Shown: one piece after another, positions 1-45,881 of the stretch | Layout: each line of letters begins with the position of its first letter | Numbering within the stretch: position 1 is the first letter of the stretch | Assembly: GCA_030669305.1 (NCBI GenBank) | Contig: DAOVDU010000007.1 | Span: 1 to 45,881 of the forward strand | Direction of reading: 5' to 3' | DNA from: Candidatus Aminicenantota bacterium | Lineage (GTDB): Bacteria > Acidobacteriota > Aminicenantia > Aminicenantales > Aminicenantaceae | Length of the DNA stretch: 45,881 nucleotides | The notes under the pieces: generated by a model | The model's input: only the letters and a program-made list of their open reading frames with translations | The model's database searches: none | What the model was told of the DNA's origin: nothing | Translations under genes and position numbers: made by a program

Positions 1-33
1 AGGTAAAGATGTTAGAACAACAATGGTGGCAAG

Positions 34-363
34 CTAATATCTTTTCTTTTTAATTTTAGCCAATTCGTGATTTTTATTTATTTTCCAATTTGTTATATGT
101 TTCACTGTGGTTATTTTTATCCCCACCAATTCTCTCACCAAACCTCTGACTTCCACTGCTTCTTGGATTAGATTTAACAATTCTTTTCCTTTGGAATCAT
201 TAATAACAAGATACTCTTCCTCTGTATGAGTCGAAATAGCAGTAGCGACCACGTTGCCTTTTTCATCCCAATCCACAGGGGTAACAATGCCTCTTATTGT
301 TATAAGTCCCTTTCTGTTTTCTATTTTCATCAGCTCATTAGAATCGGCTTTCGGATCATCCAT
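34..363 (-). CDS. Small OB-fold-like hypothetical protein
   Basis: A 109-residue ORF with a charged, non-repetitive sequence and no signal peptide or membrane segment. The middle part (about residues 22-92) alternates short beta-like stretches such as GLITIRGIVTPV, EEYLVIND and AVEVRGLVREL, which looks like a small OB-fold barrel. The C-terminus is basic (KIKKKRY) and could contact nucleic acid. No family was recognised with certainty. It is transcribed divergently from groESL and shares the 364-bp spacer with it. The start ATG at 363 is the first in frame. Function is unknown; the ORF is judged real from its composition and its lack of overlap with a better gene. Confidence 0.6.
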   Translation of the reverse strand: MDDPKADSNELMKIENRKGLITIRGIVTPVDWDEKGNVVATAISTHTEEEYLVINDSKGKELLNLIQEAVEVRGLVRELVGIKITTVKHITNWKINKNHELAKIKKKRY

Positions 364-580
364 ATCTATTTTTAAGCTGCATTTAACATGCCAACTTTTT
401 GTTCTTTTAATATTTAAGGGGGAATTTTCTTACAGGTTAAATCCATAACTGAATTATGAAATCAGAGGTTTTCATAATAGATTGCGTTTTGTCATTAGAG
501 AGCGTTAGTAATTTTTAATAATTAGTGTAAATTAAAGAGAACCTCAAACAAGAAATCCCAGTTCTGAATTTTAATTTTTA

Positions 581-595
581 GGAACTTTCAGTTCC
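581..595. promoter_or_regulatory. Palindromic upstream site of groESL (candidate enhancer-binding site)
   Basis: Perfect inverted repeat GGAACT-TTC-AGTTCC about 54 bp upstream of the -24 element of the sigma-54 promoter. A further half-site AGTTC lies at 560-564, so the half-site occurs three times in alternating orientation. Enhancer-binding activators of sigma-54 normally bind such dyads 80-150 bp upstream of the start. No activator gene lies nearby; the role is inferred from position and symmetry. Confidence 0.5.
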
Positions 596-646
596 GATTG
601 AAGTTTTCTTTTTTTCATAAAGATGGATTATTGAGAGTAGAAAATC

Positions 647-663
647 CTGGCACGAATTTTGCA
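647..663 (+). promoter_or_regulatory. Sigma-54 (RpoN) promoter of groESL
   Basis: CTGGCACGAATTTTGCA matches the sigma-54 consensus (TGGCACG-N4-TTGCW) at every key base. The invariant GG (649-650) and GC (661-662) are 12 bp apart, as required for the -24/-12 pair. Transcription should begin near 673-675, giving a leader of about 54 nt before groES. No sigma-70 promoter or CIRCE element (the HrcA site usual for groESL) was seen in the spacer. Confidence 0.8.
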
Positions 664-727
664 ATAATTTTATAGAAGGTTTTTCTAAGTAAAAATACAA
701 GATCTAATTTTAAGTGAGGAGATTCAA

Positions 728-1015
728 ATGAAAGTGATACCTTTACACGACAGAGTACTTCTTAAAAGGTTAGAAGAACAAGAAGTTAAGAAAGGCGGAA
801 TAATAATTCCCGACACAGCCAAAGAAAAACCCCAAGAAGCAAAAGTTGTAGAAGTGGGGAAAGGCCGCGTGACAGAAGATGGGAAGGTTATTCCTCTCGA
901 AGTTAAGAAAGGTGAAAAAGTTCTTATCGGTAAATTCAGTGGTACAGAGGTAGAAATTGGTGGAGTTGAATATGTTATCGTTCGTGAGGAAGAGATTTTA
1001 GCTAAAATCACCTAA
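728..1015 (+). CDS. groES: Co-chaperonin GroES (Hsp10)
   Basis: The 95-residue protein has normal length for the heptameric lid of the GroEL chamber. It begins with the family's characteristic [19 protein letters not shown] and contains the mobile-loop region around residues 17-32 ([18 protein letters not shown]), then GKGRV and the C-terminal [13 protein letters not shown]. The ribosome binding site GTGAGGAG lies 8 nt before the ATG. It is the first gene of the groES-groL operon, separated from groL by 20 bp, and is placed under a sigma-54 promoter at 647-663. It acts in the cytoplasm with GroEL in ATP-driven protein folding. Confidence 0.97.
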
Positions 1016-1023
1016 TTTTGTGA

Positions 1024-2649
<1,626 letters not shown>

Positions 2650-2742
2650 ATAGAATGGGTTGAGTGTAAAAATTACAAGGAGGAATTTGGATCAGGATCT
2701 TCTTGGATTGATTATAAATATATAGTTCCAAAAGATGATTAA

Positions 2743-2817
2743 ATGAGCAAGTTATTTTTTGCTCTTGTATTGATCGCTGCAGGTCCGACTTTTTTGTTTA
2801 TCACAAGATCAAGATGA
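2743..2817 (+). CDS. Possible tiny membrane peptide (24 aa)
   Basis: ATG-initiated ORF, too short for the ORF track, encoding MSKLFFALVLIAAGPTFLFI followed by TRSR: one hydrophobic helix with positive ends, the layout of a small single-span membrane peptide. No strong ribosome binding site stands directly before it, though an AAGGAGG motif lies about 60 bp upstream. It is the first of several tiny ORFs between groL and the sulfatase-fold gene. An overlapping inverted repeat (GAGCAA/TTGCTC, 2745-2764) could instead be a weak groESL terminator. Real status uncertain. Confidence 0.3.
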   Translation: MSKLFFALVLIAAGPTFLFITRSR

Positions 2818-2874
2818 GGGAGAGAAAGATTTTCATTTTCGGATCGATGATTTTTTGAAAGGAGGTAAAAGCTA

Positions 2875-3090
2875 ATGAAGGAAAAAGCTAAGATAGAACA
2901 TCCGGTAATTGAACGAGTCTTAGAAGAAATAAGCATCCTTGACAAAATCAACCGGCAATGGAAGGAAGGGGCGATATCAGAATTTCAGTTCTCAAGCACA
3001 CTCGATCAACTCCTGATAAGACTCAAGAAATATCAGACTGAGTTAAAAGCGCCTGATCTTCAAAGGCTTCAACGAAAAAAGACTCAATGA
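2875..3090 (+). CDS. Small charged helical hypothetical protein
   Basis: A 71-residue protein with a very good ribosome binding site (AAAGGAGG, 8 nt before the ATG). The sequence is rich in Leu, Ile, Lys, Glu and Gln and looks like two amphipathic helices (about residues 9-30 and 39-65), compatible with a coiled-coil or small helical bundle. No signal peptide or known motif was seen and the family is not recognised. It opens the block of small genes 2.7-4.8 kb downstream of groESL. Confidence 0.55.
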   Translation: MKEKAKIEHPVIERVLEEISILDKINRQWKEGAISEFQFSSTLDQLLIRLKKYQTELKAPDLQRLQRKKTQ

Positions 3091-3131
3091 GTCTTTTCGA
3101 CCAATCGAAATGACTTTAAAGAGGCGAAAAC

Positions 3132-3227
3132 ATGAACACAAGAAAGGAAGCAAAGGAAGCATCTGAAAAGCTGGAAGATCTAGCGCTGGAGGAAGAGGAA
3201 GAGAAGAAAAGGAAGAAGAGGACATAG
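3132..3227 (+). CDS. Possible 31-aa charged peptide
   Basis: A short ATG-initiated ORF encoding an almost wholly charged peptide (KEAKEASEKLEDLALEEEEE then KKRKKRT). A weak AGAGG motif lies before the start. The acidic then basic run could form a single helix, but purine-rich DNA gives such peptides by chance. It is listed because it lies in line between neighbours of the small-gene block; confidence is low. Confidence 0.2.
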   Translation: MNTRKEAKEASEKLEDLALEEEEEKKRKKRT

Positions 3228-3292
3228 ATTAAAAGATTGAGAAAACATAAAACAGTTAAAAGACAGAAGAGAAAAGAAGAGGAGAAATAATT

Positions 3293-3433
3293 TTGAAGGA
3301 AATTAAATTGAAAAAATCATTGTTAATATGGATCATACTTTTAGCGCTTATCCTTTTCGTCTGCGTTTGCAACGAGATCATAGATCCAGGGGATCCATCC
3401 TTACGAATCAAGGAAGAGCGATGGAAAGAGTGA
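3293..3433 (+). CDS. Small single-span membrane peptide (46 aa)
   Basis: TTG-initiated ORF with a good ribosome binding site (AGAGGAG about 8 nt upstream), missed by the ORF track. The basic N-terminus (KEIKLKKS) is followed by the hydrophobic stretch LLIWIILLALILFVCVC and an acidic and basic tail NEIIDPGDPSLRIKEERWKE. It is therefore either an anchored membrane peptide or, since a Cys follows the hydrophobic stretch, a tiny lipoprotein. Its stop codon overlaps the likely start (3421) of the next gene by 13 bp, suggesting translational coupling. Function unknown. Confidence 0.4.
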   Translation: MKEIKLKKSLLIWIILLALILFVCVCNEIIDPGDPSLRIKEERWKE

Positions 3434-3933
3434 GAAGGAGGCCGCCGCTTGATCAAGATGTAGCGAGATCCATGGGAGCAACAAGCCTCCAGCAGATTAA
3501 AAAAAGCACACCAGAGACTTCGGGTCTTTTCAACTCCAATGTGATGATCTTTTATGATCGAATATCGAAAAGGATCATTCTAGGAGGGGAGGAGTTATGT
3601 GTTAAAAAAAGATTCATCTCTTTGAGAACTGTGGAAGCTACGGTTTTGAGAGAATTTCAAAAAGAGACTTCAGGAATCAAAAAGAGGCTCGCAGCAGCGG
3701 ATCTTTTATTTCTAAGAAAGATTATTTTGAGAAAGTTTGACCTGGAGACGATTGGAAAAATTCTGGGAAGCCTTGTTAAAAAGGGAATTCTGGAATGTGA
3801 AAAAATAATTATCCACGATCAAACCGTGGAAGTTTTCAAAATCAAACAGGAGATAAGAATGGCTAAAGTCGAAAAAAAATCCAAAGTGAAGAAGAAGAAA
3901 GAAAAAATCGAGAAGAATAAAAAGAAGAAGTAG
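3421..3933 (+). CDS. Lysine-rich winged-helix-like hypothetical protein
   Basis: The ORF is open from 3328, but the likely start is ATG 3421 (170 aa), preceded by AAGGAAG and overlapping the upstream membrane-peptide gene. The central part (about residues 75-135) has a helix, then DLETIGKILGSLVKKGILEC and a strand-turn-strand, resembling a winged helix-turn-helix. The last 30 residues are almost all Lys with some Glu and Val, a tail that would bind nucleic acid or be disordered. The N-terminal part is less convincing as protein. No family was recognised; a DNA-binding role is inference. Confidence 0.45.
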   Translation: MERVRRRPPLDQDVARSMGATSLQQIKKSTPETSGLFNSNVMIFYDRISKRIILGGEELCVKKRFISLRTVEATVLREFQKETSGIKKRLAAADLLFLRKIILRKFDLETIGKILGSLVKKGILECEKIIIHDQTVEVFKIKQEIRMAKVEKKSKVKKKKEKIEKNKKKK

Positions 3934-4111
3934 TTCAGATGCTGGGAGCGGTCAATTTTAGAAAAAGAGAATTTGAGAATCATGAGGGCATATTCTTTAA
4001 AGACTGCTCCTGGCAAATCTTCTTTGAAGGATGCAAAAAATTGAATGAATTTAAGCGGCAAAAAAAAGAGTGTCCTACCTTTCAATTTCCCCCTTTTGCT
4101 GATAAATGCCT

Positions 4112-4149
4112 AAGGCCGGTTGGCACTCTCCGGCCTTGCCGCTTTTTTT
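4112..4149 (+). terminator. Rho-independent terminator
   Basis: Perfect GC-rich inverted repeat AAGGCCGG (4112-4119) and CCGGCCTT (4130-4137) with a 10-nt loop, followed after GCCGC by seven T residues. It lies between the lysine-rich ORF and the next small gene and should end transcription from the left. Confidence 0.7.
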
Positions 4150-4165
4150 GAAAGGAAATGAGAGA

Positions 4166-4348
4166 ATGAAAAAGAAGACTTTTGACTTATTGAATGACTT
4201 ATTGAAGGAGTTTAAAAAGAGATGGTATCCTGCTCCTGACCTCCCCAAAATAGAGGATTTTATAGCCTGGTTAGAGAAGCAGGGCTATGAAATCAGAGAG
4301 AAGGAGAAAAATGAAGGCGACGGAAAAAAAGACCCCATTGACAATTGA
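4166..4348 (+). CDS. Small hypothetical protein (60 aa)
   Basis: The ORF is open from 4106, but the earlier start lies inside the terminator hairpin; ATG 4166 has a GAAAGGAAATGAGAG leader and is preferred. The protein is charged, with an N-terminal amphipathic helix, a YPAPDLPKIEDF segment and a Lys/Glu/Asp-rich tail. It overlaps the next gene by 38 bp, which suggests co-translation. It probably starts a three-gene operon (4166-4834). No family recognised. Confidence 0.5.
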   Translation: MKKKTFDLLNDLLKEFKKRWYPAPDLPKIEDFIAWLEKQGYEIREKEKNEGDGKKDPIDN

Positions 4349-4586
4349 AGACCTTGATATCCCTGGACTCCCAGGACGTGGGGGATTAGTCCTCGGACTA
4401 CTAAAAAATCTTATGCCAGGATTGACGCTCACTCCGAAAAAGCGGTATGCCTGGATTCAGGCTTTTAAAAAAATGGGGTCAGTAGAAATCAGCCGGATAA
4501 TCTATCTTAGCCAGGATGAGAAACGCTGTAGAAGAGCTATTGAAAAGGCCATTGAAAGGGAGGGGGAAATTCTCACAAAGGAGTAA
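4311..4586 (+). CDS. Small hypothetical protein (91 aa)
   Basis: Start ATG 4311 has AAGGAG 6 nt upstream and is preferred to the track start at 4287. The protein has a short Gly/Pro/Leu-rich section (DIPGLPGRGGLVLGLLKNLM), then a basic helical half (KKRYAWIQAFKKMGSVEISR and CRRAIEKAIEREGEIL). The second half might be a small helix-turn-helix. It overlaps its upstream neighbour and meets the next gene at TAATG (stop and start share bases). Function unknown. Confidence 0.5.
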   Translation: MKATEKKTPLTIEDLDIPGLPGRGGLVLGLLKNLMPGLTLTPKKRYAWIQAFKKMGSVEISRIIYLSQDEKRCRRAIEKAIEREGEILTKE

Positions 4587-4834
4587 TGATGGGAATAGCA
4601 GTAAAAAAGGAATACAAAAGCATCAAAGAATTAATAGAAAGAAATTTGGACATAAAAGAAGATGACCAAACTAAAATTCTGATTGCCGAGCTAAAAGGTG
4701 TAACTGAAAGGGGCTACTTCACGAAAAAATTCAAAAAAAGAGAAAATGAAATGGGACTGGTGAGCACTACTAGTTTTTTCCTGCCTATATCCAACTCTTT
4801 TTGGCTCATTTTTGCTTGCAAGTCCCTATTTTAA
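4586..4834 (+). CDS. Small hypothetical protein, possibly frameshifted
   Basis: The gene starts at the TAATG junction with the preceding gene, with AAAGGAG just upstream; a second ATG follows at once. Residues 1-52 are coherent (helical, Lys/Glu/Asp/Ile-rich, ending in ELKGVTERGYFTKKFKK). The last 30 residues (TTSFFLPISNSFWLIFACKS) are hydrophobic and look like a different reading context, so the gene may have lost its proper 3' end by a frameshift near the A-rich tract at 4728-4742. No family recognised. Confidence 0.4.
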   Translation: MMGIAVKKEYKSIKELIERNLDIKEDDQTKILIAELKGVTERGYFTKKFKKRENEMGLVSTTSFFLPISNSFWLIFACKSLF

Positions 4835-4852
4835 AAGGAAATAAAATGAGGA

Positions 4853-4922
4853 TGGTTAGGTGTGTTTTTTCCTCTCTACGCTTTTTGTCAAATAGCATTT
4901 TACCTCCATTTTTGCCTAACCA
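4853..4922. repeat. Inverted repeat in spacer before the sulfatase-fold gene
   Basis: TGGTTAGG at 4853-4860 is answered by CCTAACCA at 4915-4922, with 54 bp between. The spacer also contains a run of T. It may form a long stem-loop or be chance; no further signal was recognised in 4835-4947. Confidence 0.25.
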
Positions 4923-4947
4923 GCCTCAACTTTTATAAAAAGAGAAA

Positions 4948-7062
4948 ATGAAAAAAAAAGCGAACCATTTACTTATTTTTCTTGTATGCTTCTTTTTAAC
5001 TACCATCTGTCTGAATTCTAATAGTGATAGACTGAACGTTCTCGTTATAACCATAGATACACTGAGAGCGGATTGGTTGAGTTGTTACAACAGCAAAAAT
5101 TTGAAGACACCTAATACAGACAGCCTAGCAGAAAGAGGCGTATTATTTTCAAGGGCGTTTGCTAATACTTCAACCACTTTACCGTCCCATACAAATTTTT
5201 TTTTAGGAACAACCCCTTTACATCATGGAGTACATGAGAACTCAAATTTTATTGTGAGAGAAGAGTTTCTAACTCTTGCAGAACACCTTAAAGCACATGG
5301 TTATTCAACTGGTGCTTTTGTAGGTGCTTTTCCTCTTGATGCAAAATTTGGGCTTAATCAAGGATTTGACATCTATGATGATAATTTTCCCCGCCGTAAG
5401 TATTCTCAAAAGTTTTCGGGAGTAGAAAGGAAGGCTGAAATTGTGGTAGATAATGCCCTGGACTGGTTAAAGAGTCAGGAATCACTTTGGTTTCTCTGGA
5501 TTCATTGCTGGGACCCCCATGACCCATATGAACCCCCCGAACCATTTAAAACTCAATACGAAAAACATCCTTATAGTGGTGAGGTTGCTTATACTGATTT
5601 TGTCCTGGCAAAGCTTTTTGAATACCTAGAAGAAGAGAATTTATTCGATAACACTCTAATAATTTTTACCGGAGACCACGGAGAATCATTAGGTGAACAT
5701 GGAGAGAAAACTCATGGTTTTTATGCATATAATTCCACAATTTGGATTCCTCTTATTATCGTTTCTCCTGGAATTAGACAGGCACAGTCTGAACAGTATG
5801 TTAGTCATTTAGATGTGTTCCCGACTGTCTGTGATATCTTGAATATTGAAAAACCAACCATCCTTCAAGGAACATCTCTTTTTCCAATTTTAAAAGGAAA
5901 AAAGATTCCAAAGAAGCCTATATATTTTGAGTCTATGCATCCTTATTACAGTATAGGTTGGGGTTCATTAAGAGGATATATTTACAATAAAAAAAAGTTT
6001 ATTGACTCTCCCATTCCTGAGTTTTACTGTCTCAAAAAGGATTTTGACGAGCTTAATAATCTTGCAGAGAAAAAGAGATTAGACAAATATAGAAAAAAAT
6101 TAGGGACAATAATTAAAGAACAGTCCTTAGCAGAAAGTACAAAAGCAGAGAAAAAATTAGATAAAGAATCTTTGGATAAATTGAGGAGCTTAGGTTACGT
6201 TTCAAATTCTTATGGTTTAAGAAAGGAGAGCGTTAGTCCTGATAATGATATAAAAGTTCTACTTCCATTTTTTTACAAATCAGTAGAGGCTTTAGAGCTT
6301 TTTGAAGAAGGAAAAATCGAACAAGGATTAGAGCAGTTAAAGGAAGTTATCACAGAAAGGAAGGATGTCTCTATTGCTTATAACGATCTTGCGGTTCTGT
6401 ATAAAAGAATAGGCATGTCAAAAGAAGCTCTGGAAGTTTTAAAGCTCGGACTCAAGAATATTCCTTCGAGTTATCTAATTTTCAAAACTTATATTAATCA
6501 TCTCTTAGACGATAAACAGCATGATGAAGTTATCAAGGCTATTGGTGAAAGAAATTTTCGAGAAATGAACTTCGACCCTGAAATATGGAATTTTTTAGCT
6601 ATCTCTTATTGTGAGAAAGGTGACTTTGAAAAGGCCATTGAGATTTTTGAAAAGGCTCTCTTATTAGACAAAAAATCTCCGGTTCTTTTTACTAATATTG
6701 GAGAAGCTCAACTTTTGCTCTCTTTAAAAATAAACGATTTACGAATTTTTCAGAAATGTTTAGAGAGTTTTCAAAAAGCAATCGAGTTTGATTCAAACTA
6801 TGCTCTGGCATACAGCGGCTTAGGTCAAACATATCGGCAAGCTGGCGATTTAGAAGGGGCAGTTTACGCTTTTGAGAAGGCATTAGAGCTAGAACCAAAT
6901 CTTGACAAAGCACTCTTTTTCTTAGGTTTGAGTTATTTTGACAAAGGCGATAAGGAGAAAGCTATTAATTCCTTAAATCTATTTAAGGAAAAATTTTATC
7001 ATCTTCAGTCTGATTCAAATAAACAAAACTTGGATGTTTTAATTCAGAAGTGTAAAGAATGA
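4948..7062 (+). CDS. Sulfatase-fold (alkaline phosphatase superfamily) protein with C-terminal TPRs
   Basis: A 704-residue exported protein. An N-terminal signal or anchor (residues 5-24) precedes a sulfatase-type catalytic domain (about 28-380): ITIDTLRADW provides a metal Asp at 37, and TGDHGESLGEHG near 241-252 supplies further metal ligands. At the nucleophile site the sequence is TLPSH (Thr77), not the CxPxR of formylglycine sulfatases, so it more likely acts as a phosphatase, phosphodiesterase or phosphotransferase. Residues about 410-700 form TPR units (for example DFEKAIEIFEKALLLDKKSP and DLEGAVYAFEKALELEPN). Such sulfatase-TPR fusions are common in Aminicenantes-like genomes. Substrate unknown. 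Confidence 0.85.
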   Translation: MKKKANHLLIFLVCFFLTTICLNSNSDRLNVLVITIDTLRADWLSCYNSKNLKTPNTDSLAERGVLFSRAFANTSTTLPSHTNFFLGTTPLHHGVHENSNFIVREEFLTLAEHLKAHGYSTGAFVGAFPLDAKFGLNQGFDIYDDNFPRRKYSQKFSGVERKAEIVVDNALDWLKSQESLWFLWIHCWDPHDPYEPPEPFKTQYEKHPYSGEVAYTDFVLAKLFEYLEEENLFDNTLIIFTGDHGESLGEHGEKTHGFYAYNSTIWIPLIIVSPGIRQAQSEQYVSHLDVFPTVCDILNIEKPTILQGTSLFPILKGKKIPKKPIYFESMHPYYSIGWGSLRGYIYNKKKFIDSPIPEFYCLKKDFDELNNLAEKKRLDKYRKKLGTIIKEQSLAESTKAEKKLDKESLDKLRSLGYVSNSYGLRKESVSPDNDIKVLLPFFYKSVEALELFEEGKIEQGLEQLKEVITERKDVSIAYNDLAVLYKRIGMSKEALEVLKLGLKNIPSSYLIFKTYINHLLDDKQHDEVIKAIGERNFREMNFDPEIWNFLAISYCEKGDFEKAIEIFEKALLLDKKSPVLFTNIGEAQLLLSLKINDLRIFQKCLESFQKAIEFDSNYALAYSGLGQTYRQAGDLEGAVYAFEKALELEPNLDKALFFLGLSYFDKGDKEKAINSLNLFKEKFYHLQSDSNKQNLDVLIQKCKE

Positions 7063-7173
7063 GAGAAAATATCAAAATTCTCTGGTGGTAGATAAAGTGG
7101 GCTTTTTTTTGGGGTTTAATCCTTCTTCTGTTTTCTCTTTTTTAAATGCTAGGCTGTAATGAGGTAATAAAAC

Positions 7174-7434
7174 ATGGAGAGAACTCGCAAGATTCTTAAA
7201 GCCTACGCAGACTACTGCACTAAATATAACATAGTCTACCAGCATCCCCACGATATCGATCTCGAAAAACACGGAGGCAAAACTTATTTTGTTTTAAGGA
7301 GCATCAAAGGTCTGTTAGCAGTGATCGATGGGGACTTTGATCAATCAAGCCTGTATCACCGTGGGAGGAGAGAAATAGACGGTCTCCGCTGCCTTGATCC
7401 GGATGACTGGCCGGAGACAATTAAAAACGATTAG
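7174..7434 (+). CDS. Small hypothetical protein (86 aa)
   Basis: A soluble, compact protein with mixed composition including Cys, His, Trp and Tyr and a C-terminal LDPDDWPE motif, which argues for a real folded product. GAGGTAA lies about 10 nt before the ATG. It lies only 5 bp upstream of the CDP-alcohol phosphotransferase and could be its operon partner. No family recognised. Confidence 0.55.
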   Translation: MERTRKILKAYADYCTKYNIVYQHPHDIDLEKHGGKTYFVLRSIKGLLAVIDGDFDQSSLYHRGRREIDGLRCLDPDDWPETIKND

Positions 7435-7439
7435 AGAAA

Positions 7440-8180
7440 TTGGTTAACACAATGACTATAAAATTTTTTAAGGCGTATAAATTATCAAAGCCGGCTGATG
7501 GGCTAATATCACGATATTTAAATCGCCGGCTATCAGCCCCTGTGGTTCGTGCTCTTCTCAAAAGAAACATAACGCCAAATCAGGTCACTATAGCAATTTC
7601 CTTGCTTAGTATTCCGATGTTGGTAGCTGGGATGTATGGATCTATCATAATTGTGGGAATCATTCTTCAGTTAGCTTCAGTTTTGGATGGTGTCGACGGA
7701 GAAATAGCTCGCACGAAATATCTTACTTCAAAGTTTGGAGCGCTGTTAGATACTGTCCTGGATTACTGGATTGATTCGCTTGGAATCCTTGCTTTAGGTC
7801 TTGCTCTTTTAAAAAGAGATATGCTGACGTCACCTCTGATTATTTCCTTGGTTACTTTTACGGTTGCTGTGCGTCTCATCAGCCAGTTTGTAGTTAAAAT
7901 GGCACTATGTGCAAAGCCTCATATTATTGCGGACACACGAGACGTAGTAACCTTCTTGATCTTTATTAGTTGTATTTTAACTGAGCTAATGGATTCATGG
8001 TGTCTTGTGGTAGCATTGCTGGCTATCAACGTGTGGCGGTTAGATAATATGATTTATCGACTTGTTGTTTCCTGGAAGACTACTTGTCCTTCATCGCAAT
8101 CTAAAGTTTTACCACAAACCCCATCTGGAATTTCTAGCGAAATAGCTTCAAAACCAATGAATATTTCAGAAAAAAAATAA
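7440..8180 (+). CDS. CDP-alcohol phosphotransferase, DIPP-synthase-like
   Basis: A 246-residue integral membrane enzyme with the complete CDP-alcohol phosphotransferase signature D83-x2-DG-x2-AR-x8-G-x3-D-x3-D108 (DGVDGEIAR then GALLDTVLDYWID). It should transfer an alcohol phosphate from a CDP-activated donor. The N-terminal GLISRYLNRRLSAPVV and NITPNQVT stretches resemble the synthase half of the bifunctional IPCT/DIPPS enzyme that makes di-myo-inositol-phosphate phosphate. The next gene resembles the cytidylyltransferase half. The start is TTG 7440 or ATG 7452; neither has a strong ribosome binding site. An inositol-containing lipid product is an alternative. Confidence 0.8.
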   Translation: MVNTMTIKFFKAYKLSKPADGLISRYLNRRLSAPVVRALLKRNITPNQVTIAISLLSIPMLVAGMYGSIIIVGIILQLASVLDGVDGEIARTKYLTSKFGALLDTVLDYWIDSLGILALGLALLKRDMLTSPLIISLVTFTVAVRLISQFVVKMALCAKPHIIADTRDVVTFLIFISCILTELMDSWCLVVALLAINVWRLDNMIYRLVVSWKTTCPSSQSKVLPQTPSGISSEIASKPMNISEKK

Positions 8181-8270
8181 AAATGGCGGTTAACAAAAAT
8201 AGCAATTTCTTGGCTTTTAAATCCCAATGAAAAGCTAAAGAAAAAATCCCCTAAAGGGAAGCTAATATAG

Positions 8271-9008
8271 ATGGAAGCCCTAATCATCGCGGCAGGAAGA
8301 GGAAGCAGATTAAATCGTCGCTTCTATCCTAAACCTTTGATTCCAGTTCTAAGACTCAGCCTCTTAGAACGCATCATCCTCAGCTCTAAGCTAGCCAGCA
8401 TAAATCGGTTTAAAATTGTGGTTGGATATATGGCTGACATAATAATAAAAAAAATTGGCAGCGGTGATAAGTATGATGTTCATATAGACTATATTTTTAA
8501 TCCGGATTGGGAAAGAAGTAATGGCATCTCAGTTTACAGAGCCAAGGATTACTTCAAAGAAAATTTCATCCTCCTGATGTCGGATCATCTTTTTGATGAT
8601 TCAATTTTGATAAAACTACAGCAAATTGATCTAGAAGAAGACTGCTGCGTTCTTTGTGTAGACTACAAACTAAACAGCGATCATTTCAATATCTATGATG
8701 CAACCAAGGTCTGGGTAGAAAATGGAAGAGTAAAACGAATAAGTAAACATCTCGAACAATTCAATGCCATTGATGCTGGAATGTTCCTCTGTTCTCCGGT
8801 CATTTTTGATGCGTTAGGGGAAAGCATTTCGCAGGAAGAATATTCACTTTCGGCAGGTAATCAAGTGCTCTCCAATTGGGGCAAGCTGAAGATACTTGAT
8901 ATTAGCGATCATTTCTGGATAGATGTCGATGATAAAGAATCTCTCCGGAAGGCAAAAAAAATGCTAATGAAAAGGGGTGACGGCAGTAAAACAAAGTTTA
9001 TTCGGTAA
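8271..9008 (+). CDS. Nucleotidyltransferase, inositol-1-phosphate cytidylyltransferase-like
   Basis: A 245-residue soluble NTP-transferase-fold enzyme. The N-terminal LIIAAGRGSRLN and YPKPLIPV are the nucleotide- and phosphate-binding motifs, and MSDHLFDD near residue 103 holds the metal-binding Asp. ATKVWVENGRVKRISKHL and FNAIDAGMF resemble the family's IPCT members (CTP:inositol-1-phosphate cytidylyltransferase). It would make CDP-inositol for the membrane transferase just upstream. The pair is separate here, in the order synthase then cytidylyltransferase. Other sugar- or alcohol-phosphate substrates remain possible. Confidence 0.78.
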   Translation: MEALIIAAGRGSRLNRRFYPKPLIPVLRLSLLERIILSSKLASINRFKIVVGYMADIIIKKIGSGDKYDVHIDYIFNPDWERSNGISVYRAKDYFKENFILLMSDHLFDDSILIKLQQIDLEEDCCVLCVDYKLNSDHFNIYDATKVWVENGRVKRISKHLEQFNAIDAGMFLCSPVIFDALGESISQEEYSLSAGNQVLSNWGKLKILDISDHFWIDVDDKESLRKAKKMLMKRGDGSKTKFIR

Positions 9009-9165
9009 AAAAGTTAAATTTTGGTTTATTGATCGCGATGGTCGTTATGAATTGACGGGAGTTGTTACGGAACACATCGTCGCTGAAAATTGTCTGACAG
9101 TTCAGGGCGATAAGAAAGGATTGAAATATTATCTTGGCATAGATAGGATTCAAGTCATTCAATAG
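8977..9165 (+). CDS. Small beta-rich hypothetical protein
   Basis: A GTG-initiated 62-residue ORF overlapping the end of the cytidylyltransferase gene by 32 bp, with AAAAGG just before the start. The sequence alternates polar and hydrophobic residues (KKVKFWFIDRDGRYELTGVV and GLKYYLGIDRIQVI) as in a small Sm-like or SH3-like barrel. Family not recognised. Overlap and coherent composition favour a real, co-translated gene. Confidence 0.45.
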   Translation: MTAVKQSLFGKKVKFWFIDRDGRYELTGVVTEHIVAENCLTVQGDKKGLKYYLGIDRIQVIQ

Positions 9166-9327
9166 CTAGCAAAAATTCAAAGACCAAAAGAAGACCAAAA
9201 AATGGCAAAAGAAAGGAGGAGGTTGCCTTCCAAATTTCTTTCTGCATCAACCTACTCGTATTAGTCGGGTTTTAGGCGTTCTTCCCGGCTCGCCGCCAAA
9301 TCTAGGAATAAGTAATAAGCAAATGAT
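9166..9327 (+). other. Degraded spacer, possible coding remnant
   Basis: No intact gene. A stop-bounded reading frame running from about 9220 to 9384 encodes a protein-like segment (TRISRVLGVLPGSPPNLGIS, then NKQMIAAIKKASPLLYQLID) without a credible start. A strong AAAGGAGGAGG motif at 9212-9222 stands in front of it, so this may be the remnant of a frameshifted gene. Confidence 0.25.
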
Positions 9328-9421
9328 AGCGGCAATCAAAAAAGCATCGCCTCTCCTGTATCAGCTCATTGACTCCCTCTGCTAATACCCCTAAGTCGGT
9401 TTGATGCTTCCGGCTGCCGCT
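9328..9421 (+). ncRNA. Candidate structured RNA before a terminator
   Basis: Three nested helices can form: AGCGGCA (9328-9334) with TGCCGCT (9415-9421), AAGCATC (9342-9348) with GATGCTT (9403-9409), and TATCAGC (9359-9365) with GCTAATA (9381-9387, one mismatch). An intrinsic terminator follows within 10 nt. The pattern suits a small RNA or leader, but no known family was recognised and a coding remnant overlaps it. Confidence 0.25.
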
Positions 9422-9427
9422 GAATGG

Positions 9428-9485
9428 GGCCCCGGTGCTTCCTGCCTTTCTTCGATTTTCTCCACCTTAGCCCGGGGCCTTTTTT
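9428..9485 (+). terminator. Terminator-like hairpin with T tract
   Basis: GGCCCCGG (9428-9435) pairs perfectly with CCGGGGCC (9472-9479) and is followed by six T residues. The loop is long (36 nt), so it is either an intrinsic terminator with an extended stem-loop or the end of the candidate RNA just upstream. Confidence 0.5.
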
Positions 9486-9643
9486 ATCTTTTCCAAGGCA
9501 GGTGCAGTAGCCAAAAAAAATTCATATTGACAAATATGTTAAAACAGGCGCGGAGACGAAACAACAGCAGAACGAAACGGTCCCGGCAGGCAGGTTTATT
9601 TGTCCAGCGTGTAGAAAACAAAAGAATTAGAATTCCAATAACC

Positions 9644-9693
9644 CTGGCCTGTCACGCCGGAGGTCGCGAGTTCAAGTCTCGTCGGCCCCGCCA
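9644..9693 (+). pseudogene. 3' half of tRNA-Asp(GTC), probable attachment-site scar
   Basis: The anticodon arm CTGGC-CTGTCAC-GCCGG (GTC at 9651-9653), variable loop AGGTC, T arm GCGAG-TTCAAGT-CTCGT, acceptor strand CGGCCCC, discriminator G (typical of tRNA-Asp) and encoded CCA are all present. The expected 5' acceptor GGGGCCG and D arm are absent upstream. Tyrosine integrases that use the anticodon loop of tRNA genes leave exactly such 3' fragments at the distal end of an integrated element. The intact tRNA-Asp would then lie to the left, outside the window. Bases 9694-9914 downstream show no gene. Confidence 0.75.
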
Positions 9694-9914
9694 ATTCCAA
9701 CAAGATTCTTGCATCGAAATCAACAACTTACAAGCAATCTTTATCTAGGCCGGTTAATTCAGGTTATGTCATTTTAAGGCATTTTTAGTGACATTTTACT
9801 GACCGAATTACTGACCGGAAATTCAAAGGGGATAAGCCCATATAAATTAGTACATTTCTGAAAGATTTTGTGCACACTTAGTCGCCGCCTGTTGTTAGCA
9901 AAGGGGGGATGTGT

Positions 9915-10418
9915 TTATTTAATGATATCAGCTACAGCTGCGCTCATTGAAGAAGGAAATGTTACGATTACAACTCTTTTAAAAGCTATAATCCAATCTG
10001 CATTCCATGGAGTCCTTTGTATTAACGTTAATAAAATCGCAACAACTATGAATGAAACAAAATAAGTTGAACAAACTCTTTTTATGAATTCACCTAAATG
10101 TTCTTTTATTTTACCTTTGTAATAATTGTAATATACAAACATAGAGATGAACAGAAGAGATAGCAAAAGAAGACCAACAATGTTTGGTAACGGCAGTGTT
10201 TCTCCTAAATTCCATGTTTCTTCTGTGAAGCCAACAGGAACTGCTAAAATAGCTGCACCAATTATAACCTGAAGTACATCCTTTGGATGAAATTCAACCA
10301 TTAAAGGGGATATAATCTTATGGAGAATCTTCCCTTTTTCATCATGGACAGTAACAATCTCCTTTAATTTTCCTGCTATCCGAATAACTTCCCTTTTTGT
10401 TTTAACATCTTTAGACAT
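9915..10418 (-). CDS. DUF2391 family integral membrane protein
   Basis: A 167-residue protein with a soluble N-terminal part (about 1-45) containing IVTVHDEKGKILHKIISP, then hydrophobic segments near 48-63, 82-97 and 117-135. The C-terminal FKRVVIVTFPSSMSAAVADI is the hallmark of DUF2391/TIGR02587 putative integral membrane proteins. Function is unknown in the family. The gene stands alone, facing the tRNA-Asp scar, with no close partner. Confidence 0.75.
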   Translation of the reverse strand: MSKDVKTKREVIRIAGKLKEIVTVHDEKGKILHKIISPLMVEFHPKDVLQVIIGAAILAVPVGFTEETWNLGETLPLPNIVGLLLLSLLFISMFVYYNYYKGKIKEHLGEFIKRVCSTYFVSFIVVAILLTLIQRTPWNADWIIAFKRVVIVTFPSSMSAAVADIIK

Positions 10419-10841
10419 TTTTTTGTTTTATGTTTTGTGAATTCTATTTTTGGTTTGCAACAATTTTCTCTATTTTTTATTTGATTTAAATTAGCTGTAT
10501 TCCTTCTGACTTATATCACAGGAAAAAATTGAGGTCAAATGCGAAAAGACGAAAGAGTAATGCTATAAAAGGAAGGAAGATTGGGAAAAAAGCTCAAAAT
10601 AAGAATGGAAAAATTCTGATGAGATAATAGAAACTCAAATAATCTGCAAGTAACAGCATGAATATCTTATATAAATAAAGTGCATTATAAAAGACTAATC
10701 TGCGGTCGTTCGGGCTTTGGATTCTCTGTTTCGATATATTATAATTAGATTGATTATCCAAGTAAATGATGAATTTTTTTCTGTTTTCATTTAACTTAAT
10801 GCCTGTATTTAAAAGATATTGTTTAAATACTGAAATATAAA
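10419..10841. other. AT-rich spacer without recognisable gene
   Basis: 423 bp with stops in all frames and no tRNA, terminator or clear repeat. It presumably carries the promoter of the DUF2391 gene on the minus strand; no convincing -35/-10 pair was identified. Confidence 0.4.
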
Positions 10842-11915
10842 TTACTGAATAACAATGTTTGCTGTTTCAAAACCTTTGTTATAGGCCCACCTGTATTTTT
10901 TGAATTCAAAAACCCCCATATTTTCGAGCATGGGCGTTATAATTATTTCATCGCCTGATAGTTCTGGAGCCAGCCCCCCTCTCCTGGTCAGAATGTATAA
11001 GAGATTGTTGATTATTGAGAGCACATCTTTCTCATCCCTTACCGGATAAACCTCTTTGCCGACTAATTTTACAGTATCTACAAATTCTTGCGACAGGTTT
11101 AACAAGAAATGGGAAGTGTTCATACGGGAGGTCATATCAGTTGCGGCGGAAACATCGGAAATGACAATCTTCAGCTCACCCTGGAAGTCATTTTTATTGA
11201 TCATCCTGGCAACATCTACACAGAAATTATCAATCACTCCACCATCGACAAGAATATAATCTTCATAGCTTAAAGGATCAAAGAGAAACGGAATGGCTGA
11301 GGATGCAAGAACCAGTTCAGTCAGATCTCCGGTTGAGAATATACATCTTTCACACCTTTTCACATCCGTAGCATTGATATATAAGGGGATTTTTGTATTT
11401 TCAAACTCATTGAACGGCAGATATTTAGTGAAAATGGACCTCATAATTTGGGTCATGGTCCTTTGTGAAAGAGAACGTAAATGAGACAATTTGAAAAACG
11501 TTTTTTCTTCTTTTGTAAATATCTCAAGCATCTCATCTGGAGAAATGCCCGTACTGTATGCGGCTCCAACTACAGAACCGGCAGAAGTGCCCACGATGAA
11601 TGCCGGTTTTATGCCGTAGCTTTCTAGCGCTTTTAATACTCCCGCATGTGCAGCGCCTCTTGCTCCACCCCCGGAAAGCACAAGAGCTACCTTTTCTCCT
11701 AATACATTCCTGTCGATCGGCTGATTGGTTTTCTCATAATTTCTGTCAGAATAATAATAGAAATCGTGCACGTAATCCTTGAGCTTTTTTGCTGTAAAAA
11801 TTTCTTTTTCAATGGAATCCTGCAACTTTTTTAGATATTTGGGAATATTTTTGTCCTTAAATGAAAGATATGCGGTATTTAAATAGTCTAAATTCCTTCT
11901 ATATAAGCTTTTCAT
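10842..11915 (-). CDS. Patatin-like phospholipase
   Basis: A 357-residue cytoplasmic lipid acyl hydrolase. The N-terminal 70 residues are a charged helical extension. The patatin domain follows with the oxyanion motif SGGGARG at 81-87, the nucleophile elbow GTSAGS (Ser111) and the catalytic Asp in VDGGVIDN (Asp224), so the Ser-Asp dyad is intact. It is the last gene of an apparent minus-strand operon phasin-like/UbiB-like/patatin, 16 bp behind the kinase-like gene. The context suggests storage-lipid or membrane-lipid turnover; the exact substrate is not known. Confidence 0.9.
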   Translation of the reverse strand: MKSLYRRNLDYLNTAYLSFKDKNIPKYLKKLQDSIEKEIFTAKKLKDYVHDFYYYSDRNYEKTNQPIDRNVLGEKVALVLSGGGARGAAHAGVLKALESYGIKPAFIVGTSAGSVVGAAYSTGISPDEMLEIFTKEEKTFFKLSHLRSLSQRTMTQIMRSIFTKYLPFNEFENTKIPLYINATDVKRCERCIFSTGDLTELVLASSAIPFLFDPLSYEDYILVDGGVIDNFCVDVARMINKNDFQGELKIVISDVSAATDMTSRMNTSHFLLNLSQEFVDTVKLVGKEVYPVRDEKDVLSIINNLLYILTRRGGLAPELSGDEIIITPMLENMGVFEFKKYRWAYNKGFETANIVIQ

Positions 11916-11931
11916 TCCGTTATTTCATCCA

Positions 11932-13626
11932 TTATAAATTTCCTGAGCGAAAAATGGCAAAGAGAAGTCTCAGGCCCATGAAAACTGCCACCATAAAACC
12001 GCCGAGGCCAATGACAGGGATACCAAAGAACAAGGGAGGTGTTTGCGAGAGGACAATCAGGGCTGAGCCTATAATTAATGCAGCTGCAATTATGGCAAAG
12101 GCCAGACGATTACTGACCTGATCCTGCTTTGCAATGAATGGTTCCAAACCCTTATGTTCAAATTTTATTTTCATTTCGCCTGTTTTCAACAAAGAAAACG
12201 TATTTCTGATTTCTTGTGGAAATTCTTGGAATAGAGTAAAAAATTCAAAAATGCTTTTTTTCCACTTGTTTGCTAGAGTGTAGGGGCTAAATTTTTTTAG
12301 AATAATTTCTTTTATAAATGGTTGGATTTGCTCAACAGCATTAAAGTCCGAATCAAGAGACCTTCCTGTGCCTTCCAGATAAACCAAGGCCTTGTTGAGT
12401 AAAAATAAGTCCGGTGGTATCTTGAGGTGATGTTTTTCAACAAAATAGAGTGCCTGCCGAAATACCCTTTTTAATTCAATCTGTTTAAGGGGTACGCCAT
12501 GATATTGGTCTAACATCTCCCATGTGTCTAGTTTGAATTCTCGAAGATCGACTTTTTCAGCCGGATAGATTTTTAAAAACCAGCGTGTTGTCTCTGAAAC
12601 ATCCTTATCAATAAATGCCTTCACCAGCGATGCCAGATCATTTTTTACTTCCTCGTCAATCCGGCCCATCATGCCATAATCTAAAAAACAGACGATATTA
12701 TCAGGCAAAATAAAAATATTACCTGGATGCGGATCACCGTGGAAGAAGCCGTGCTCAAAAATTTGCTTTGAAATCAGCTTTGCTCCTCTCGTTGCAATCA
12801 GTTTGCAGTCATAGCCATACGTTTCTAGTTTTTTTACTTCTGATATTTTTATGCCATCAATATATTCCATGGTGAGCACTTTTTCTGTGGAATAATCGTG
12901 GTAGACGTGGGGAATATGGATTGTAGGGTCATCTTTAAAATTTTTAGCAAATCGTTCAATGTTTGAGGCTTCAAGCGTATAATCCAGTTCTTTTGCGATG
13001 TTTTTAGCAAATTCTTTTACAATACCAACTGGGTCATACCCTTCTGCTTCAATAATGTGTTTTTGTATTAAATTAGCAAGATACAACATGATCTCTAAGT
13101 CAACTTCTATTATGCGGCAGATATTTGGCCGCTGTACCTTTACGGCCACCATATCTCCATTTCTTAACCAGGCACAATGCACCTGCCCTAATGAGGCAGC
13201 CGCAATAGGAATTTCTTCAAACTTGGAAAATATTTTCTCTAATGGTTGCCCCAATTCGGTCCTAATTACCTCTTTTGCTTCAACGATAGGAAAAGGCGGA
13301 ACTTTGTCTTGGAGTCTCTCTAATTCTTCCACTAGGGTTGGAGGTACTAAGTCCGGTCTTGTGCTCAGTAGTTGTCCTAGTTTAACAAAGGTAGGACCCA
13401 ACTCTTCCAAAGCCAGACGGACACGTTCATAACGGGGCAATCCCATTATTTCGGTTTTTTTTCTTTTTCTAAAAAGACGAAATCCTCTTTCTATTACTTG
13501 ATAGAGGTGAAGCTTGGTAAGAATATCGCTAAATCCGTACTTGACTAAAACCCTTAAGATTTGCTGGTAGCGACGAAAATGGCGGTGAGTGCGGGTAACT
13601 GTATGTATCTGCCTAAGTGAAACCAT
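11932..13626 (-). CDS. ABC1/UbiB/AarF family atypical kinase
   Basis: A 564-residue protein of the UbiB (ADCK) atypical kinase family, with all hallmark motifs: KLGQ at 82-85, the Ala-rich loop AAASLGQVH at 142-150, the lysine of VAVKVQRP (Lys163), HGDPHPGN at 296-303 and LDYGMMGR around Asp316. Two hydrophobic helices near the C-terminus (about 507-555) anchor it to the membrane, as in UbiB. Family members support isoprenoid quinone or prenyl-lipid handling. It is 8 bp from the phasin-like gene upstream. No quinone-biosynthesis gene is seen nearby. Confidence 0.9.
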   Translation of the reverse strand: MVSLRQIHTVTRTHRHFRRYQQILRVLVKYGFSDILTKLHLYQVIERGFRLFRKRKKTEIMGLPRYERVRLALEELGPTFVKLGQLLSTRPDLVPPTLVEELERLQDKVPPFPIVEAKEVIRTELGQPLEKIFSKFEEIPIAAASLGQVHCAWLRNGDMVAVKVQRPNICRIIEVDLEIMLYLANLIQKHIIEAEGYDPVGIVKEFAKNIAKELDYTLEASNIERFAKNFKDDPTIHIPHVYHDYSTEKVLTMEYIDGIKISEVKKLETYGYDCKLIATRGAKLISKQIFEHGFFHGDPHPGNIFILPDNIVCFLDYGMMGRIDEEVKNDLASLVKAFIDKDVSETTRWFLKIYPAEKVDLREFKLDTWEMLDQYHGVPLKQIELKRVFRQALYFVEKHHLKIPPDLFLLNKALVYLEGTGRSLDSDFNAVEQIQPFIKEIILKKFSPYTLANKWKKSIFEFFTLFQEFPQEIRNTFSLLKTGEMKIKFEHKGLEPFIAKQDQVSNRLAFAIIAAALIIGSALIVLSQTPPLFFGIPVIGLGGFMVAVFMGLRLLFAIFRSGNL

Positions 13627-13634
13627 TTATTCTG

Positions 13635-13952
13635 CTATTCTGCAATTTTCTTTTTCAACTCTTCGATTTTTCCTTCCAGTTTAGCAAGGTGTTGAGTGAT
13701 GGCAATAAACTCCTTTTTGCTTGGAACATCGATTCTCTTTATGGCATTATAAACCAGTGTTTCTGCCTTCTTTTCAAACTCCTGCTCGGCTTCTTTTGAT
13801 TTTTTCAATATTTCTTCAACAAAACCCTTCCCTTCTTTTTCAGAAAGCTCTCCCTTCTTAACTAACTCTTTTGCCAATTCCTCCGCCTTTTCTTTGGTGA
13901 TTAAGGCCAAGCCAAGACTTGTGTAAAACCCTTTTTTTAGTAATTCTAACAT
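13635..13952 (-). CDS. Phasin-like / granule-associated helical protein
   Basis: A 105-residue highly charged helical protein resembling the polyhydroxyalkanoate granule-associated (phasin) superfamily: an N-terminal amphipathic part LLKKGFYTSLGLALITKEKA, a KELVKKGELSEKEGKGFVEE segment and a C-terminal coiled coil (AITQHLAKLEGKIEELKKKI). It has an ideal ribosome binding site (AAAAGGAGGA, minus strand). It is the first gene of the operon with the UbiB-like kinase and patatin. In this family such proteins are often found with UbiB-like genes in organisms without PHA synthase, so granule binding is not assured. Confidence 0.7.
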   Translation of the reverse strand: MLELLKKGFYTSLGLALITKEKAEELAKELVKKGELSEKEGKGFVEEILKKSKEAEQEFEKKAETLVYNAIKRIDVPSKKEFIAITQHLAKLEGKIEELKKKIAE

Positions 13953-14189
13953 TTGATTCCTCCTTTTCTATTTTTAATATAACACACTAAAATCTCATAA
14001 AACAATAAAAATATAGTAAATCATTGGCTGCTATTAGTAAATCTATTTATTGATTACCACTATCTTTTCATTGACTTGCGAGCAGAATAGTATCCAGATG
14101 TTTTTTAATGCGCAGGCAATGATTTTCAAACAACATGAAATGGGCATCATGGTTCAATATTTTCCATGATTTTTTCCTCTTTAAATGTT

Positions 14190-14227
14190 ATGTTAAAAAA
14201 ATTTTTATTAGAGGGGAAATATTCCCC
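14190..14227 (-). terminator. Terminator of the radical SAM gene
   Basis: GGGGAA-ATA-TTCCCC (14213-14227) is a perfect hairpin; on the minus strand it is followed by TCTAATAAAAATTTTTTT. It lies 65 nt beyond the stop of the radical SAM gene. The remaining spacer (13953-14189) is AT-rich with no gene and holds the promoter region of the phasin-like operon. Confidence 0.55.
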
Positions 14228-14291
14228 TTATGGACGAACCTCCCTTGGAAACTGTTTAAGCTGATTAAGCTGCTTTCTCCTTCTCAAAGCG

Positions 14292-15734
14292 TTACCTTTC
14301 TGGTCCGATGTATTCCTTCTCCCAGATGGGGTTGGTGAGACGGGCCACCTCATCGCCACAGGCAACTAGCCCTTTGTAATAAGACTGATCTTTGAGAGCT
14401 TTTTCTGCTTCCTGATCTGCGGGTTTTGCTCCTGTAGCATCAATAATCTCTCTAGCCTCTCGTTGATGGTCCTTAGAAATACAGGGAATAATTTGATTTC
14501 CCACCTCATGGGCGGGCTTCATAAAGCTGTATTCCCGCTGCCACTTCCTGATAGCCTGAAAAAATGGATTCATCAGGACAGTGTTCAGGTCTCCTCCTCC
14601 CCGGTAGACCTGTTTGATATTATCAACAGTATAAGGATAAAAGGCACAGGGCAGGCAGTTCCCGTTCCAATCGATATAGAAGTATCCGCCGGGACGGCCT
14701 CCTGAAATACAGCCGTTGGCAACCGCTCCACTGTTCCAGAAGTCGGCAATGAACAGGGCTTTCTCCCGGATCAGATGCTGCTCCCGCTCGAACATCCACT
14801 TGCGCTGTTCGGGAGTGACCATAAGATTAAGGGTATAGCTCCGCCCGATGGGCATGTACTGGAAGATCCAGCCGTAAACGGCACCCTGCTTTTCGAAATA
14901 GAAATCCATAAACTCATCGCTGAGGACAAGCTCAGCATTGTTCCGTGTGGCTGTGATAGAAATCCCGAAAGGAACACCATTATTCCTCAGATTTTTAAAA
15001 GCCTTGAGAATCCGCTTATGAACGCCTTTTCCTCTTCGAGCATCAGTCTCTTTTTCAAATCCTTCTACTGAAATCGCCGGAGTAATATTTCCCGCCTTGG
15101 CCATCCGTTGCGCCATCTTCTCATCAATGAGCGTCCCGTTGGTGTACATGAGGAAGTATTGATCACTGTGTCGGGCAGCCATATCGATAAGGTCTTTTCC
15201 GTCACTTCTCCACATGAGTGGTTCTCCTCCTGAAATTACGGTGAAGTGCGAGCCCCAAAGTTCCTTCTTCTCCGTCAGGATGCGATCCACCATATCATAG
15301 TCCAATTTCTCTGCATTGGCAGAGGAACTGGAAGCATAGCACCCAGTACACCGGAGATTGCACCGTTTGGTGGGGCTGATGAGCAAAAAGCCAGGAGCTT
15401 TGAATCCGTAAGCTTCTTTGAAGGCTCTTATTGTGGCATTGCTCTCCAAAAGCACTTTGCCTACCAGAATCTTTATTAGACCTCTACGAACAGAAGGCGA
15501 AACCCTTTTGTTCTCCATAGCCCTGTTGATGGAATGAAGCATATTCCTTAGCATGTAGTACTTGTCTTCCTGGCTCCTTATGGGGCTGCCGCTGTTGTTT
15601 TTTTCGACTAAGGTATGGTAGATTTTCTTTTCCCCTGCCTTCAAGGCTAGCCTTCGAATAGCATCATTGGCTAAAACGTTGTTAGCCAGAGTAAGGGAAG
15701 GCATCGCGAGCATTGATTTGACTTGAGATTGCAT
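14292..15734 (-). CDS. Radical SAM protein with SPASM-like C-terminus
   Basis: With the preferred start (ATG 15734) this is a 480-residue cytoplasmic enzyme. CNLRCTGC (Cys125, 129, 132) binds the 4Fe-4S cluster that cleaves S-adenosylmethionine; FTVISGGEPLM is the SAM-binding GGE motif. C-terminal cysteines (NGCISGGRPGG, NGNCLPCAFYP and IPCISKDH) look like an extra-cluster SPASM/twitch region. A second in-frame ATG at 15797 adds 21 basic residues and also has a good ribosome binding site (AAAGGAG). The gene follows a TetR regulator in the same direction and is probably controlled by it. Substrate unknown. Confidence 0.88.
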   Translation of the reverse strand: MQSQVKSMLAMPSLTLANNVLANDAIRRLALKAGEKKIYHTLVEKNNSGSPIRSQEDKYYMLRNMLHSINRAMENKRVSPSVRRGLIKILVGKVLLESNATIRAFKEAYGFKAPGFLLISPTKRCNLRCTGCYASSSSANAEKLDYDMVDRILTEKKELWGSHFTVISGGEPLMWRSDGKDLIDMAARHSDQYFLMYTNGTLIDEKMAQRMAKAGNITPAISVEGFEKETDARRGKGVHKRILKAFKNLRNNGVPFGISITATRNNAELVLSDEFMDFYFEKQGAVYGWIFQYMPIGRSYTLNLMVTPEQRKWMFEREQHLIREKALFIADFWNSGAVANGCISGGRPGGYFYIDWNGNCLPCAFYPYTVDNIKQVYRGGGDLNTVLMNPFFQAIRKWQREYSFMKPAHEVGNQIIPCISKDHQREAREIIDATGAKPADQEAEKALKDQSYYKGLVACGDEVARLTNPIWEKEYIGPER

Positions 15735-15817
15735 GTTAGTAACCTCCTTTTTGATTATTTTTATTTTTTTTAATCTGATTGTGGGTTTAATAACCATTAT
15801 ATTCTCCTTTCATTTAT

Positions 15818-15844
15818 ATCGACCATATCAGTTCTCTGGTCGAT
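15818..15844. promoter_or_regulatory. Inverted repeat, candidate TetR operator
   Basis: ATCGACC (15818-15824) and GGTCGAT (15838-15844) form a perfect 7-bp dyad with a 13-bp centre, between the TetR gene and the radical SAM gene. The same GGTCGA half-site recurs upstream of the TetR gene, supporting recognition by this regulator. Confidence 0.5.
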
Positions 15845-15863
15845 TAAAGGTAAAAAAATATAG

Positions 15864-16439
15864 TTACCTTTTTTCAATACCCTTAAACAAAATATGCATA
15901 AATTGGTTGGCACTGCGTTCGAGATCCAATACATCCTTTTCCACTGTCCATGGATATTCTAATCCTTTAAGCAATAAAATGATCGATTCTGCTGCAAGCT
16001 TGGTATCTTTGATCTTAAAAACTCCTTTTTCCACACCTTCGTCCAGAAGATCTCTCACTGTTTGAATTTCTCTTTTCAAATACTCACGGCGTGTTTCCTC
16101 TATAAAACTATAGTGTTGCAAATAATCATCTGTCAGAGCACTGTAGTAGTTATTCAGTTCCTTTAAATGCCGAAATCGCGTTTTAACAAACGCGCAAAGT
16201 TTACCCTGAGGGGTATTCTCGTTATTTAATGCCTGCTGAATTTTCTCCTGTAGAGTATTGCTTTCTTTTTGAATGACTTCTGCAAAGATATCTTCTTTAC
16301 TTTTGAAGTAATGATAAATTGTACCTTTGCCTATTCGAGCCAGTTTGGCAATCTCATCAACTGTAGTCTTGACTAAACCAAACCGTGAAAATAAAGCCTT
16401 AGAAACTTTAAGAATAACCTTTCGTTTATCAATCTGCAT
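15864..16439 (-). CDS. TetR family transcriptional regulator
   Basis: A 191-residue protein with the TetR helix-turn-helix at residues 9-55: FSRFGLVKTTVDEIAKLARI followed by GKGTIYHYFKSKEDIF. The C-terminal helical domain would bind an unknown ligand. It is upstream of, and codirectional with, the radical SAM gene, so the two probably form a regulatory pair. Dyads built on GGTCGA lie on both sides of it and suggest autoregulation plus control of the radical SAM gene. Confidence 0.9.
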   Translation of the reverse strand: MQIDKRKVILKVSKALFSRFGLVKTTVDEIAKLARIGKGTIYHYFKSKEDIFAEVIQKESNTLQEKIQQALNNENTPQGKLCAFVKTRFRHLKELNNYYSALTDDYLQHYSFIEETRREYLKREIQTVRDLLDEGVEKGVFKIKDTKLAAESIILLLKGLEYPWTVEKDVLDLERSANQFMHILFKGIEKR

Positions 16440-16465
16440 TTTTTGACTTTACCTTTCCTTATGTA

Positions 16466-16479
16466 TTCGACCAATCGAC
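16466..16479. promoter_or_regulatory. Candidate TetR autoregulatory operator
   Basis: TTCGACCAATCGAC (minus strand GTCGATTGGTCGAA) lies 27-40 bp upstream of the TetR start and shares the GGTCGA half-site with the dyad at 15818-15844. Its position just below the promoter fits self-repression. Confidence 0.4.
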
Positions 16480-16503
16480 TACAATCGTTTTACAGTCAAT
16501 TAT

Positions 16504-16532
16504 AATTTAATATCTATTTGGCCCTTTGTCAA
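16504..16532 (-). promoter_or_regulatory. Putative sigma-70 promoter of the TetR gene
   Basis: On the minus strand TTGACA (16527-16532) is followed by an AT-rich -10 region (TTAAAT or TAAATT about 16-17 bp downstream). The -10 match is weak, so the exact start is uncertain. Confidence 0.35.
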
Positions 16533-16829
16533 GTCTTTTTTGAAAAATGTCAATGCAAAGCTAAAAAATTAGGGATCACTCCTTGACAATAAACAATTTA
16601 GTGAACCACAATTTTTAAAGTTGTGTGATTACTTAGAATAATTGAGCTGTAAATACACCCATTTCCCCTATGGCATAATCAATGTGGGAAAACCTGCTTT
16701 CTGATATGCGAAATGAGTTCAAAACATTTAATCAATGAAGATTTGAAAATGGCATGTGAATAAAATCAGATTAAGGATAGTAATTCTAAGTAGAAAGAAG
16801 AATGATAAAAAATCAGTCACGATTGCCTG

Positions 16830-16859
16830 TTGACAAAATTCGTCGTTCTGAAATATAAT
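16830..16859 (+). promoter_or_regulatory. Sigma-70 promoter of tmRNA
   Basis: Perfect TTGACA (16830-16835) and perfect TATAAT (16854-16859) with 18-bp spacing. Transcription would begin near 16866, a few bases before the mature 5' end of tmRNA. The preceding stretch 16533-16829 holds no gene. Confidence 0.85.
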
Positions 16860-16874
16860 TATTACCTTGGAGTT

Positions 16875-17221
16875 GGGGGCGAACTGGATTCGACGGAGAT
16901 AATGAAACAGAGGTTGCATGTCGAGGCTCCACCCACCTCGTTAAAAAGGTGGAAAAAACTAAGTGCAGAACCACTGCCACTTGCTGCCTAAATAGTAGGC
17001 ATGCCGTTTCTCTTGCGCTTTCCTGCAGCGCTTGAGAGGCGTCGACAAGCAGGATAGCAAGTCAGGCCCGCCCTGAGCCTGGTAAGCGAAAAAACATCAG
17101 GACTGGTTCCATGGTATCTTTCTTCTTCAGAAGCCGTGGAACGAGATTTGAGAAGAGGATATACATGTAGAGACTTTCTGTTGAATGTCTTCGGACGCGG
17201 GTTCGATTCCCGCCGCCTCCA
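16875..17221 (+). ncRNA. ssrA: Transfer-messenger RNA (tmRNA)
   Basis: The 5' end GGGGGCGAACTGGATTCGACGG and the 3' end ACGCGGGTTCGATTCCCGCC-GCCTCCA are the conserved tRNA-like termini; GGGGGCG pairs with CGCCTCC (one G-T) to form the acceptor stem, discriminator A at 17221, and CCA is not encoded. The tag reading frame starts at GCA 16965 and encodes AEPLPLAA followed by TAA 16989-16991, giving an Ala-Ala C-terminus for proteolysis. The tag is short compared with the 10-residue E. coli reading frame. tmRNA rescues stalled ribosomes together with SmpB. Confidence 0.95.
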
Positions 17222-17250
17222 GTAAAATATCTTGGTATCAGAAAAAAATA

Positions 17251-18426
17251 TTGCTTAATCAAAAAAAGAGAAGCTCCATATTCTTGTGGATTTTCCCATT
17301 CGTCTTCTTTTTTCTTGGTTTTTCTTCCTATCCACAGAACCAGCCTTTTTTAAGATTATCCGTCAAGGATCATCCTAGTTTAAGCCGTGTTCTTATCGAA
17401 TCATCCATACCATTGAGCTTCAGCATTGAGAGGAGCGGATCTTTTCTTTTTGTTAAACTCAGGGCAGACAAGCCTTTTCGGATTCAGAGAAGACCCTTCA
17501 GGAGCCGCTTCATAAAGTCTTTGGGATGGGCCTCGGGTCGCGACTTTTATACAATTACCATAAGGACCCAGCACAGAAATTTCAGCTATGATTCTTTCAC
17601 CATTTCTGACCCGCCTCAGCTTGTTATTGATGTGAGCCCCAATGGAGGAGAAGAAAGAAGAGAAGAATCCAGAGAAGGTCCAAAAAGGATTTCTGTTGAG
17701 ACAAATAAAGAAGAGAGAAAAGTTCCTTCCGCTTCACCTGGGCGAAAATCTATAGTTATCGACCCGGGTCACGGCGGTTTGGAAAGTGGAGCTAAAGGGA
17801 AATTTGGTGCTTTAGAAAAAGACATTACATTGGATATCAGCCTCAGACTAAAGAACATAATTGAACAAAAATTGGCATATAACGTCGTTCTTACAAGAGA
17901 TAAAGATGTAAATGTTTCCCTGGAAAACAGGGCTGCCGAAGCCAATAACAACAAGGCTTATTTATTTATCAGCATACATGCAAACAGTTCTTATCGAAAA
18001 GAAGCTCGAGGGTCTGAGACTTTTTTTCTCAGTTTAAATGCAACGGATGAGGAAGCGAGGCGATTGGCTTACCTTGAAAATAATTCTGCTGAATTTGAGG
18101 ATAGAATCGGGGGCGATAATGAGGATGACATCAAAATGATATTGTGGGATATGGCGCAGGCAGCCTATCTCAAACAAAGCAGCCAGCTGGCAGAGAGTAT
18201 CCAGAAAGAGCTCAATTTACTCCTTGGTACAATAAACAGAGGAATAAAACAGGCTCCTTTTAAAGTATTAACCGGAGTAGCCTGCCCGGCGGTGTTAGTG
18301 GAGGTGGCGTTCATCTCCAACCCGGAAGAAGAGAGAAAGTTGTTAACAGAAGCATTTCAGAATAACGTTGCTCAGGCAATCTACAGGGGTTTGGTGAATT
18401 TTCTCAGGCGTTATTCACAAGAATGA
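17251..18426 (+). CDS. N-acetylmuramoyl-L-alanine amidase (AMIN + Amidase_3)
   Basis: An exported cell-wall hydrolase that cuts the amide bond between MurNAc and L-Ala. After a signal anchor (IFLWIFPFVFFFLGF) comes an AMIN-type beta domain, then an Amidase_3 domain with the zinc and catalytic residues IVIDPGHGG, GALEKDITLD, FISIHAN and VLVEVAFISN. The ORF's only N-terminal ATG (17185) lies inside the tmRNA T arm, so translation more likely begins at TTG 17251 or a nearby TTG; no good ribosome binding site is visible. It is followed after 4 bp by a GerMN gene. Confidence 0.88.
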   Translation: MLNQKKRSSIFLWIFPFVFFFLGFSSYPQNQPFLRLSVKDHPSLSRVLIESSIPLSFSIERSGSFLFVKLRADKPFRIQRRPFRSRFIKSLGWASGRDFYTITIRTQHRNFSYDSFTISDPPQLVIDVSPNGGEERREESREGPKRISVETNKEERKVPSASPGRKSIVIDPGHGGLESGAKGKFGALEKDITLDISLRLKNIIEQKLAYNVVLTRDKDVNVSLENRAAEANNNKAYLFISIHANSSYRKEARGSETFFLSLNATDEEARRLAYLENNSAEFEDRIGGDNEDDIKMILWDMAQAAYLKQSSQLAESIQKELNLLLGTINRGIKQAPFKVLTGVACPAVLVEVAFISNPEEERKLLTEAFQNNVAQAIYRGLVNFLRRYSQE

Positions 18427-18430
18427 AAGA

Positions 18431-19009
18431 ATGGATATGAAGAGATTAATATATGTTGGGCTGCTCTTGGTGCTGCTGATTATTCTTGTAATCATTTTTT
18501 TTAGAAAAGGAGGAGAAGAAAGGATAAAACCTGCTTCTTCAACGACTTTCCCAGAGCAAGAACCATTATCAGAAGAGCCAGAGGAAACCACACAAATTAC
18601 TCTTTTTTTTCCTTCGGAAGAAGATACCTTGCTTCATCCTGAAGTGAGAGATATAATTGCTAGTTCATCTGTTGGCATTCAAGCCAAGCAGGTCATTGAA
18701 GAACTCATCAAAGGGTCTCAAAATGGCTATATCTCAGCTGTTCCTCCTGAGACTAAATTGAGAGAACTTTTTATCACGGAAGAAGGAGTTGCCTATGTTG
18801 ACTTTTCAAGAGAAATCCAGGAAAAGCATAATTCTGGCTCTTCGGCTGAAATTTCAACAATTTTTTCGATAGTAAACTCCCTCACATATAATTTTAAATC
18901 TGTTAAAAAGGTATTCATTCTAATTGACGGAGGAGAAAAGCAAACATTGGGTGGTCATATTGACCTGAGCAGACCCTTTTTACCCCAGCACGATTTAATC
19001 GCCAATTAA
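18431..19009 (+). CDS. GerMN domain protein
   Basis: A 192-residue protein with an N-terminal membrane anchor (LIYVGLLLVLLIILVIIFF), a polar linker (about 27-55) and a GerMN domain (about 58-180) including AKQVIEELIKGS, GVAYVDFSREIQ and NSLTYNFKSVKKVFILIDG. GerMN domains occur with amidases in cell-envelope roles well outside spore formers. Here it lies 4 bp downstream of the amidase, so a joint peptidoglycan-remodelling role is likely. Facing the periplasm is predicted from the anchor. Confidence 0.85.
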   Translation: MDMKRLIYVGLLLVLLIILVIIFFRKGGEERIKPASSTTFPEQEPLSEEPEETTQITLFFPSEEDTLLHPEVRDIIASSSVGIQAKQVIEELIKGSQNGYISAVPPETKLRELFITEEGVAYVDFSREIQEKHNSGSSAEISTIFSIVNSLTYNFKSVKKVFILIDGGEKQTLGGHIDLSRPFLPQHDLIAN

Positions 19010-19050
19010 TCTCTGCCTTGCTGAATTCAAGAGTCTAAGCGAATATCTTC

Positions 19051-20364
19051 ATGGAAAAACTAGCCAAAGTCGCCATAGTCGGTTTTCCTAATGTAGGAAA
19101 GTCCACCTTGTTCAATCGTCTTTTAAAAGAAAAGAAGTCTTTGGTTCATTCTCTGCCTGGAATGACACGAGACCAGGTTTCCACTCTCTGCAGATTGGCT
19201 GGAAAAAGATTTATTCTAATTGACACAGGTGGTTTTTTTGATTCTCAGGAGGATCCGTTCTCAACGCAAGTAAAAGAAAAAGCATGGGAGGCATCACAGG
19301 AGGCAGATATTCTTCTTTTTGTACTTGATGGGAAAAGAGAGTTGCTGCCAGCAGAAGAAGAGCTTTATGTTGTTTTGAAGAAGCTGGACAAAAAAATTTT
19401 TGTGATTGTCAATAAGATAGACTCACCCCCTGAAGAGAATAAACTTGGAGATTATTACCGGCTAGGAGAAGAGCAGGTTTTTGCTATTTCTGCGGAACAC
19501 AAAAGAAATTTGGAGTTTTTGGAAGAGAGTATTTTGGAGGCTCTTCCTTCTCCATCCCAGGAAAAAAAGGAAATAAAACCACTTAAAATAGCTATTGTTG
19601 GCCGCATCAATGTAGGAAAATCTTCAATAGTGAATCGGCTCTGTGGCCAAGAGACATTGATTGTGAGCGAGATCCCCGGAACGACAAGGGACAGCACAGA
19701 TACTCTTATATACAGGGATAAAAGACCTTTCTGTCTTGTTGATACAGCAGGAATTCGTAAACTAAGCAGGACCAGGGATAAAAGGGAAAAAGCCAGCATA
19801 ATTAAGGCGAAGAAAAATATCATACTTGCGGATGTAGTGAGTTTGATCATGGATGCTCAGGAATTTCCGACTCGGCAGGATACAGCTATTGCTCATCTAG
19901 CCCATGAATCAGGAAAGCCTCTTCTGATAGCTTTGAATAAATGGGACCTGATCACAAAGGACGCTAAATCTTCTGAAGAATTTAAAAGAAGGGTCTATGC
20001 CAAACTGGATTTTGTTGCCTACGCACCTCTTCTCTTTATTTCTGCTCTCTCTGGAAAGAGAACAGTAAAAATTCTCGATCTATCTGAAGAGATATATACC
20101 TGTGGCCAGAAAAGAATTTCTACATCTCGACTGAATGATTTTTTATCCTGGATGAATTCAAATTATCCTCCGATGTCGAAAAAAAAAAGAAGGATTAAGA
20201 TAAAATACATGACACAAAAAGGGACCCTCCCGCCTACTTTTATCTTATTTGCTCATTCTCGAGTGTCTCTTGCTCCGACTTATGAGAAATTTTTTATCCA
20301 TCGTTTAAGAGAAAAATTCGATTTTTGGGGAACACCAATTCGATTAACCTTAAAAAGAAACTGA
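19051..20364 (+). CDS. der: Ribosome-assembly GTPase Der (EngA)
   Basis: A 437-residue double GTPase essential for 50S subunit maturation. The first G domain has GFPNVGKST (about 11-19), PGMTRDQ, DTGG and NKID; the second has GRINVGKSS (about 183-191), PGTTRDS, DTAGI and NKWD. The C-terminal KH-like domain (about 350-437) includes NSNYPPMSKKKRRIKIKYMTQ. The length is normal. No clear ribosome binding site stands before the ATG. It probably shares a transcript with the amidase and GerMN genes 41 bp upstream. Confidence 0.95.
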   Translation: MEKLAKVAIVGFPNVGKSTLFNRLLKEKKSLVHSLPGMTRDQVSTLCRLAGKRFILIDTGGFFDSQEDPFSTQVKEKAWEASQEADILLFVLDGKRELLPAEEELYVVLKKLDKKIFVIVNKIDSPPEENKLGDYYRLGEEQVFAISAEHKRNLEFLEESILEALPSPSQEKKEIKPLKIAIVGRINVGKSSIVNRLCGQETLIVSEIPGTTRDSTDTLIYRDKRPFCLVDTAGIRKLSRTRDKREKASIIKAKKNIILADVVSLIMDAQEFPTRQDTAIAHLAHESGKPLLIALNKWDLITKDAKSSEEFKRRVYAKLDFVAYAPLLFISALSGKRTVKILDLSEEIYTCGQKRISTSRLNDFLSWMNSNYPPMSKKKRRIKIKYMTQKGTLPPTFILFAHSRVSLAPTYEKFFIHRLREKFDFWGTPIRLTLKRN

Positions 20365-20370
20365 CGAAAA

Positions 20371-20398
20371 GTGAGGAGTAAGGAGTGAGAAGTTAGGA
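20371..20398 (+). repeat. Degenerate heptanucleotide repeat
   Basis: Four tandem 7-mers GTGAGGA-GTAAGGA-GTGAGAA-GTTAGGA directly after der. The same 7-mer family recurs at 30318-30345. The rest of the spacer to 20528 has no gene. Confidence 0.7.
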
Positions 20399-20546
20399 GA
20401 AAAAAAACGAATTTTTAAATTAAATTCTACGGTCTAAACTGGCATAACGGACTAAACTGATTCATGTTTTTCTTGACTTTAATTCTGCATTCGATTATAA
20501 ATTTATTTTCAGGTTAAAAGAGACCACGATGATTAAGGAGGTTGCA

Positions 20547-21554
20547 ATGTCTCGAAAAAGAATAAATATCGGACTGCTGATTTTTCTGGCTCTAGCCGTG
20601 ATTTTTTTCTCTACAAGCTGCGAGAAACTCAAGATCAACAAATTGAAGGCGAATCATCATTTTTCTAAAGCGAACAATTATTACACTGAAAATTCCTACC
20701 GTTTAGCCATTGAGGAATATGAGTTGGCTTTAAATTACAATCCAAATCTAGTAGAAGCATACCGCTTCTTAGGAGAGAGCTATAAAGAACAATATAGGCC
20801 TGGCGTGGAAGACGAGGATAACATGGAAAGAGCAGAAAAAGCGTTGGAGGCTTTAAACAAAGCGCTTGAAATTGATCCTACAAACAAAGAGATTATACAT
20901 TCATTGGGAGACATGTATGACAGGATGAGAAACTTTAATGAGGCTGAAAAAATGTTCATGAAAATAGTTGAAATGGAACCCACTAATATGGATAACTATT
21001 ATGTGCTCGCTGGATTCTATAATAGGTATGCAAGTGAAAGAAAAGAACTGGGAAGAAAAGCAGAAGAAATGTATCTGCGAAGGATTGAAACAGATCCCGA
21101 AAGTCCACAAGGCTATGCCTATCTGGCTTCATTCTATGATAATATTCCGTTAACAAAATCTTCATATGATAAATTCGATAAAGCCAATAATTTGCATCAG
21201 ATGCGTTTGGAATTAGATCCAGACAATGCCTTACTTTTTTACACTATAGGAGTAAATCGTTTTCAAAAGGCTTTACAACTTCAAAATGTCTTGTCGCGAG
21301 CGGAAAGAATAAAACTTTCGGATGAAAGTGAGAAAGCGTTGATGAAAGCTAATGAGTTAGACCCCTCCTATTCTTGGACCTATGCTTACATCAACATGCT
21401 TTACAGGAATATTCATTCAGATCTTTATCCGGACAGGTATGACAGATATATTGCTGAAGCCGATAGATGGCAAGCGAGATTTAATGAGATAAGAAAAAAA
21501 GATCTTGAGAGAGAAAGGCTTGAACGAGAGTTGAGAGGGGAAGGCAAGAAATAG
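20547..21554 (+). CDS. TPR-repeat lipoprotein
   Basis: Start ATG 20547 has a perfect AAGGAGG 5 nt upstream and is preferred to the track start at 20529. The 335-residue product has a hydrophobic signal ending in FFSTSC, a plausible lipobox with the Cys lipidated. About four TPR units follow, such as YRLAIEEYELALNYNPNLVE and FNEAEKMFMKIVEMEPTN, then a helical, charged C-terminus (DLERERLERELRGEGKK). TPR lipoproteins act as envelope scaffolds; no partner is evident. A palindromic repeat element follows it. Confidence 0.8.
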   Translation: MSRKRINIGLLIFLALAVIFFSTSCEKLKINKLKANHHFSKANNYYTENSYRLAIEEYELALNYNPNLVEAYRFLGESYKEQYRPGVEDEDNMERAEKALEALNKALEIDPTNKEIIHSLGDMYDRMRNFNEAEKMFMKIVEMEPTNMDNYYVLAGFYNRYASERKELGRKAEEMYLRRIETDPESPQGYAYLASFYDNIPLTKSSYDKFDKANNLHQMRLELDPDNALLFYTIGVNRFQKALQLQNVLSRAERIKLSDESEKALMKANELDPSYSWTYAYINMLYRNIHSDLYPDRYDRYIAEADRWQARFNEIRKKDLERERLERELRGEGKK

Positions 21555-21648
21555 CAGCAAAGGCAAGCCCCATTTTTTTAGAATCTTCGTTATATATACT
21601 TCACTTCCTTTCAGTCAGTCTAGTTACAAGGCTCAAATTCCAAACGTA

Positions 21649-21730
21649 TTGGGTTAAGGTTTAATGTTTAAGGTTTTAGAATAAATGAAAAATATATTTA
21701 ATCCTTAAACCTTCAACCTTAAACCAATAT
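21649..21730. repeat. TTTAAGG-family palindromic repeat, copy 1
   Basis: Left arm ATTGGGTTAAGGTTTAATG continuing TTTAAGG (21649-21673) is answered by CCTTAAACCTTCAACCTTAA ending ACCAAT (21703-21728), an imperfect palindrome of about 25 bp built from 7-mers TTTAAGG/TTTAATG. It is flanked by CAAATTCCAAACG on the left and GGTTTTGGTATTTGG on the right, which recur at the other copies. Confidence 0.75.
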
Positions 21731-21811
21731 AGGTTTTGGTATTTGGAAATTGTAATTTGGAATTTAGTCTTTTTTGGTTATTTACCCACACAATTCGGAT
21801 AGGAGCCAAGG

Positions 21812-22471
21812 ATGTTTATTCCCCTTAAAGACGAGAACCCCGTTTCTCGCTTTCCTTATGTGACTATCTTTTTCATCGCTCTGAATATTGTTATCTTCTT
21901 CTATCAAATCTTATCTCCGCAGGGTTTAGCGCATTTTGTTTATAAAATGGGGGCTATTCCCTATGAAATTACTCATTTCAGGACAGTCCCTTTTTTCCCT
22001 CGAATATCCCCTCCTTTGACTCTTGTTACTTCCATGTTCCTCCACGGCAGTTTTCTCCACCTATTCGGGAACATGCTCTATCTCTGGATATTCGGAAACA
22101 ACATTGAAGACTTTTTAGGTAGCTTTCGATTCGTCCTTTTCTATCTCGTTTCAGGATTAGGAGCAAGCCTGATCCATATTGTATTGAATCCAAGTTCTCA
22201 GGTGCCGATGATCGGAGCAAGCGGGGCTGTTGCAGGAATACTGGGTGCATATTTGATTTTGTATCCTGGAGCTAGGATTTTGACTCTGGTCTTTATATGG
22301 ATTCTACCTATACCTGCGGCTTTTATCCTCGGCCTGTGGTTTTTCGGTCAAGTGTTAAATATCGGAATCGGAGGCGGTGTGGCCTGGTGGGCACACATAG
22401 GAGGCTTTTTAATCGGGATTGCTCTAATAAGATTTTATCTTAAAAGAAAGAAGAAAGTCTGGATTCACTAA
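21812..22471 (+). CDS. Rhomboid family intramembrane serine protease
   Basis: A 219-residue polytopic membrane protease. The catalytic Ser137 lies in IGASGAVAG and the paired His195 in WWAHIGGF, six transmembrane segments being visible; the FLHLFGNMLYLWIFGN stretch supplies the oxyanion-side His/Asn. It cleaves membrane-spanning substrates within the bilayer. The N-terminal FIPLKDENPVSRFPYVT is typical of bacterial rhomboids of this group. GGAGCCAAGG precedes the start. It stands alone between two copies of the TTTAAGG palindrome family. Confidence 0.92.
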   Translation: MFIPLKDENPVSRFPYVTIFFIALNIVIFFYQILSPQGLAHFVYKMGAIPYEITHFRTVPFFPRISPPLTLVTSMFLHGSFLHLFGNMLYLWIFGNNIEDFLGSFRFVLFYLVSGLGASLIHIVLNPSSQVPMIGASGAVAGILGAYLILYPGARILTLVFIWILPIPAAFILGLWFFGQVLNIGIGGGVAWWAHIGGFLIGIALIRFYLKRKKKVWIH

Positions 22472-22495
22472 CAAAGCTCAAATGACAAACGGATT

Positions 22496-22620
22496 AGTTT
22501 AAGGTTTAAAGTTTAAGGTATTTATATTTTTCATTTAGTTATATTCCCTTAAACATTAAACATTCAACCTTAAACCAGTTTCTACTCTTGCCTTAAACAT
22601 TAAACATTCAACCTTAAACC
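22496..22620. repeat. TTTAAGG-family palindromic repeat, copy 2 with duplicated arm
   Basis: Left arm TAGTTTAAGGTTTAAAGTTT-AAGG (22496-22518) is followed by two identical 30-bp right arms beginning CCTTAAACATTAAACATTCA at 22547-22576 and 22591-22620, separated by AGTTTCTACTCTTG. The same arrangement with nearly the same linker is at 37203-37300. Confidence 0.8.
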
Positions 22621-22652
22621 AAAATAGGATTTGGCATTGGATTTGGAAAAGG

Positions 22653-22681
22653 TTGACAACTTGCTGAAGATTTAGTATTTT
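22653..22681 (+). promoter_or_regulatory. Promoter of the rplM operon
   Basis: TTGACA (22653-22658) and TATTTT (22676-22681) with 17-bp spacing, placing the start near 22689 and a leader of about 38 nt before rplM. Confidence 0.6.
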
Positions 22682-22726
22682 ATTTAATCGCTATCACTTA
22701 AGAAATTAATTCCGAGGATTGTAGCA

Positions 22727-23155
22727 ATGAAGACATTTGTTCCAAATAAAGATGAGATCGAGAAGAAATGGTGGTTGATTAATGCTGAAGGAAAAATTCT
22801 CGGACGATTGGCCACTGAAGTTGCAGTCCTTCTCCGGGGAAAGAAAAAACCCGAGTATGTTGATTTTCTTGACAGCGGGGATTTTGTGATTATTATTAAT
22901 GCTGAAAAGGTGAAGACTACAGGGAAAAAACTGGAACAAAAAAAGTATTATTCCCATTCTGGTTACCCTGGAGGATTGAAGGAAAAGACTCTGAAAGAAA
23001 TTTTAGAAAAAAAACCAGAAGAAGTTATTAAAAAGGCAGTGTGGGGGATGATTCCCAAAAACAAGCTCGGCCGAGCTGTCTACAAGAAGCTAAAAGTTTA
23101 CCGAGGTCCCCATCATCCACATGAGGCTCAAAAACCACAAGAATACCAATTTTAG
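22727..23155 (+). CDS. rplM: 50S ribosomal protein L13 (uL13)
   Basis: A 142-residue protein of normal length. [20 protein letters not shown] and [20 protein letters not shown], then [20 protein letters not shown] and [13 protein letters not shown] are diagnostic for uL13, which binds 23S rRNA early in large-subunit assembly. It is the first gene of the operon rplM-rpsI-rpsB-tsf-pyrH-frr. The next gene begins 8 bp after its stop. Confidence 0.97.
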
Positions 23156-23163
23156 GAGGAACT

Positions 23164-23568
23164 TTGAGTTTAATCCAGTATTACGGGACAGGAAAAAGAA
23201 AAACTTCAATTGCTAGAGTATTTCTAAGACCTGGTAAAGGAGATGTAACTTTATATGTGAACAAGAAGTCTCGTCCTTTTTTGGAGTACTTTAATTTGAA
23301 TAGCCAAAAGCAAACCATTAGACAGCCTTTTCTTCTGACCGAGACTGAGAGTAAATTTGATATTTTAATACGTGTAAACGGAGGTGGAATTAGCGGTCAA
23401 GCAGAAGCGATTCGGTTAGGAATTTCAAGAGCATTGGTTGAGTTCAATAAGGAGTTGAGACCCACTCTTAAAGGAGCAGGTCTTCTCATGAGAGATGCCA
23501 GGATTAAGGAAAGAAAGAAATATGGATTGTTAGGCGCCCGTAAGGCACCTCAATATCACAAGAGATAA
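23164..23568 (+). CDS. rpsI: 30S ribosomal protein S9 (uS9)
   Basis: A 134-residue protein. [20 protein letters not shown] at the start, [19 protein letters not shown] in the middle and the basic tail [17 protein letters not shown], whose last residues reach the P-site tRNA, identify uS9. The start codon is TTG 23164 with AGGAGGA 6 nt upstream. Pairing with rplM is nearly universal. Confidence 0.97.
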
Positions 23569-23582
23569 ATGGAGGCATAACA

Positions 23583-24398
23583 TTGGTTTCAGTAACAATG
23601 AAGGAGCTTTTAGAGGCAGGCGTTCATTTTGGTCACCAGACGAAGAGATGGAACCCCAAGATGAAAGATTTTATCTTTGGCCAGAGAAATGGAATTTATA
23701 TAATCGATTTACAGAAGACTATTCGAATCTTCAAGGAGGCTCTTCAGTTTGTAATCAGTGTTTCCGACAACGAAAAAAAAATACTTATGGTTGGGACGAA
23801 GAAGCAGGCACAAGATATCATAAAAGATTATGCAACGAAATGTGAATCTTGTTATGTTAACCAACGCTGGCTGGGGGGATTGCTGACAAATTTCAGTGTA
23901 ATCAGAGGAAGTGTAGAAAAGTTGATCGAATTAGAAGAGATGAAAGAAGATGGACGGTGGGATATTCTATCAAAGAAAGAGCAGTCAAAGCTAGAGAAGG
24001 TTTACAGGAAACTTTCAAAAAATTTAGGCGGAATAAAGGACATGTTGGAGCTGCCTGGAGCGCTTTTTGTTATAGATTCTGTAAAAGAAGAGATTGCTAT
24101 AGCAGAGGCACAAAAGTTGAACATCCCAATTATTGCCATAGTTGATACAAATGGAGATCCAGAAAATATAGACTATCCCATACCAGGAAACGACGATGCT
24201 GTGAGAGCCATTGAACTGTTTACTTCAAAGGTTTCTGGGGCTATAGTTGAGGGCAAGAAAAAGAAAATTGAAAGAGAACTCCAGGAAGAAAAAAAAGAGG
24301 AAGAAAGCTCTGAAACTGAGCAGCTTCTTTCCTCTGAAGAAACACCACTTGCTGAGGGGGAAGAGGCTGGTGTTAAAATTCTTAAGGAGTCAGAATAA
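23583..24398 (+). CDS. rpsB: 30S ribosomal protein S2 (uS2)
   Basis: A 271-residue protein beginning [20 protein letters not shown], with [25 protein letters not shown] and the [14 protein letters not shown] motif near residue 200, all diagnostic of uS2. The start is probably TTG 23583 (GGAGG 7 nt upstream), although ATG 23598 is possible. The C-terminal 50 residues are a Glu-rich extension beyond the core. It lies directly before tsf, the classic order. Confidence 0.97.
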
Positions 24399-24412
24399 GG
24401 AAGGAGTACAAG

Positions 24413-25009
24413 ATGGAAATTACAGCTGATTCGGTAAAGGAGCTCCGTCAGAGGACAGGAATCGGAATGATGGAGTGCAAGAAAGCACTCAAGGAAAGTA
24501 AAGGAGATATTGAAAAGGCAATTATTATATTGAGGAAGAAGGGATATGCGCGGGCCAAAGATAAGATGAGCCGAGAAACTGCTGAAGGAATAGTGGGTTC
24601 CTACATTCATCTTAATGATAAAATCGGAGTCCTTGTGGAGGTTAATTGCGAATCAGATTTCGTGGCTCGTAACAGGGAATTCAAGGAGTTAGTCAAGAAT
24701 ATTGCCATGCATATTGCTGCAGCAGACCCCAGGTATATCTCGTCAGAAAAAATTCCGCAGGATGTATTAAACGAAGAAAAGGATATTATTCGAGAGCAAT
24801 TCAAGGATTCAAACAAACCTCCAGAGATTATTGAAAAGATTGTTCATGGAAAGCTGAGTAAGTTTTTCCAGGAAGTTTGTCTATTGAATCAGCCTTATAT
24901 AAAGGACGACAAAATTTCAATAAAAGAACTTGTAGCTTCCTATATAGCCAAATTTGGGGAAAATATAATGATTAAAAGGTTTGCTCGATTTCAATTAGGC
25001 AAACACTAA
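24413..25009 (+). CDS. tsf: Elongation factor Ts (short form)
   Basis: EF-Ts recharges EF-Tu with GTP. VKELRQRTGIGMMECKKALK is the N-terminal UBA-like module, and KIGVLVEVNCESDFVARN the EF-Tu-contacting core motif (about 70-90). At 198 residues it is the short form, as in Thermus-type proteins, lacking part of the longer C-terminal region of the E. coli factor. AAGGAG precedes the ATG. It sits between rpsB and pyrH. Confidence 0.96.
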   Translation: MEITADSVKELRQRTGIGMMECKKALKESKGDIEKAIIILRKKGYARAKDKMSRETAEGIVGSYIHLNDKIGVLVEVNCESDFVARNREFKELVKNIAMHIAAADPRYISSEKIPQDVLNEEKDIIREQFKDSNKPPEIIEKIVHGKLSKFFQEVCLLNQPYIKDDKISIKELVASYIAKFGENIMIKRFARFQLGKH

Positions 25010-25018
25010 TATTTCAAC

Positions 25019-25738
25019 ATGCCACAAATAAAACCCGCATATGAAAGAGTTTTATTAAAGCTTTCAGGCGAGTCTCTTTTAGGTAAGCTTCCCTATGGGA
25101 TTGATCTCGAAACAACTAGGTCTATCGTAAAGGAGATAAAAGAGATTCACGATTTAAACGTTCAAATCGCCATAATGATCGGAGGGGGGAACATCTTCCG
25201 GGGAATTAGAGGTACAGAAGCTGGAATGGATCGTGCTTCGGCAGACTACATGGGTTTGCTGGCCACAATAATTAACGGGATCGCTCTTCAGGATGCTTTA
25301 GAGCAGGCGGGGATTGTCACGCGCCACATCTCTGCCATTGAAGTGAAGGCCGTTGCTGAACCTTTTATCAAGAGAAGAGTCATCAGGCATCTTGAGAAAA
25401 GAAGGATCGTCATTTTCAGTGCAGGAATCGGGAGCCCTTACTTTACAACTGATACAGCATCTGCCTTAAGAGCCCTAGAGATCGGAGCTCAGGTGATATT
25501 GAAGGCAACAAAAGTTGATGGTGTTTATTCAGCCGATCCTTTAATCGATAAAACCGCCAGGAAGTTTCCTTCTATTAAATATCTTGACGTTATAAAAAAA
25601 GGGTTAAAAATCATGGATACTACGGCAATTTCTTTGTGCAAAGATAATGCACTGCCTATCGTGATTTTCAACCTGAAGAAGAGAGGAAATATTAAAAAAG
25701 CTGTTTTAGGCCATAAGGTTGGAACAAGAATTTATTAA
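25019..25738 (+). CDS. pyrH: Uridylate kinase (UMP kinase)
   Basis: A 239-residue amino-acid-kinase-fold enzyme that phosphorylates UMP to UDP in the cytoplasm. [43 protein letters not shown] and [13 protein letters not shown] are the family's nucleotide- and UMP-binding motifs. The gene starts 10 bp after tsf with no obvious ribosome binding site, suggesting coupling to tsf translation. Order tsf-pyrH-frr is conserved in bacteria. Confidence 0.97.
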
Positions 25739-25804
25739 ATAAAATCCTAGGCTTCTGAAGCAGGAGAAGTCCTTTTAGAAATCGTTTTTCAAAATAGGAA
25801 TAAA

Positions 25805-26362
25805 ATGGTCAAAGATATATTAAAGGACCTTGAAAAGAAGATAAAAGTCTCGGTGGAACATTTTCGCAAGGATTTGAGTAGATTAAGAACAGGCCAAGCA
25901 AATATCAGCCTTTTTGAGGATATTAAAGTCGATTATTATGGAACTTTAACTCCGGTTAATCAAGTAGCGACTCTTGGAGTTCCTGATCCTAGTTTAATAA
26001 CAGTCCAGCCCTATGACCCTTCGTTTTTAGAAGCCATTGACAAAGCAATAAGAAGTGCTGATCTTGGTCTTAACCCTATAAATGACGGTAAAACTCTTAA
26101 AGTTCCCATTCCCCCTTTGGATGAGGAGAGAAGAAAGGAAATAGCCAGGCACATAAAGAAGATGCTGGAAGAAGAAAAAACTGCTCTTCGTATCATGAGG
26201 AGAAAGGCCAAGGAAGATGTAGAAGAGATGGAAAAGGAAAAAGTAATCACAGAGGATGACAAGTTCTGGGGCTATGATAAACTTCAAGAAATTATGGATG
26301 AATACACAAAAAACATAGAGGAACTCGCCTCTGTAAAAGAGAAAGAAATTCTTGAACTCTAA
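25805..26362 (+). CDS. frr: Ribosome recycling factor
   Basis: A 185-residue protein that splits post-termination ribosomes with EF-G. FRKDLSRLRTGQANISLFED, YYGTLTPVNQVATLGVPDP and PLDEERRKEIARHIKKMLEE are the standard motifs of the two-domain factor. Length is normal. It ends the translation operon; a short-period repeat, not an evident terminator, follows. Confidence 0.97.
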   Translation: MVKDILKDLEKKIKVSVEHFRKDLSRLRTGQANISLFEDIKVDYYGTLTPVNQVATLGVPDPSLITVQPYDPSFLEAIDKAIRSADLGLNPINDGKTLKVPIPPLDEERRKEIARHIKKMLEEEKTALRIMRRKAKEDVEEMEKEKVITEDDKFWGYDKLQEIMDEYTKNIEELASVKEKEILEL

Positions 26363-26370
26363 TCCTGTTA

Positions 26371-26418
26371 GTCAGTAAGTCAGTTAATCAGTAAGTCAGT
26401 TAATCATTAAGTCAGTTT
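26371..26418. repeat. Degenerate octanucleotide repeat
   Basis: Six tandem 8-mers: GTCAGTAA, GTCAGTTA, ATCAGTAA, GTCAGTTA, ATCATTAA, GTCAGTTT. It runs into the 3' end of the convergent gene and supplies that gene's stop codon (TAA at 26407-26409, minus strand). Confidence 0.75.
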
Positions 26419-27309
26419 CTCTGTGGTTCCGAATTTTGTTCTAATAACCACTCCCCACCCGATTATGCTCAAAACGAAGGAGAACAGCGAGCCGATAATT
26501 GGAATAAAACCGATAAAACTCACTAGAATAAAACCAAGAAAGACAGCCAAAAGCAGAGAAGGTTGCTTTCCTCCAAAGGCTTTGGAAATGCTTTCTCCAA
26601 AGAAGTAGAAAAGAATGACGCGGCCCAAAATTTTGATGATTATGCCGATAATTATGAGAGAAATCAGGAACGGAATACCTATCAAAATAAAAGAGAGAAA
26701 AACAGAGATAAAAATTAAGCCAGTAAAGATGATGATACTTAATAGGCCTGTCCCGAAAATCGGCCAGAAGGACTTTCTAATCTGGGAAGAGGCGAAGGAT
26801 ATCTGACGAGGAAAGATGGCTATGAGAATAACTGCGAGGATGAACCAGATAAACATCGTGATTAATTTTATTACCAGTAATACAGGAATCAGGGACATTC
26901 CGAAGACTCCGCTCAAGCCTTCTTTAAAAAACTCTATAACTCCTTCAGAAGTGTTAAAGTAGATGGTATCTCCCTCCACAATGCTTCCAGGTTCTTTGTC
27001 GAGCGTCCCTCCTAGAGAGACGACGTCCCCTTTGACTACGGCCGACGGCTTCAGCGTAATTTCGGAACCAAACCCCAAGACCAAATCCCCAACTTTGCCT
27101 TCCACAATAATTGTTCCGCCAAAGGCAATAACGTTTTCATTGACTTTCCCTTTAATGAGAATCTCCCCTCCAAAGCTTATAACATTATCCTGAACTTCGT
27201 CTTCTGCAACAAAGATGTCTTTTTGCAAGACAAAACCTTGGCCTTGTAGGGGGACATATCCTATAAAAAGGAAAAGGAGGATTAAGAAATAAACCATTTT
27301 ATTTTTCAT
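26407..27309 (-). CDS. Bactofilin-like/polymer-forming exported domain with membrane region
   Basis: A 300-residue protein: signal peptide (1-24), then a beta-solenoid-like part (about 30-125) of short Gly/Val repeats (ISFGGEILIKGKVNENVIAF, IIVEGKVGDLVLGFGSEITL) resembling polymer-forming bactofilin-type repeats, then several transmembrane segments (about 140-295). The repeat part should face the periplasm. Its start overlaps the end of the anti-sigma gene by 11 bp, so it belongs to the sigma/anti-sigma operon and may be a target or partner of that envelope-stress module. Confidence 0.7.
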   Translation of the reverse strand: MKNKMVYFLILLFLFIGYVPLQGQGFVLQKDIFVAEDEVQDNVISFGGEILIKGKVNENVIAFGGTIIVEGKVGDLVLGFGSEITLKPSAVVKGDVVSLGGTLDKEPGSIVEGDTIYFNTSEGVIEFFKEGLSGVFGMSLIPVLLVIKLITMFIWFILAVILIAIFPRQISFASSQIRKSFWPIFGTGLLSIIIFTGLIFISVFLSFILIGIPFLISLIIIGIIIKILGRVILFYFFGESISKAFGGKQPSLLLAVFLGFILVSFIGFIPIIGSLFSFVLSIIGWGVVIRTKFGTTEKLT

Positions 27310-27883
27310 GATTTTCTCCTTTTAATAGCGTTTTCTTCACCCTGAAAAGTATAAAAGCGGATAAAATTAAGGTGAAAGTGATAAGGATTATTTGAAGCTC
27401 AGGACTAAGTATTGTTGTCAAGCTAGCGAAGCCCTTAAGTAAAAATTCGGAGAATTGAAGAATGATTTTAACGAGAAGAGAAGCTAGTTTATACAATTTG
27501 ACGAAAAGGATTGAAAGGTTTCGGACAAGATTCAGCAGCGTTTGGCCAAGGCTAATGAGGGAATCCGCAAGATTCTGAACGGATATCAGAAGATAGGTTA
27601 AAAACGTGAGGAAAATCAAAGAAGAGCCGGCAGCCATGACGGTAAGCAAACTGCGTAAGGAAACCTTTTCTGGAAAAATCCGGGTCATGACCTGTTGAGT
27701 AAAATCAGGAGGTGTATTCCATAGTGGAAGGCTTCGAGATGCCTGAAGCAGGAGTCTTCTTTCTTTGACTGCTTTTTTACATATCAAACAGGACGAAAGA
27801 TGCTCCTCAATGGATTTGTTTTCAGCTGGAGAAAGCTCTCCCTCAAGGTAGAGATAGATTTGATTGATTCTGAGGCAATTCAT
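27299..27883 (-). CDS. Anti-sigma factor with zinc-finger (zf-HC2)
   Basis: A 194-residue membrane protein. The N-terminal cytoplasmic zf-HC2 domain holds HLSSCLIC (His28, Cys32, Cys35), preceded by LYLEGELSPAENKSIEEHL, the usual sigma-binding and zinc site. A transmembrane helix (about 83-103) and a second near 165-185 follow. It would hold an ECF sigma factor inactive. Its start codon overlaps the stop of the sigma-factor remnant (ATGA), the standard arrangement, but that sigma gene is broken here. Confidence 0.82.
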   Translation of the reverse strand: MNCLRINQIYLYLEGELSPAENKSIEEHLSSCLICKKAVKERRLLLQASRSLPLWNTPPDFTQQVMTRIFPEKVSLRSLLTVMAAGSSLIFLTFLTYLLISVQNLADSLISLGQTLLNLVRNLSILFVKLYKLASLLVKIILQFSEFLLKGFASLTTILSPELQIILITFTLILSAFILFRVKKTLLKGENHEK

Positions 27884-28109
27884 GTTGCATCCTCCAGAAG
27901 TTCACGGATTAATTCCTTGGCCTGAAAGACTCTGTTTTTTATTGTGCCGATGGGGATTCCTTTTATCTCGGCCATTTCTTCGTAGCTGAATTCGTTGATA
28001 TGTCTCCAGACGAAAAGTTCCCGTAATGAAGGCGGAATTTTTCCCCTTTGAGGGATCTTTTAGTTAATTCCTTATCTTCATCCATGGAGGGCTTCCTGTC
28101 CCCTTCAAA
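27880..28109 (-). pseudogene. Remnant of an ECF-type sigma factor (region 4 only, frameshifted)
   Basis: Minus-strand translation gives IPPSLRELFVWRHINEFSYE, then EMAEIKGIPIGTIKNRVFQA and KELIRELLEDAT, a clear sigma region 4.2 helix-turn-helix, ending at the ATGA overlap with the anti-sigma gene. Just upstream another frame gives GDRKPSMDEDKELTKRSLKG, matching the linker between regions 2 and 4. The two parts are joined by a frameshift plus a small deletion near 28040-28052, and region 2 is absent. No ORF of useful length spans it. A sequencing error could explain the shift but not the missing region 2. Confidence 0.8.
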
Positions 28110-28170
28110 TTATACGTATACGAAGTAAAATAGTTTTAATTAATGTAATTTTAAGTTGGCAGTTAATCTA

Positions 28171-28809
28171 TTAGTCTGTTTTTCTGTTAATTATTTCAAC
28201 TCCTGGAGGCGCATTCAACTCAAAAGTGCTTTTATCGAGAGGAACATTTATCTTAATCCGGCTGAAGTGAAATTCAGTTTTATTACCTGCCCAGTCAAAG
28301 AAAACAGCTTTTTGAATAAGCCAATTTTTTTTATTTATTTCCAGGAGAATGAAAGAATCCTCATCTTCTTGTTTTGATGTTAGTTTTAGGTGTGAGGATT
28401 TTTTATTTTTCGTAGGGAATGGGCTGAATTCCACCGAATAATTATCTAGCAATCCCTTCTGGCCGGATAAAAGGAGAAGAATCTCGGATTCGTGTCCTTC
28501 TTTTGATAAGTCATATTCGATGATTTGATTCTCTTCTGGAATATACTCCACAAAGAATGCACCTTTAAGGAGATAAATTCTCTTCTCCGGTTCTTTGTAT
28601 TCCCATTTCATCAAGTCAGGTTTTTTTAAATAGAATTCTCCCTTCTCTATTAATGGAGTGGAGATTGTTGAAGAATAGTATATGTGTTCGAAATTAGCCT
28701 GGAGAGATCGTAAAGAGTGTAACGCTTTATCTGTCTTCAGGGCGACGTCCTCGGCCGTTTGAGAGAAACTGATCATCGGAAGGAGGAGCAGCCAAAAAAT
28801 ATGTTTCAT
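28171..28809 (-). CDS. lolA: Outer-membrane lipoprotein carrier protein LolA-like
   Basis: A 212-residue periplasmic protein with a signal peptide (1-16, ending FSQ). DKALHSLRSLQANFEHIYYS, KGEFYLKKPDLMKWEYKEPE and KKNWLIQKAVFFDWAGNKTEF fit the LolA half-barrel that carries lipoproteins from the inner to the outer membrane. Length matches LolA. Its presence supports a diderm cell. The stop lies in a short-period repeat-like stretch (28150-28190). Confidence 0.88.
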   Translation of the reverse strand: MKHIFWLLLLPMISFSQTAEDVALKTDKALHSLRSLQANFEHIYYSSTISTPLIEKGEFYLKKPDLMKWEYKEPEKRIYLLKGAFFVEYIPEENQIIEYDLSKEGHESEILLLLSGQKGLLDNYSVEFSPFPTKNKKSSHLKLTSKQEDEDSFILLEINKKNWLIQKAVFFDWAGNKTEFHFSRIKINVPLDKSTFELNAPPGVEIINRKTD

Positions 28810-28863
28810 GCCGTATAAATTATAACATATAGGTAGCTTTATATAAATTTTTCCTACAAGAAT

Positions 28864-28892
28864 TTGCTAAAAGAAAGGGATTTTTGTTATAA
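28864..28892 (+). promoter_or_regulatory. Promoter of the symporter gene, possibly leaderless
   Basis: TTGCTA (28864-28869), 17-bp spacer, TTATAA (28887-28892). The predicted start is at or within one or two bases of the ATG at 28901, and no ribosome binding site precedes it, so the mRNA may be leaderless. Confidence 0.45.
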
Positions 28893-28900
28893 GTCTCATC

Positions 28901-30310
28901 ATGAAACTTGAATTTTTTATCTTTCTTTTTGCATATTTTATCATAATTCTCTTTGTAGGTTTCTTTTTTTCAAAAAGGATGAAAAATCTGGAGGATTATT
29001 TTCTTGCTTCACGAAATCTCCCGGCTTTTTTGGTTTATATATCTCTTGTAGCCTCCTGGTTAGGGGCGACTTCTACTCTGGTCTCAGTCGATGAAGCTTT
29101 CAGGCAAGGTGTGAGTTCATTCTGGGTCATGGGGATGCCAGCAGTAATTACTGTTCTTCTGTTTGGCTTTTTACTGGCAAGACCCATTTGGCGGTTACCA
29201 ATAATCACTTTGCCGGACCTTGTGGAGATGCGCTATGGCCGTGTGGTTCGCCATCTGGCTTCGTTGTTGATTGTCTGGTACATGGTTGTTTTAGCCTCGT
29301 CTCAGATGGTGGCCGTAGGCAAATTTTTAAAATTATTTCTTGGGACGTCTTACTTTTACAGCCTGATGCTGGGGACATCTATCGTTCTTGTTTACTCTAT
29401 TTTCGGGGGATTTTTTTCTGTTGTGATTACTGACAGTATCCAATTTTTTCTCCTTTCGGCAGGGATCCTTTCTCTTTTCTTTTTCCTTTTTGGAACTTCG
29501 TCTTTAAAAGAAATTTCACTCTTAGCATCAAGGCTAGGAAGAGACGATTATTTCAATTTTTTATTTGATTTTAAAAAGAATTTTTTGATTCTTCTGTCGT
29601 TTACTCTGGCCTGGATTATCTCTCCTATTGCCTGGCAGAGGATTCAGGCAGCGCGAACCGCCAGGAAAGCCCAGCAGGGGCTGTTTGCTGCGTCAGGGAC
29701 ATTTTTTCTTCTCTACTGGTTCATAGTTTTTATCGGAATGCTTTCTCTTCCTCTATTTTCATCTCAATATCTTGAAGGACCTATTCTTTCTGAGCTCATT
29801 TCTTCAAGAACAGGATTCTTTTTGAGCGGCGTTTTGTTTGTGGCTGTAGTAGCTGCGATCATGTCCACTATGGATACGGCAATCAACACAGGAGCTCTGG
29901 CTTTGACCAGGGATTTCTATCAACAGATTTTTTCATCAAGCGGGGTTAAGAATATTGTTTCCATAAGCCGGCTTTCTTCCTTTTTAGTGGGAGCGCTTGC
30001 TTTTCTTGTTGCAACCAGGTTTCAGAGCGTCTTGAAAACTCTCGGGCTTGCCTCTGAGATCATGGCTGAAGGTCTTTTTATTCCCGGAATAGCCATGATT
30101 TTTCTGAAGAAAAAATTGCCCATGGCCGGGTTCTTGAGCCTTGTTCTTGGAGGAGGACATTCTATAGTAGGCTTTTTATGCGAAATAAAACTGCTTAAAT
30201 TTGGCTGGCCCCAATGGCCCTATTCTGTCCCTTACGGACTAGCAATTAGTCTAGCTGGATTCATAATTGGATCAACCGTAGATCTTTATTTAAAAAGAAC
30301 TCAAAACTGA
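28901..30310 (+). CDS. Sodium:solute symporter (SSS/SLC5 family)
   Basis: A 469-residue polytopic membrane protein with about 13 hydrophobic helices. The N-terminal GFFFSKRMKNLEDYFLASRN and VASWLGATSTLVSVDEAFRQ, the central LIVWYMVVLASSQMVAVGKF and the AAIMSTMDTAINTGALALTR motif identify the sodium/solute symporter superfamily. It would import a small organic solute with Na+; the substrate cannot be read from sequence. No partner gene. It is followed by a heptanucleotide repeat and hairpin. Confidence 0.88.
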   Translation: MKLEFFIFLFAYFIIILFVGFFFSKRMKNLEDYFLASRNLPAFLVYISLVASWLGATSTLVSVDEAFRQGVSSFWVMGMPAVITVLLFGFLLARPIWRLPIITLPDLVEMRYGRVVRHLASLLIVWYMVVLASSQMVAVGKFLKLFLGTSYFYSLMLGTSIVLVYSIFGGFFSVVITDSIQFFLLSAGILSLFFFLFGTSSLKEISLLASRLGRDDYFNFLFDFKKNFLILLSFTLAWIISPIAWQRIQAARTARKAQQGLFAASGTFFLLYWFIVFIGMLSLPLFSSQYLEGPILSELISSRTGFFLSGVLFVAVVAAIMSTMDTAINTGALALTRDFYQQIFSSSGVKNIVSISRLSSFLVGALAFLVATRFQSVLKTLGLASEIMAEGLFIPGIAMIFLKKKLPMAGFLSLVLGGGHSIVGFLCEIKLLKFGWPQWPYSVPYGLAISLAGFIIGSTVDLYLKRTQN

Positions 30311-30317
30311 ATACTAA

Positions 30318-30378
30318 GTGAGGAGTTAGGAGTGAGGAGTAAGGAGCAAAATATTTTAATTCCTGTTTACTCCTTACT
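30318..30378. repeat. Heptanucleotide repeat with hairpin
   Basis: Tandem 7-mers GTGAGGA-GTTAGGA-GTGAGGA-GTAAGGA (30318-30345), the last continuing into a perfect 9-bp hairpin AGTAAGGAG (30338-30346)/CTCCTTACT (30370-30378). It belongs to the same family as 20371-20398 and may end transcription of the symporter gene. Confidence 0.75.
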
Positions 30379-30416
30379 TTATTTTGGGTTTTGAGATTTA
30401 TTATTTACTGTTTATT

Positions 30417-31094
30417 ATGTTTTGTATATCATTGTATCTAATGTCTTTTCTAAGAAGGGTTCGCTGGAATCTAGTTGGGTTTTTAGGGAAGCTGGTTTTA
30501 TGGCTGTGGGCCAAATCAACGCGGATGACAGTATTAGGAGAAGAAAACTACCAAAAATTGAGAGAGCAGGGTAAGCCTGTCATTTTTCTCGTTTGGCACG
30601 GACGAATATTTATTATTCCCTATTTCTTCCGCCGGAGAGGAATTATGCCGCTGATAAGTCCAAGCGAAGATGGAGAAATTGCTGCTCAAATCATGTCCAG
30701 ATGGGGTTATAAAATATTAAGGGGATCTGGTTCTCATGCCATCATTAAAGCGTGGAATGAGATGAAAGGGGAACTTAAAAGAGGTGGAGAGTTGATCATT
30801 GTTCCTGATGGACCTGGAGGGCCTAACCGAAAGATGAAGCATGGAGGCCTTAAACTGGCCCAGGAGAATGGTGCTTATCTTGTTCCTTTTACGTTTTCTA
30901 CATCTAAGAAGAAGATTCTAAGGAGCTGGGATAATTTTTTGATGTTTTATCCTTTCTCAAAAGTGGTGGCAATTTATGGAAAGCCTATAGCTATAGACTC
31001 TGATCTAAATAATGACGAGCTGGAAAAGGAACGTCAGAAGATTGAACATTCCTTGGTTCAGTTGGACAATGAAGCCGATCATTATTATGATTAA
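30417..31094 (+). CDS. DUF374 lysophospholipid acyltransferase family protein
   Basis: The conserved block VIFLVWHGRIFIIPYFFRRR, LISPSEDGEIAAQIMSRWGY, GELIIVPDGPGGPNRKMKHG and GAYLVPFTFSTSKKKILRSW is DUF374, a relative of the PlsC/HtrB acyltransferases acting on lipid A or phospholipids at the inner membrane. WHGR replaces the HxxxxD core of PlsC. The track start at TTG 30384 has no ribosome binding site; ATG 30417 or 30441 is more likely. The C-terminus (NDELEKERQKIEHSLVQLDN) is helical. Confidence 0.85.
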   Translation: MFCISLYLMSFLRRVRWNLVGFLGKLVLWLWAKSTRMTVLGEENYQKLREQGKPVIFLVWHGRIFIIPYFFRRRGIMPLISPSEDGEIAAQIMSRWGYKILRGSGSHAIIKAWNEMKGELKRGGELIIVPDGPGGPNRKMKHGGLKLAQENGAYLVPFTFSTSKKKILRSWDNFLMFYPFSKVVAIYGKPIAIDSDLNNDELEKERQKIEHSLVQLDNEADHYYD

Positions 31095-31186
31095 ACAAAC
31101 TCAGATAAACTTAAAAAAACCATATAACATGTTATTGTTATAGCGGAAAAGTTATGTTATAAATACACGCAAAAAAGGAGAGATGT

Positions 31187-31939
31187 ATGAAGGCAAAAAT
31201 AATTCTACTGCTTCTTGTTATCTTAAGTGTTTCTTTTTCTTTATTTTCCCAGGATGCAGAAGAGTTGATTTCTCAGGGAGATAAGTTGTATTACGAGATG
31301 AAAGATATGGCTGCGGCAAAGGAGGCTCAAGCAAAATACCAGGAAGCGTCTGCGAAAGTAGAAGATAAATACGAAGCTTACTGGAGGATATCAAGGATAT
31401 TGTATTATATTGGTGAGCACAGCGATAAAAAAAAGGAAAAAAAGACAATTTTTTCTCAGGGAGTTTACTGGGCAGAAAAAGCTGTGGCTTTGCAACCGGA
31501 AAAGGCTGATGGCCATTACTGGCATGGCGTCAATAACGGAAAATATGGAGAAACAAGAGGTGTTCTCAAAAGTTTAGCCTTGGTCAAGCCTATCAAGAAT
31601 GCGATGAACAAGGTTTTAGAATTGGACCACTCTTATGAAGACGGAGGGGCAGACAGAGTTTTAGGTCGCGTGTATTTCAAACTTCCTGGTTTTGCTGGCG
31701 GAAGCAAGAAAAAATCTCTTGAACATCTGTTGAAGTCCAAAGAACTCGGCCCCAATGATGCTGTGACGCGAGTTTATTTAGCCGAAACATACCTTGCGCT
31801 CAAAGAGAAAGATAAAGCCAGAGAGGAAATTGAATATGTCCTGAACATGGAAGATGATCCCCGCTGGATTTCTGGAGTCAGCGAGGCCAAAGAACAAGCA
31901 AAAGAACTTCTTCAAAAAAAACAATTCAGGAAAAAGTAA
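31187..31939 (+). CDS. TatT-type TPR protein (TRAP-transporter-associated family)
   Basis: A 250-residue exported protein with a signal peptide (1-21, ending LFS-Q) and a strong AAAGGAGAG ribosome binding site. The body is TPR-like helices: YWAEKAVALQPEKADGHYWH with GVNNGKYGETRGVLKSLALV, a stretch typical of the TatT (Tp0956-like) family, then LGPNDAVTRVYLAETYLALK. In Treponema TatT partners a TRAP transporter; no TRAP genes are present here, so the role is open. It converges on the AMMECR1 gene, 13 bp apart. Confidence 0.8.
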   Translation: MKAKIILLLLVILSVSFSLFSQDAEELISQGDKLYYEMKDMAAAKEAQAKYQEASAKVEDKYEAYWRISRILYYIGEHSDKKKEKKTIFSQGVYWAEKAVALQPEKADGHYWHGVNNGKYGETRGVLKSLALVKPIKNAMNKVLELDHSYEDGGADRVLGRVYFKLPGFAGGSKKKSLEHLLKSKELGPNDAVTRVYLAETYLALKEKDKAREEIEYVLNMEDDPRWISGVSEAKEQAKELLQKKQFRKK

Positions 31940-31952
31940 TAATTTTTCCTAT

Positions 31953-32498
31953 TCATTCCGAAAACACTTGAGCTGAGAAGATTTCGATCTTTGCTCCTTT
32001 TTTCCATTCATCTTCAGCCAGGCCTGCCTTCAAGCAGGTGTGCCTAAGAAAGGTTTCTAAGTCCCAATTCCACTCTAAAGGAACTTGAGGGAGAAGAAGG
32101 CCCTTGTCTGGGCCTTTGGAAATGATGATCCCATGCTTTCCCACTTCAATTTCTGAAACATCCTTTATCGGTTTAGGAAGGCTGAGAACGGAGATTTCGA
32201 TCTGTGTCTCCGGCAGTTCCTCAGTAGATAAAGACTGAAAGCGGTAGTCATGGGAGGCGGCCGAAATGGCAGCGTCAATTATTGTTTCGTACAAGGATTT
32301 AAAAGGCAGGGGGTATCCGATACAACCTCGAAGCTGATCTTCCACTTTTAAAGTGACAAAGGCTCCTCTTTTTTTCTTAAGGGCTTCATCCTTAGTATCT
32401 ATCTTGATAGTATCTCCTGTCTCCTTGTGATACACGATGGCTTTACGGGCCAGCTCAAGCAGAAATTTCTGCTGGTCTTTATCCAGGAAATTTTCCAT
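31953..32498 (-). CDS. AMMECR1 domain protein (AmmeMemoRadiSam system protein A)
   Basis: A 181-residue protein with the AMMECR1 motifs RGAFVTLKVEDQLRGCIGY (holding the invariant LRGCIG), FQSLSTEELPETQIEISVLS and GLLLPQVPLEWNWDLETFLR. The biochemical role is unsettled; the usual partners in the AmmeMemoRadiSam set (Memo and a radical SAM protein) are not adjacent. It lies 14 bp downstream of a small gene in the same direction, making a two-gene operon. Confidence 0.9.
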   Translation of the reverse strand: MENFLDKDQQKFLLELARKAIVYHKETGDTIKIDTKDEALKKKRGAFVTLKVEDQLRGCIGYPLPFKSLYETIIDAAISAASHDYRFQSLSTEELPETQIEISVLSLPKPIKDVSEIEVGKHGIIISKGPDKGLLLPQVPLEWNWDLETFLRHTCLKAGLAEDEWKKGAKIEIFSAQVFSE

Positions 32499-32512
32499 TA
32501 TTATATGTCCTT

Positions 32513-32902
32513 TTATTTGGTAGATTTGAGCTGGATAGGCGAGAGAAAAAATTCTTTTTCGTAATCTATGATATAAGATTTAAAGGCCATCTTTTTTTGC
32601 TTATTTATGTTAATTTGAAGGAAAAGTTTTCCATAGGCAAAAGGTGCCAGGATTTTTTTCACTTTTTTATCATCAGTTTGAAAAGAGAAGAATCCCAGGA
32701 TTTTTTTATCGAGGGCTTGGTTTAGGGCATAATACTTCTTTAGCGATGGGAAAAATCCTTTGCTCGAGGAAAAGATTTTTTCCACAAAGAATCTATGACC
32801 TCTTTTGTGCCCGATGAGCAGCCCGTCAGAGTTTGAAGTTGAAGAGATCAGGCTCAAAGCCAAAAGCATCTGAAAAGCCTCTTTGGAGAGAAAAGCATCC
32901 AT
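32513..32902 (-). CDS. Hypothetical protein, possibly MPN/JAB-like
   Basis: A 129-residue soluble protein upstream of the AMMECR1 gene. DGLLIGHKRGHRFFVEKIF and DKKILGFFSFQTDDKKVKKI have the spacing of the strands around an MPN (JAB) fold, but the metal-binding HxH...D of active deubiquitinase-like enzymes is absent, so any such domain would be inactive. The similarity is weak and could be chance. Co-transcription with the AMMECR1 gene is likely (14-bp gap). Confidence 0.6.
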   Translation of the reverse strand: MDAFLSKEAFQMLLALSLISSTSNSDGLLIGHKRGHRFFVEKIFSSSKGFFPSLKKYYALNQALDKKILGFFSFQTDDKKVKKILAPFAYGKLFLQININKQKKMAFKSYIIDYEKEFFLSPIQLKSTK

Positions 32903-32950
32903 CGCTACAAATTATAGCAGAAGTCAATCATCTAGGGAAATAACTCAAAA

Positions 32951-33017
32951 CTCAAACAAACCAGACAAACTCAGATAAACGGAACAGACTGAATAGACGG
33001 AATAGACAGAACAGACG
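32951..33017. repeat. Degenerate nonanucleotide repeat
   Basis: Four tandem 9-mers GAACAGACT, GAATAGACG, GAATAGACA, GAACAGACG (32982-33017), preceded by related ACAAACTCAGATAAAC text that also occurs just after the DUF374 gene near 31097. Related 9-mers return at 43781-43798. Confidence 0.75.
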
Positions 33018-33026
33018 GCTCATACG

Positions 33027-34496
33027 TTAGATAATTCCAAGCAAAGGGGTGATGAATCGGATCACTACCCAAATAATAATGATTCCGGCAATGTTTAGCC
33101 AGAAACCGTATCTCATCATTTGTGGCAGGCGAATCATTCCTGAGCCATAAATGATAGCATTAGGCGGCGTAGCCACAGGAAGCATAAAGGCAAAGCTGCA
33201 TCCGATGGCACTTCCTAGAACAGGTAGCAAAGGGCTGATCGATGCTGCCTGTGAGATAGCAATAATAATTGGAATAATCATACTGGCAGATGCTGTGTTA
33301 GAGGTTAATTCTGTAAGGAAAACGCTGAAAGCCACAGAAAGAAGCGTGATGAGGGTCAAGCTTGCCGAGCTTCCTCCTAAGGAAATGAAAAATGTTCCTA
33401 TAGCGTCAGCAAGTCCGGTTTCGAATATTTGAAATCCCAGAGATAGCCCTCCGCCAAAAAGCAGAAGTGTTCCCCAATCTACTTGAATAGCTTGTTTCAG
33501 AGAGATAGTAAATTTTCCCTGCTTTAGATTAACAGGTAAAAAGAAGAGGAGCCCGGCTCCGATGATTGCGGCGATTGATTCGGGGAAATGTTGTTGGAAC
33601 CAGAGGAAAAGCGGAGTTTCTCTTCCCAAAATAAGCGATATAAAACCTGGAAAGACCCAGAGAAAAACAGTGACTGAAAAAGCGGCTAGGACATTCTTTT
33701 GAGCCCTTGTAAGCTTTTTTTCTTCTTTTTTTCCAGTTAGGGAAGTCAGGTCAACTGACTGAATTGGATTTGCCTCACCTCTGAGTTTAAACTTCATAAG
33801 AAAAAAGAGAACAAAAAACATGGGAATAAGAACCAGAAATCCGATAACCATCCACTGGAAAAACGAGATTCTGTAATCAACCAGTTTTTCCAGCATGCCG
33901 ATAGCAATAAGGTTGGGGGGGCTTCCAATCGGAGTCCCGATGCCTCCTATTGAGGCTGCGTAGGCCAATGTCAGCAACGAGATCACGGAAAAGGAGGCCG
34001 TTCCATTTTTTCCCTTGCCAGAATTAAATGCACCCAAAACTCCAAGAGCGATGGGATACATCATGGCTGTAGTTGCTGTGTTGCTTATCCACATGGAAAG
34101 GAAAACGCTGGTCAATCCTAGTGCAAAGAGAACCCTGGTTTTCTTATGGGAGATGCTTTTTAGAGAAAGAACAGAGTAGGCCAATTTCTCATGGAGAGAA
34201 TGTACACACATCGCCTTTGCCAGGATAAAACTCCCCAAAAATAGCATTATAATCGGATTAGCAAAGGGACTGAACGCCTCTTTGGCTGGGGCAATCCCGA
34301 AGATTGTTATGAAGATAGGAATGAGGAGTGCAGTGATAGGAATAGGAATACATTCAGTTACCCACCAGACAACGATTAAAAGAAAAATTGCCAGAAGGGT
34401 GTGAGCCTTTGGGTTTTGAGAAAGAATAGTCGAAAAATAAACCAGGAGGAAGAGAAAAGGGCCAAGAAAGAAACCGATTATTTTTCTATTTTCCAT
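33027..34496 (-). CDS. DASS family Na+/dicarboxylate or anion symporter
   Basis: A 489-residue polytopic inner-membrane carrier. The two pseudo-symmetric SNT motifs, WISNTATTAMMYPIALG near residue 138 and LTSNTASASMIIPI near 401, and the IGTPIGSPPNLIAIG loop are hallmarks of the DASS/SLC13 (CitT, VcINDY) family, which moves C4-dicarboxylates, citrate or sulfate with Na+. The substrate cannot be set from sequence. It lies 16 bp downstream of a methyltransferase gene. Confidence 0.88.
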   Translation of the reverse strand: MENRKIIGFFLGPFLFLLVYFSTILSQNPKAHTLLAIFLLIVVWWVTECIPIPITALLIPIFITIFGIAPAKEAFSPFANPIIMLFLGSFILAKAMCVHSLHEKLAYSVLSLKSISHKKTRVLFALGLTSVFLSMWISNTATTAMMYPIALGVLGAFNSGKGKNGTASFSVISLLTLAYAASIGGIGTPIGSPPNLIAIGMLEKLVDYRISFFQWMVIGFLVLIPMFFVLFFLMKFKLRGEANPIQSVDLTSLTGKKEEKKLTRAQKNVLAAFSVTVFLWVFPGFISLILGRETPLFLWFQQHFPESIAAIIGAGLLFFLPVNLKQGKFTISLKQAIQVDWGTLLLFGGGLSLGFQIFETGLADAIGTFFISLGGSSASLTLITLLSVAFSVFLTELTSNTASASMIIPIIIAISQAASISPLLPVLGSAIGCSFAFMLPVATPPNAIIYGSGMIRLPQMMRYGFWLNIAGIIIIWVVIRFITPLLGII

Positions 34497-34512
34497 CCTT
34501 AGCGCTTCACGG

Positions 34513-35310
34513 TTAATCGGATTTTTTCGCCCATATCATGAGGCCATAGCCTCTTTGAAAAAACAGCAGCTTGTCCATGCGGGAGAAAAGCCAGATAAAC
34601 GGATAGATGTAGGAATACAGTTTAAAAACTTTTTTTCTTGACTTAAACTCAAACGAAGTGGAAGGTCTGATATGCCCGTCTCTTAAGCCAGCTGCTGGTT
34701 TAGAGGGAAAAACTCTGATGTAGAGAAAATTCAGGATGAGTTCTAAGAATTCGGAAAAAAAACGGGAAAATGTTTCGTGTTTCTCTATACGAAGATGAGC
34801 TTTGTTAAGTTTCTCTCGAAGATCTTTCAAGCTGTACCCTTCTCTTTTATGGCCGTAAAATTCCAATTTTAGGCCCAAGAGAGACCGAAGTTTGTGAAGA
34901 AAAAAAAGTCTTCCCGTGTGTGGGGTAACCAAAACCAGATGACCTCCTTTTTTGAGTACACGATGGATTTCTTCAAGACACAGCTCATCATTTTCTAAAT
35001 GTTCCAGATAATCAAGGCTTACCACCATCTCAAAAGACTTACTTTTAAAGGGAAAAATTCCTGGTCCCATCTGGGCGAGATTTTTTTTGAGGAGATTTTG
35101 AGTTGTTTTCAGGTTGACAAAGTCCAGGTCTGTACTTATCCAGAAGCCTCCTTTTTGGCGCAGAAAATAGCTCAGAATTCCCTGCGCACAGCCTAAGTCC
35201 AGGATGATAGAAGAAGGTTCGATGAGAAGGTTCTTTTCAAGAAGTTTAAACTTTTCCTTTTTTTTTAAAGATCGTTTAAAGATTTGAACTTGCCAGGGCT
35301 CTTCAACCAT
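34513..35310 (-). CDS. Class I SAM-dependent methyltransferase
   Basis: A 265-residue protein. The Rossmann-type methyltransferase core has motif I ILDLGCAQGILSYFLR (about residue 35-50), the acidic STDLDFVNLK, SLDYLEHLENDELCLEEIHR (motif IV) and LKKGGHLVLVTP (motif post-IV), as in UbiE/COQ5-like enzymes. The C-terminal 90 residues are basic and aromatic with possible membrane contact. The substrate is unknown. It leads the two-gene unit with the DASS transporter. Confidence 0.85.
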   Translation of the reverse strand: MVEEPWQVQIFKRSLKKKEKFKLLEKNLLIEPSSIILDLGCAQGILSYFLRQKGGFWISTDLDFVNLKTTQNLLKKNLAQMGPGIFPFKSKSFEMVVSLDYLEHLENDELCLEEIHRVLKKGGHLVLVTPHTGRLFFLHKLRSLLGLKLEFYGHKREGYSLKDLREKLNKAHLRIEKHETFSRFFSEFLELILNFLYIRVFPSKPAAGLRDGHIRPSTSFEFKSRKKVFKLYSYIYPFIWLFSRMDKLLFFQRGYGLMIWAKKSD

Positions 35311-35372
35311 TTAAGAGGATTATATTTTTTTCCCTCAGAAAACACAAGAAAAAAGGAGGAACATTTTTCGTA

Positions 35373-35425
35373 AAATCCCAAATGCCAAATTACAAATACC
35401 AAACGAATAAGTTTAAGGTTTAAAT
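35373..35425. repeat. TTTAAGG-family repeat, partial copy 3
   Basis: CAAATGCCAAATTACAAATA-CC followed by AAACGAATAAGTTTAAGGTT-TAAA. The first part is the reverse complement of the GGTATTTGGAAATTG-type flank of copy 1; the second matches the left arm of copies 1 and 2. The right arm is missing. Confidence 0.65.
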
Positions 35426-35531
35426 TTTCTAAGTAAATCTTCAAGGTCGCTTCAGGAATTTACAAAAACATTTTGCATATATTGTCTTAGTTATCACGGT
35501 TATGGAAATGCTTACATTAGATTTGAGATGC

Positions 35532-35560
35532 TTGACTATAGCAGTTTATAGATTTATCAT
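35532..35560 (+). promoter_or_regulatory. Promoter of the MBL-fold hydrolase gene, possibly leaderless
   Basis: TTGACT (35532-35537), 17-bp spacer, TATCAT (35555-35560). The predicted transcription start coincides with the ATG at 35567 and there is no ribosome binding site. Confidence 0.5.
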
Positions 35561-35566
35561 AAAAAA

Positions 35567-36187
35567 ATGGATTATGAAGCAATTATTGTAGGCGTGCTCG
35601 AGACTAATTGTTACCTTGTTTATTGTGAGAAGACTCTTGAATGTGCTATTGTTGACCCCGGAGCTGAAGCAGAAAAAATATTCCGAGTGATCATCAAGAA
35701 AGAGCTTAAGCCTGTGATCTTAATCAATACGCATGGCCATGTAGACCACGTTGGTGCCAATAAAGATATAAAAGAAAGGTTTGATATTCCTCTTTATATT
35801 CATGCTTCTGACGGACCGATGTTAAATGGTGTTCAGCAATATGAACTGAGCTTTTTTCTTGGAGCCAAAGATTCCCCATCCCCAGATAAATTTCTAGAGG
35901 ATGGAGAAAAGATACATATCGGGAAATCCCAAATGAAGGTCATTCATACACCTGGTCATTCTCCTGGAAGTATAAGCCTGTTGGGAGATGGTTTCTTAAT
36001 TTCTGGAGATGCGCTTTTTTTTGGAGGCGTTGGCCGCACAGATCTTCCTGGAGGTTCCTGGAAAGAGCTGGAAAACTCTATTAGAAATAAAATATTGGTC
36101 TTGCCTGATGAGACAATTGTACTCCCGGGCCACGGTCCGTTAACCACGATCGGTCAGGAAAAGAGCTCAAATCCTTATATTCAATGA
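35567..36187 (+). CDS. MBL-fold metallo-hydrolase (glyoxalase II-like)
   Basis: A 206-residue metallo-beta-lactamase-fold enzyme. NTHGHVDHVG (the HxHxDH zinc motif), IHTPGHSPGSISLL, LISGDALFFGGVGRTDLPGG and LPGHGPLTTIGQE supply the remaining metal ligands. It resembles YcbL/glyoxalase II type thioester hydrolases of the cytoplasm. It overlaps xerD by 4 bp, so the two are co-translated; a functional link is not obvious. Confidence 0.9.
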   Translation: MDYEAIIVGVLETNCYLVYCEKTLECAIVDPGAEAEKIFRVIIKKELKPVILINTHGHVDHVGANKDIKERFDIPLYIHASDGPMLNGVQQYELSFFLGAKDSPSPDKFLEDGEKIHIGKSQMKVIHTPGHSPGSISLLGDGFLISGDALFFGGVGRTDLPGGSWKELENSIRNKILVLPDETIVLPGHGPLTTIGQEKSSNPYIQ

Positions 36188-37086
36188 AAAATCTTTCATC
36201 CTCTCCTGAGGAGATTCTTCAGGTTTTCCTCGAGTATCTATCAGTTGAAAAGGGACTTACAATGAATACCCTTCTTTCTTATTCTCAGGATATTAAAAAG
36301 CTTTTTCGATTCTTTCAGAAGGAAAAAATACCATGGTTGAGGGGAGGAGAGGAAGATTTGGTAAAATTCATCCACCACCAGAGCCGAGCAAGTCTCTCTG
36401 CCCGCTCTTTAGCCAGGCTAATCTCTTCAGTAAAGTCATTTTATAAATTCCTGATTTTGGATGGAGTCATCAAAAAAAACCCTGCTGTTAATCTTTCAAC
36501 TCCAAAGATCTGGTTTGCTTTGCCGAAGTTTTTGACGATCCAAGAAGTGGAACTTCTTTTAAAACAGCCAAAGAAGAAAAATATTCGTGGCCTCAGGGAT
36601 AAAGCTATGCTGGAACTTCTCTATGCGACTGGATTGCGAGTATCAGAGCTTGTTGCCCTGAAGATGAAAGACTTTAGCCTTGATGATGGATTCCTGTTGT
36701 GTCGGGGAAAAGGCGGGAAAGAGCGTATCGTTCCCCTGGGGTTTTCTGCTGTCACTGCAGTGAGGAAATATCTGGAGGCAGCACGGATCAAGTTAATCAA
36801 GAGGCCGAGTGATTTCATTTTTCTTACTTCCAGAGGGGGGGCTTTTACTCGTCAGGGCTTCTGGAAGATGCTGAAAAAGTATGCCAAACAGGTGGACCTT
36901 GATTTAAAAATAAGCCCTCATGTGCTTCGTCATTCTTTTGCCACTCACCTTCTGGAGGGAGGAGCAGATTTGAGATCAGTACAGCTCATGCTAGGGCACA
37001 GCCAGATCACTACGACCCAGATTTACACTCATATCAGCCGCAAACATCTCAGAAGCGTATACGACAAATACCATCCAAGAGCATGA
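36184..37086 (+). CDS. Tyrosine recombinase XerC/XerD
   Basis: A 300-residue site-specific recombinase. The N-terminal SAM-like core-binding domain (about 8-92) has YLSVEKGLTMNTLLSYSQDI; the catalytic domain holds the complete set Arg152 (TGLRVSEL), Lys176, His246 and Arg249 (HVLRHSFATH), His272 (LGHSQITTT) and Tyr281 (IYTH). Length and motifs match the housekeeping Xer enzymes that resolve chromosome dimers at dif rather than a phage integrase. XerD-like by the HLLEGGADLRSVQLMLGHSQ signature, but XerC cannot be excluded. Confidence 0.93.
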   Translation: MKNLSSSPEEILQVFLEYLSVEKGLTMNTLLSYSQDIKKLFRFFQKEKIPWLRGGEEDLVKFIHHQSRASLSARSLARLISSVKSFYKFLILDGVIKKNPAVNLSTPKIWFALPKFLTIQEVELLLKQPKKKNIRGLRDKAMLELLYATGLRVSELVALKMKDFSLDDGFLLCRGKGGKERIVPLGFSAVTAVRKYLEAARIKLIKRPSDFIFLTSRGGAFTRQGFWKMLKKYAKQVDLDLKISPHVLRHSFATHLLEGGADLRSVQLMLGHSQITTTQIYTHISRKHLRSVYDKYHPRA

Positions 37087-37130
37087 TGGTCTATTCCGTT
37101 TATTCAGTTTGTCTAGTTTGACTCCCAGTC

Positions 37131-37195
37131 GTCATTGCGAGGAACGAAGTGACGAAGCAATCCCATTCAAAGGCGCTACAGCATGGGATTGCTCA
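37131..37195. repeat. GTCATTGCGAGG-type intergenic palindromic repeat
   Basis: GTCATTGCGAGGAACGAAGT, continuing GACGAAGCAATCCCAT, is a well-known dispersed bacterial intergenic element. A perfect 11-bp stem AGCAATCCCAT (37156-37166)/ATGGGATTGCT (37183-37193) closes it. It lies directly after xerD and beside the TTTAAGG-family repeat. Confidence 0.8.
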
Positions 37196-37202
37196 GCCTG
37201 TT

Positions 37203-37300
37203 TGGTTTAAGGTTTAATTTTATTTTGCCTTAAACATTAAACATTAAACCTTAAACCCATTTCTATTCTTGCCTTAAACATTAAACATTAAACCTTAAAC
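37203..37300. repeat. TTTAAGG-family palindromic repeat, copy 4 with duplicated arm
   Basis: GGTTTAAGGTTTAA followed by two copies of CCTTAAACATTAAACATTAA-ACCTTAAAC (37228-37257 and 37272-37300) separated by CCATTTCTATTCTTG, the same plan and nearly the same linker as 22496-22620. The stretch 37301-37399 beyond it has no gene. Confidence 0.8.
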
Positions 37301-37399
37301 GATTATTAGTTTTGTGTTTTTCGGCTCACGGTTTACTATTTATGGCTGACGAAGAAGCTACAGCGACTATTGAAGATTTGGCTAGGATATGAAAAACTA

Positions 37400-37428
37400 T
37401 TGACAGTTGCCAGAAATCCTGCTATTGT
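37400..37428 (+). promoter_or_regulatory. Promoter of the efflux operon
   Basis: TTGACA (37400-37405), 17-bp spacer, TATTGT (37423-37428). The start would be near 37435, just before an 18-bp palindrome. Confidence 0.65.
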
Positions 37429-37446
37429 AACTTTTAAGTCTATAAC

Positions 37447-37464
37447 TTAAACTAATTAGTTTAA
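37447..37464. promoter_or_regulatory. 18-bp palindromic operator of the efflux operon
   Basis: TTAAACTAATTAGTTTAA is a perfect 18-bp palindrome placed between the predicted transcription start and the TetR start codon. Position and length suit a TetR-dimer operator giving autorepression of the whole TetR-TolC-adaptor-RND operon. Confidence 0.6.
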
Positions 37465-37488
37465 TAATAAAACTTATAGGTATATAAA

Positions 37489-38175
37489 ATGAGGAAGAAA
37501 GATCTTAGATTCGAAAGAAAACAAAATAGAAGAAAAGAAAACAAGAAATTTATCCTTAAGGCGGCTGAAAGAGTGTTTGCCCAGAAAGGTTACAGCCTGG
37601 CAACAATGGATGATATAGCTGAAGAAGCCCAGTTTTCAAAAGCAACACTCTACAGATATTTTAAGAGCAAAAGCGATATATTCTTTAATATTATCTTTAG
37701 TTCTTTTGAAGAAACGCATCAGAAAGTGACAAAAATAATGCTGAATGATATGAGTGCAGAAGATAAATTAAGAGAACTTATTTCTTACATTATTTCGTAT
37801 TATCATAAAAAGAAAAACATTGCTCGAATATTATTCATGGAAAGGTCTGTAATGAAAAAGATTTTTAAAATAGGTTCAGAAACACAGATTTCGCACTCTT
37901 CCTTACATCCCAAAATCCCATATGAGTTCAAAGCCAAGATGGAGCAAATCTTTAATATTATATGTGAAATTATCAATAAGGGGATAGAATCCGGAGAATT
38001 CCGGAAAGTCGATGTTAGGGATGCAGCATTTATTTTCGGAGCCATGCTACGTGGATTTTACTTTAAAGGCCCCTTGGATAATAAAGAATATGGAATAAGT
38101 AAAAGCACGGATTTACTTCTTGATTTTTTTCTCTATGGAATAAAAAAAAATAGAGAAGCTAGAAAAGGAGAATAA
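37489..38175 (+). CDS. TetR family regulator of the efflux operon
   Basis: A 228-residue repressor with the N-terminal helix-turn-helix (about 22-68): ERVFAQKGYSLATMDDIAEE and AQFSKATLYRYFKSKSDIFF. The C-terminal ligand domain is helical. It is the first gene of the operon and lies 2 bp before tolC, downstream of its own palindromic operator, so it should repress itself and the pump until an inducer binds. The N-terminal first 20 residues are very basic. Confidence 0.92.
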   Translation: MRKKDLRFERKQNRRKENKKFILKAAERVFAQKGYSLATMDDIAEEAQFSKATLYRYFKSKSDIFFNIIFSSFEETHQKVTKIMLNDMSAEDKLRELISYIISYYHKKKNIARILFMERSVMKKIFKIGSETQISHSSLHPKIPYEFKAKMEQIFNIICEIINKGIESGEFRKVDVRDAAFIFGAMLRGFYFKGPLDNKEYGISKSTDLLLDFFLYGIKKNREARKGE

Positions 38176-38177
38176 GA

Positions 38178-39515
38178 ATGAAGAAGACAGGAAAAATATT
38201 TTTAATCATATGGGTACTTTTTTCTATGGGAAAATTTTCCTTCTCCCAGGAAGAGATGACCTTGACCCTTGAAGACAGCATTCATCTAGCTCTCTCCCAG
38301 AATCCATATCACCTTGCTGCGGGAGAGAGGGTGAAGGCTGCCAAATCAAAAATTAGGGAAGCTGCAGCGGGTTTTTTACCAAGCCTCAATGCTCAAGGTC
38401 TAACCACTCTGGATGAGAAACTCTTTGAATTGGAATTTCCTTCCTTTATTCCTGGTGAGCCTCCCCAGAAGGTTTCTGTTGACTTTACCAGAGATTACCA
38501 GTTCTCTATGTCTTTTTCTCTTCCTCTTTTTACAGGCGGCCGCTTGGTATCTGGCTATAAACAGGCAAAATATAACCTTCAATCAACTGAAGAGGCTTTA
38601 AGACAATCCAAACATGTCACTGTGTTCAACACAAAAAGAGCTTTTTATGGTTATCTGCTGGCCGAAGAGTTTGTCAAAGTTGCAGAGGAAGCTGTTGAAG
38701 TTACAGAAAAGCATTTTAAAAATGTCAAGAGCCTTTATAAAGTTGGAATAGCTTCCAAGTTTGATCTTTTAAGGTCAGAGGTTCAGGTGGCTAACCTGAA
38801 ACCACAATTGATTAAAGCCAGGAATAATCTGAAGATTGCAGAACTCAGCTTGAAAACGCTCTTGGGTTTGGACCTTTCTAAATCTGTTAAAATAAAAGGA
38901 GATTTGGCTTATGAGGCCTTTGAGCCTGATTTGGAATCGTGCTTAACCAGGGCACTTCTTAACAGGCCTGAGATCAGCCGACTTAGGTACCAAAAACAGA
39001 TGGCCGGAGAAGCATTGAAACTGGCGCGTGCTGTAAATCTTCCTACTCTTGCCTTAGCAGGAACATATAATTTCTGGGCGGACAAATTAAACTTTAGAAA
39101 GGATATCTGGCAGAGTTATTATGCTGTTAATCTTGTTCTCACAGTGCCTCTGTTTAACGGCTTTACAACCTCTGCCCGAGTGGCTCAGTCAAAGGCCATG
39201 ATCAAAGAAATCGATCTTAACCAGAAAGGCCTCAGAGATATGGTAAAGTTCGAAGTCAGGCAGGCTATCTTAAGGATAAAAGAAGCCAAGGAATCCCTCC
39301 TTTCGCAGGAAAAGAATGTCGAACAGGCTCAGGAGAGCTTACGGATTGCTGAACTGAATTTTTCTGAAGGGTTAGCGACAACTCTTGATGTCAGTTCTGT
39401 TCAGGCGGCTTTATCCCAGGCTAAAACTAACTATTCTCAGGCCTTGTATGATTATGTCATATCCCTGGCAGAGTTGGATAGAGCCATGGGAGTTGGTTGG
39501 AATAATATTGATTGA
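38178..39515 (+). CDS. TolC-family outer-membrane efflux protein
   Basis: A 445-residue exported protein: signal peptide (1-23), then two repeats of the outer-membrane efflux protein domain with long helices (EDSIHLALSQNPYHLAAGER, LYKVGIASKFDLLRSEVQVA; second repeat LESCLTRALLNRPEISRLRY and LNFSEGLATTLDVSSVQAAL). It forms the trimeric channel through the outer membrane for the adaptor and RND pump encoded next. AAAAGGAGAA precedes the ATG. Confidence 0.93.
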   Translation: MKKTGKIFLIIWVLFSMGKFSFSQEEMTLTLEDSIHLALSQNPYHLAAGERVKAAKSKIREAAAGFLPSLNAQGLTTLDEKLFELEFPSFIPGEPPQKVSVDFTRDYQFSMSFSLPLFTGGRLVSGYKQAKYNLQSTEEALRQSKHVTVFNTKRAFYGYLLAEEFVKVAEEAVEVTEKHFKNVKSLYKVGIASKFDLLRSEVQVANLKPQLIKARNNLKIAELSLKTLLGLDLSKSVKIKGDLAYEAFEPDLESCLTRALLNRPEISRLRYQKQMAGEALKLARAVNLPTLALAGTYNFWADKLNFRKDIWQSYYAVNLVLTVPLFNGFTTSARVAQSKAMIKEIDLNQKGLRDMVKFEVRQAILRIKEAKESLLSQEKNVEQAQESLRIAELNFSEGLATTLDVSSVQAALSQAKTNYSQALYDYVISLAELDRAMGVGWNNID

Positions 39516-39533
39516 GATGTACGGAGGAATCAA

Positions 39534-40646
39534 ATGAAAAGAAATACACAAATAAAAGTTTTTGTTGCATCGTTCCTTTCCCTTTTTCTTTTTTCTTGTC
39601 AATCTCAGGACCAAAAAGAAGAAATCAAGGAAGAAAGTTTTGGAGCTGCGCCGGTTAAAGTTTATAAAGTTAAAAAGCAGAGGATTTCAGAAAAACTTTT
39701 ATATACAGGACTCATAGAGGCGTGGAAAGAAATAAATATTACACCCGATGTCGGAGGAAAGATAGTACAGATCCATGTAGAAGAAGGAGATAGAGTAAAG
39801 CAGGGGCAGTTGCTTGCTGAGTTAGACACACGGGCTATACGGCTTCAGCTTGAACAGGCAAAGGCGGGCGTAGCTGTGGCAGACGCCAATTACAAAGATG
39901 CCAAACGTAACATGGATAGAATGAAACGCTTGATCAAGGAGAATGCTGTATCCGACCAGCAGTATGAAAAAATTGAACTCGCCTTTGAGGCGGCCGAGGC
40001 TCAGCTTCAGCAGGCACTAGCAGCTTTGAATTTAGCCAATCACGGTCTGGATGTTTCCCTTATGAAGGCACCATTCAGCGGAGTAGTTGCTTCAAAGAAT
40101 GCAGAAGTTGGCGATGTCATAAATCCTATGATGGGCGGGTTCTCTACAATCAGCGGAGTGTTGACATTGATGGATTTTTCCCGTGTAAAAATAGAGATCG
40201 ACGTTTCTTATCAGGACATTATCCGGATAAAAAAGGGTCAGGTGGCTACACTCAAAGTGGCGGCCTTTCCTGACGATATTTTTCAAGGCGTCGTGTCAGT
40301 TATGAACCTGACTGCAGACCCTTTGACCAAGAAATTCAAGGTCAAAGTGATGGCAGATAATCCTGATTTTATTTTAAGGCCGAACACGTTTGGGGAGGTC
40401 ATACTTGAAGTGAGTACTCATGAGAATGCTCTTGTCATTCCCCAGAAGGCTGTCCTCGATCAAAAATATATTTTTCTTGCCCTAGAAAATAGTACGGCAG
40501 AGAGAAAAGAGGTGAGTCTTGGCCTTCAAAATACTGATATGCTGGAAATCGTGAAGGGACTCAAAGAGGGCGATCTTGTAATTGTGGAAGGAAACTACGG
40601 CCTTGAAGATGGCACTAAAATAGAAATAAAAGAGGTCATTAAATGA
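39534..40646 (+). CDS. RND efflux periplasmic adaptor (MFP/HlyD family) lipoprotein
   Basis: A 370-residue lipoprotein: the signal ends in LFLFSC (Cys22). The biotinyl-lipoyl part starts with ITPDVGGKIVQIHVEEGDRV and KQGQLLAELDTRAIRLQLEQ, an alpha-hairpin (about 100-150) follows, then MKAPFSGVVASKNAEVGDVI and beta-barrel and membrane-proximal domains. It bridges the inner-membrane pump and TolC. It overlaps the RND gene by 4 bp. AACGGAGGAAT-type ribosome binding site (CGGAGGAA) upstream. Confidence 0.93.
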   Translation: MKRNTQIKVFVASFLSLFLFSCQSQDQKEEIKEESFGAAPVKVYKVKKQRISEKLLYTGLIEAWKEINITPDVGGKIVQIHVEEGDRVKQGQLLAELDTRAIRLQLEQAKAGVAVADANYKDAKRNMDRMKRLIKENAVSDQQYEKIELAFEAAEAQLQQALAALNLANHGLDVSLMKAPFSGVVASKNAEVGDVINPMMGGFSTISGVLTLMDFSRVKIEIDVSYQDIIRIKKGQVATLKVAAFPDDIFQGVVSVMNLTADPLTKKFKVKVMADNPDFILRPNTFGEVILEVSTHENALVIPQKAVLDQKYIFLALENSTAERKEVSLGLQNTDMLEIVKGLKEGDLVIVEGNYGLEDGTKIEIKEVIK

Positions 40647-43600
40647 AAATACCAGAGTTTTCTGTTAATAGAAAAGTCACAACATCCATGCTGGCTATGA
40701 TCCTGGTCGTGATGGGGTCTCTTGCCTTTGTAAGACTAGGCCTGGATTTTCTTCCGGACATCGAATTCCCAACGGTATCTGTGATCACCGTTTATAGTGG
40801 AGCTTCATCGGAAGACATTGAAAACACAATCACCAGGCCATTGGAACAAATAGTAAACTCTGTCAGCCGGGTGAAAAAAGTCAATTCGATTACATTCGAA
40901 GGGGCTTCCGTGATCATGGTGGAATTTGAGTGGGGGACCAATCTTGATTTTGCTGCACAGGATCTCAGAGACCAGATGGGCCTTTACAGCAATTTTCTTC
41001 CTGAAGAAGCTAATGATCCTCTGGTGGTCAAATTCGACCTTGGCCAGATGCCAGTCATATTCGGCGGCATTACAGCAAACATGCCTACTTTTGAGCTGCA
41101 GGAATTGATAGAGGATGAGGTGGCGCCAAGGTTGGAGAGGATAGACGGAGTAGCATCAATTCAGGTGTTCTCGATGGATGTTAGAGAAATCTTGGTTGAT
41201 ATAGATAAAGCTGCACTCGAATCCCGAAACCTCTCTCAAGATCAGATTCTCCTTGCTCTCAGGATGGAAAACTTGAATCTTCCTGCGGGCCATATTGTCG
41301 AAAGACATTCTGAGTTTCTTCTGCGGACGCTTGGTGAGTTCAGGAATTTGGATGATATTCGCAATACTATCATCGGCTTAACGCAGAATGGTCAGCCTAT
41401 TTACTTGAAGGATGTGGCTGAGGTCAAGGATGCCATGAAAGAGACTCGATTTATAGCTCGAATCCAGAAAAAGAAAGGAGTCTTCTATGTGATTAACAAA
41501 CGCTCTGGAGCCAACACTGTTATAACCGCTGAAGCTGTGAAAAAAGAGCTGGCAAAAATAATGGATACCCTTCCTCCAGACGTTGAATTTTTCCCCTTCA
41601 TGGACCAATCAGAGATGATACAAAAAGTTATTCGCAGGACAGGGAACAATGCACTTGTAGGCGGCATTCTGGCCATCTTTTTTATCCTGATCTTCCTTCG
41701 CAACTGGCGTCCTACCATAACTATCGCTTTAGCTATTCCTCTTTCTGTTATAACTACATTCATCGCGCTTTATCTTGCTGGCTATACAATAAATATGCTC
41801 ACTCTTGGAGGCCTGGCACTCGGTATTGGCATGCTGGTTGATAATGCCGTTGTTGTCATTGAGAATATCTTTCGCCACATTGAAGAGGGGAAAGAGAAGA
41901 ATGAAGCCGCAAAAAAAGGTGCCTCTGAGGTAGGAATGGCCATCACTGCTTCAACCTTGACTACTATCGCTGTATTTTTCCCCATGGTGTTTGCTCAGGG
42001 CATTACAGGGAAACTGACCCGAGGGCTGGCTTTAGCTATAGCCTTTTCTCTTTTGGCCTCGCTTTTTGTTGCTCTTACTGTGGTCCCAATGGTTGCTTCT
42101 ATTCTGTTCAAGCCAAATAACAAACATGACTATGGAAGGAATAGACAAAAGAAAAAGCAGTTTGAAACAGCCAGAAATCTTTATCAGAATTTATTGAAGA
42201 GAGCGCTTCGGCGGAGATGGCTCGTTCTTGGTGGAGCACTAGGCCTGTTTTTACTCTCCTTTGTTATTATTCCTTTCCTGGGGACAGAATTCATGCCCGC
42301 CATGGACCAGGAAATGATTATCCTTTCGGTTAAGATGCCTGTCGGGACTTCTCTGGAAGAGACGAACCGTGTTGTTGCTATAGCAGAAAATCTACTGGCT
42401 TCAGAGCCTGAGGTTAAAACTATCTCGGTTCAAGCCGGTTCTCAAGCCGAAGAAAACCCTGCTGATATGGCAGGTGGATTCTCTACTACAGGCTCCCATG
42501 AGGGAATTATCTGGGTGGGACTGGTTGACATGAGTAAAAGAGAGCTCTCGGATGTTGAGATTCTTGAGAAGATTCGAAAGAAACTTCCTAAACTGAAAGG
42601 TGTAAAATTTGAAGCTATTGATATGAGCCAGATAATGATGGGTGGAGCTCAGGCCCCTATGGAGATAAAAATCTTTGGGAAAGATCTCAAAGTACTAACT
42701 GAGATTGCAGATAACATAGTAGAAAGAATACAGGATGTTGAAGGCCTGAGAGATGTCACTCACTCAATGGCTGAGGGCAAACCTGAGTACCATATCAGGG
42801 TCAACCGGGAAAAGGCTTCCCGGATGGGATTGATGGTGAGCCAGGTTGCTAATTCGGTTCAGACTGCTTCTTTAGGAAAGGTGGCAACCCGGTTTAGAGA
42901 GGAGAATGAAGAAATTGACATTCGGGTTCGGTTTGAGGAAAAGTACAGAGATAGCCTGGATGACATAAAAAACATTCCCATCATGACACCGTTAAACAAA
43001 ATGATCCGTTTAGACCAGGTTGCTACTATTACAAGAGGCGAAGGCCCCCTCAGAATAACCAGGGAAAATCAGGCTCGAGAGGTTACTGTTACTGCTAATA
43101 TTGCCGGAAGAGATTTAGGAAGTGTAGTGAAAGACATTAAAAGGGGAATAGTTGATGTGGAGAGAGGGTTACCAATAGGGTATTTTATCGAATTTGGCGG
43201 CCAGTATGAACAGATGCAGGAGGCGTTTATCATTATGGCTGGTGCCTTTGCCCTGGCAACGCTTCTGGTTTATATGATCATGGCCTCCCAGTTCGAATCT
43301 TTCCGCCATCCCTTTGTTATCATGTTTACCATTCCCCTTGCCCTTATAGGAGTCATATTGGCTTTGCTTCTCACAGGAAGACCTGTCAGCCTTCCTGTTT
43401 TGATAGGTTTTATCATGCTCGGAGGAATTGCTGTCAACAATGGAATCGTGATGGTGGACTATATCAACCAGTTGAAAAGAAGAGGGATGGAGAAGAAGGA
43501 GGCCATTCTTCAAGCTTGCACTGTGCGGCTGCGACCTGTTTTGATCACAGCTTTTACAACTATCCTGGGGATGCTGCCCATGGCCTTGAGCGCTTCAGAA

Positions 43601-43744
43601 GGGGCTGAGATGAGAGCACCCATGGCAGTCACAGTTGCTGGCGGATTGGTTGCAACAACGCTGCTCACTCTTTTTGTAATCCCCATCATCTACAGTCTGT
43701 TCGACCGAGTTTCTTTTAAAGTAAAAAAAGGAATGACTGGGTGA
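40643..43744 (+). CDS. RND efflux permease (HAE1/AcrB family)
   Basis: A 1033-residue inner-membrane proton-driven exporter with twelve transmembrane helices and two large periplasmic loops. Motifs include LDFLPDIEFPTVSVITVYSG, TRPLEQIVNSV, GIGMLVDNAVVVIENIFRHI in TM4 and GGIAVNNGIVMVDYINQLKR in TM10. Compared with AcrB, the proton-relay pair Asp407-Asp408 is Asp-Asn and Lys940 is Asn, while the TM11 Arg and Thr (VRLRPVLITAFTT) are kept. Substrates are probably drugs, bile-like compounds or lipids; regulation by the TetR of the same operon is expected. Confidence 0.93.
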   Translation: MKIPEFSVNRKVTTSMLAMILVVMGSLAFVRLGLDFLPDIEFPTVSVITVYSGASSEDIENTITRPLEQIVNSVSRVKKVNSITFEGASVIMVEFEWGTNLDFAAQDLRDQMGLYSNFLPEEANDPLVVKFDLGQMPVIFGGITANMPTFELQELIEDEVAPRLERIDGVASIQVFSMDVREILVDIDKAALESRNLSQDQILLALRMENLNLPAGHIVERHSEFLLRTLGEFRNLDDIRNTIIGLTQNGQPIYLKDVAEVKDAMKETRFIARIQKKKGVFYVINKRSGANTVITAEAVKKELAKIMDTLPPDVEFFPFMDQSEMIQKVIRRTGNNALVGGILAIFFILIFLRNWRPTITIALAIPLSVITTFIALYLAGYTINMLTLGGLALGIGMLVDNAVVVIENIFRHIEEGKEKNEAAKKGASEVGMAITASTLTTIAVFFPMVFAQGITGKLTRGLALAIAFSLLASLFVALTVVPMVASILFKPNNKHDYGRNRQKKKQFETARNLYQNLLKRALRRRWLVLGGALGLFLLSFVIIPFLGTEFMPAMDQEMIILSVKMPVGTSLEETNRVVAIAENLLASEPEVKTISVQAGSQAEENPADMAGGFSTTGSHEGIIWVGLVDMSKRELSDVEILEKIRKKLPKLKGVKFEAIDMSQIMMGGAQAPMEIKIFGKDLKVLTEIADNIVERIQDVEGLRDVTHSMAEGKPEYHIRVNREKASRMGLMVSQVANSVQTASLGKVATRFREENEEIDIRVRFEEKYRDSLDDIKNIPIMTPLNKMIRLDQVATITRGEGPLRITRENQAREVTVTANIAGRDLGSVVKDIKRGIVDVERGLPIGYFIEFGGQYEQMQEAFIIMAGAFALATLLVYMIMASQFESFRHPFVIMFTIPLALIGVILALLLTGRPVSLPVLIGFIMLGGIAVNNGIVMVDYINQLKRRGMEKKEAILQACTVRLRPVLITAFTTILGMLPMALSASEGAEMRAPMAVTVAGGLVATTLLTLFVIPIIYSLFDRVSFKVKKGMTG

Positions 43745-43780
43745 AGTGGAGACTTGGTGTCAAGGCGACAAAAAACAAGA

Positions 43781-43828
43781 GAACAGACCGAACAGACTAA
43801 CCGAATAACTGATAAACTGATAAACAGT
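43781..43828. repeat. Degenerate 8/9-nt repeat
   Basis: GAACAGACC-GAACAGACT-AACCGAATA followed by ACTGATAA-ACTGATAA-ACAG. The 9-mers match those at 32982-33017. It fills the spacer between the convergent RND and eRF1-like genes. Confidence 0.65.
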
Positions 43829-43842
43829 TTTGAGCTTTAAGT

Positions 43843-44988
43843 TTATGTCTTATACCGCAGGAATGCTCCGATATTTCCGTACCTGCTCAGCCTGGAAGGC
43901 GGGTTGATGTGCTTGACTTGGCCTTTTTTATCCATAGCCGCTTCGACTGCTTCATCGATAACATCCAACAATGTTTCTGTTTTGATCTTGCAAGATGGGC
44001 ACAGTGTTACGTCAGCATATAAGAATCTGCATTTGGGACAGATTTTTCCGGGTTTTGTGAAATTCCTTGTGATGAGGAGTGTTTGAACTTCTCCCCTGTT
44101 AAGGCTTCTTAGAGTATTTTTCAGTCCAGAAATGGCCAGTCCCCATTTCTCCAGTTCAGAAACAAAGCGTTGAACTGTATCATCCTCATCCTGCTTTTTC
44201 AATTTCTTTTTTAACGTGAGGACTTCCTTGAGTACCTTGCTTGCAGAATCGTTGGATTTCACTTTGAGCCGGCCTTTAAATTTTTTCTTTAAATAAGGAT
44301 GGATAAGAGGTTCAAAATCTGGCCAGTATTCGTCCTTGCATCCAAGAAAAAGCCAGTCAAAGTTATTTTTCTGAAACAGGTCAAATGTCATCTGAGCTGT
44401 CTTCTTGAAATGATCGTGGAGTTGAGTGGCAATGTGTCTTTCGATGCGTTTAGACTCGTATCCTTCCCATCCTCCTTCCTTAACTTTACTGGGGACGTCT
44501 CCCACAAGGCTTTTGAGAAGGGAAATTTCTCCCATAAAAACTCCATACCATTTGGCTTCTTTTCGGTCGAGAGTAAGCATGCAAATTCTGTGGTGTTCAT
44601 TCAGAATAGCGGAAAGGGGGCGAACATAGGGATTTTGATCGAATATTATCCTGTTTCTTGGAGGATTAGGAAGGTTGAAAACCTGCCAAAATCCTTGGCT
44701 GCTGCAAGAAAATATTGCCAGTCCTGCGAAGTTATAAGAGTTTAGATCTTGAGTGAAAAAATTGCTGATTTTGTTCAAATCCTGGTAAAGAGATTCTTTT
44801 TTTCCTTTGCTTAAATCCATCTGGTCCAGCTGATATTTGCCACTGCTAAGAAGATTTTTAGAAGTAAGAATTATTTCTTTCTTTGTGAGTCTGCTTTTGT
44901 CCGTGTCGAGATAGAGAGATGTTGTCAAAAAGTTTTCACTTTTAAACCTGGCCAGAGATTCAATTTGTTCCCGGCTCAAAAGTTTCAT
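43843..44988 (-). CDS. Bacterial eRF1-like (baeRF-type) protein with zinc ribbon
   Basis: A 381-residue soluble protein. The middle domain (about 130-270) with RICMLTLDRKEAKWYGVFMG and EGGWEGYESKRIERHIATQL is characteristic of bacterial relatives of archaeal/eukaryotic release factor 1; a GGWEGYE loop stands where eRF1 carries GGQ. The C-terminal domain has RGEVQTLLI and a zinc ribbon CPKC...CPSC (about 320-340), as in aRF1/eRF1 domain 3. Function in bacteria is unproved; ribosome hibernation or rescue has been proposed for the group. AGGAGGT precedes the start. No methyltransferase or hibernation factor is adjacent. Confidence 0.75.
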   Translation of the reverse strand: MKLLSREQIESLARFKSENFLTTSLYLDTDKSRLTKKEIILTSKNLLSSGKYQLDQMDLSKGKKESLYQDLNKISNFFTQDLNSYNFAGLAIFSCSSQGFWQVFNLPNPPRNRIIFDQNPYVRPLSAILNEHHRICMLTLDRKEAKWYGVFMGEISLLKSLVGDVPSKVKEGGWEGYESKRIERHIATQLHDHFKKTAQMTFDLFQKNNFDWLFLGCKDEYWPDFEPLIHPYLKKKFKGRLKVKSNDSASKVLKEVLTLKKKLKKQDEDDTVQRFVSELEKWGLAISGLKNTLRSLNRGEVQTLLITRNFTKPGKICPKCRFLYADVTLCPSCKIKTETLLDVIDEAVEAAMDKKGQVKHINPPSRLSRYGNIGAFLRYKT

Positions 44989-45122
44989 CTGACCTCCTGT
45001 TAGAGATTTTTAAGATTGGATAGAAAAATACATATGGAGAAGTATGAAAAAGGAAAGAATTTGACACCCAATTTTAAAATAAGAGCTAAGCTTTTATTTG
45101 TCAAGCTATTTTGGTCTATTCT

Positions 45123-45175
45123 TTGCAATTCAGACACTAGAGCAGCATACAGCTACTCTAGTGTCTGAATTGCAA
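45123..45175. repeat. Perfect 20-bp hairpin upstream of tRNA-Leu
   Basis: TTGCAATTCAGACACTAGAG (45123-45142) pairs perfectly with CTCTAGTGTCTGAATTGCAA (45156-45175) around a 13-nt loop. It is followed by a 9-bp tandem TTGTCTTGC x2 and a T run. It does not match a known element seen here and sits between the eRF1-like gene and the tRNA promoter. The upstream part 44989-45122 carries the eRF1-like gene's leader, with no gene. Confidence 0.85.
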
Positions 45176-45184
45176 GGTGTTGTC

Positions 45185-45213
45185 TTGCTTGTCTTGCTTT
45201 TTTTAAATATAAT
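45185..45213 (+). promoter_or_regulatory. Promoter of tRNA-Leu
   Basis: TTGCTT (45185-45190), 17-bp spacer, perfect TATAAT (45208-45213), placing the start near 45220, 30 nt before the tRNA. The -35 overlaps the TTGTCTTGC tandem just after the 20-bp hairpin. Confidence 0.6.
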
Positions 45214-45249
45214 ACAACTTCAAGAGAAGGATTCAAATCAGGGGCTGGT

Positions 45250-45338
45250 GCGGAAGTGGCGGAATTGGTAGACGCGTAAGCCTCAGGAGTTTATGGTCTT
45301 TTACGGCCGTGTGGGTTCGAGTCCCACCTTCCGCACCA
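45250..45338 (+). tRNA. tRNA-Leu(CAG)
   Basis: Class II tRNA: acceptor GCGGAAG pairs with CTTCCGC, D arm GGCGGAATTGGTAGACGC, anticodon loop CTCAGGA with CAG at 45284-45286, a long variable arm (ATGGTCTTTTACGGCCGT), T arm GTGGG-TTCGAGT-CCCAC, discriminator A and encoded CCA. It reads CUG codons. Confidence 0.95.
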
Positions 45339-45492
45339 ATATAATAAATACAAGAGTCATTTTTCTTACCAGTGATTCAGTAACACAGTAAATCAGCGAA
45401 TAATAAATGCATTTGTTTCTAAGTCACAGAGTTACTAAGCTTCAGGTAAGAAGGATTGCCTGTTTTTTACAGTAGGTCCCATAATTGATAGA
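45339..45492 (+). other. Spacer with short-period repeat-like text
   Basis: No gene. The stretch GATTCAGTAACACAGTAAAT (near 45373) and GTCACAGAGTTACTAAGC (near 45423) resembles the degenerate 8-nt repeats elsewhere in the window. Confidence 0.35.
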
Positions 45493-45672
45493 ATGGACAC
45501 TAAAAACATTCTTCTTATAAATCCCTGGATTTACGATTTTACCGCCTTTGATTTGTTGATGAATAAAGACTCGCTCCCTATCCTTACATCTAGAGGCTGC
45601 CCTTTTAAATGTTCTTTTTGTGCCAGCCATCTGCTGTATAGAAAACTAGTTAAGTTGGAAGTTAGAAGCTGA
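45493..45672 (+). pseudogene. Internally deleted radical SAM (B12-binding type) gene remnant
   Basis: A 59-codon ORF, just below the track's cut-off. It begins MDTKNILLINPWIYDFTAFD, the usual start of cobalamin-binding radical SAM proteins, then jumps directly to SLPILTSRGCPFKCSFCASH, the CxxxCxxC cluster motif that normally lies about 180 residues later, and stops soon after in LVKLEVRS. So both the B12-binding domain and most of the SAM barrel are missing. No functional product is expected. Confidence 0.8.
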
Positions 45673-45881
45673 AGTTTAGGCTGAATTTGAGCACTCGTGC
45701 ACCGAAAAGAGAAGTAATTCTTTTGTAGTTTGGGCTTAAGATGCGTGTCCCTTCAACAGAATTTTCATATGCTGGAAACCAGTAGCCCCCATCGTTTTGG
45801 AAAATAGTGCGATATTTATTTCCTAAAGCATTAATGATATCTATAGAAGCTCTCACTATTCCAGAACGCGTCAACTGAAAT
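45662..45881 (-). CDS. Outer-membrane beta-barrel receptor, C-terminal part (partial)
   Basis: The minus-strand frame is open to the window end. The last 73 residues (RASIDIINALGNKYRTIFQN, then RILSPNYKRITSLFGARVLK and FSLNFSF) have alternating polar and hydrophobic strands and end in Phe, as in TonB-dependent or Oar-like outer-membrane barrels whose terminal Phe is the BAM recognition signal. The rest of the gene lies beyond the window; TonB dependence cannot be judged without the plug domain. Confidence 0.6.
   Translation of the reverse strand, partial: FQLTRSGIVRASIDIINALGNKYRTIFQNDGGYWFPAYENSVEGTRILSPNYKRITSLFGARVLKFSLNFSF

Follow-up and report, generated by a model that had tools for sequence, protein, structure and literature searches.

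Analysis of a 45,881-nucleotide stretch of DNA from a Candidatus Aminicenantota bacterium (the window; contig C104 in a 2.06-Mb genome assembled into 122 contigs) indicated that its groESL operon is an accessory copy, carried in a horizontally shared island and placed under an RpoN-dependent regulator that the island itself appears to encode, while a housekeeping groESL elsewhere in the genome would remain under HrcA/CIRCE control. We consider this reading probable, at roughly 0.86. The closest named relatives of the GroEL encoded in the window were found in Candidatus Aminicenantes MAGs. An Rfam search of window positions 1-3000 returned no match; a tmRNA gene with the tag AEPLPLAA lies further along, at 16875-17221.

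The RpoN promoter before groESL

The spacer upstream of groES contained an exact match to TGGCACGN4TTGCW, which also meets TGGCAC-N5-TTGC with its GG and GC 10 bp apart, and which puts the predicted +1 of groESL near position 674 (Table 1). Exact sites of this kind numbered five genome-wide, against ~0.24 expected from base composition, and no stretch among 4000 simulated ones (350 nt, same composition) scored as high as the groESL spacer. When up to two mismatches were allowed, the genome held 181 sites, compared to 73 with a reversed control pattern. Many of the other top-scoring sites stood shortly 5' of open frames, for example a prepilin-like gene and activator-adjacent genes, which suggests that matches to the pattern carry information in this organism. 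The genome encoded rpoN (G000:C2, E 2e-60) and twelve strong sigma-54 activator genes. No CIRCE element was present in the window's groES spacer, where the best match was wrong at 6 of 18 positions, and a simple consensus scan of the same spacer found no sigma-70-like site.

In a member of another genus of the same family (G009), the orthologous operon was preceded by TGGCATGAATTTTGCT, which differs from the promoter in the window by only two changes (C to T in TGGCAY and A to T in TTGCW). The RpoN consensus permits each of them, and the promoter was thus retained while synonymous sites diverged. A third genus (G060) kept a recognisable promoter, TGGCACATTTTTCGCT, in front of a broken groES. 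Across ~60 groES genes of relatives, a strong RpoN promoter occurred only at this orthologous second copy in G009. In nearly all other relatives examined (~55 genomes), a CIRCE element or a sequence close to it stood before groES, and no strong RpoN match occurred among them. The first-pass annotation had proposed an RpoN promoter in a spacer free of CIRCE and sigma-70 sites, and both parts were borne out, including the presence of an rpoN gene; comparing the groES spacers of relatives, as it had suggested, showed TGGCAY and TTGCW kept in G009 and a CIRCE-type arrangement in nearly all the others. The accessory groESL copy very probably needs RpoN together with a dedicated activator encoded next door.

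Table 1. Positions of features in the window, in the adjoining contig C108 and at related loci.
Feature	Position	Strand	Remarks
Overlap with end of C108	1-141	.	141 identical bases; same gene order in one G009 contig
Small conserved ORF	34-363	-	Between activator and groESL
Divergent RpoN-type promoter of small ORF	378-393	-	TGGCATGTTAAATGCA; conserved in three genera
First activator half-site (candidate)	560-565	+	AGTTCT (relatives: AGTTCC); second AGTTCC follows at exactly 30 bp
Activator palindrome (candidate)	581-595	+	GGAACT-TTC-AGTTCC, GGAACTTTCAGTTCC; conserved in G009 and G060
RpoN (-24/-12) promoter of groESL	648-663	+	TGGCACGAATTTTGCA; exact TGGCACGN4TTGCW match
groES, accessory copy	728-1015	+	95 aa; ATG at 728
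groEL, accessory copy	1036-2649	+	537 aa
Right end of stretch shared with G009	2650-2751	.	~97% identity; approximate right island edge
NtrC-family activator (EBP) gene	C108:13674-15074	-	Just left of window; reads away from groESL
Methyltransferase/ATP-grasp fusion	C108:9617-11602 (L214); L211:9157-11142; L212:6201-8210		RpoN-type promoter before all three
Degraded groES remnant, G060	L212:8362-8555	-	No groEL at locus
Perfect RpoN promoter and double AGTTCC operator before lysine-2,3-aminomutase-like gene	L229:10795-11128 (also L228, L230)		Adjoins activator orthologue

The activator, its operator and neighbouring genes

The centre of the candidate palindrome lay ~86 bp 5' of the predicted transcription start, and the operator as a whole takes the form AGTTCY-N24-AGTTCY, enclosing GGAACT-N3-AGTTCC. 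The palindrome was identical in the window and G009, and the operator was also kept in G060; ~98 (extra) bases separated operator and promoter in G009, so the spacing between the two is not fixed. A scan for terminators did not identify the palindrome as one. Matches to the spacer DNA in G002 and G031 were short, fell inside a coding gene and were attributed to chance.

Just to the left of the window, beyond the small ORF, an activator gene was located on contig C108. The assembly is fragmented, and the join between C108 and the window relies on 141 overlapping bp, the window starting inside the small ORF's intergenic end. This join agrees with G009, where a single contig carries the activator, the small ORF and then groESL in the opposite direction. 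Mis-binning of C108 was considered and rejected, because this contig carries, besides the island, housekeeping genes that are conserved and in synteny with those of several relatives. The predicted activator (466 aa) comprises a receiver-like domain, a sigma-54 AAA+ domain (PF00158, E 2e-65) with Walker A and B motifs, and a probable Fis-type HTH, whose PF02954 match was in the expected place at E 0.008, under the family cut-off, and whose sequence was strongly conserved in orthologues; GAFTGA was present in all six activator orthologues. This architecture and these motifs are shared with Aquifex NtrC1 (PDB 1ny5), but unlike NtrC1-type proteins all six orthologues have a receiver in which the acidic pair is lost and the conserved lysine is now Tyr, with the aspartate retained. 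Since most phosphorylation residues are missing, ordinary phosphorylation is doubtful, and the protein is unlikely to be the output of a conventional two-component system. The earlier proposal that the palindrome and an extra half-site lie where an enhancer-binding activator would sit found a counterpart in the adjoining gene.

Of 38 genomes of the family, exactly the same three carried the activator and the small ORF, and each of these has an RpoN-type groES, in one case (G060) as a pseudogene. Among the 396 genomes of the phylum that were searched, the only close activator orthologues apart from that of this genome (~61% identical, with a near-identical HTH) came from three members of a single distant family. 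The surroundings of these distant orthologues lacked groESL as well as the small ORF and the methyltransferase/ATP-grasp gene. Directly behind the distant activator gene we found AGTTCC-N24-AGTTCC, flanked by GGAACT/GGTACT arms, together with a perfect RpoN promoter (e.g. TGGCACGATAATTGCT), followed by a lysine-2,3-aminomutase-like gene. As the operator stands beside activator orthologues even where no groESL lies nearby, it appears tied to the activator and not to groESL, and it has been reused independently. All six operator elements, three from the family and three from the distant genomes, aligned gap-free with an identical 30-bp spacing. In 1.18 Mb searched, AGTTCY-N24-AGTTCY was found only at these six loci, while two control spacings of the same pair gave one and zero matches. 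Looking for the GGAACT dyad elsewhere, as had been suggested, was thus productive beside the activator orthologues of distant genomes but not within this genome, where exact GGAACTN3AGTTCC occurred once; a single-mismatch match at C63:3675 did not look like a regulatory site.

From this arrangement we infer that the activator binds the AGTTCC half-sites that separate the divergently read groESL and small ORF and, using ATP, would switch on RpoN-RNA polymerase at the groESL promoter, so that groESL would be expressed conditionally. It would likewise fire the divergent promoter of the small ORF, which reads TGGCATGTTTAATGCT in G009 and TGGCACGTTTAATGCT in G060. The small ORF is 109 aa long as an open frame, or 98 aa from its probable start at the ATG at 330; it had no Pfam or NCBIfam match, none was found on plasmids, and its predicted structure (pLDDT 39) was uninformative. 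Within the island, a gene for a SAM methyltransferase fused to a D-Ala-D-Ala-ligase-like ATP-grasp domain had its own RpoN promoter, at C108:9466 and also in G009; no clear AGTTCC dyad preceded this gene in this genome or in G009. In G060 the groES remnant, with its RpoN-like promoter, immediately preceded this gene.

Conservation of the divergent promoter in all three genera, and the survival of small ORF and activator in G060 where groES has decayed, would also fit a system in which the AGTTCC element and RpoN promoter mainly serve the small ORF, with groESL partly constitutive from an undetected promoter. We regard this as unlikely: the groESL promoter is the better RpoN match of the two and shows only consensus-compatible changes relative to G009, and the sigma-70 scan of its spacer was empty, though a weak constitutive promoter could escape such a scan.

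A chaperonin island in different genera

The island spans ~9.4 kb, from C108:8573 to approximately position 2751 of the window. Outside groESL it was mostly 90-99% identical to G009, and the activator was ~98-99% identical with a dS of 0.03, compared to a dS of 2.9 for the CIRCE-type groEL pair of the same two genomes. To the left of C108:8573, citrate synthase and other conserved genes had counterparts at 77-83% identity on another contig of G009. The two genera thus resemble each other much more closely in the island than in its flanks, which indicates that the island moved horizontally between them; the G009 island contig might be mis-binned, in which case the island would still be common to two lineages. 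A tRNA-Asp gene (C108:8193-8270, L214) lies ~300 bp from the left island edge, and in G009 a tRNA-Met gene (L211:7231-7307) lies ~800 bp from the corresponding edge. The two island ends had no 12-mer in common, no integrase was noticed among the annotated open frames of the island, and no nif genes were seen in it. TrkH-like and CorA genes were complete in C108, and an internal deletion in G009 has left fragments of them (L211:11349-11765).

The groESL portion itself was a mosaic, ranging from 74 to 98% identity in alignment windows (728-2649 against L211:14135-16056). Gene conversion from the CIRCE copy was rejected as its cause, as no alignment window was near-identical to the resident CIRCE copy. 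A GroEL protein tree was too poorly resolved on the sisterhood of the two RpoN copies, and synteny and spacer identity were used instead. Could the groESL copy of the window be a recent duplicate on its way out, with a relic promoter and no selected role? The groES pseudogene of G060, which has no adjoining groEL, and the mosaic groEL between this genome and G009 point that way, but groESL is intact in two genera, with a dN/dS of ~0.09 for groEL and 0.14 for groES between the orthologues, and its promoter was kept despite a groEL dS of 0.57 between the RpoN copies. This explanation seems improbable to us.

The housekeeping copy and comparison with known systems

A second, intact groES/groEL pair was present on contig C59 (L155) of the same genome, encoding full-length homologues 86% (GroES) and 88% (GroEL) identical to the proteins of the window. 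A perfect CIRCE stood before it at -123, together with a promoter of typical form, TTGACA-N17-TATATT, and hrcA was found in the genome. Normal heat-shock control therefore exists, and on the sequence evidence the groESL of the window is an accessory copy and not the main chaperonin. Both kinds of copy also occur in G009, where L156 is the one with CIRCE and L157/L211 the one with the RpoN promoter. The first-pass annotation had taken the operon in the window for the main chaperonin, so that basic protein folding would hang on an activator and ATP; its spacer free of CIRCE and sigma-70 sites is compatible with that, but the CIRCE-controlled operon and hrcA in the same genome, the two copies in G009 and the CIRCE-type copy of nearly all other relatives contradict it unless C59 stems from contamination and the same has happened in G009, and we consider it very improbable. 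Compared with the CIRCE/HrcA operons of these relatives, which encode homologous full-length GroES and GroEL, the copy in the window differs in having no CIRCE, in its RpoN promoter and activator site, and in its location on a shared island.

In rhizobia, accessory groESL copies are under RpoN control with NifA as the activator. As in the window, each is an additional copy whose -24/-12 promoter has activator sites 5' of it, and other copies are controlled by heat shock. However, NifA has a GAF domain where the activator described here has a degenerate receiver, and its site is TGT-N10-ACA, in contrast to GGAACT-N3-AGTTCC. The neighbouring activator scored 331 against a NifA cut-off of 529 and is not NifA. 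Such NifA- and RpoN-controlled groESL copies are known from rhizobia such as Bradyrhizobium (NifA regulon, PMC4999443), and the first-pass annotation had placed RpoN-controlled groESL mainly there. That was incomplete, as the portion of a 2025 survey that bears on chaperonins links RpoN to GroEL/GroES in Bacteroidota and Planctomycetota, also outside Proteobacteria as here (PMC12316311); this portion gives the link as a survey-level enrichment, with no cognate activator, operator or mobile island. In Myxococcus xanthus, groEL2 adjoins the orphan response regulator MXAN_4468, so that a duplicated groEL has a dedicated orphan regulator gene beside it as in the window, but MXAN_4468 regulates negatively, depends on phosphorylation and acts in concert with HrcA, whereas the gene here encodes an AAA+ sigma-54 activator (PMC9040617). 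What sets the present operon apart from known accessory RpoN-controlled groESL is its activator, its operator and its carriage on an island.

More tentatively, and with less than even odds, the locus may belong to a mobile, self-contained regulon in which a family of orphan activators with a degenerate receiver acts through AGTTCC dyads on different RpoN targets in each lineage in response to a shared stress. The targets would be a second chaperonin, the methyltransferase/ATP-grasp enzyme and a small protein here, and the lysine-aminomutase-like gene in the distant relatives. Given the TrkH-like and CorA genes in the island, that stress is possibly ionic or osmotic.

The accessory groESL with its island-encoded regulator offers a fully specified and testable example, from outside Proteobacteria, of activator-dependent RpoN control over an accessory chaperonin, for which both the activator gene and its operator could be identified from sequence alone. 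It corrects the stronger claim that protein folding in the whole organism is RpoN-dependent, and shows that a circuit of this kind can pass, as an island, from one genus to another while both retain their ordinary HrcA/CIRCE chaperonin.

Follow-up and report, generated by a model that had tools for sequence, protein, structure and literature searches.

Three described systems come closest to the locus analysed here: the Islander type A tRNA islands, which have an anticodon-centred site (PMC4383910), CIMEs and tandem accretion (PMC5704250), and the ssrA islands of Dehalococcoides, which target the 3′ end of ssrA and use a CcrB-like integrase (PMC3146451). The locus shares with type A islands an intact tRNA gene upstream, a displaced 3′ fragment further down the same strand, identity that starts from the anticodon arm, and an empty site in relatives (PMC4383910). 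With CIMEs and accretion it has in common serial segments without integration or transfer genes, bounded by att-type repeats (PMC5704250), and with the Dehalococcoides islands the stacking beside ssrA, the lack of an integration module in several islands and a strain-variable cargo (PMC3146451).

The window, a stretch of 45,881 nucleotides, is the entire contig C104 of a 2.06-Mb Ca. Aminicenantes genome in 122 contigs (G000; other G numbers denote relatives, and C numbers contigs). The relevant features, in window coordinates unless a contig is named, are as follows.

C108:8271-15334: left part of segment E1.
1–9639, plus strand: right part of E1, with a second groESL, unknown small genes, a sulfatase-TPR protein, and a CDP-alcohol phosphotransferase and nucleotidyltransferase (the inositol-phosphate pair); it lies between tRNA-Asp and tmRNA.
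9640–9693, plus strand: 3′ part of tRNA-Asp from the anticodon arm to CCA, read as an att-type scar at the junction of E1 and E2 (48/48 identity with the C108 gene from 9646; no tRNA called).
9694–9836, plus strand: D, an apparent element-type arm region behind the scar (same sequence after the intact tRNA-Asp in C108 and G023:C405 and after 3′ halves of other tRNAs in G060 and G023:C287).
9783–9817, plus strand: three direct repeats, TTTTAGTGACA, TTTTACTGACC and AATTACTGACC, putative integrase arm-type sites (repeat scan and 22-bp pattern search).
9640–16657, plus strand: segment E2, with DUF2391, patatin, ABC1 kinase, phasin-like, radical SAM and TetR genes (similarity to G036:C194; same right end in G005).
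16875–17221, plus strand: tmRNA (ssrA), the first conserved gene to the right of the insert.

Positions 9640–9693, whose start is also given as 9644, match tRNA-Asp, beginning where the D stem ends and running to CCA. The intact tRNA-Asp(GTC) of the same genome (G000:C108:8193-8270) agrees with 52 of these 54 bases and matches the last 48 nt (9646–9693) without a mismatch. ARAGORN called no tRNA at the scar, where the 5′ half is missing, and the Rfam tRNA model reached 19.2 bits at 9624–9683, below the gathering score of 29. A search within the G000 genome matched the scar region to C108 with E = 6e-63, and the reversed-pattern control gave zero matches; these two results exclude a chance match to tRNA-Asp. 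The similarity between the window and C108 runs ~115–120 bp beyond CCA, with lower identity there. Both in the scar and in relatives, identity with the intact gene begins at the edge between the anticodon stem and the D stem. A third tRNA-Asp 3′ half was seen at G000:C6:288-341, on the minus strand near the contig end, after tRNA-Pro and tRNA-Arg; the sequence behind it contained neither D nor arm repeats.

C108 ends with exactly the 141 bases that open the window, and such end overlaps are typical of neighbouring contigs in a k-mer assembly. In addition, G009:C123 is colinear at 97% with the stretch from C108:13332 through window 649, across the join. The overlap and this colinearity place the intact tRNA-Asp on the strand of the scar, ~16.6 kb further upstream, by a join drawn from the overlap and one relative (G009) rather than from reads.

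In G003, the gene order at this site is citrate synthase, lemA, htpX, tRNA-Asp, 65 bp, tmRNA, amidase and germane. The spacing from tRNA-Asp to tmRNA is 62 bp in G006 and 212 bp in G030, and it measures 1.4–3.9 kb in G014, G025, G013, G034, G029, G040, G045 and G009. In G000, the left half of the conserved order is found on C108 and the right half starts with the tmRNA at window 16875, leaving 23.8 kb between the two RNA genes. This interval is inserted DNA, most probably ~24 kb of foreign segments placed one after another. The cargo is mostly 87–97% identical to other genera, and the core genes flanking the insert are mostly 69–84% identical. These observations bear out much of the sequence-only reading, which had described a tRNA-Asp-like 3′ half running to CCA with no 5′ half (as the 48-nt identity, the missing ARAGORN call and the sub-threshold Rfam score confirm), had predicted an intact tRNA-Asp upstream on the same strand (present on C108), and had proposed comparison with a relative lacking the segment, which revealed an uninterrupted site in G003, G006 and G030. 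Its suggestion that some or all of 0–9.6 kb is an island was right in kind, as the whole of that stretch, groESL and the inositol pair included, falls inside the insert, but too small in extent, since the insert begins on C108 and runs to ~16,657.

Region D, directly behind the scar, is ~130–200 bp long, and weaker similarity to G023:C287 extends to about 9890. The same sequence stands after the intact tRNA-Asp in C108 and in G023:C405, behind an Arg-like 3′ half (C12) and a Val-like 3′ half (C41) in G060, whose tRNA types were judged by eye on the anticodon loop, and behind a degenerate tRNA-like end in G023:C287. Strong matches to D are present in 3 of 119 genomes, and the tRNA-Asp of most relatives has no D behind it. 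The repeats in D are 11–13 bp apart in the repeat scan, and a 22-bp pattern derived from them, with ≤1 mismatch allowed, has only 5 occurrences in 148 genomes, each of them next to a tRNA 3′ sequence. In several relatives, repeat pairs of a different spelling lie 83/94 or 72/83 bp past the tRNA. Repeats in such a layout are arm-type sites of tyrosine integrases, and we infer the same role for the repeats in D. A cognate integrase for D, sought through the repeat motif, was not found among the integrase loci examined. Because D, with its arm-like repeats, follows the scar as well as the intact gene and the 3′ halves of other tRNAs, the scar is best read as an internal junction, the seam of E1 and E2, behind which a second element begins rather than the chromosome.

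E1 comprises 16.6 kb, from C108 8271 to window 9639, flanked on the left by tRNA-Asp and D and on the right by the scar and D. From C108:8573 to window 2751, it matches G009:C123 in two blocks of 94–97% nucleotide identity, with groESL at 88%, as against 69–84% for the protein-coding flanks at the tRNA-Asp locus. In G009, this E1-like DNA is on a different contig from the contiguous tRNA-Asp–tmRNA locus. The groESL of E1 is a second copy, and the other copy in G000, 80% identical, is on C59. The C108 copy of D is cut off after its second repeat, and between that copy and the E1 cargo, at C108:8471-8493, 22 bp agree with a tRNA-Leu gene on C107 except for one mismatch; they may be left over from a further element that targeted a tRNA. 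Together, this tRNA-Leu-like relic and the boundary of the cargo (C108:8573) show E1 itself to be mosaic, and the cut D together with the relic makes the insert more mosaic than two clean elements. Two genes at window 7440–9008 resemble the halves of NF041135 (bifunctional inositol-phosphate cytidylyltransferase/DIPP synthase) in reverse order, phosphotransferase first, with scores far under the cut-off. This inositol pair fixes no boundary, because it is adjacent in most public relatives with none of the window's other genes nearby. A nucleotide search with 9010–9646 in 119 relatives returned only the first 134 bases in G023 and short weak matches.

E2 is 7.0 kb long. Positions 11630–16657 match G036:C194 in two blocks at 87–88% nucleotide identity, and the core flanks, compared with G003 and G022 (genus of G036), are mostly at 69–84%. 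In G036, the similarity to E2 stops 7 bp short of a further tRNA-Asp 3′ half with its own arm-like repeat pair behind it, so that G036 appears to be stacked too. The same right end of E2 is found in G005, joined directly to the region before its tmRNA; no decayed tRNA 3′ half was found between E2 and ssrA in G000. Within the radical SAM gene, 240 bp (window 15487–15726) are 99.6% identical to G000:C107:1-240, which represents either a partial second copy or an assembly branch.

Family scans of the larger genes detected no integrase, conjugation or phage gene in the 23.8-kb insert. Matches to PF00589 in G000 occur only at window 36526 (Xer-type), on C58 (Xer-like, 298 aa) and on C26. Ten proteins scanned for phage structural genes yielded only one weak PHROG match of unknown function, in the patatin-like protein, so that an integrated prophage finds no support in them. 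An integrase relic in 9010–9639 was rejected, as no significant match emerged from tblastn with five integrases and shuffled alignments; base-by-base comparison of the sequence before the scar with the tail of the G011 integrase gave 19/35 (p ~0.001 before correction), which is suggestive and was not counted as evidence.

Relatives retain what is missing here. With the start of the tRNA-Asp 3′ half numbered as in this analysis, the integrase gene ends 26 bp before it in both G021 and G002 and 14 bp before it in G011. The 3′ half of G002, followed by tmRNA and amidase, is a textbook right end, and an arm-bearing intact tRNA-Asp is located on another contig. In G021 and G002, the integrase gene contains at its end the repeat pair that is also found in the arm beside the intact tRNA-Asp, and repeats of the TGTCACAT type are putative arms in the attP of this integrase system. 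The only G000 integrase of a fitting kind (G000:C26:34922-36361, minus strand) ends immediately ahead of a tRNA-Ala(GGC)-like 3′ half, which is followed by the repeats CCATAATACTC. In the C26, G021 and G002 proteins, an HTH_17 (excisionase-type) domain is fused to Phage_integrase. Other arrangements of tRNA fragments were observed in relatives: Gln-like then Arg-like 3′ halves ~150 bp apart in G029:C5, with arm-like repeats after each; an intact Asp, its arm and an Arg-like 3′ half stacked ~150 bp apart in G021:C78, with arm-like repeats; and, at G011:C70:192238-192274, a chimeric tRNA-like sequence combining a different 5′ half, a GAT-type anticodon loop and a tRNA-Asp 3′ end. In G012, a single contig, a tRNA-Asp 3′ half with an arm (C1 near 3,022,878, minus strand) is 1.66 Mb from the intact gene and in opposite orientation; an integrase follows 2.6 kb further down, and this displaced half reflects either a secondary-site insertion or an inversion.

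The tRNA-Asp fragment is thus a genuine footprint of mobile DNA, as the sequence-only reading had it, a view supported by the intact tRNA upstream, the empty site in relatives and the integrases beside their Asp 3′ halves. That reading also took the scar for the island's boundary; the island holds, but the scar is an internal seam, since D comes next rather than chromosome. The integrase gene for which it recommended looking does not survive in the insert, and fitting kinds are found only in relatives and on C26 beside the tRNA-Ala 3′ half.

We consider it probable, at roughly 0.8, that the insert was made by repeated insertion between tRNA-Asp and ssrA by tyrosine integrases acting at the tRNA-Asp anticodon loop. 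Such enzymes would recombine in the loop and bring elements into the tRNA-Asp/ssrA spacer repeatedly, each element carrying a copy of the tRNA 3′ half and arm sites (D) at one end, and integration would restore an intact tRNA on the left and leave a 3′ half on the right. Two serial insertions would produce the order intact tRNA-Asp and D, E1 (16.6 kb), 3′ half and D, E2 (7.0 kb), ssrA; the integrase gene and the right-hand 3′ half of E2 would have been lost later. Owing to these losses, the segments would now be fixed, or mobile only through an integrase supplied in trans or recombination between repeats. E1 and E2 look like decayed, stacked tRNA islands of a CIME-like kind, because integrases adjoin the Asp 3′ halves in relatives and none is left in either segment. 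Against repeated insertion stand the lack of an integrase in the insert and of a right-hand 3′ half in E2, the mosaic make-up of the insert, and the contig join through an overlap and one relative.

A single insertion would be the simplest reading of one intact gene and one fragment, with the scar as the plain attR of one island and the genes at 9.7–16.7 kb as ordinary chromosome; the patatin–ABC1–phasin–radical SAM–TetR block is indeed also present in G002, G021 and G016 at 77–80%. This is quite unlikely, given that the D behind the scar also lies behind the intact gene and the 3′ halves of other tRNAs, that tmRNA comes directly after tRNA-Asp in G003 and G006, and that the G036 block ends at another Asp 3′ half. 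Instead of two integrations in succession, the seam could go back to a rearrangement, to homologous recombination of copies that carry D, or to an excision followed by reinsertion at another place. The Asp 3′ half with its flank in G012, displaced by 1.66 Mb and inverted, implies that such pieces do move, and the insert is mosaic, but scar, D, E1 and E2 occur in the expected order and orientation between the G000 tRNA-Asp and tmRNA, and we regard this origin of the seam as unlikely. D might also be conserved chromosomal sequence downstream of tRNA-Asp, with the scar a duplicated piece of the gene and its flank and no integration involved. In both G000 and G023 it does follow the intact gene, in the same position behind htpX; its absence there from most relatives, its position behind Arg-like and Val-like 3′ halves in G060 and its strong matches in just 3 of 119 genomes make this explanation very improbable.

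From a 50-base fragment, the analysis arrives at a gene-acquisition hot spot with precise bounds, in a group represented here mainly by metagenome-assembled genomes, and repeated insertion accounts for the second groESL, the inositol-phosphate pair and the patatin/ABC1/radical SAM block between tRNA-Asp and tmRNA, all common to other genera. More tentatively, and rather less likely than not, Aminicenantes may harbour an element family in which the conserved arm module D and the HTH_17–Phage_integrase fusion are paired with 3′ halves of Asp, Arg, Val, Ala and Gln tRNAs; if so, the target would change from one tRNA to another under a constant arm-binding system, and cargo segments without an integrase would build up beside ssrA. 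Searches that require an integrase would miss E1 and E2, which have lost theirs, and a tRNA half followed by arm-like repeats offers a usable signature.

Compared with anticodon-class islands, G000 shows the upstream intact tRNA, the 3′ fragment in the same orientation and the uninterrupted relative, and has no integrase gene in the insert. Unlike type A islands, its insert has no integrase gene and would be rejected by the Islander filters, and its fragment is internal to a stack (PMC4383910). The freedom from integration or transfer genes that marks CIMEs is found in the insert (family scans, larger genes), whereas the right repeat of E2 is gone in G000 and mobilisation by a neighbour is putative here (PMC5704250). 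In contrast to Dehalococcoides, the target in G000 is the tRNA-Asp just upstream of ssrA, and the enzymes of relatives are tyrosine integrases (PMC3146451). Since the integrase is lacking, the locus counts as an example in decay, stacked but working like the known kind, ordinary in principle and well resolved in detail.
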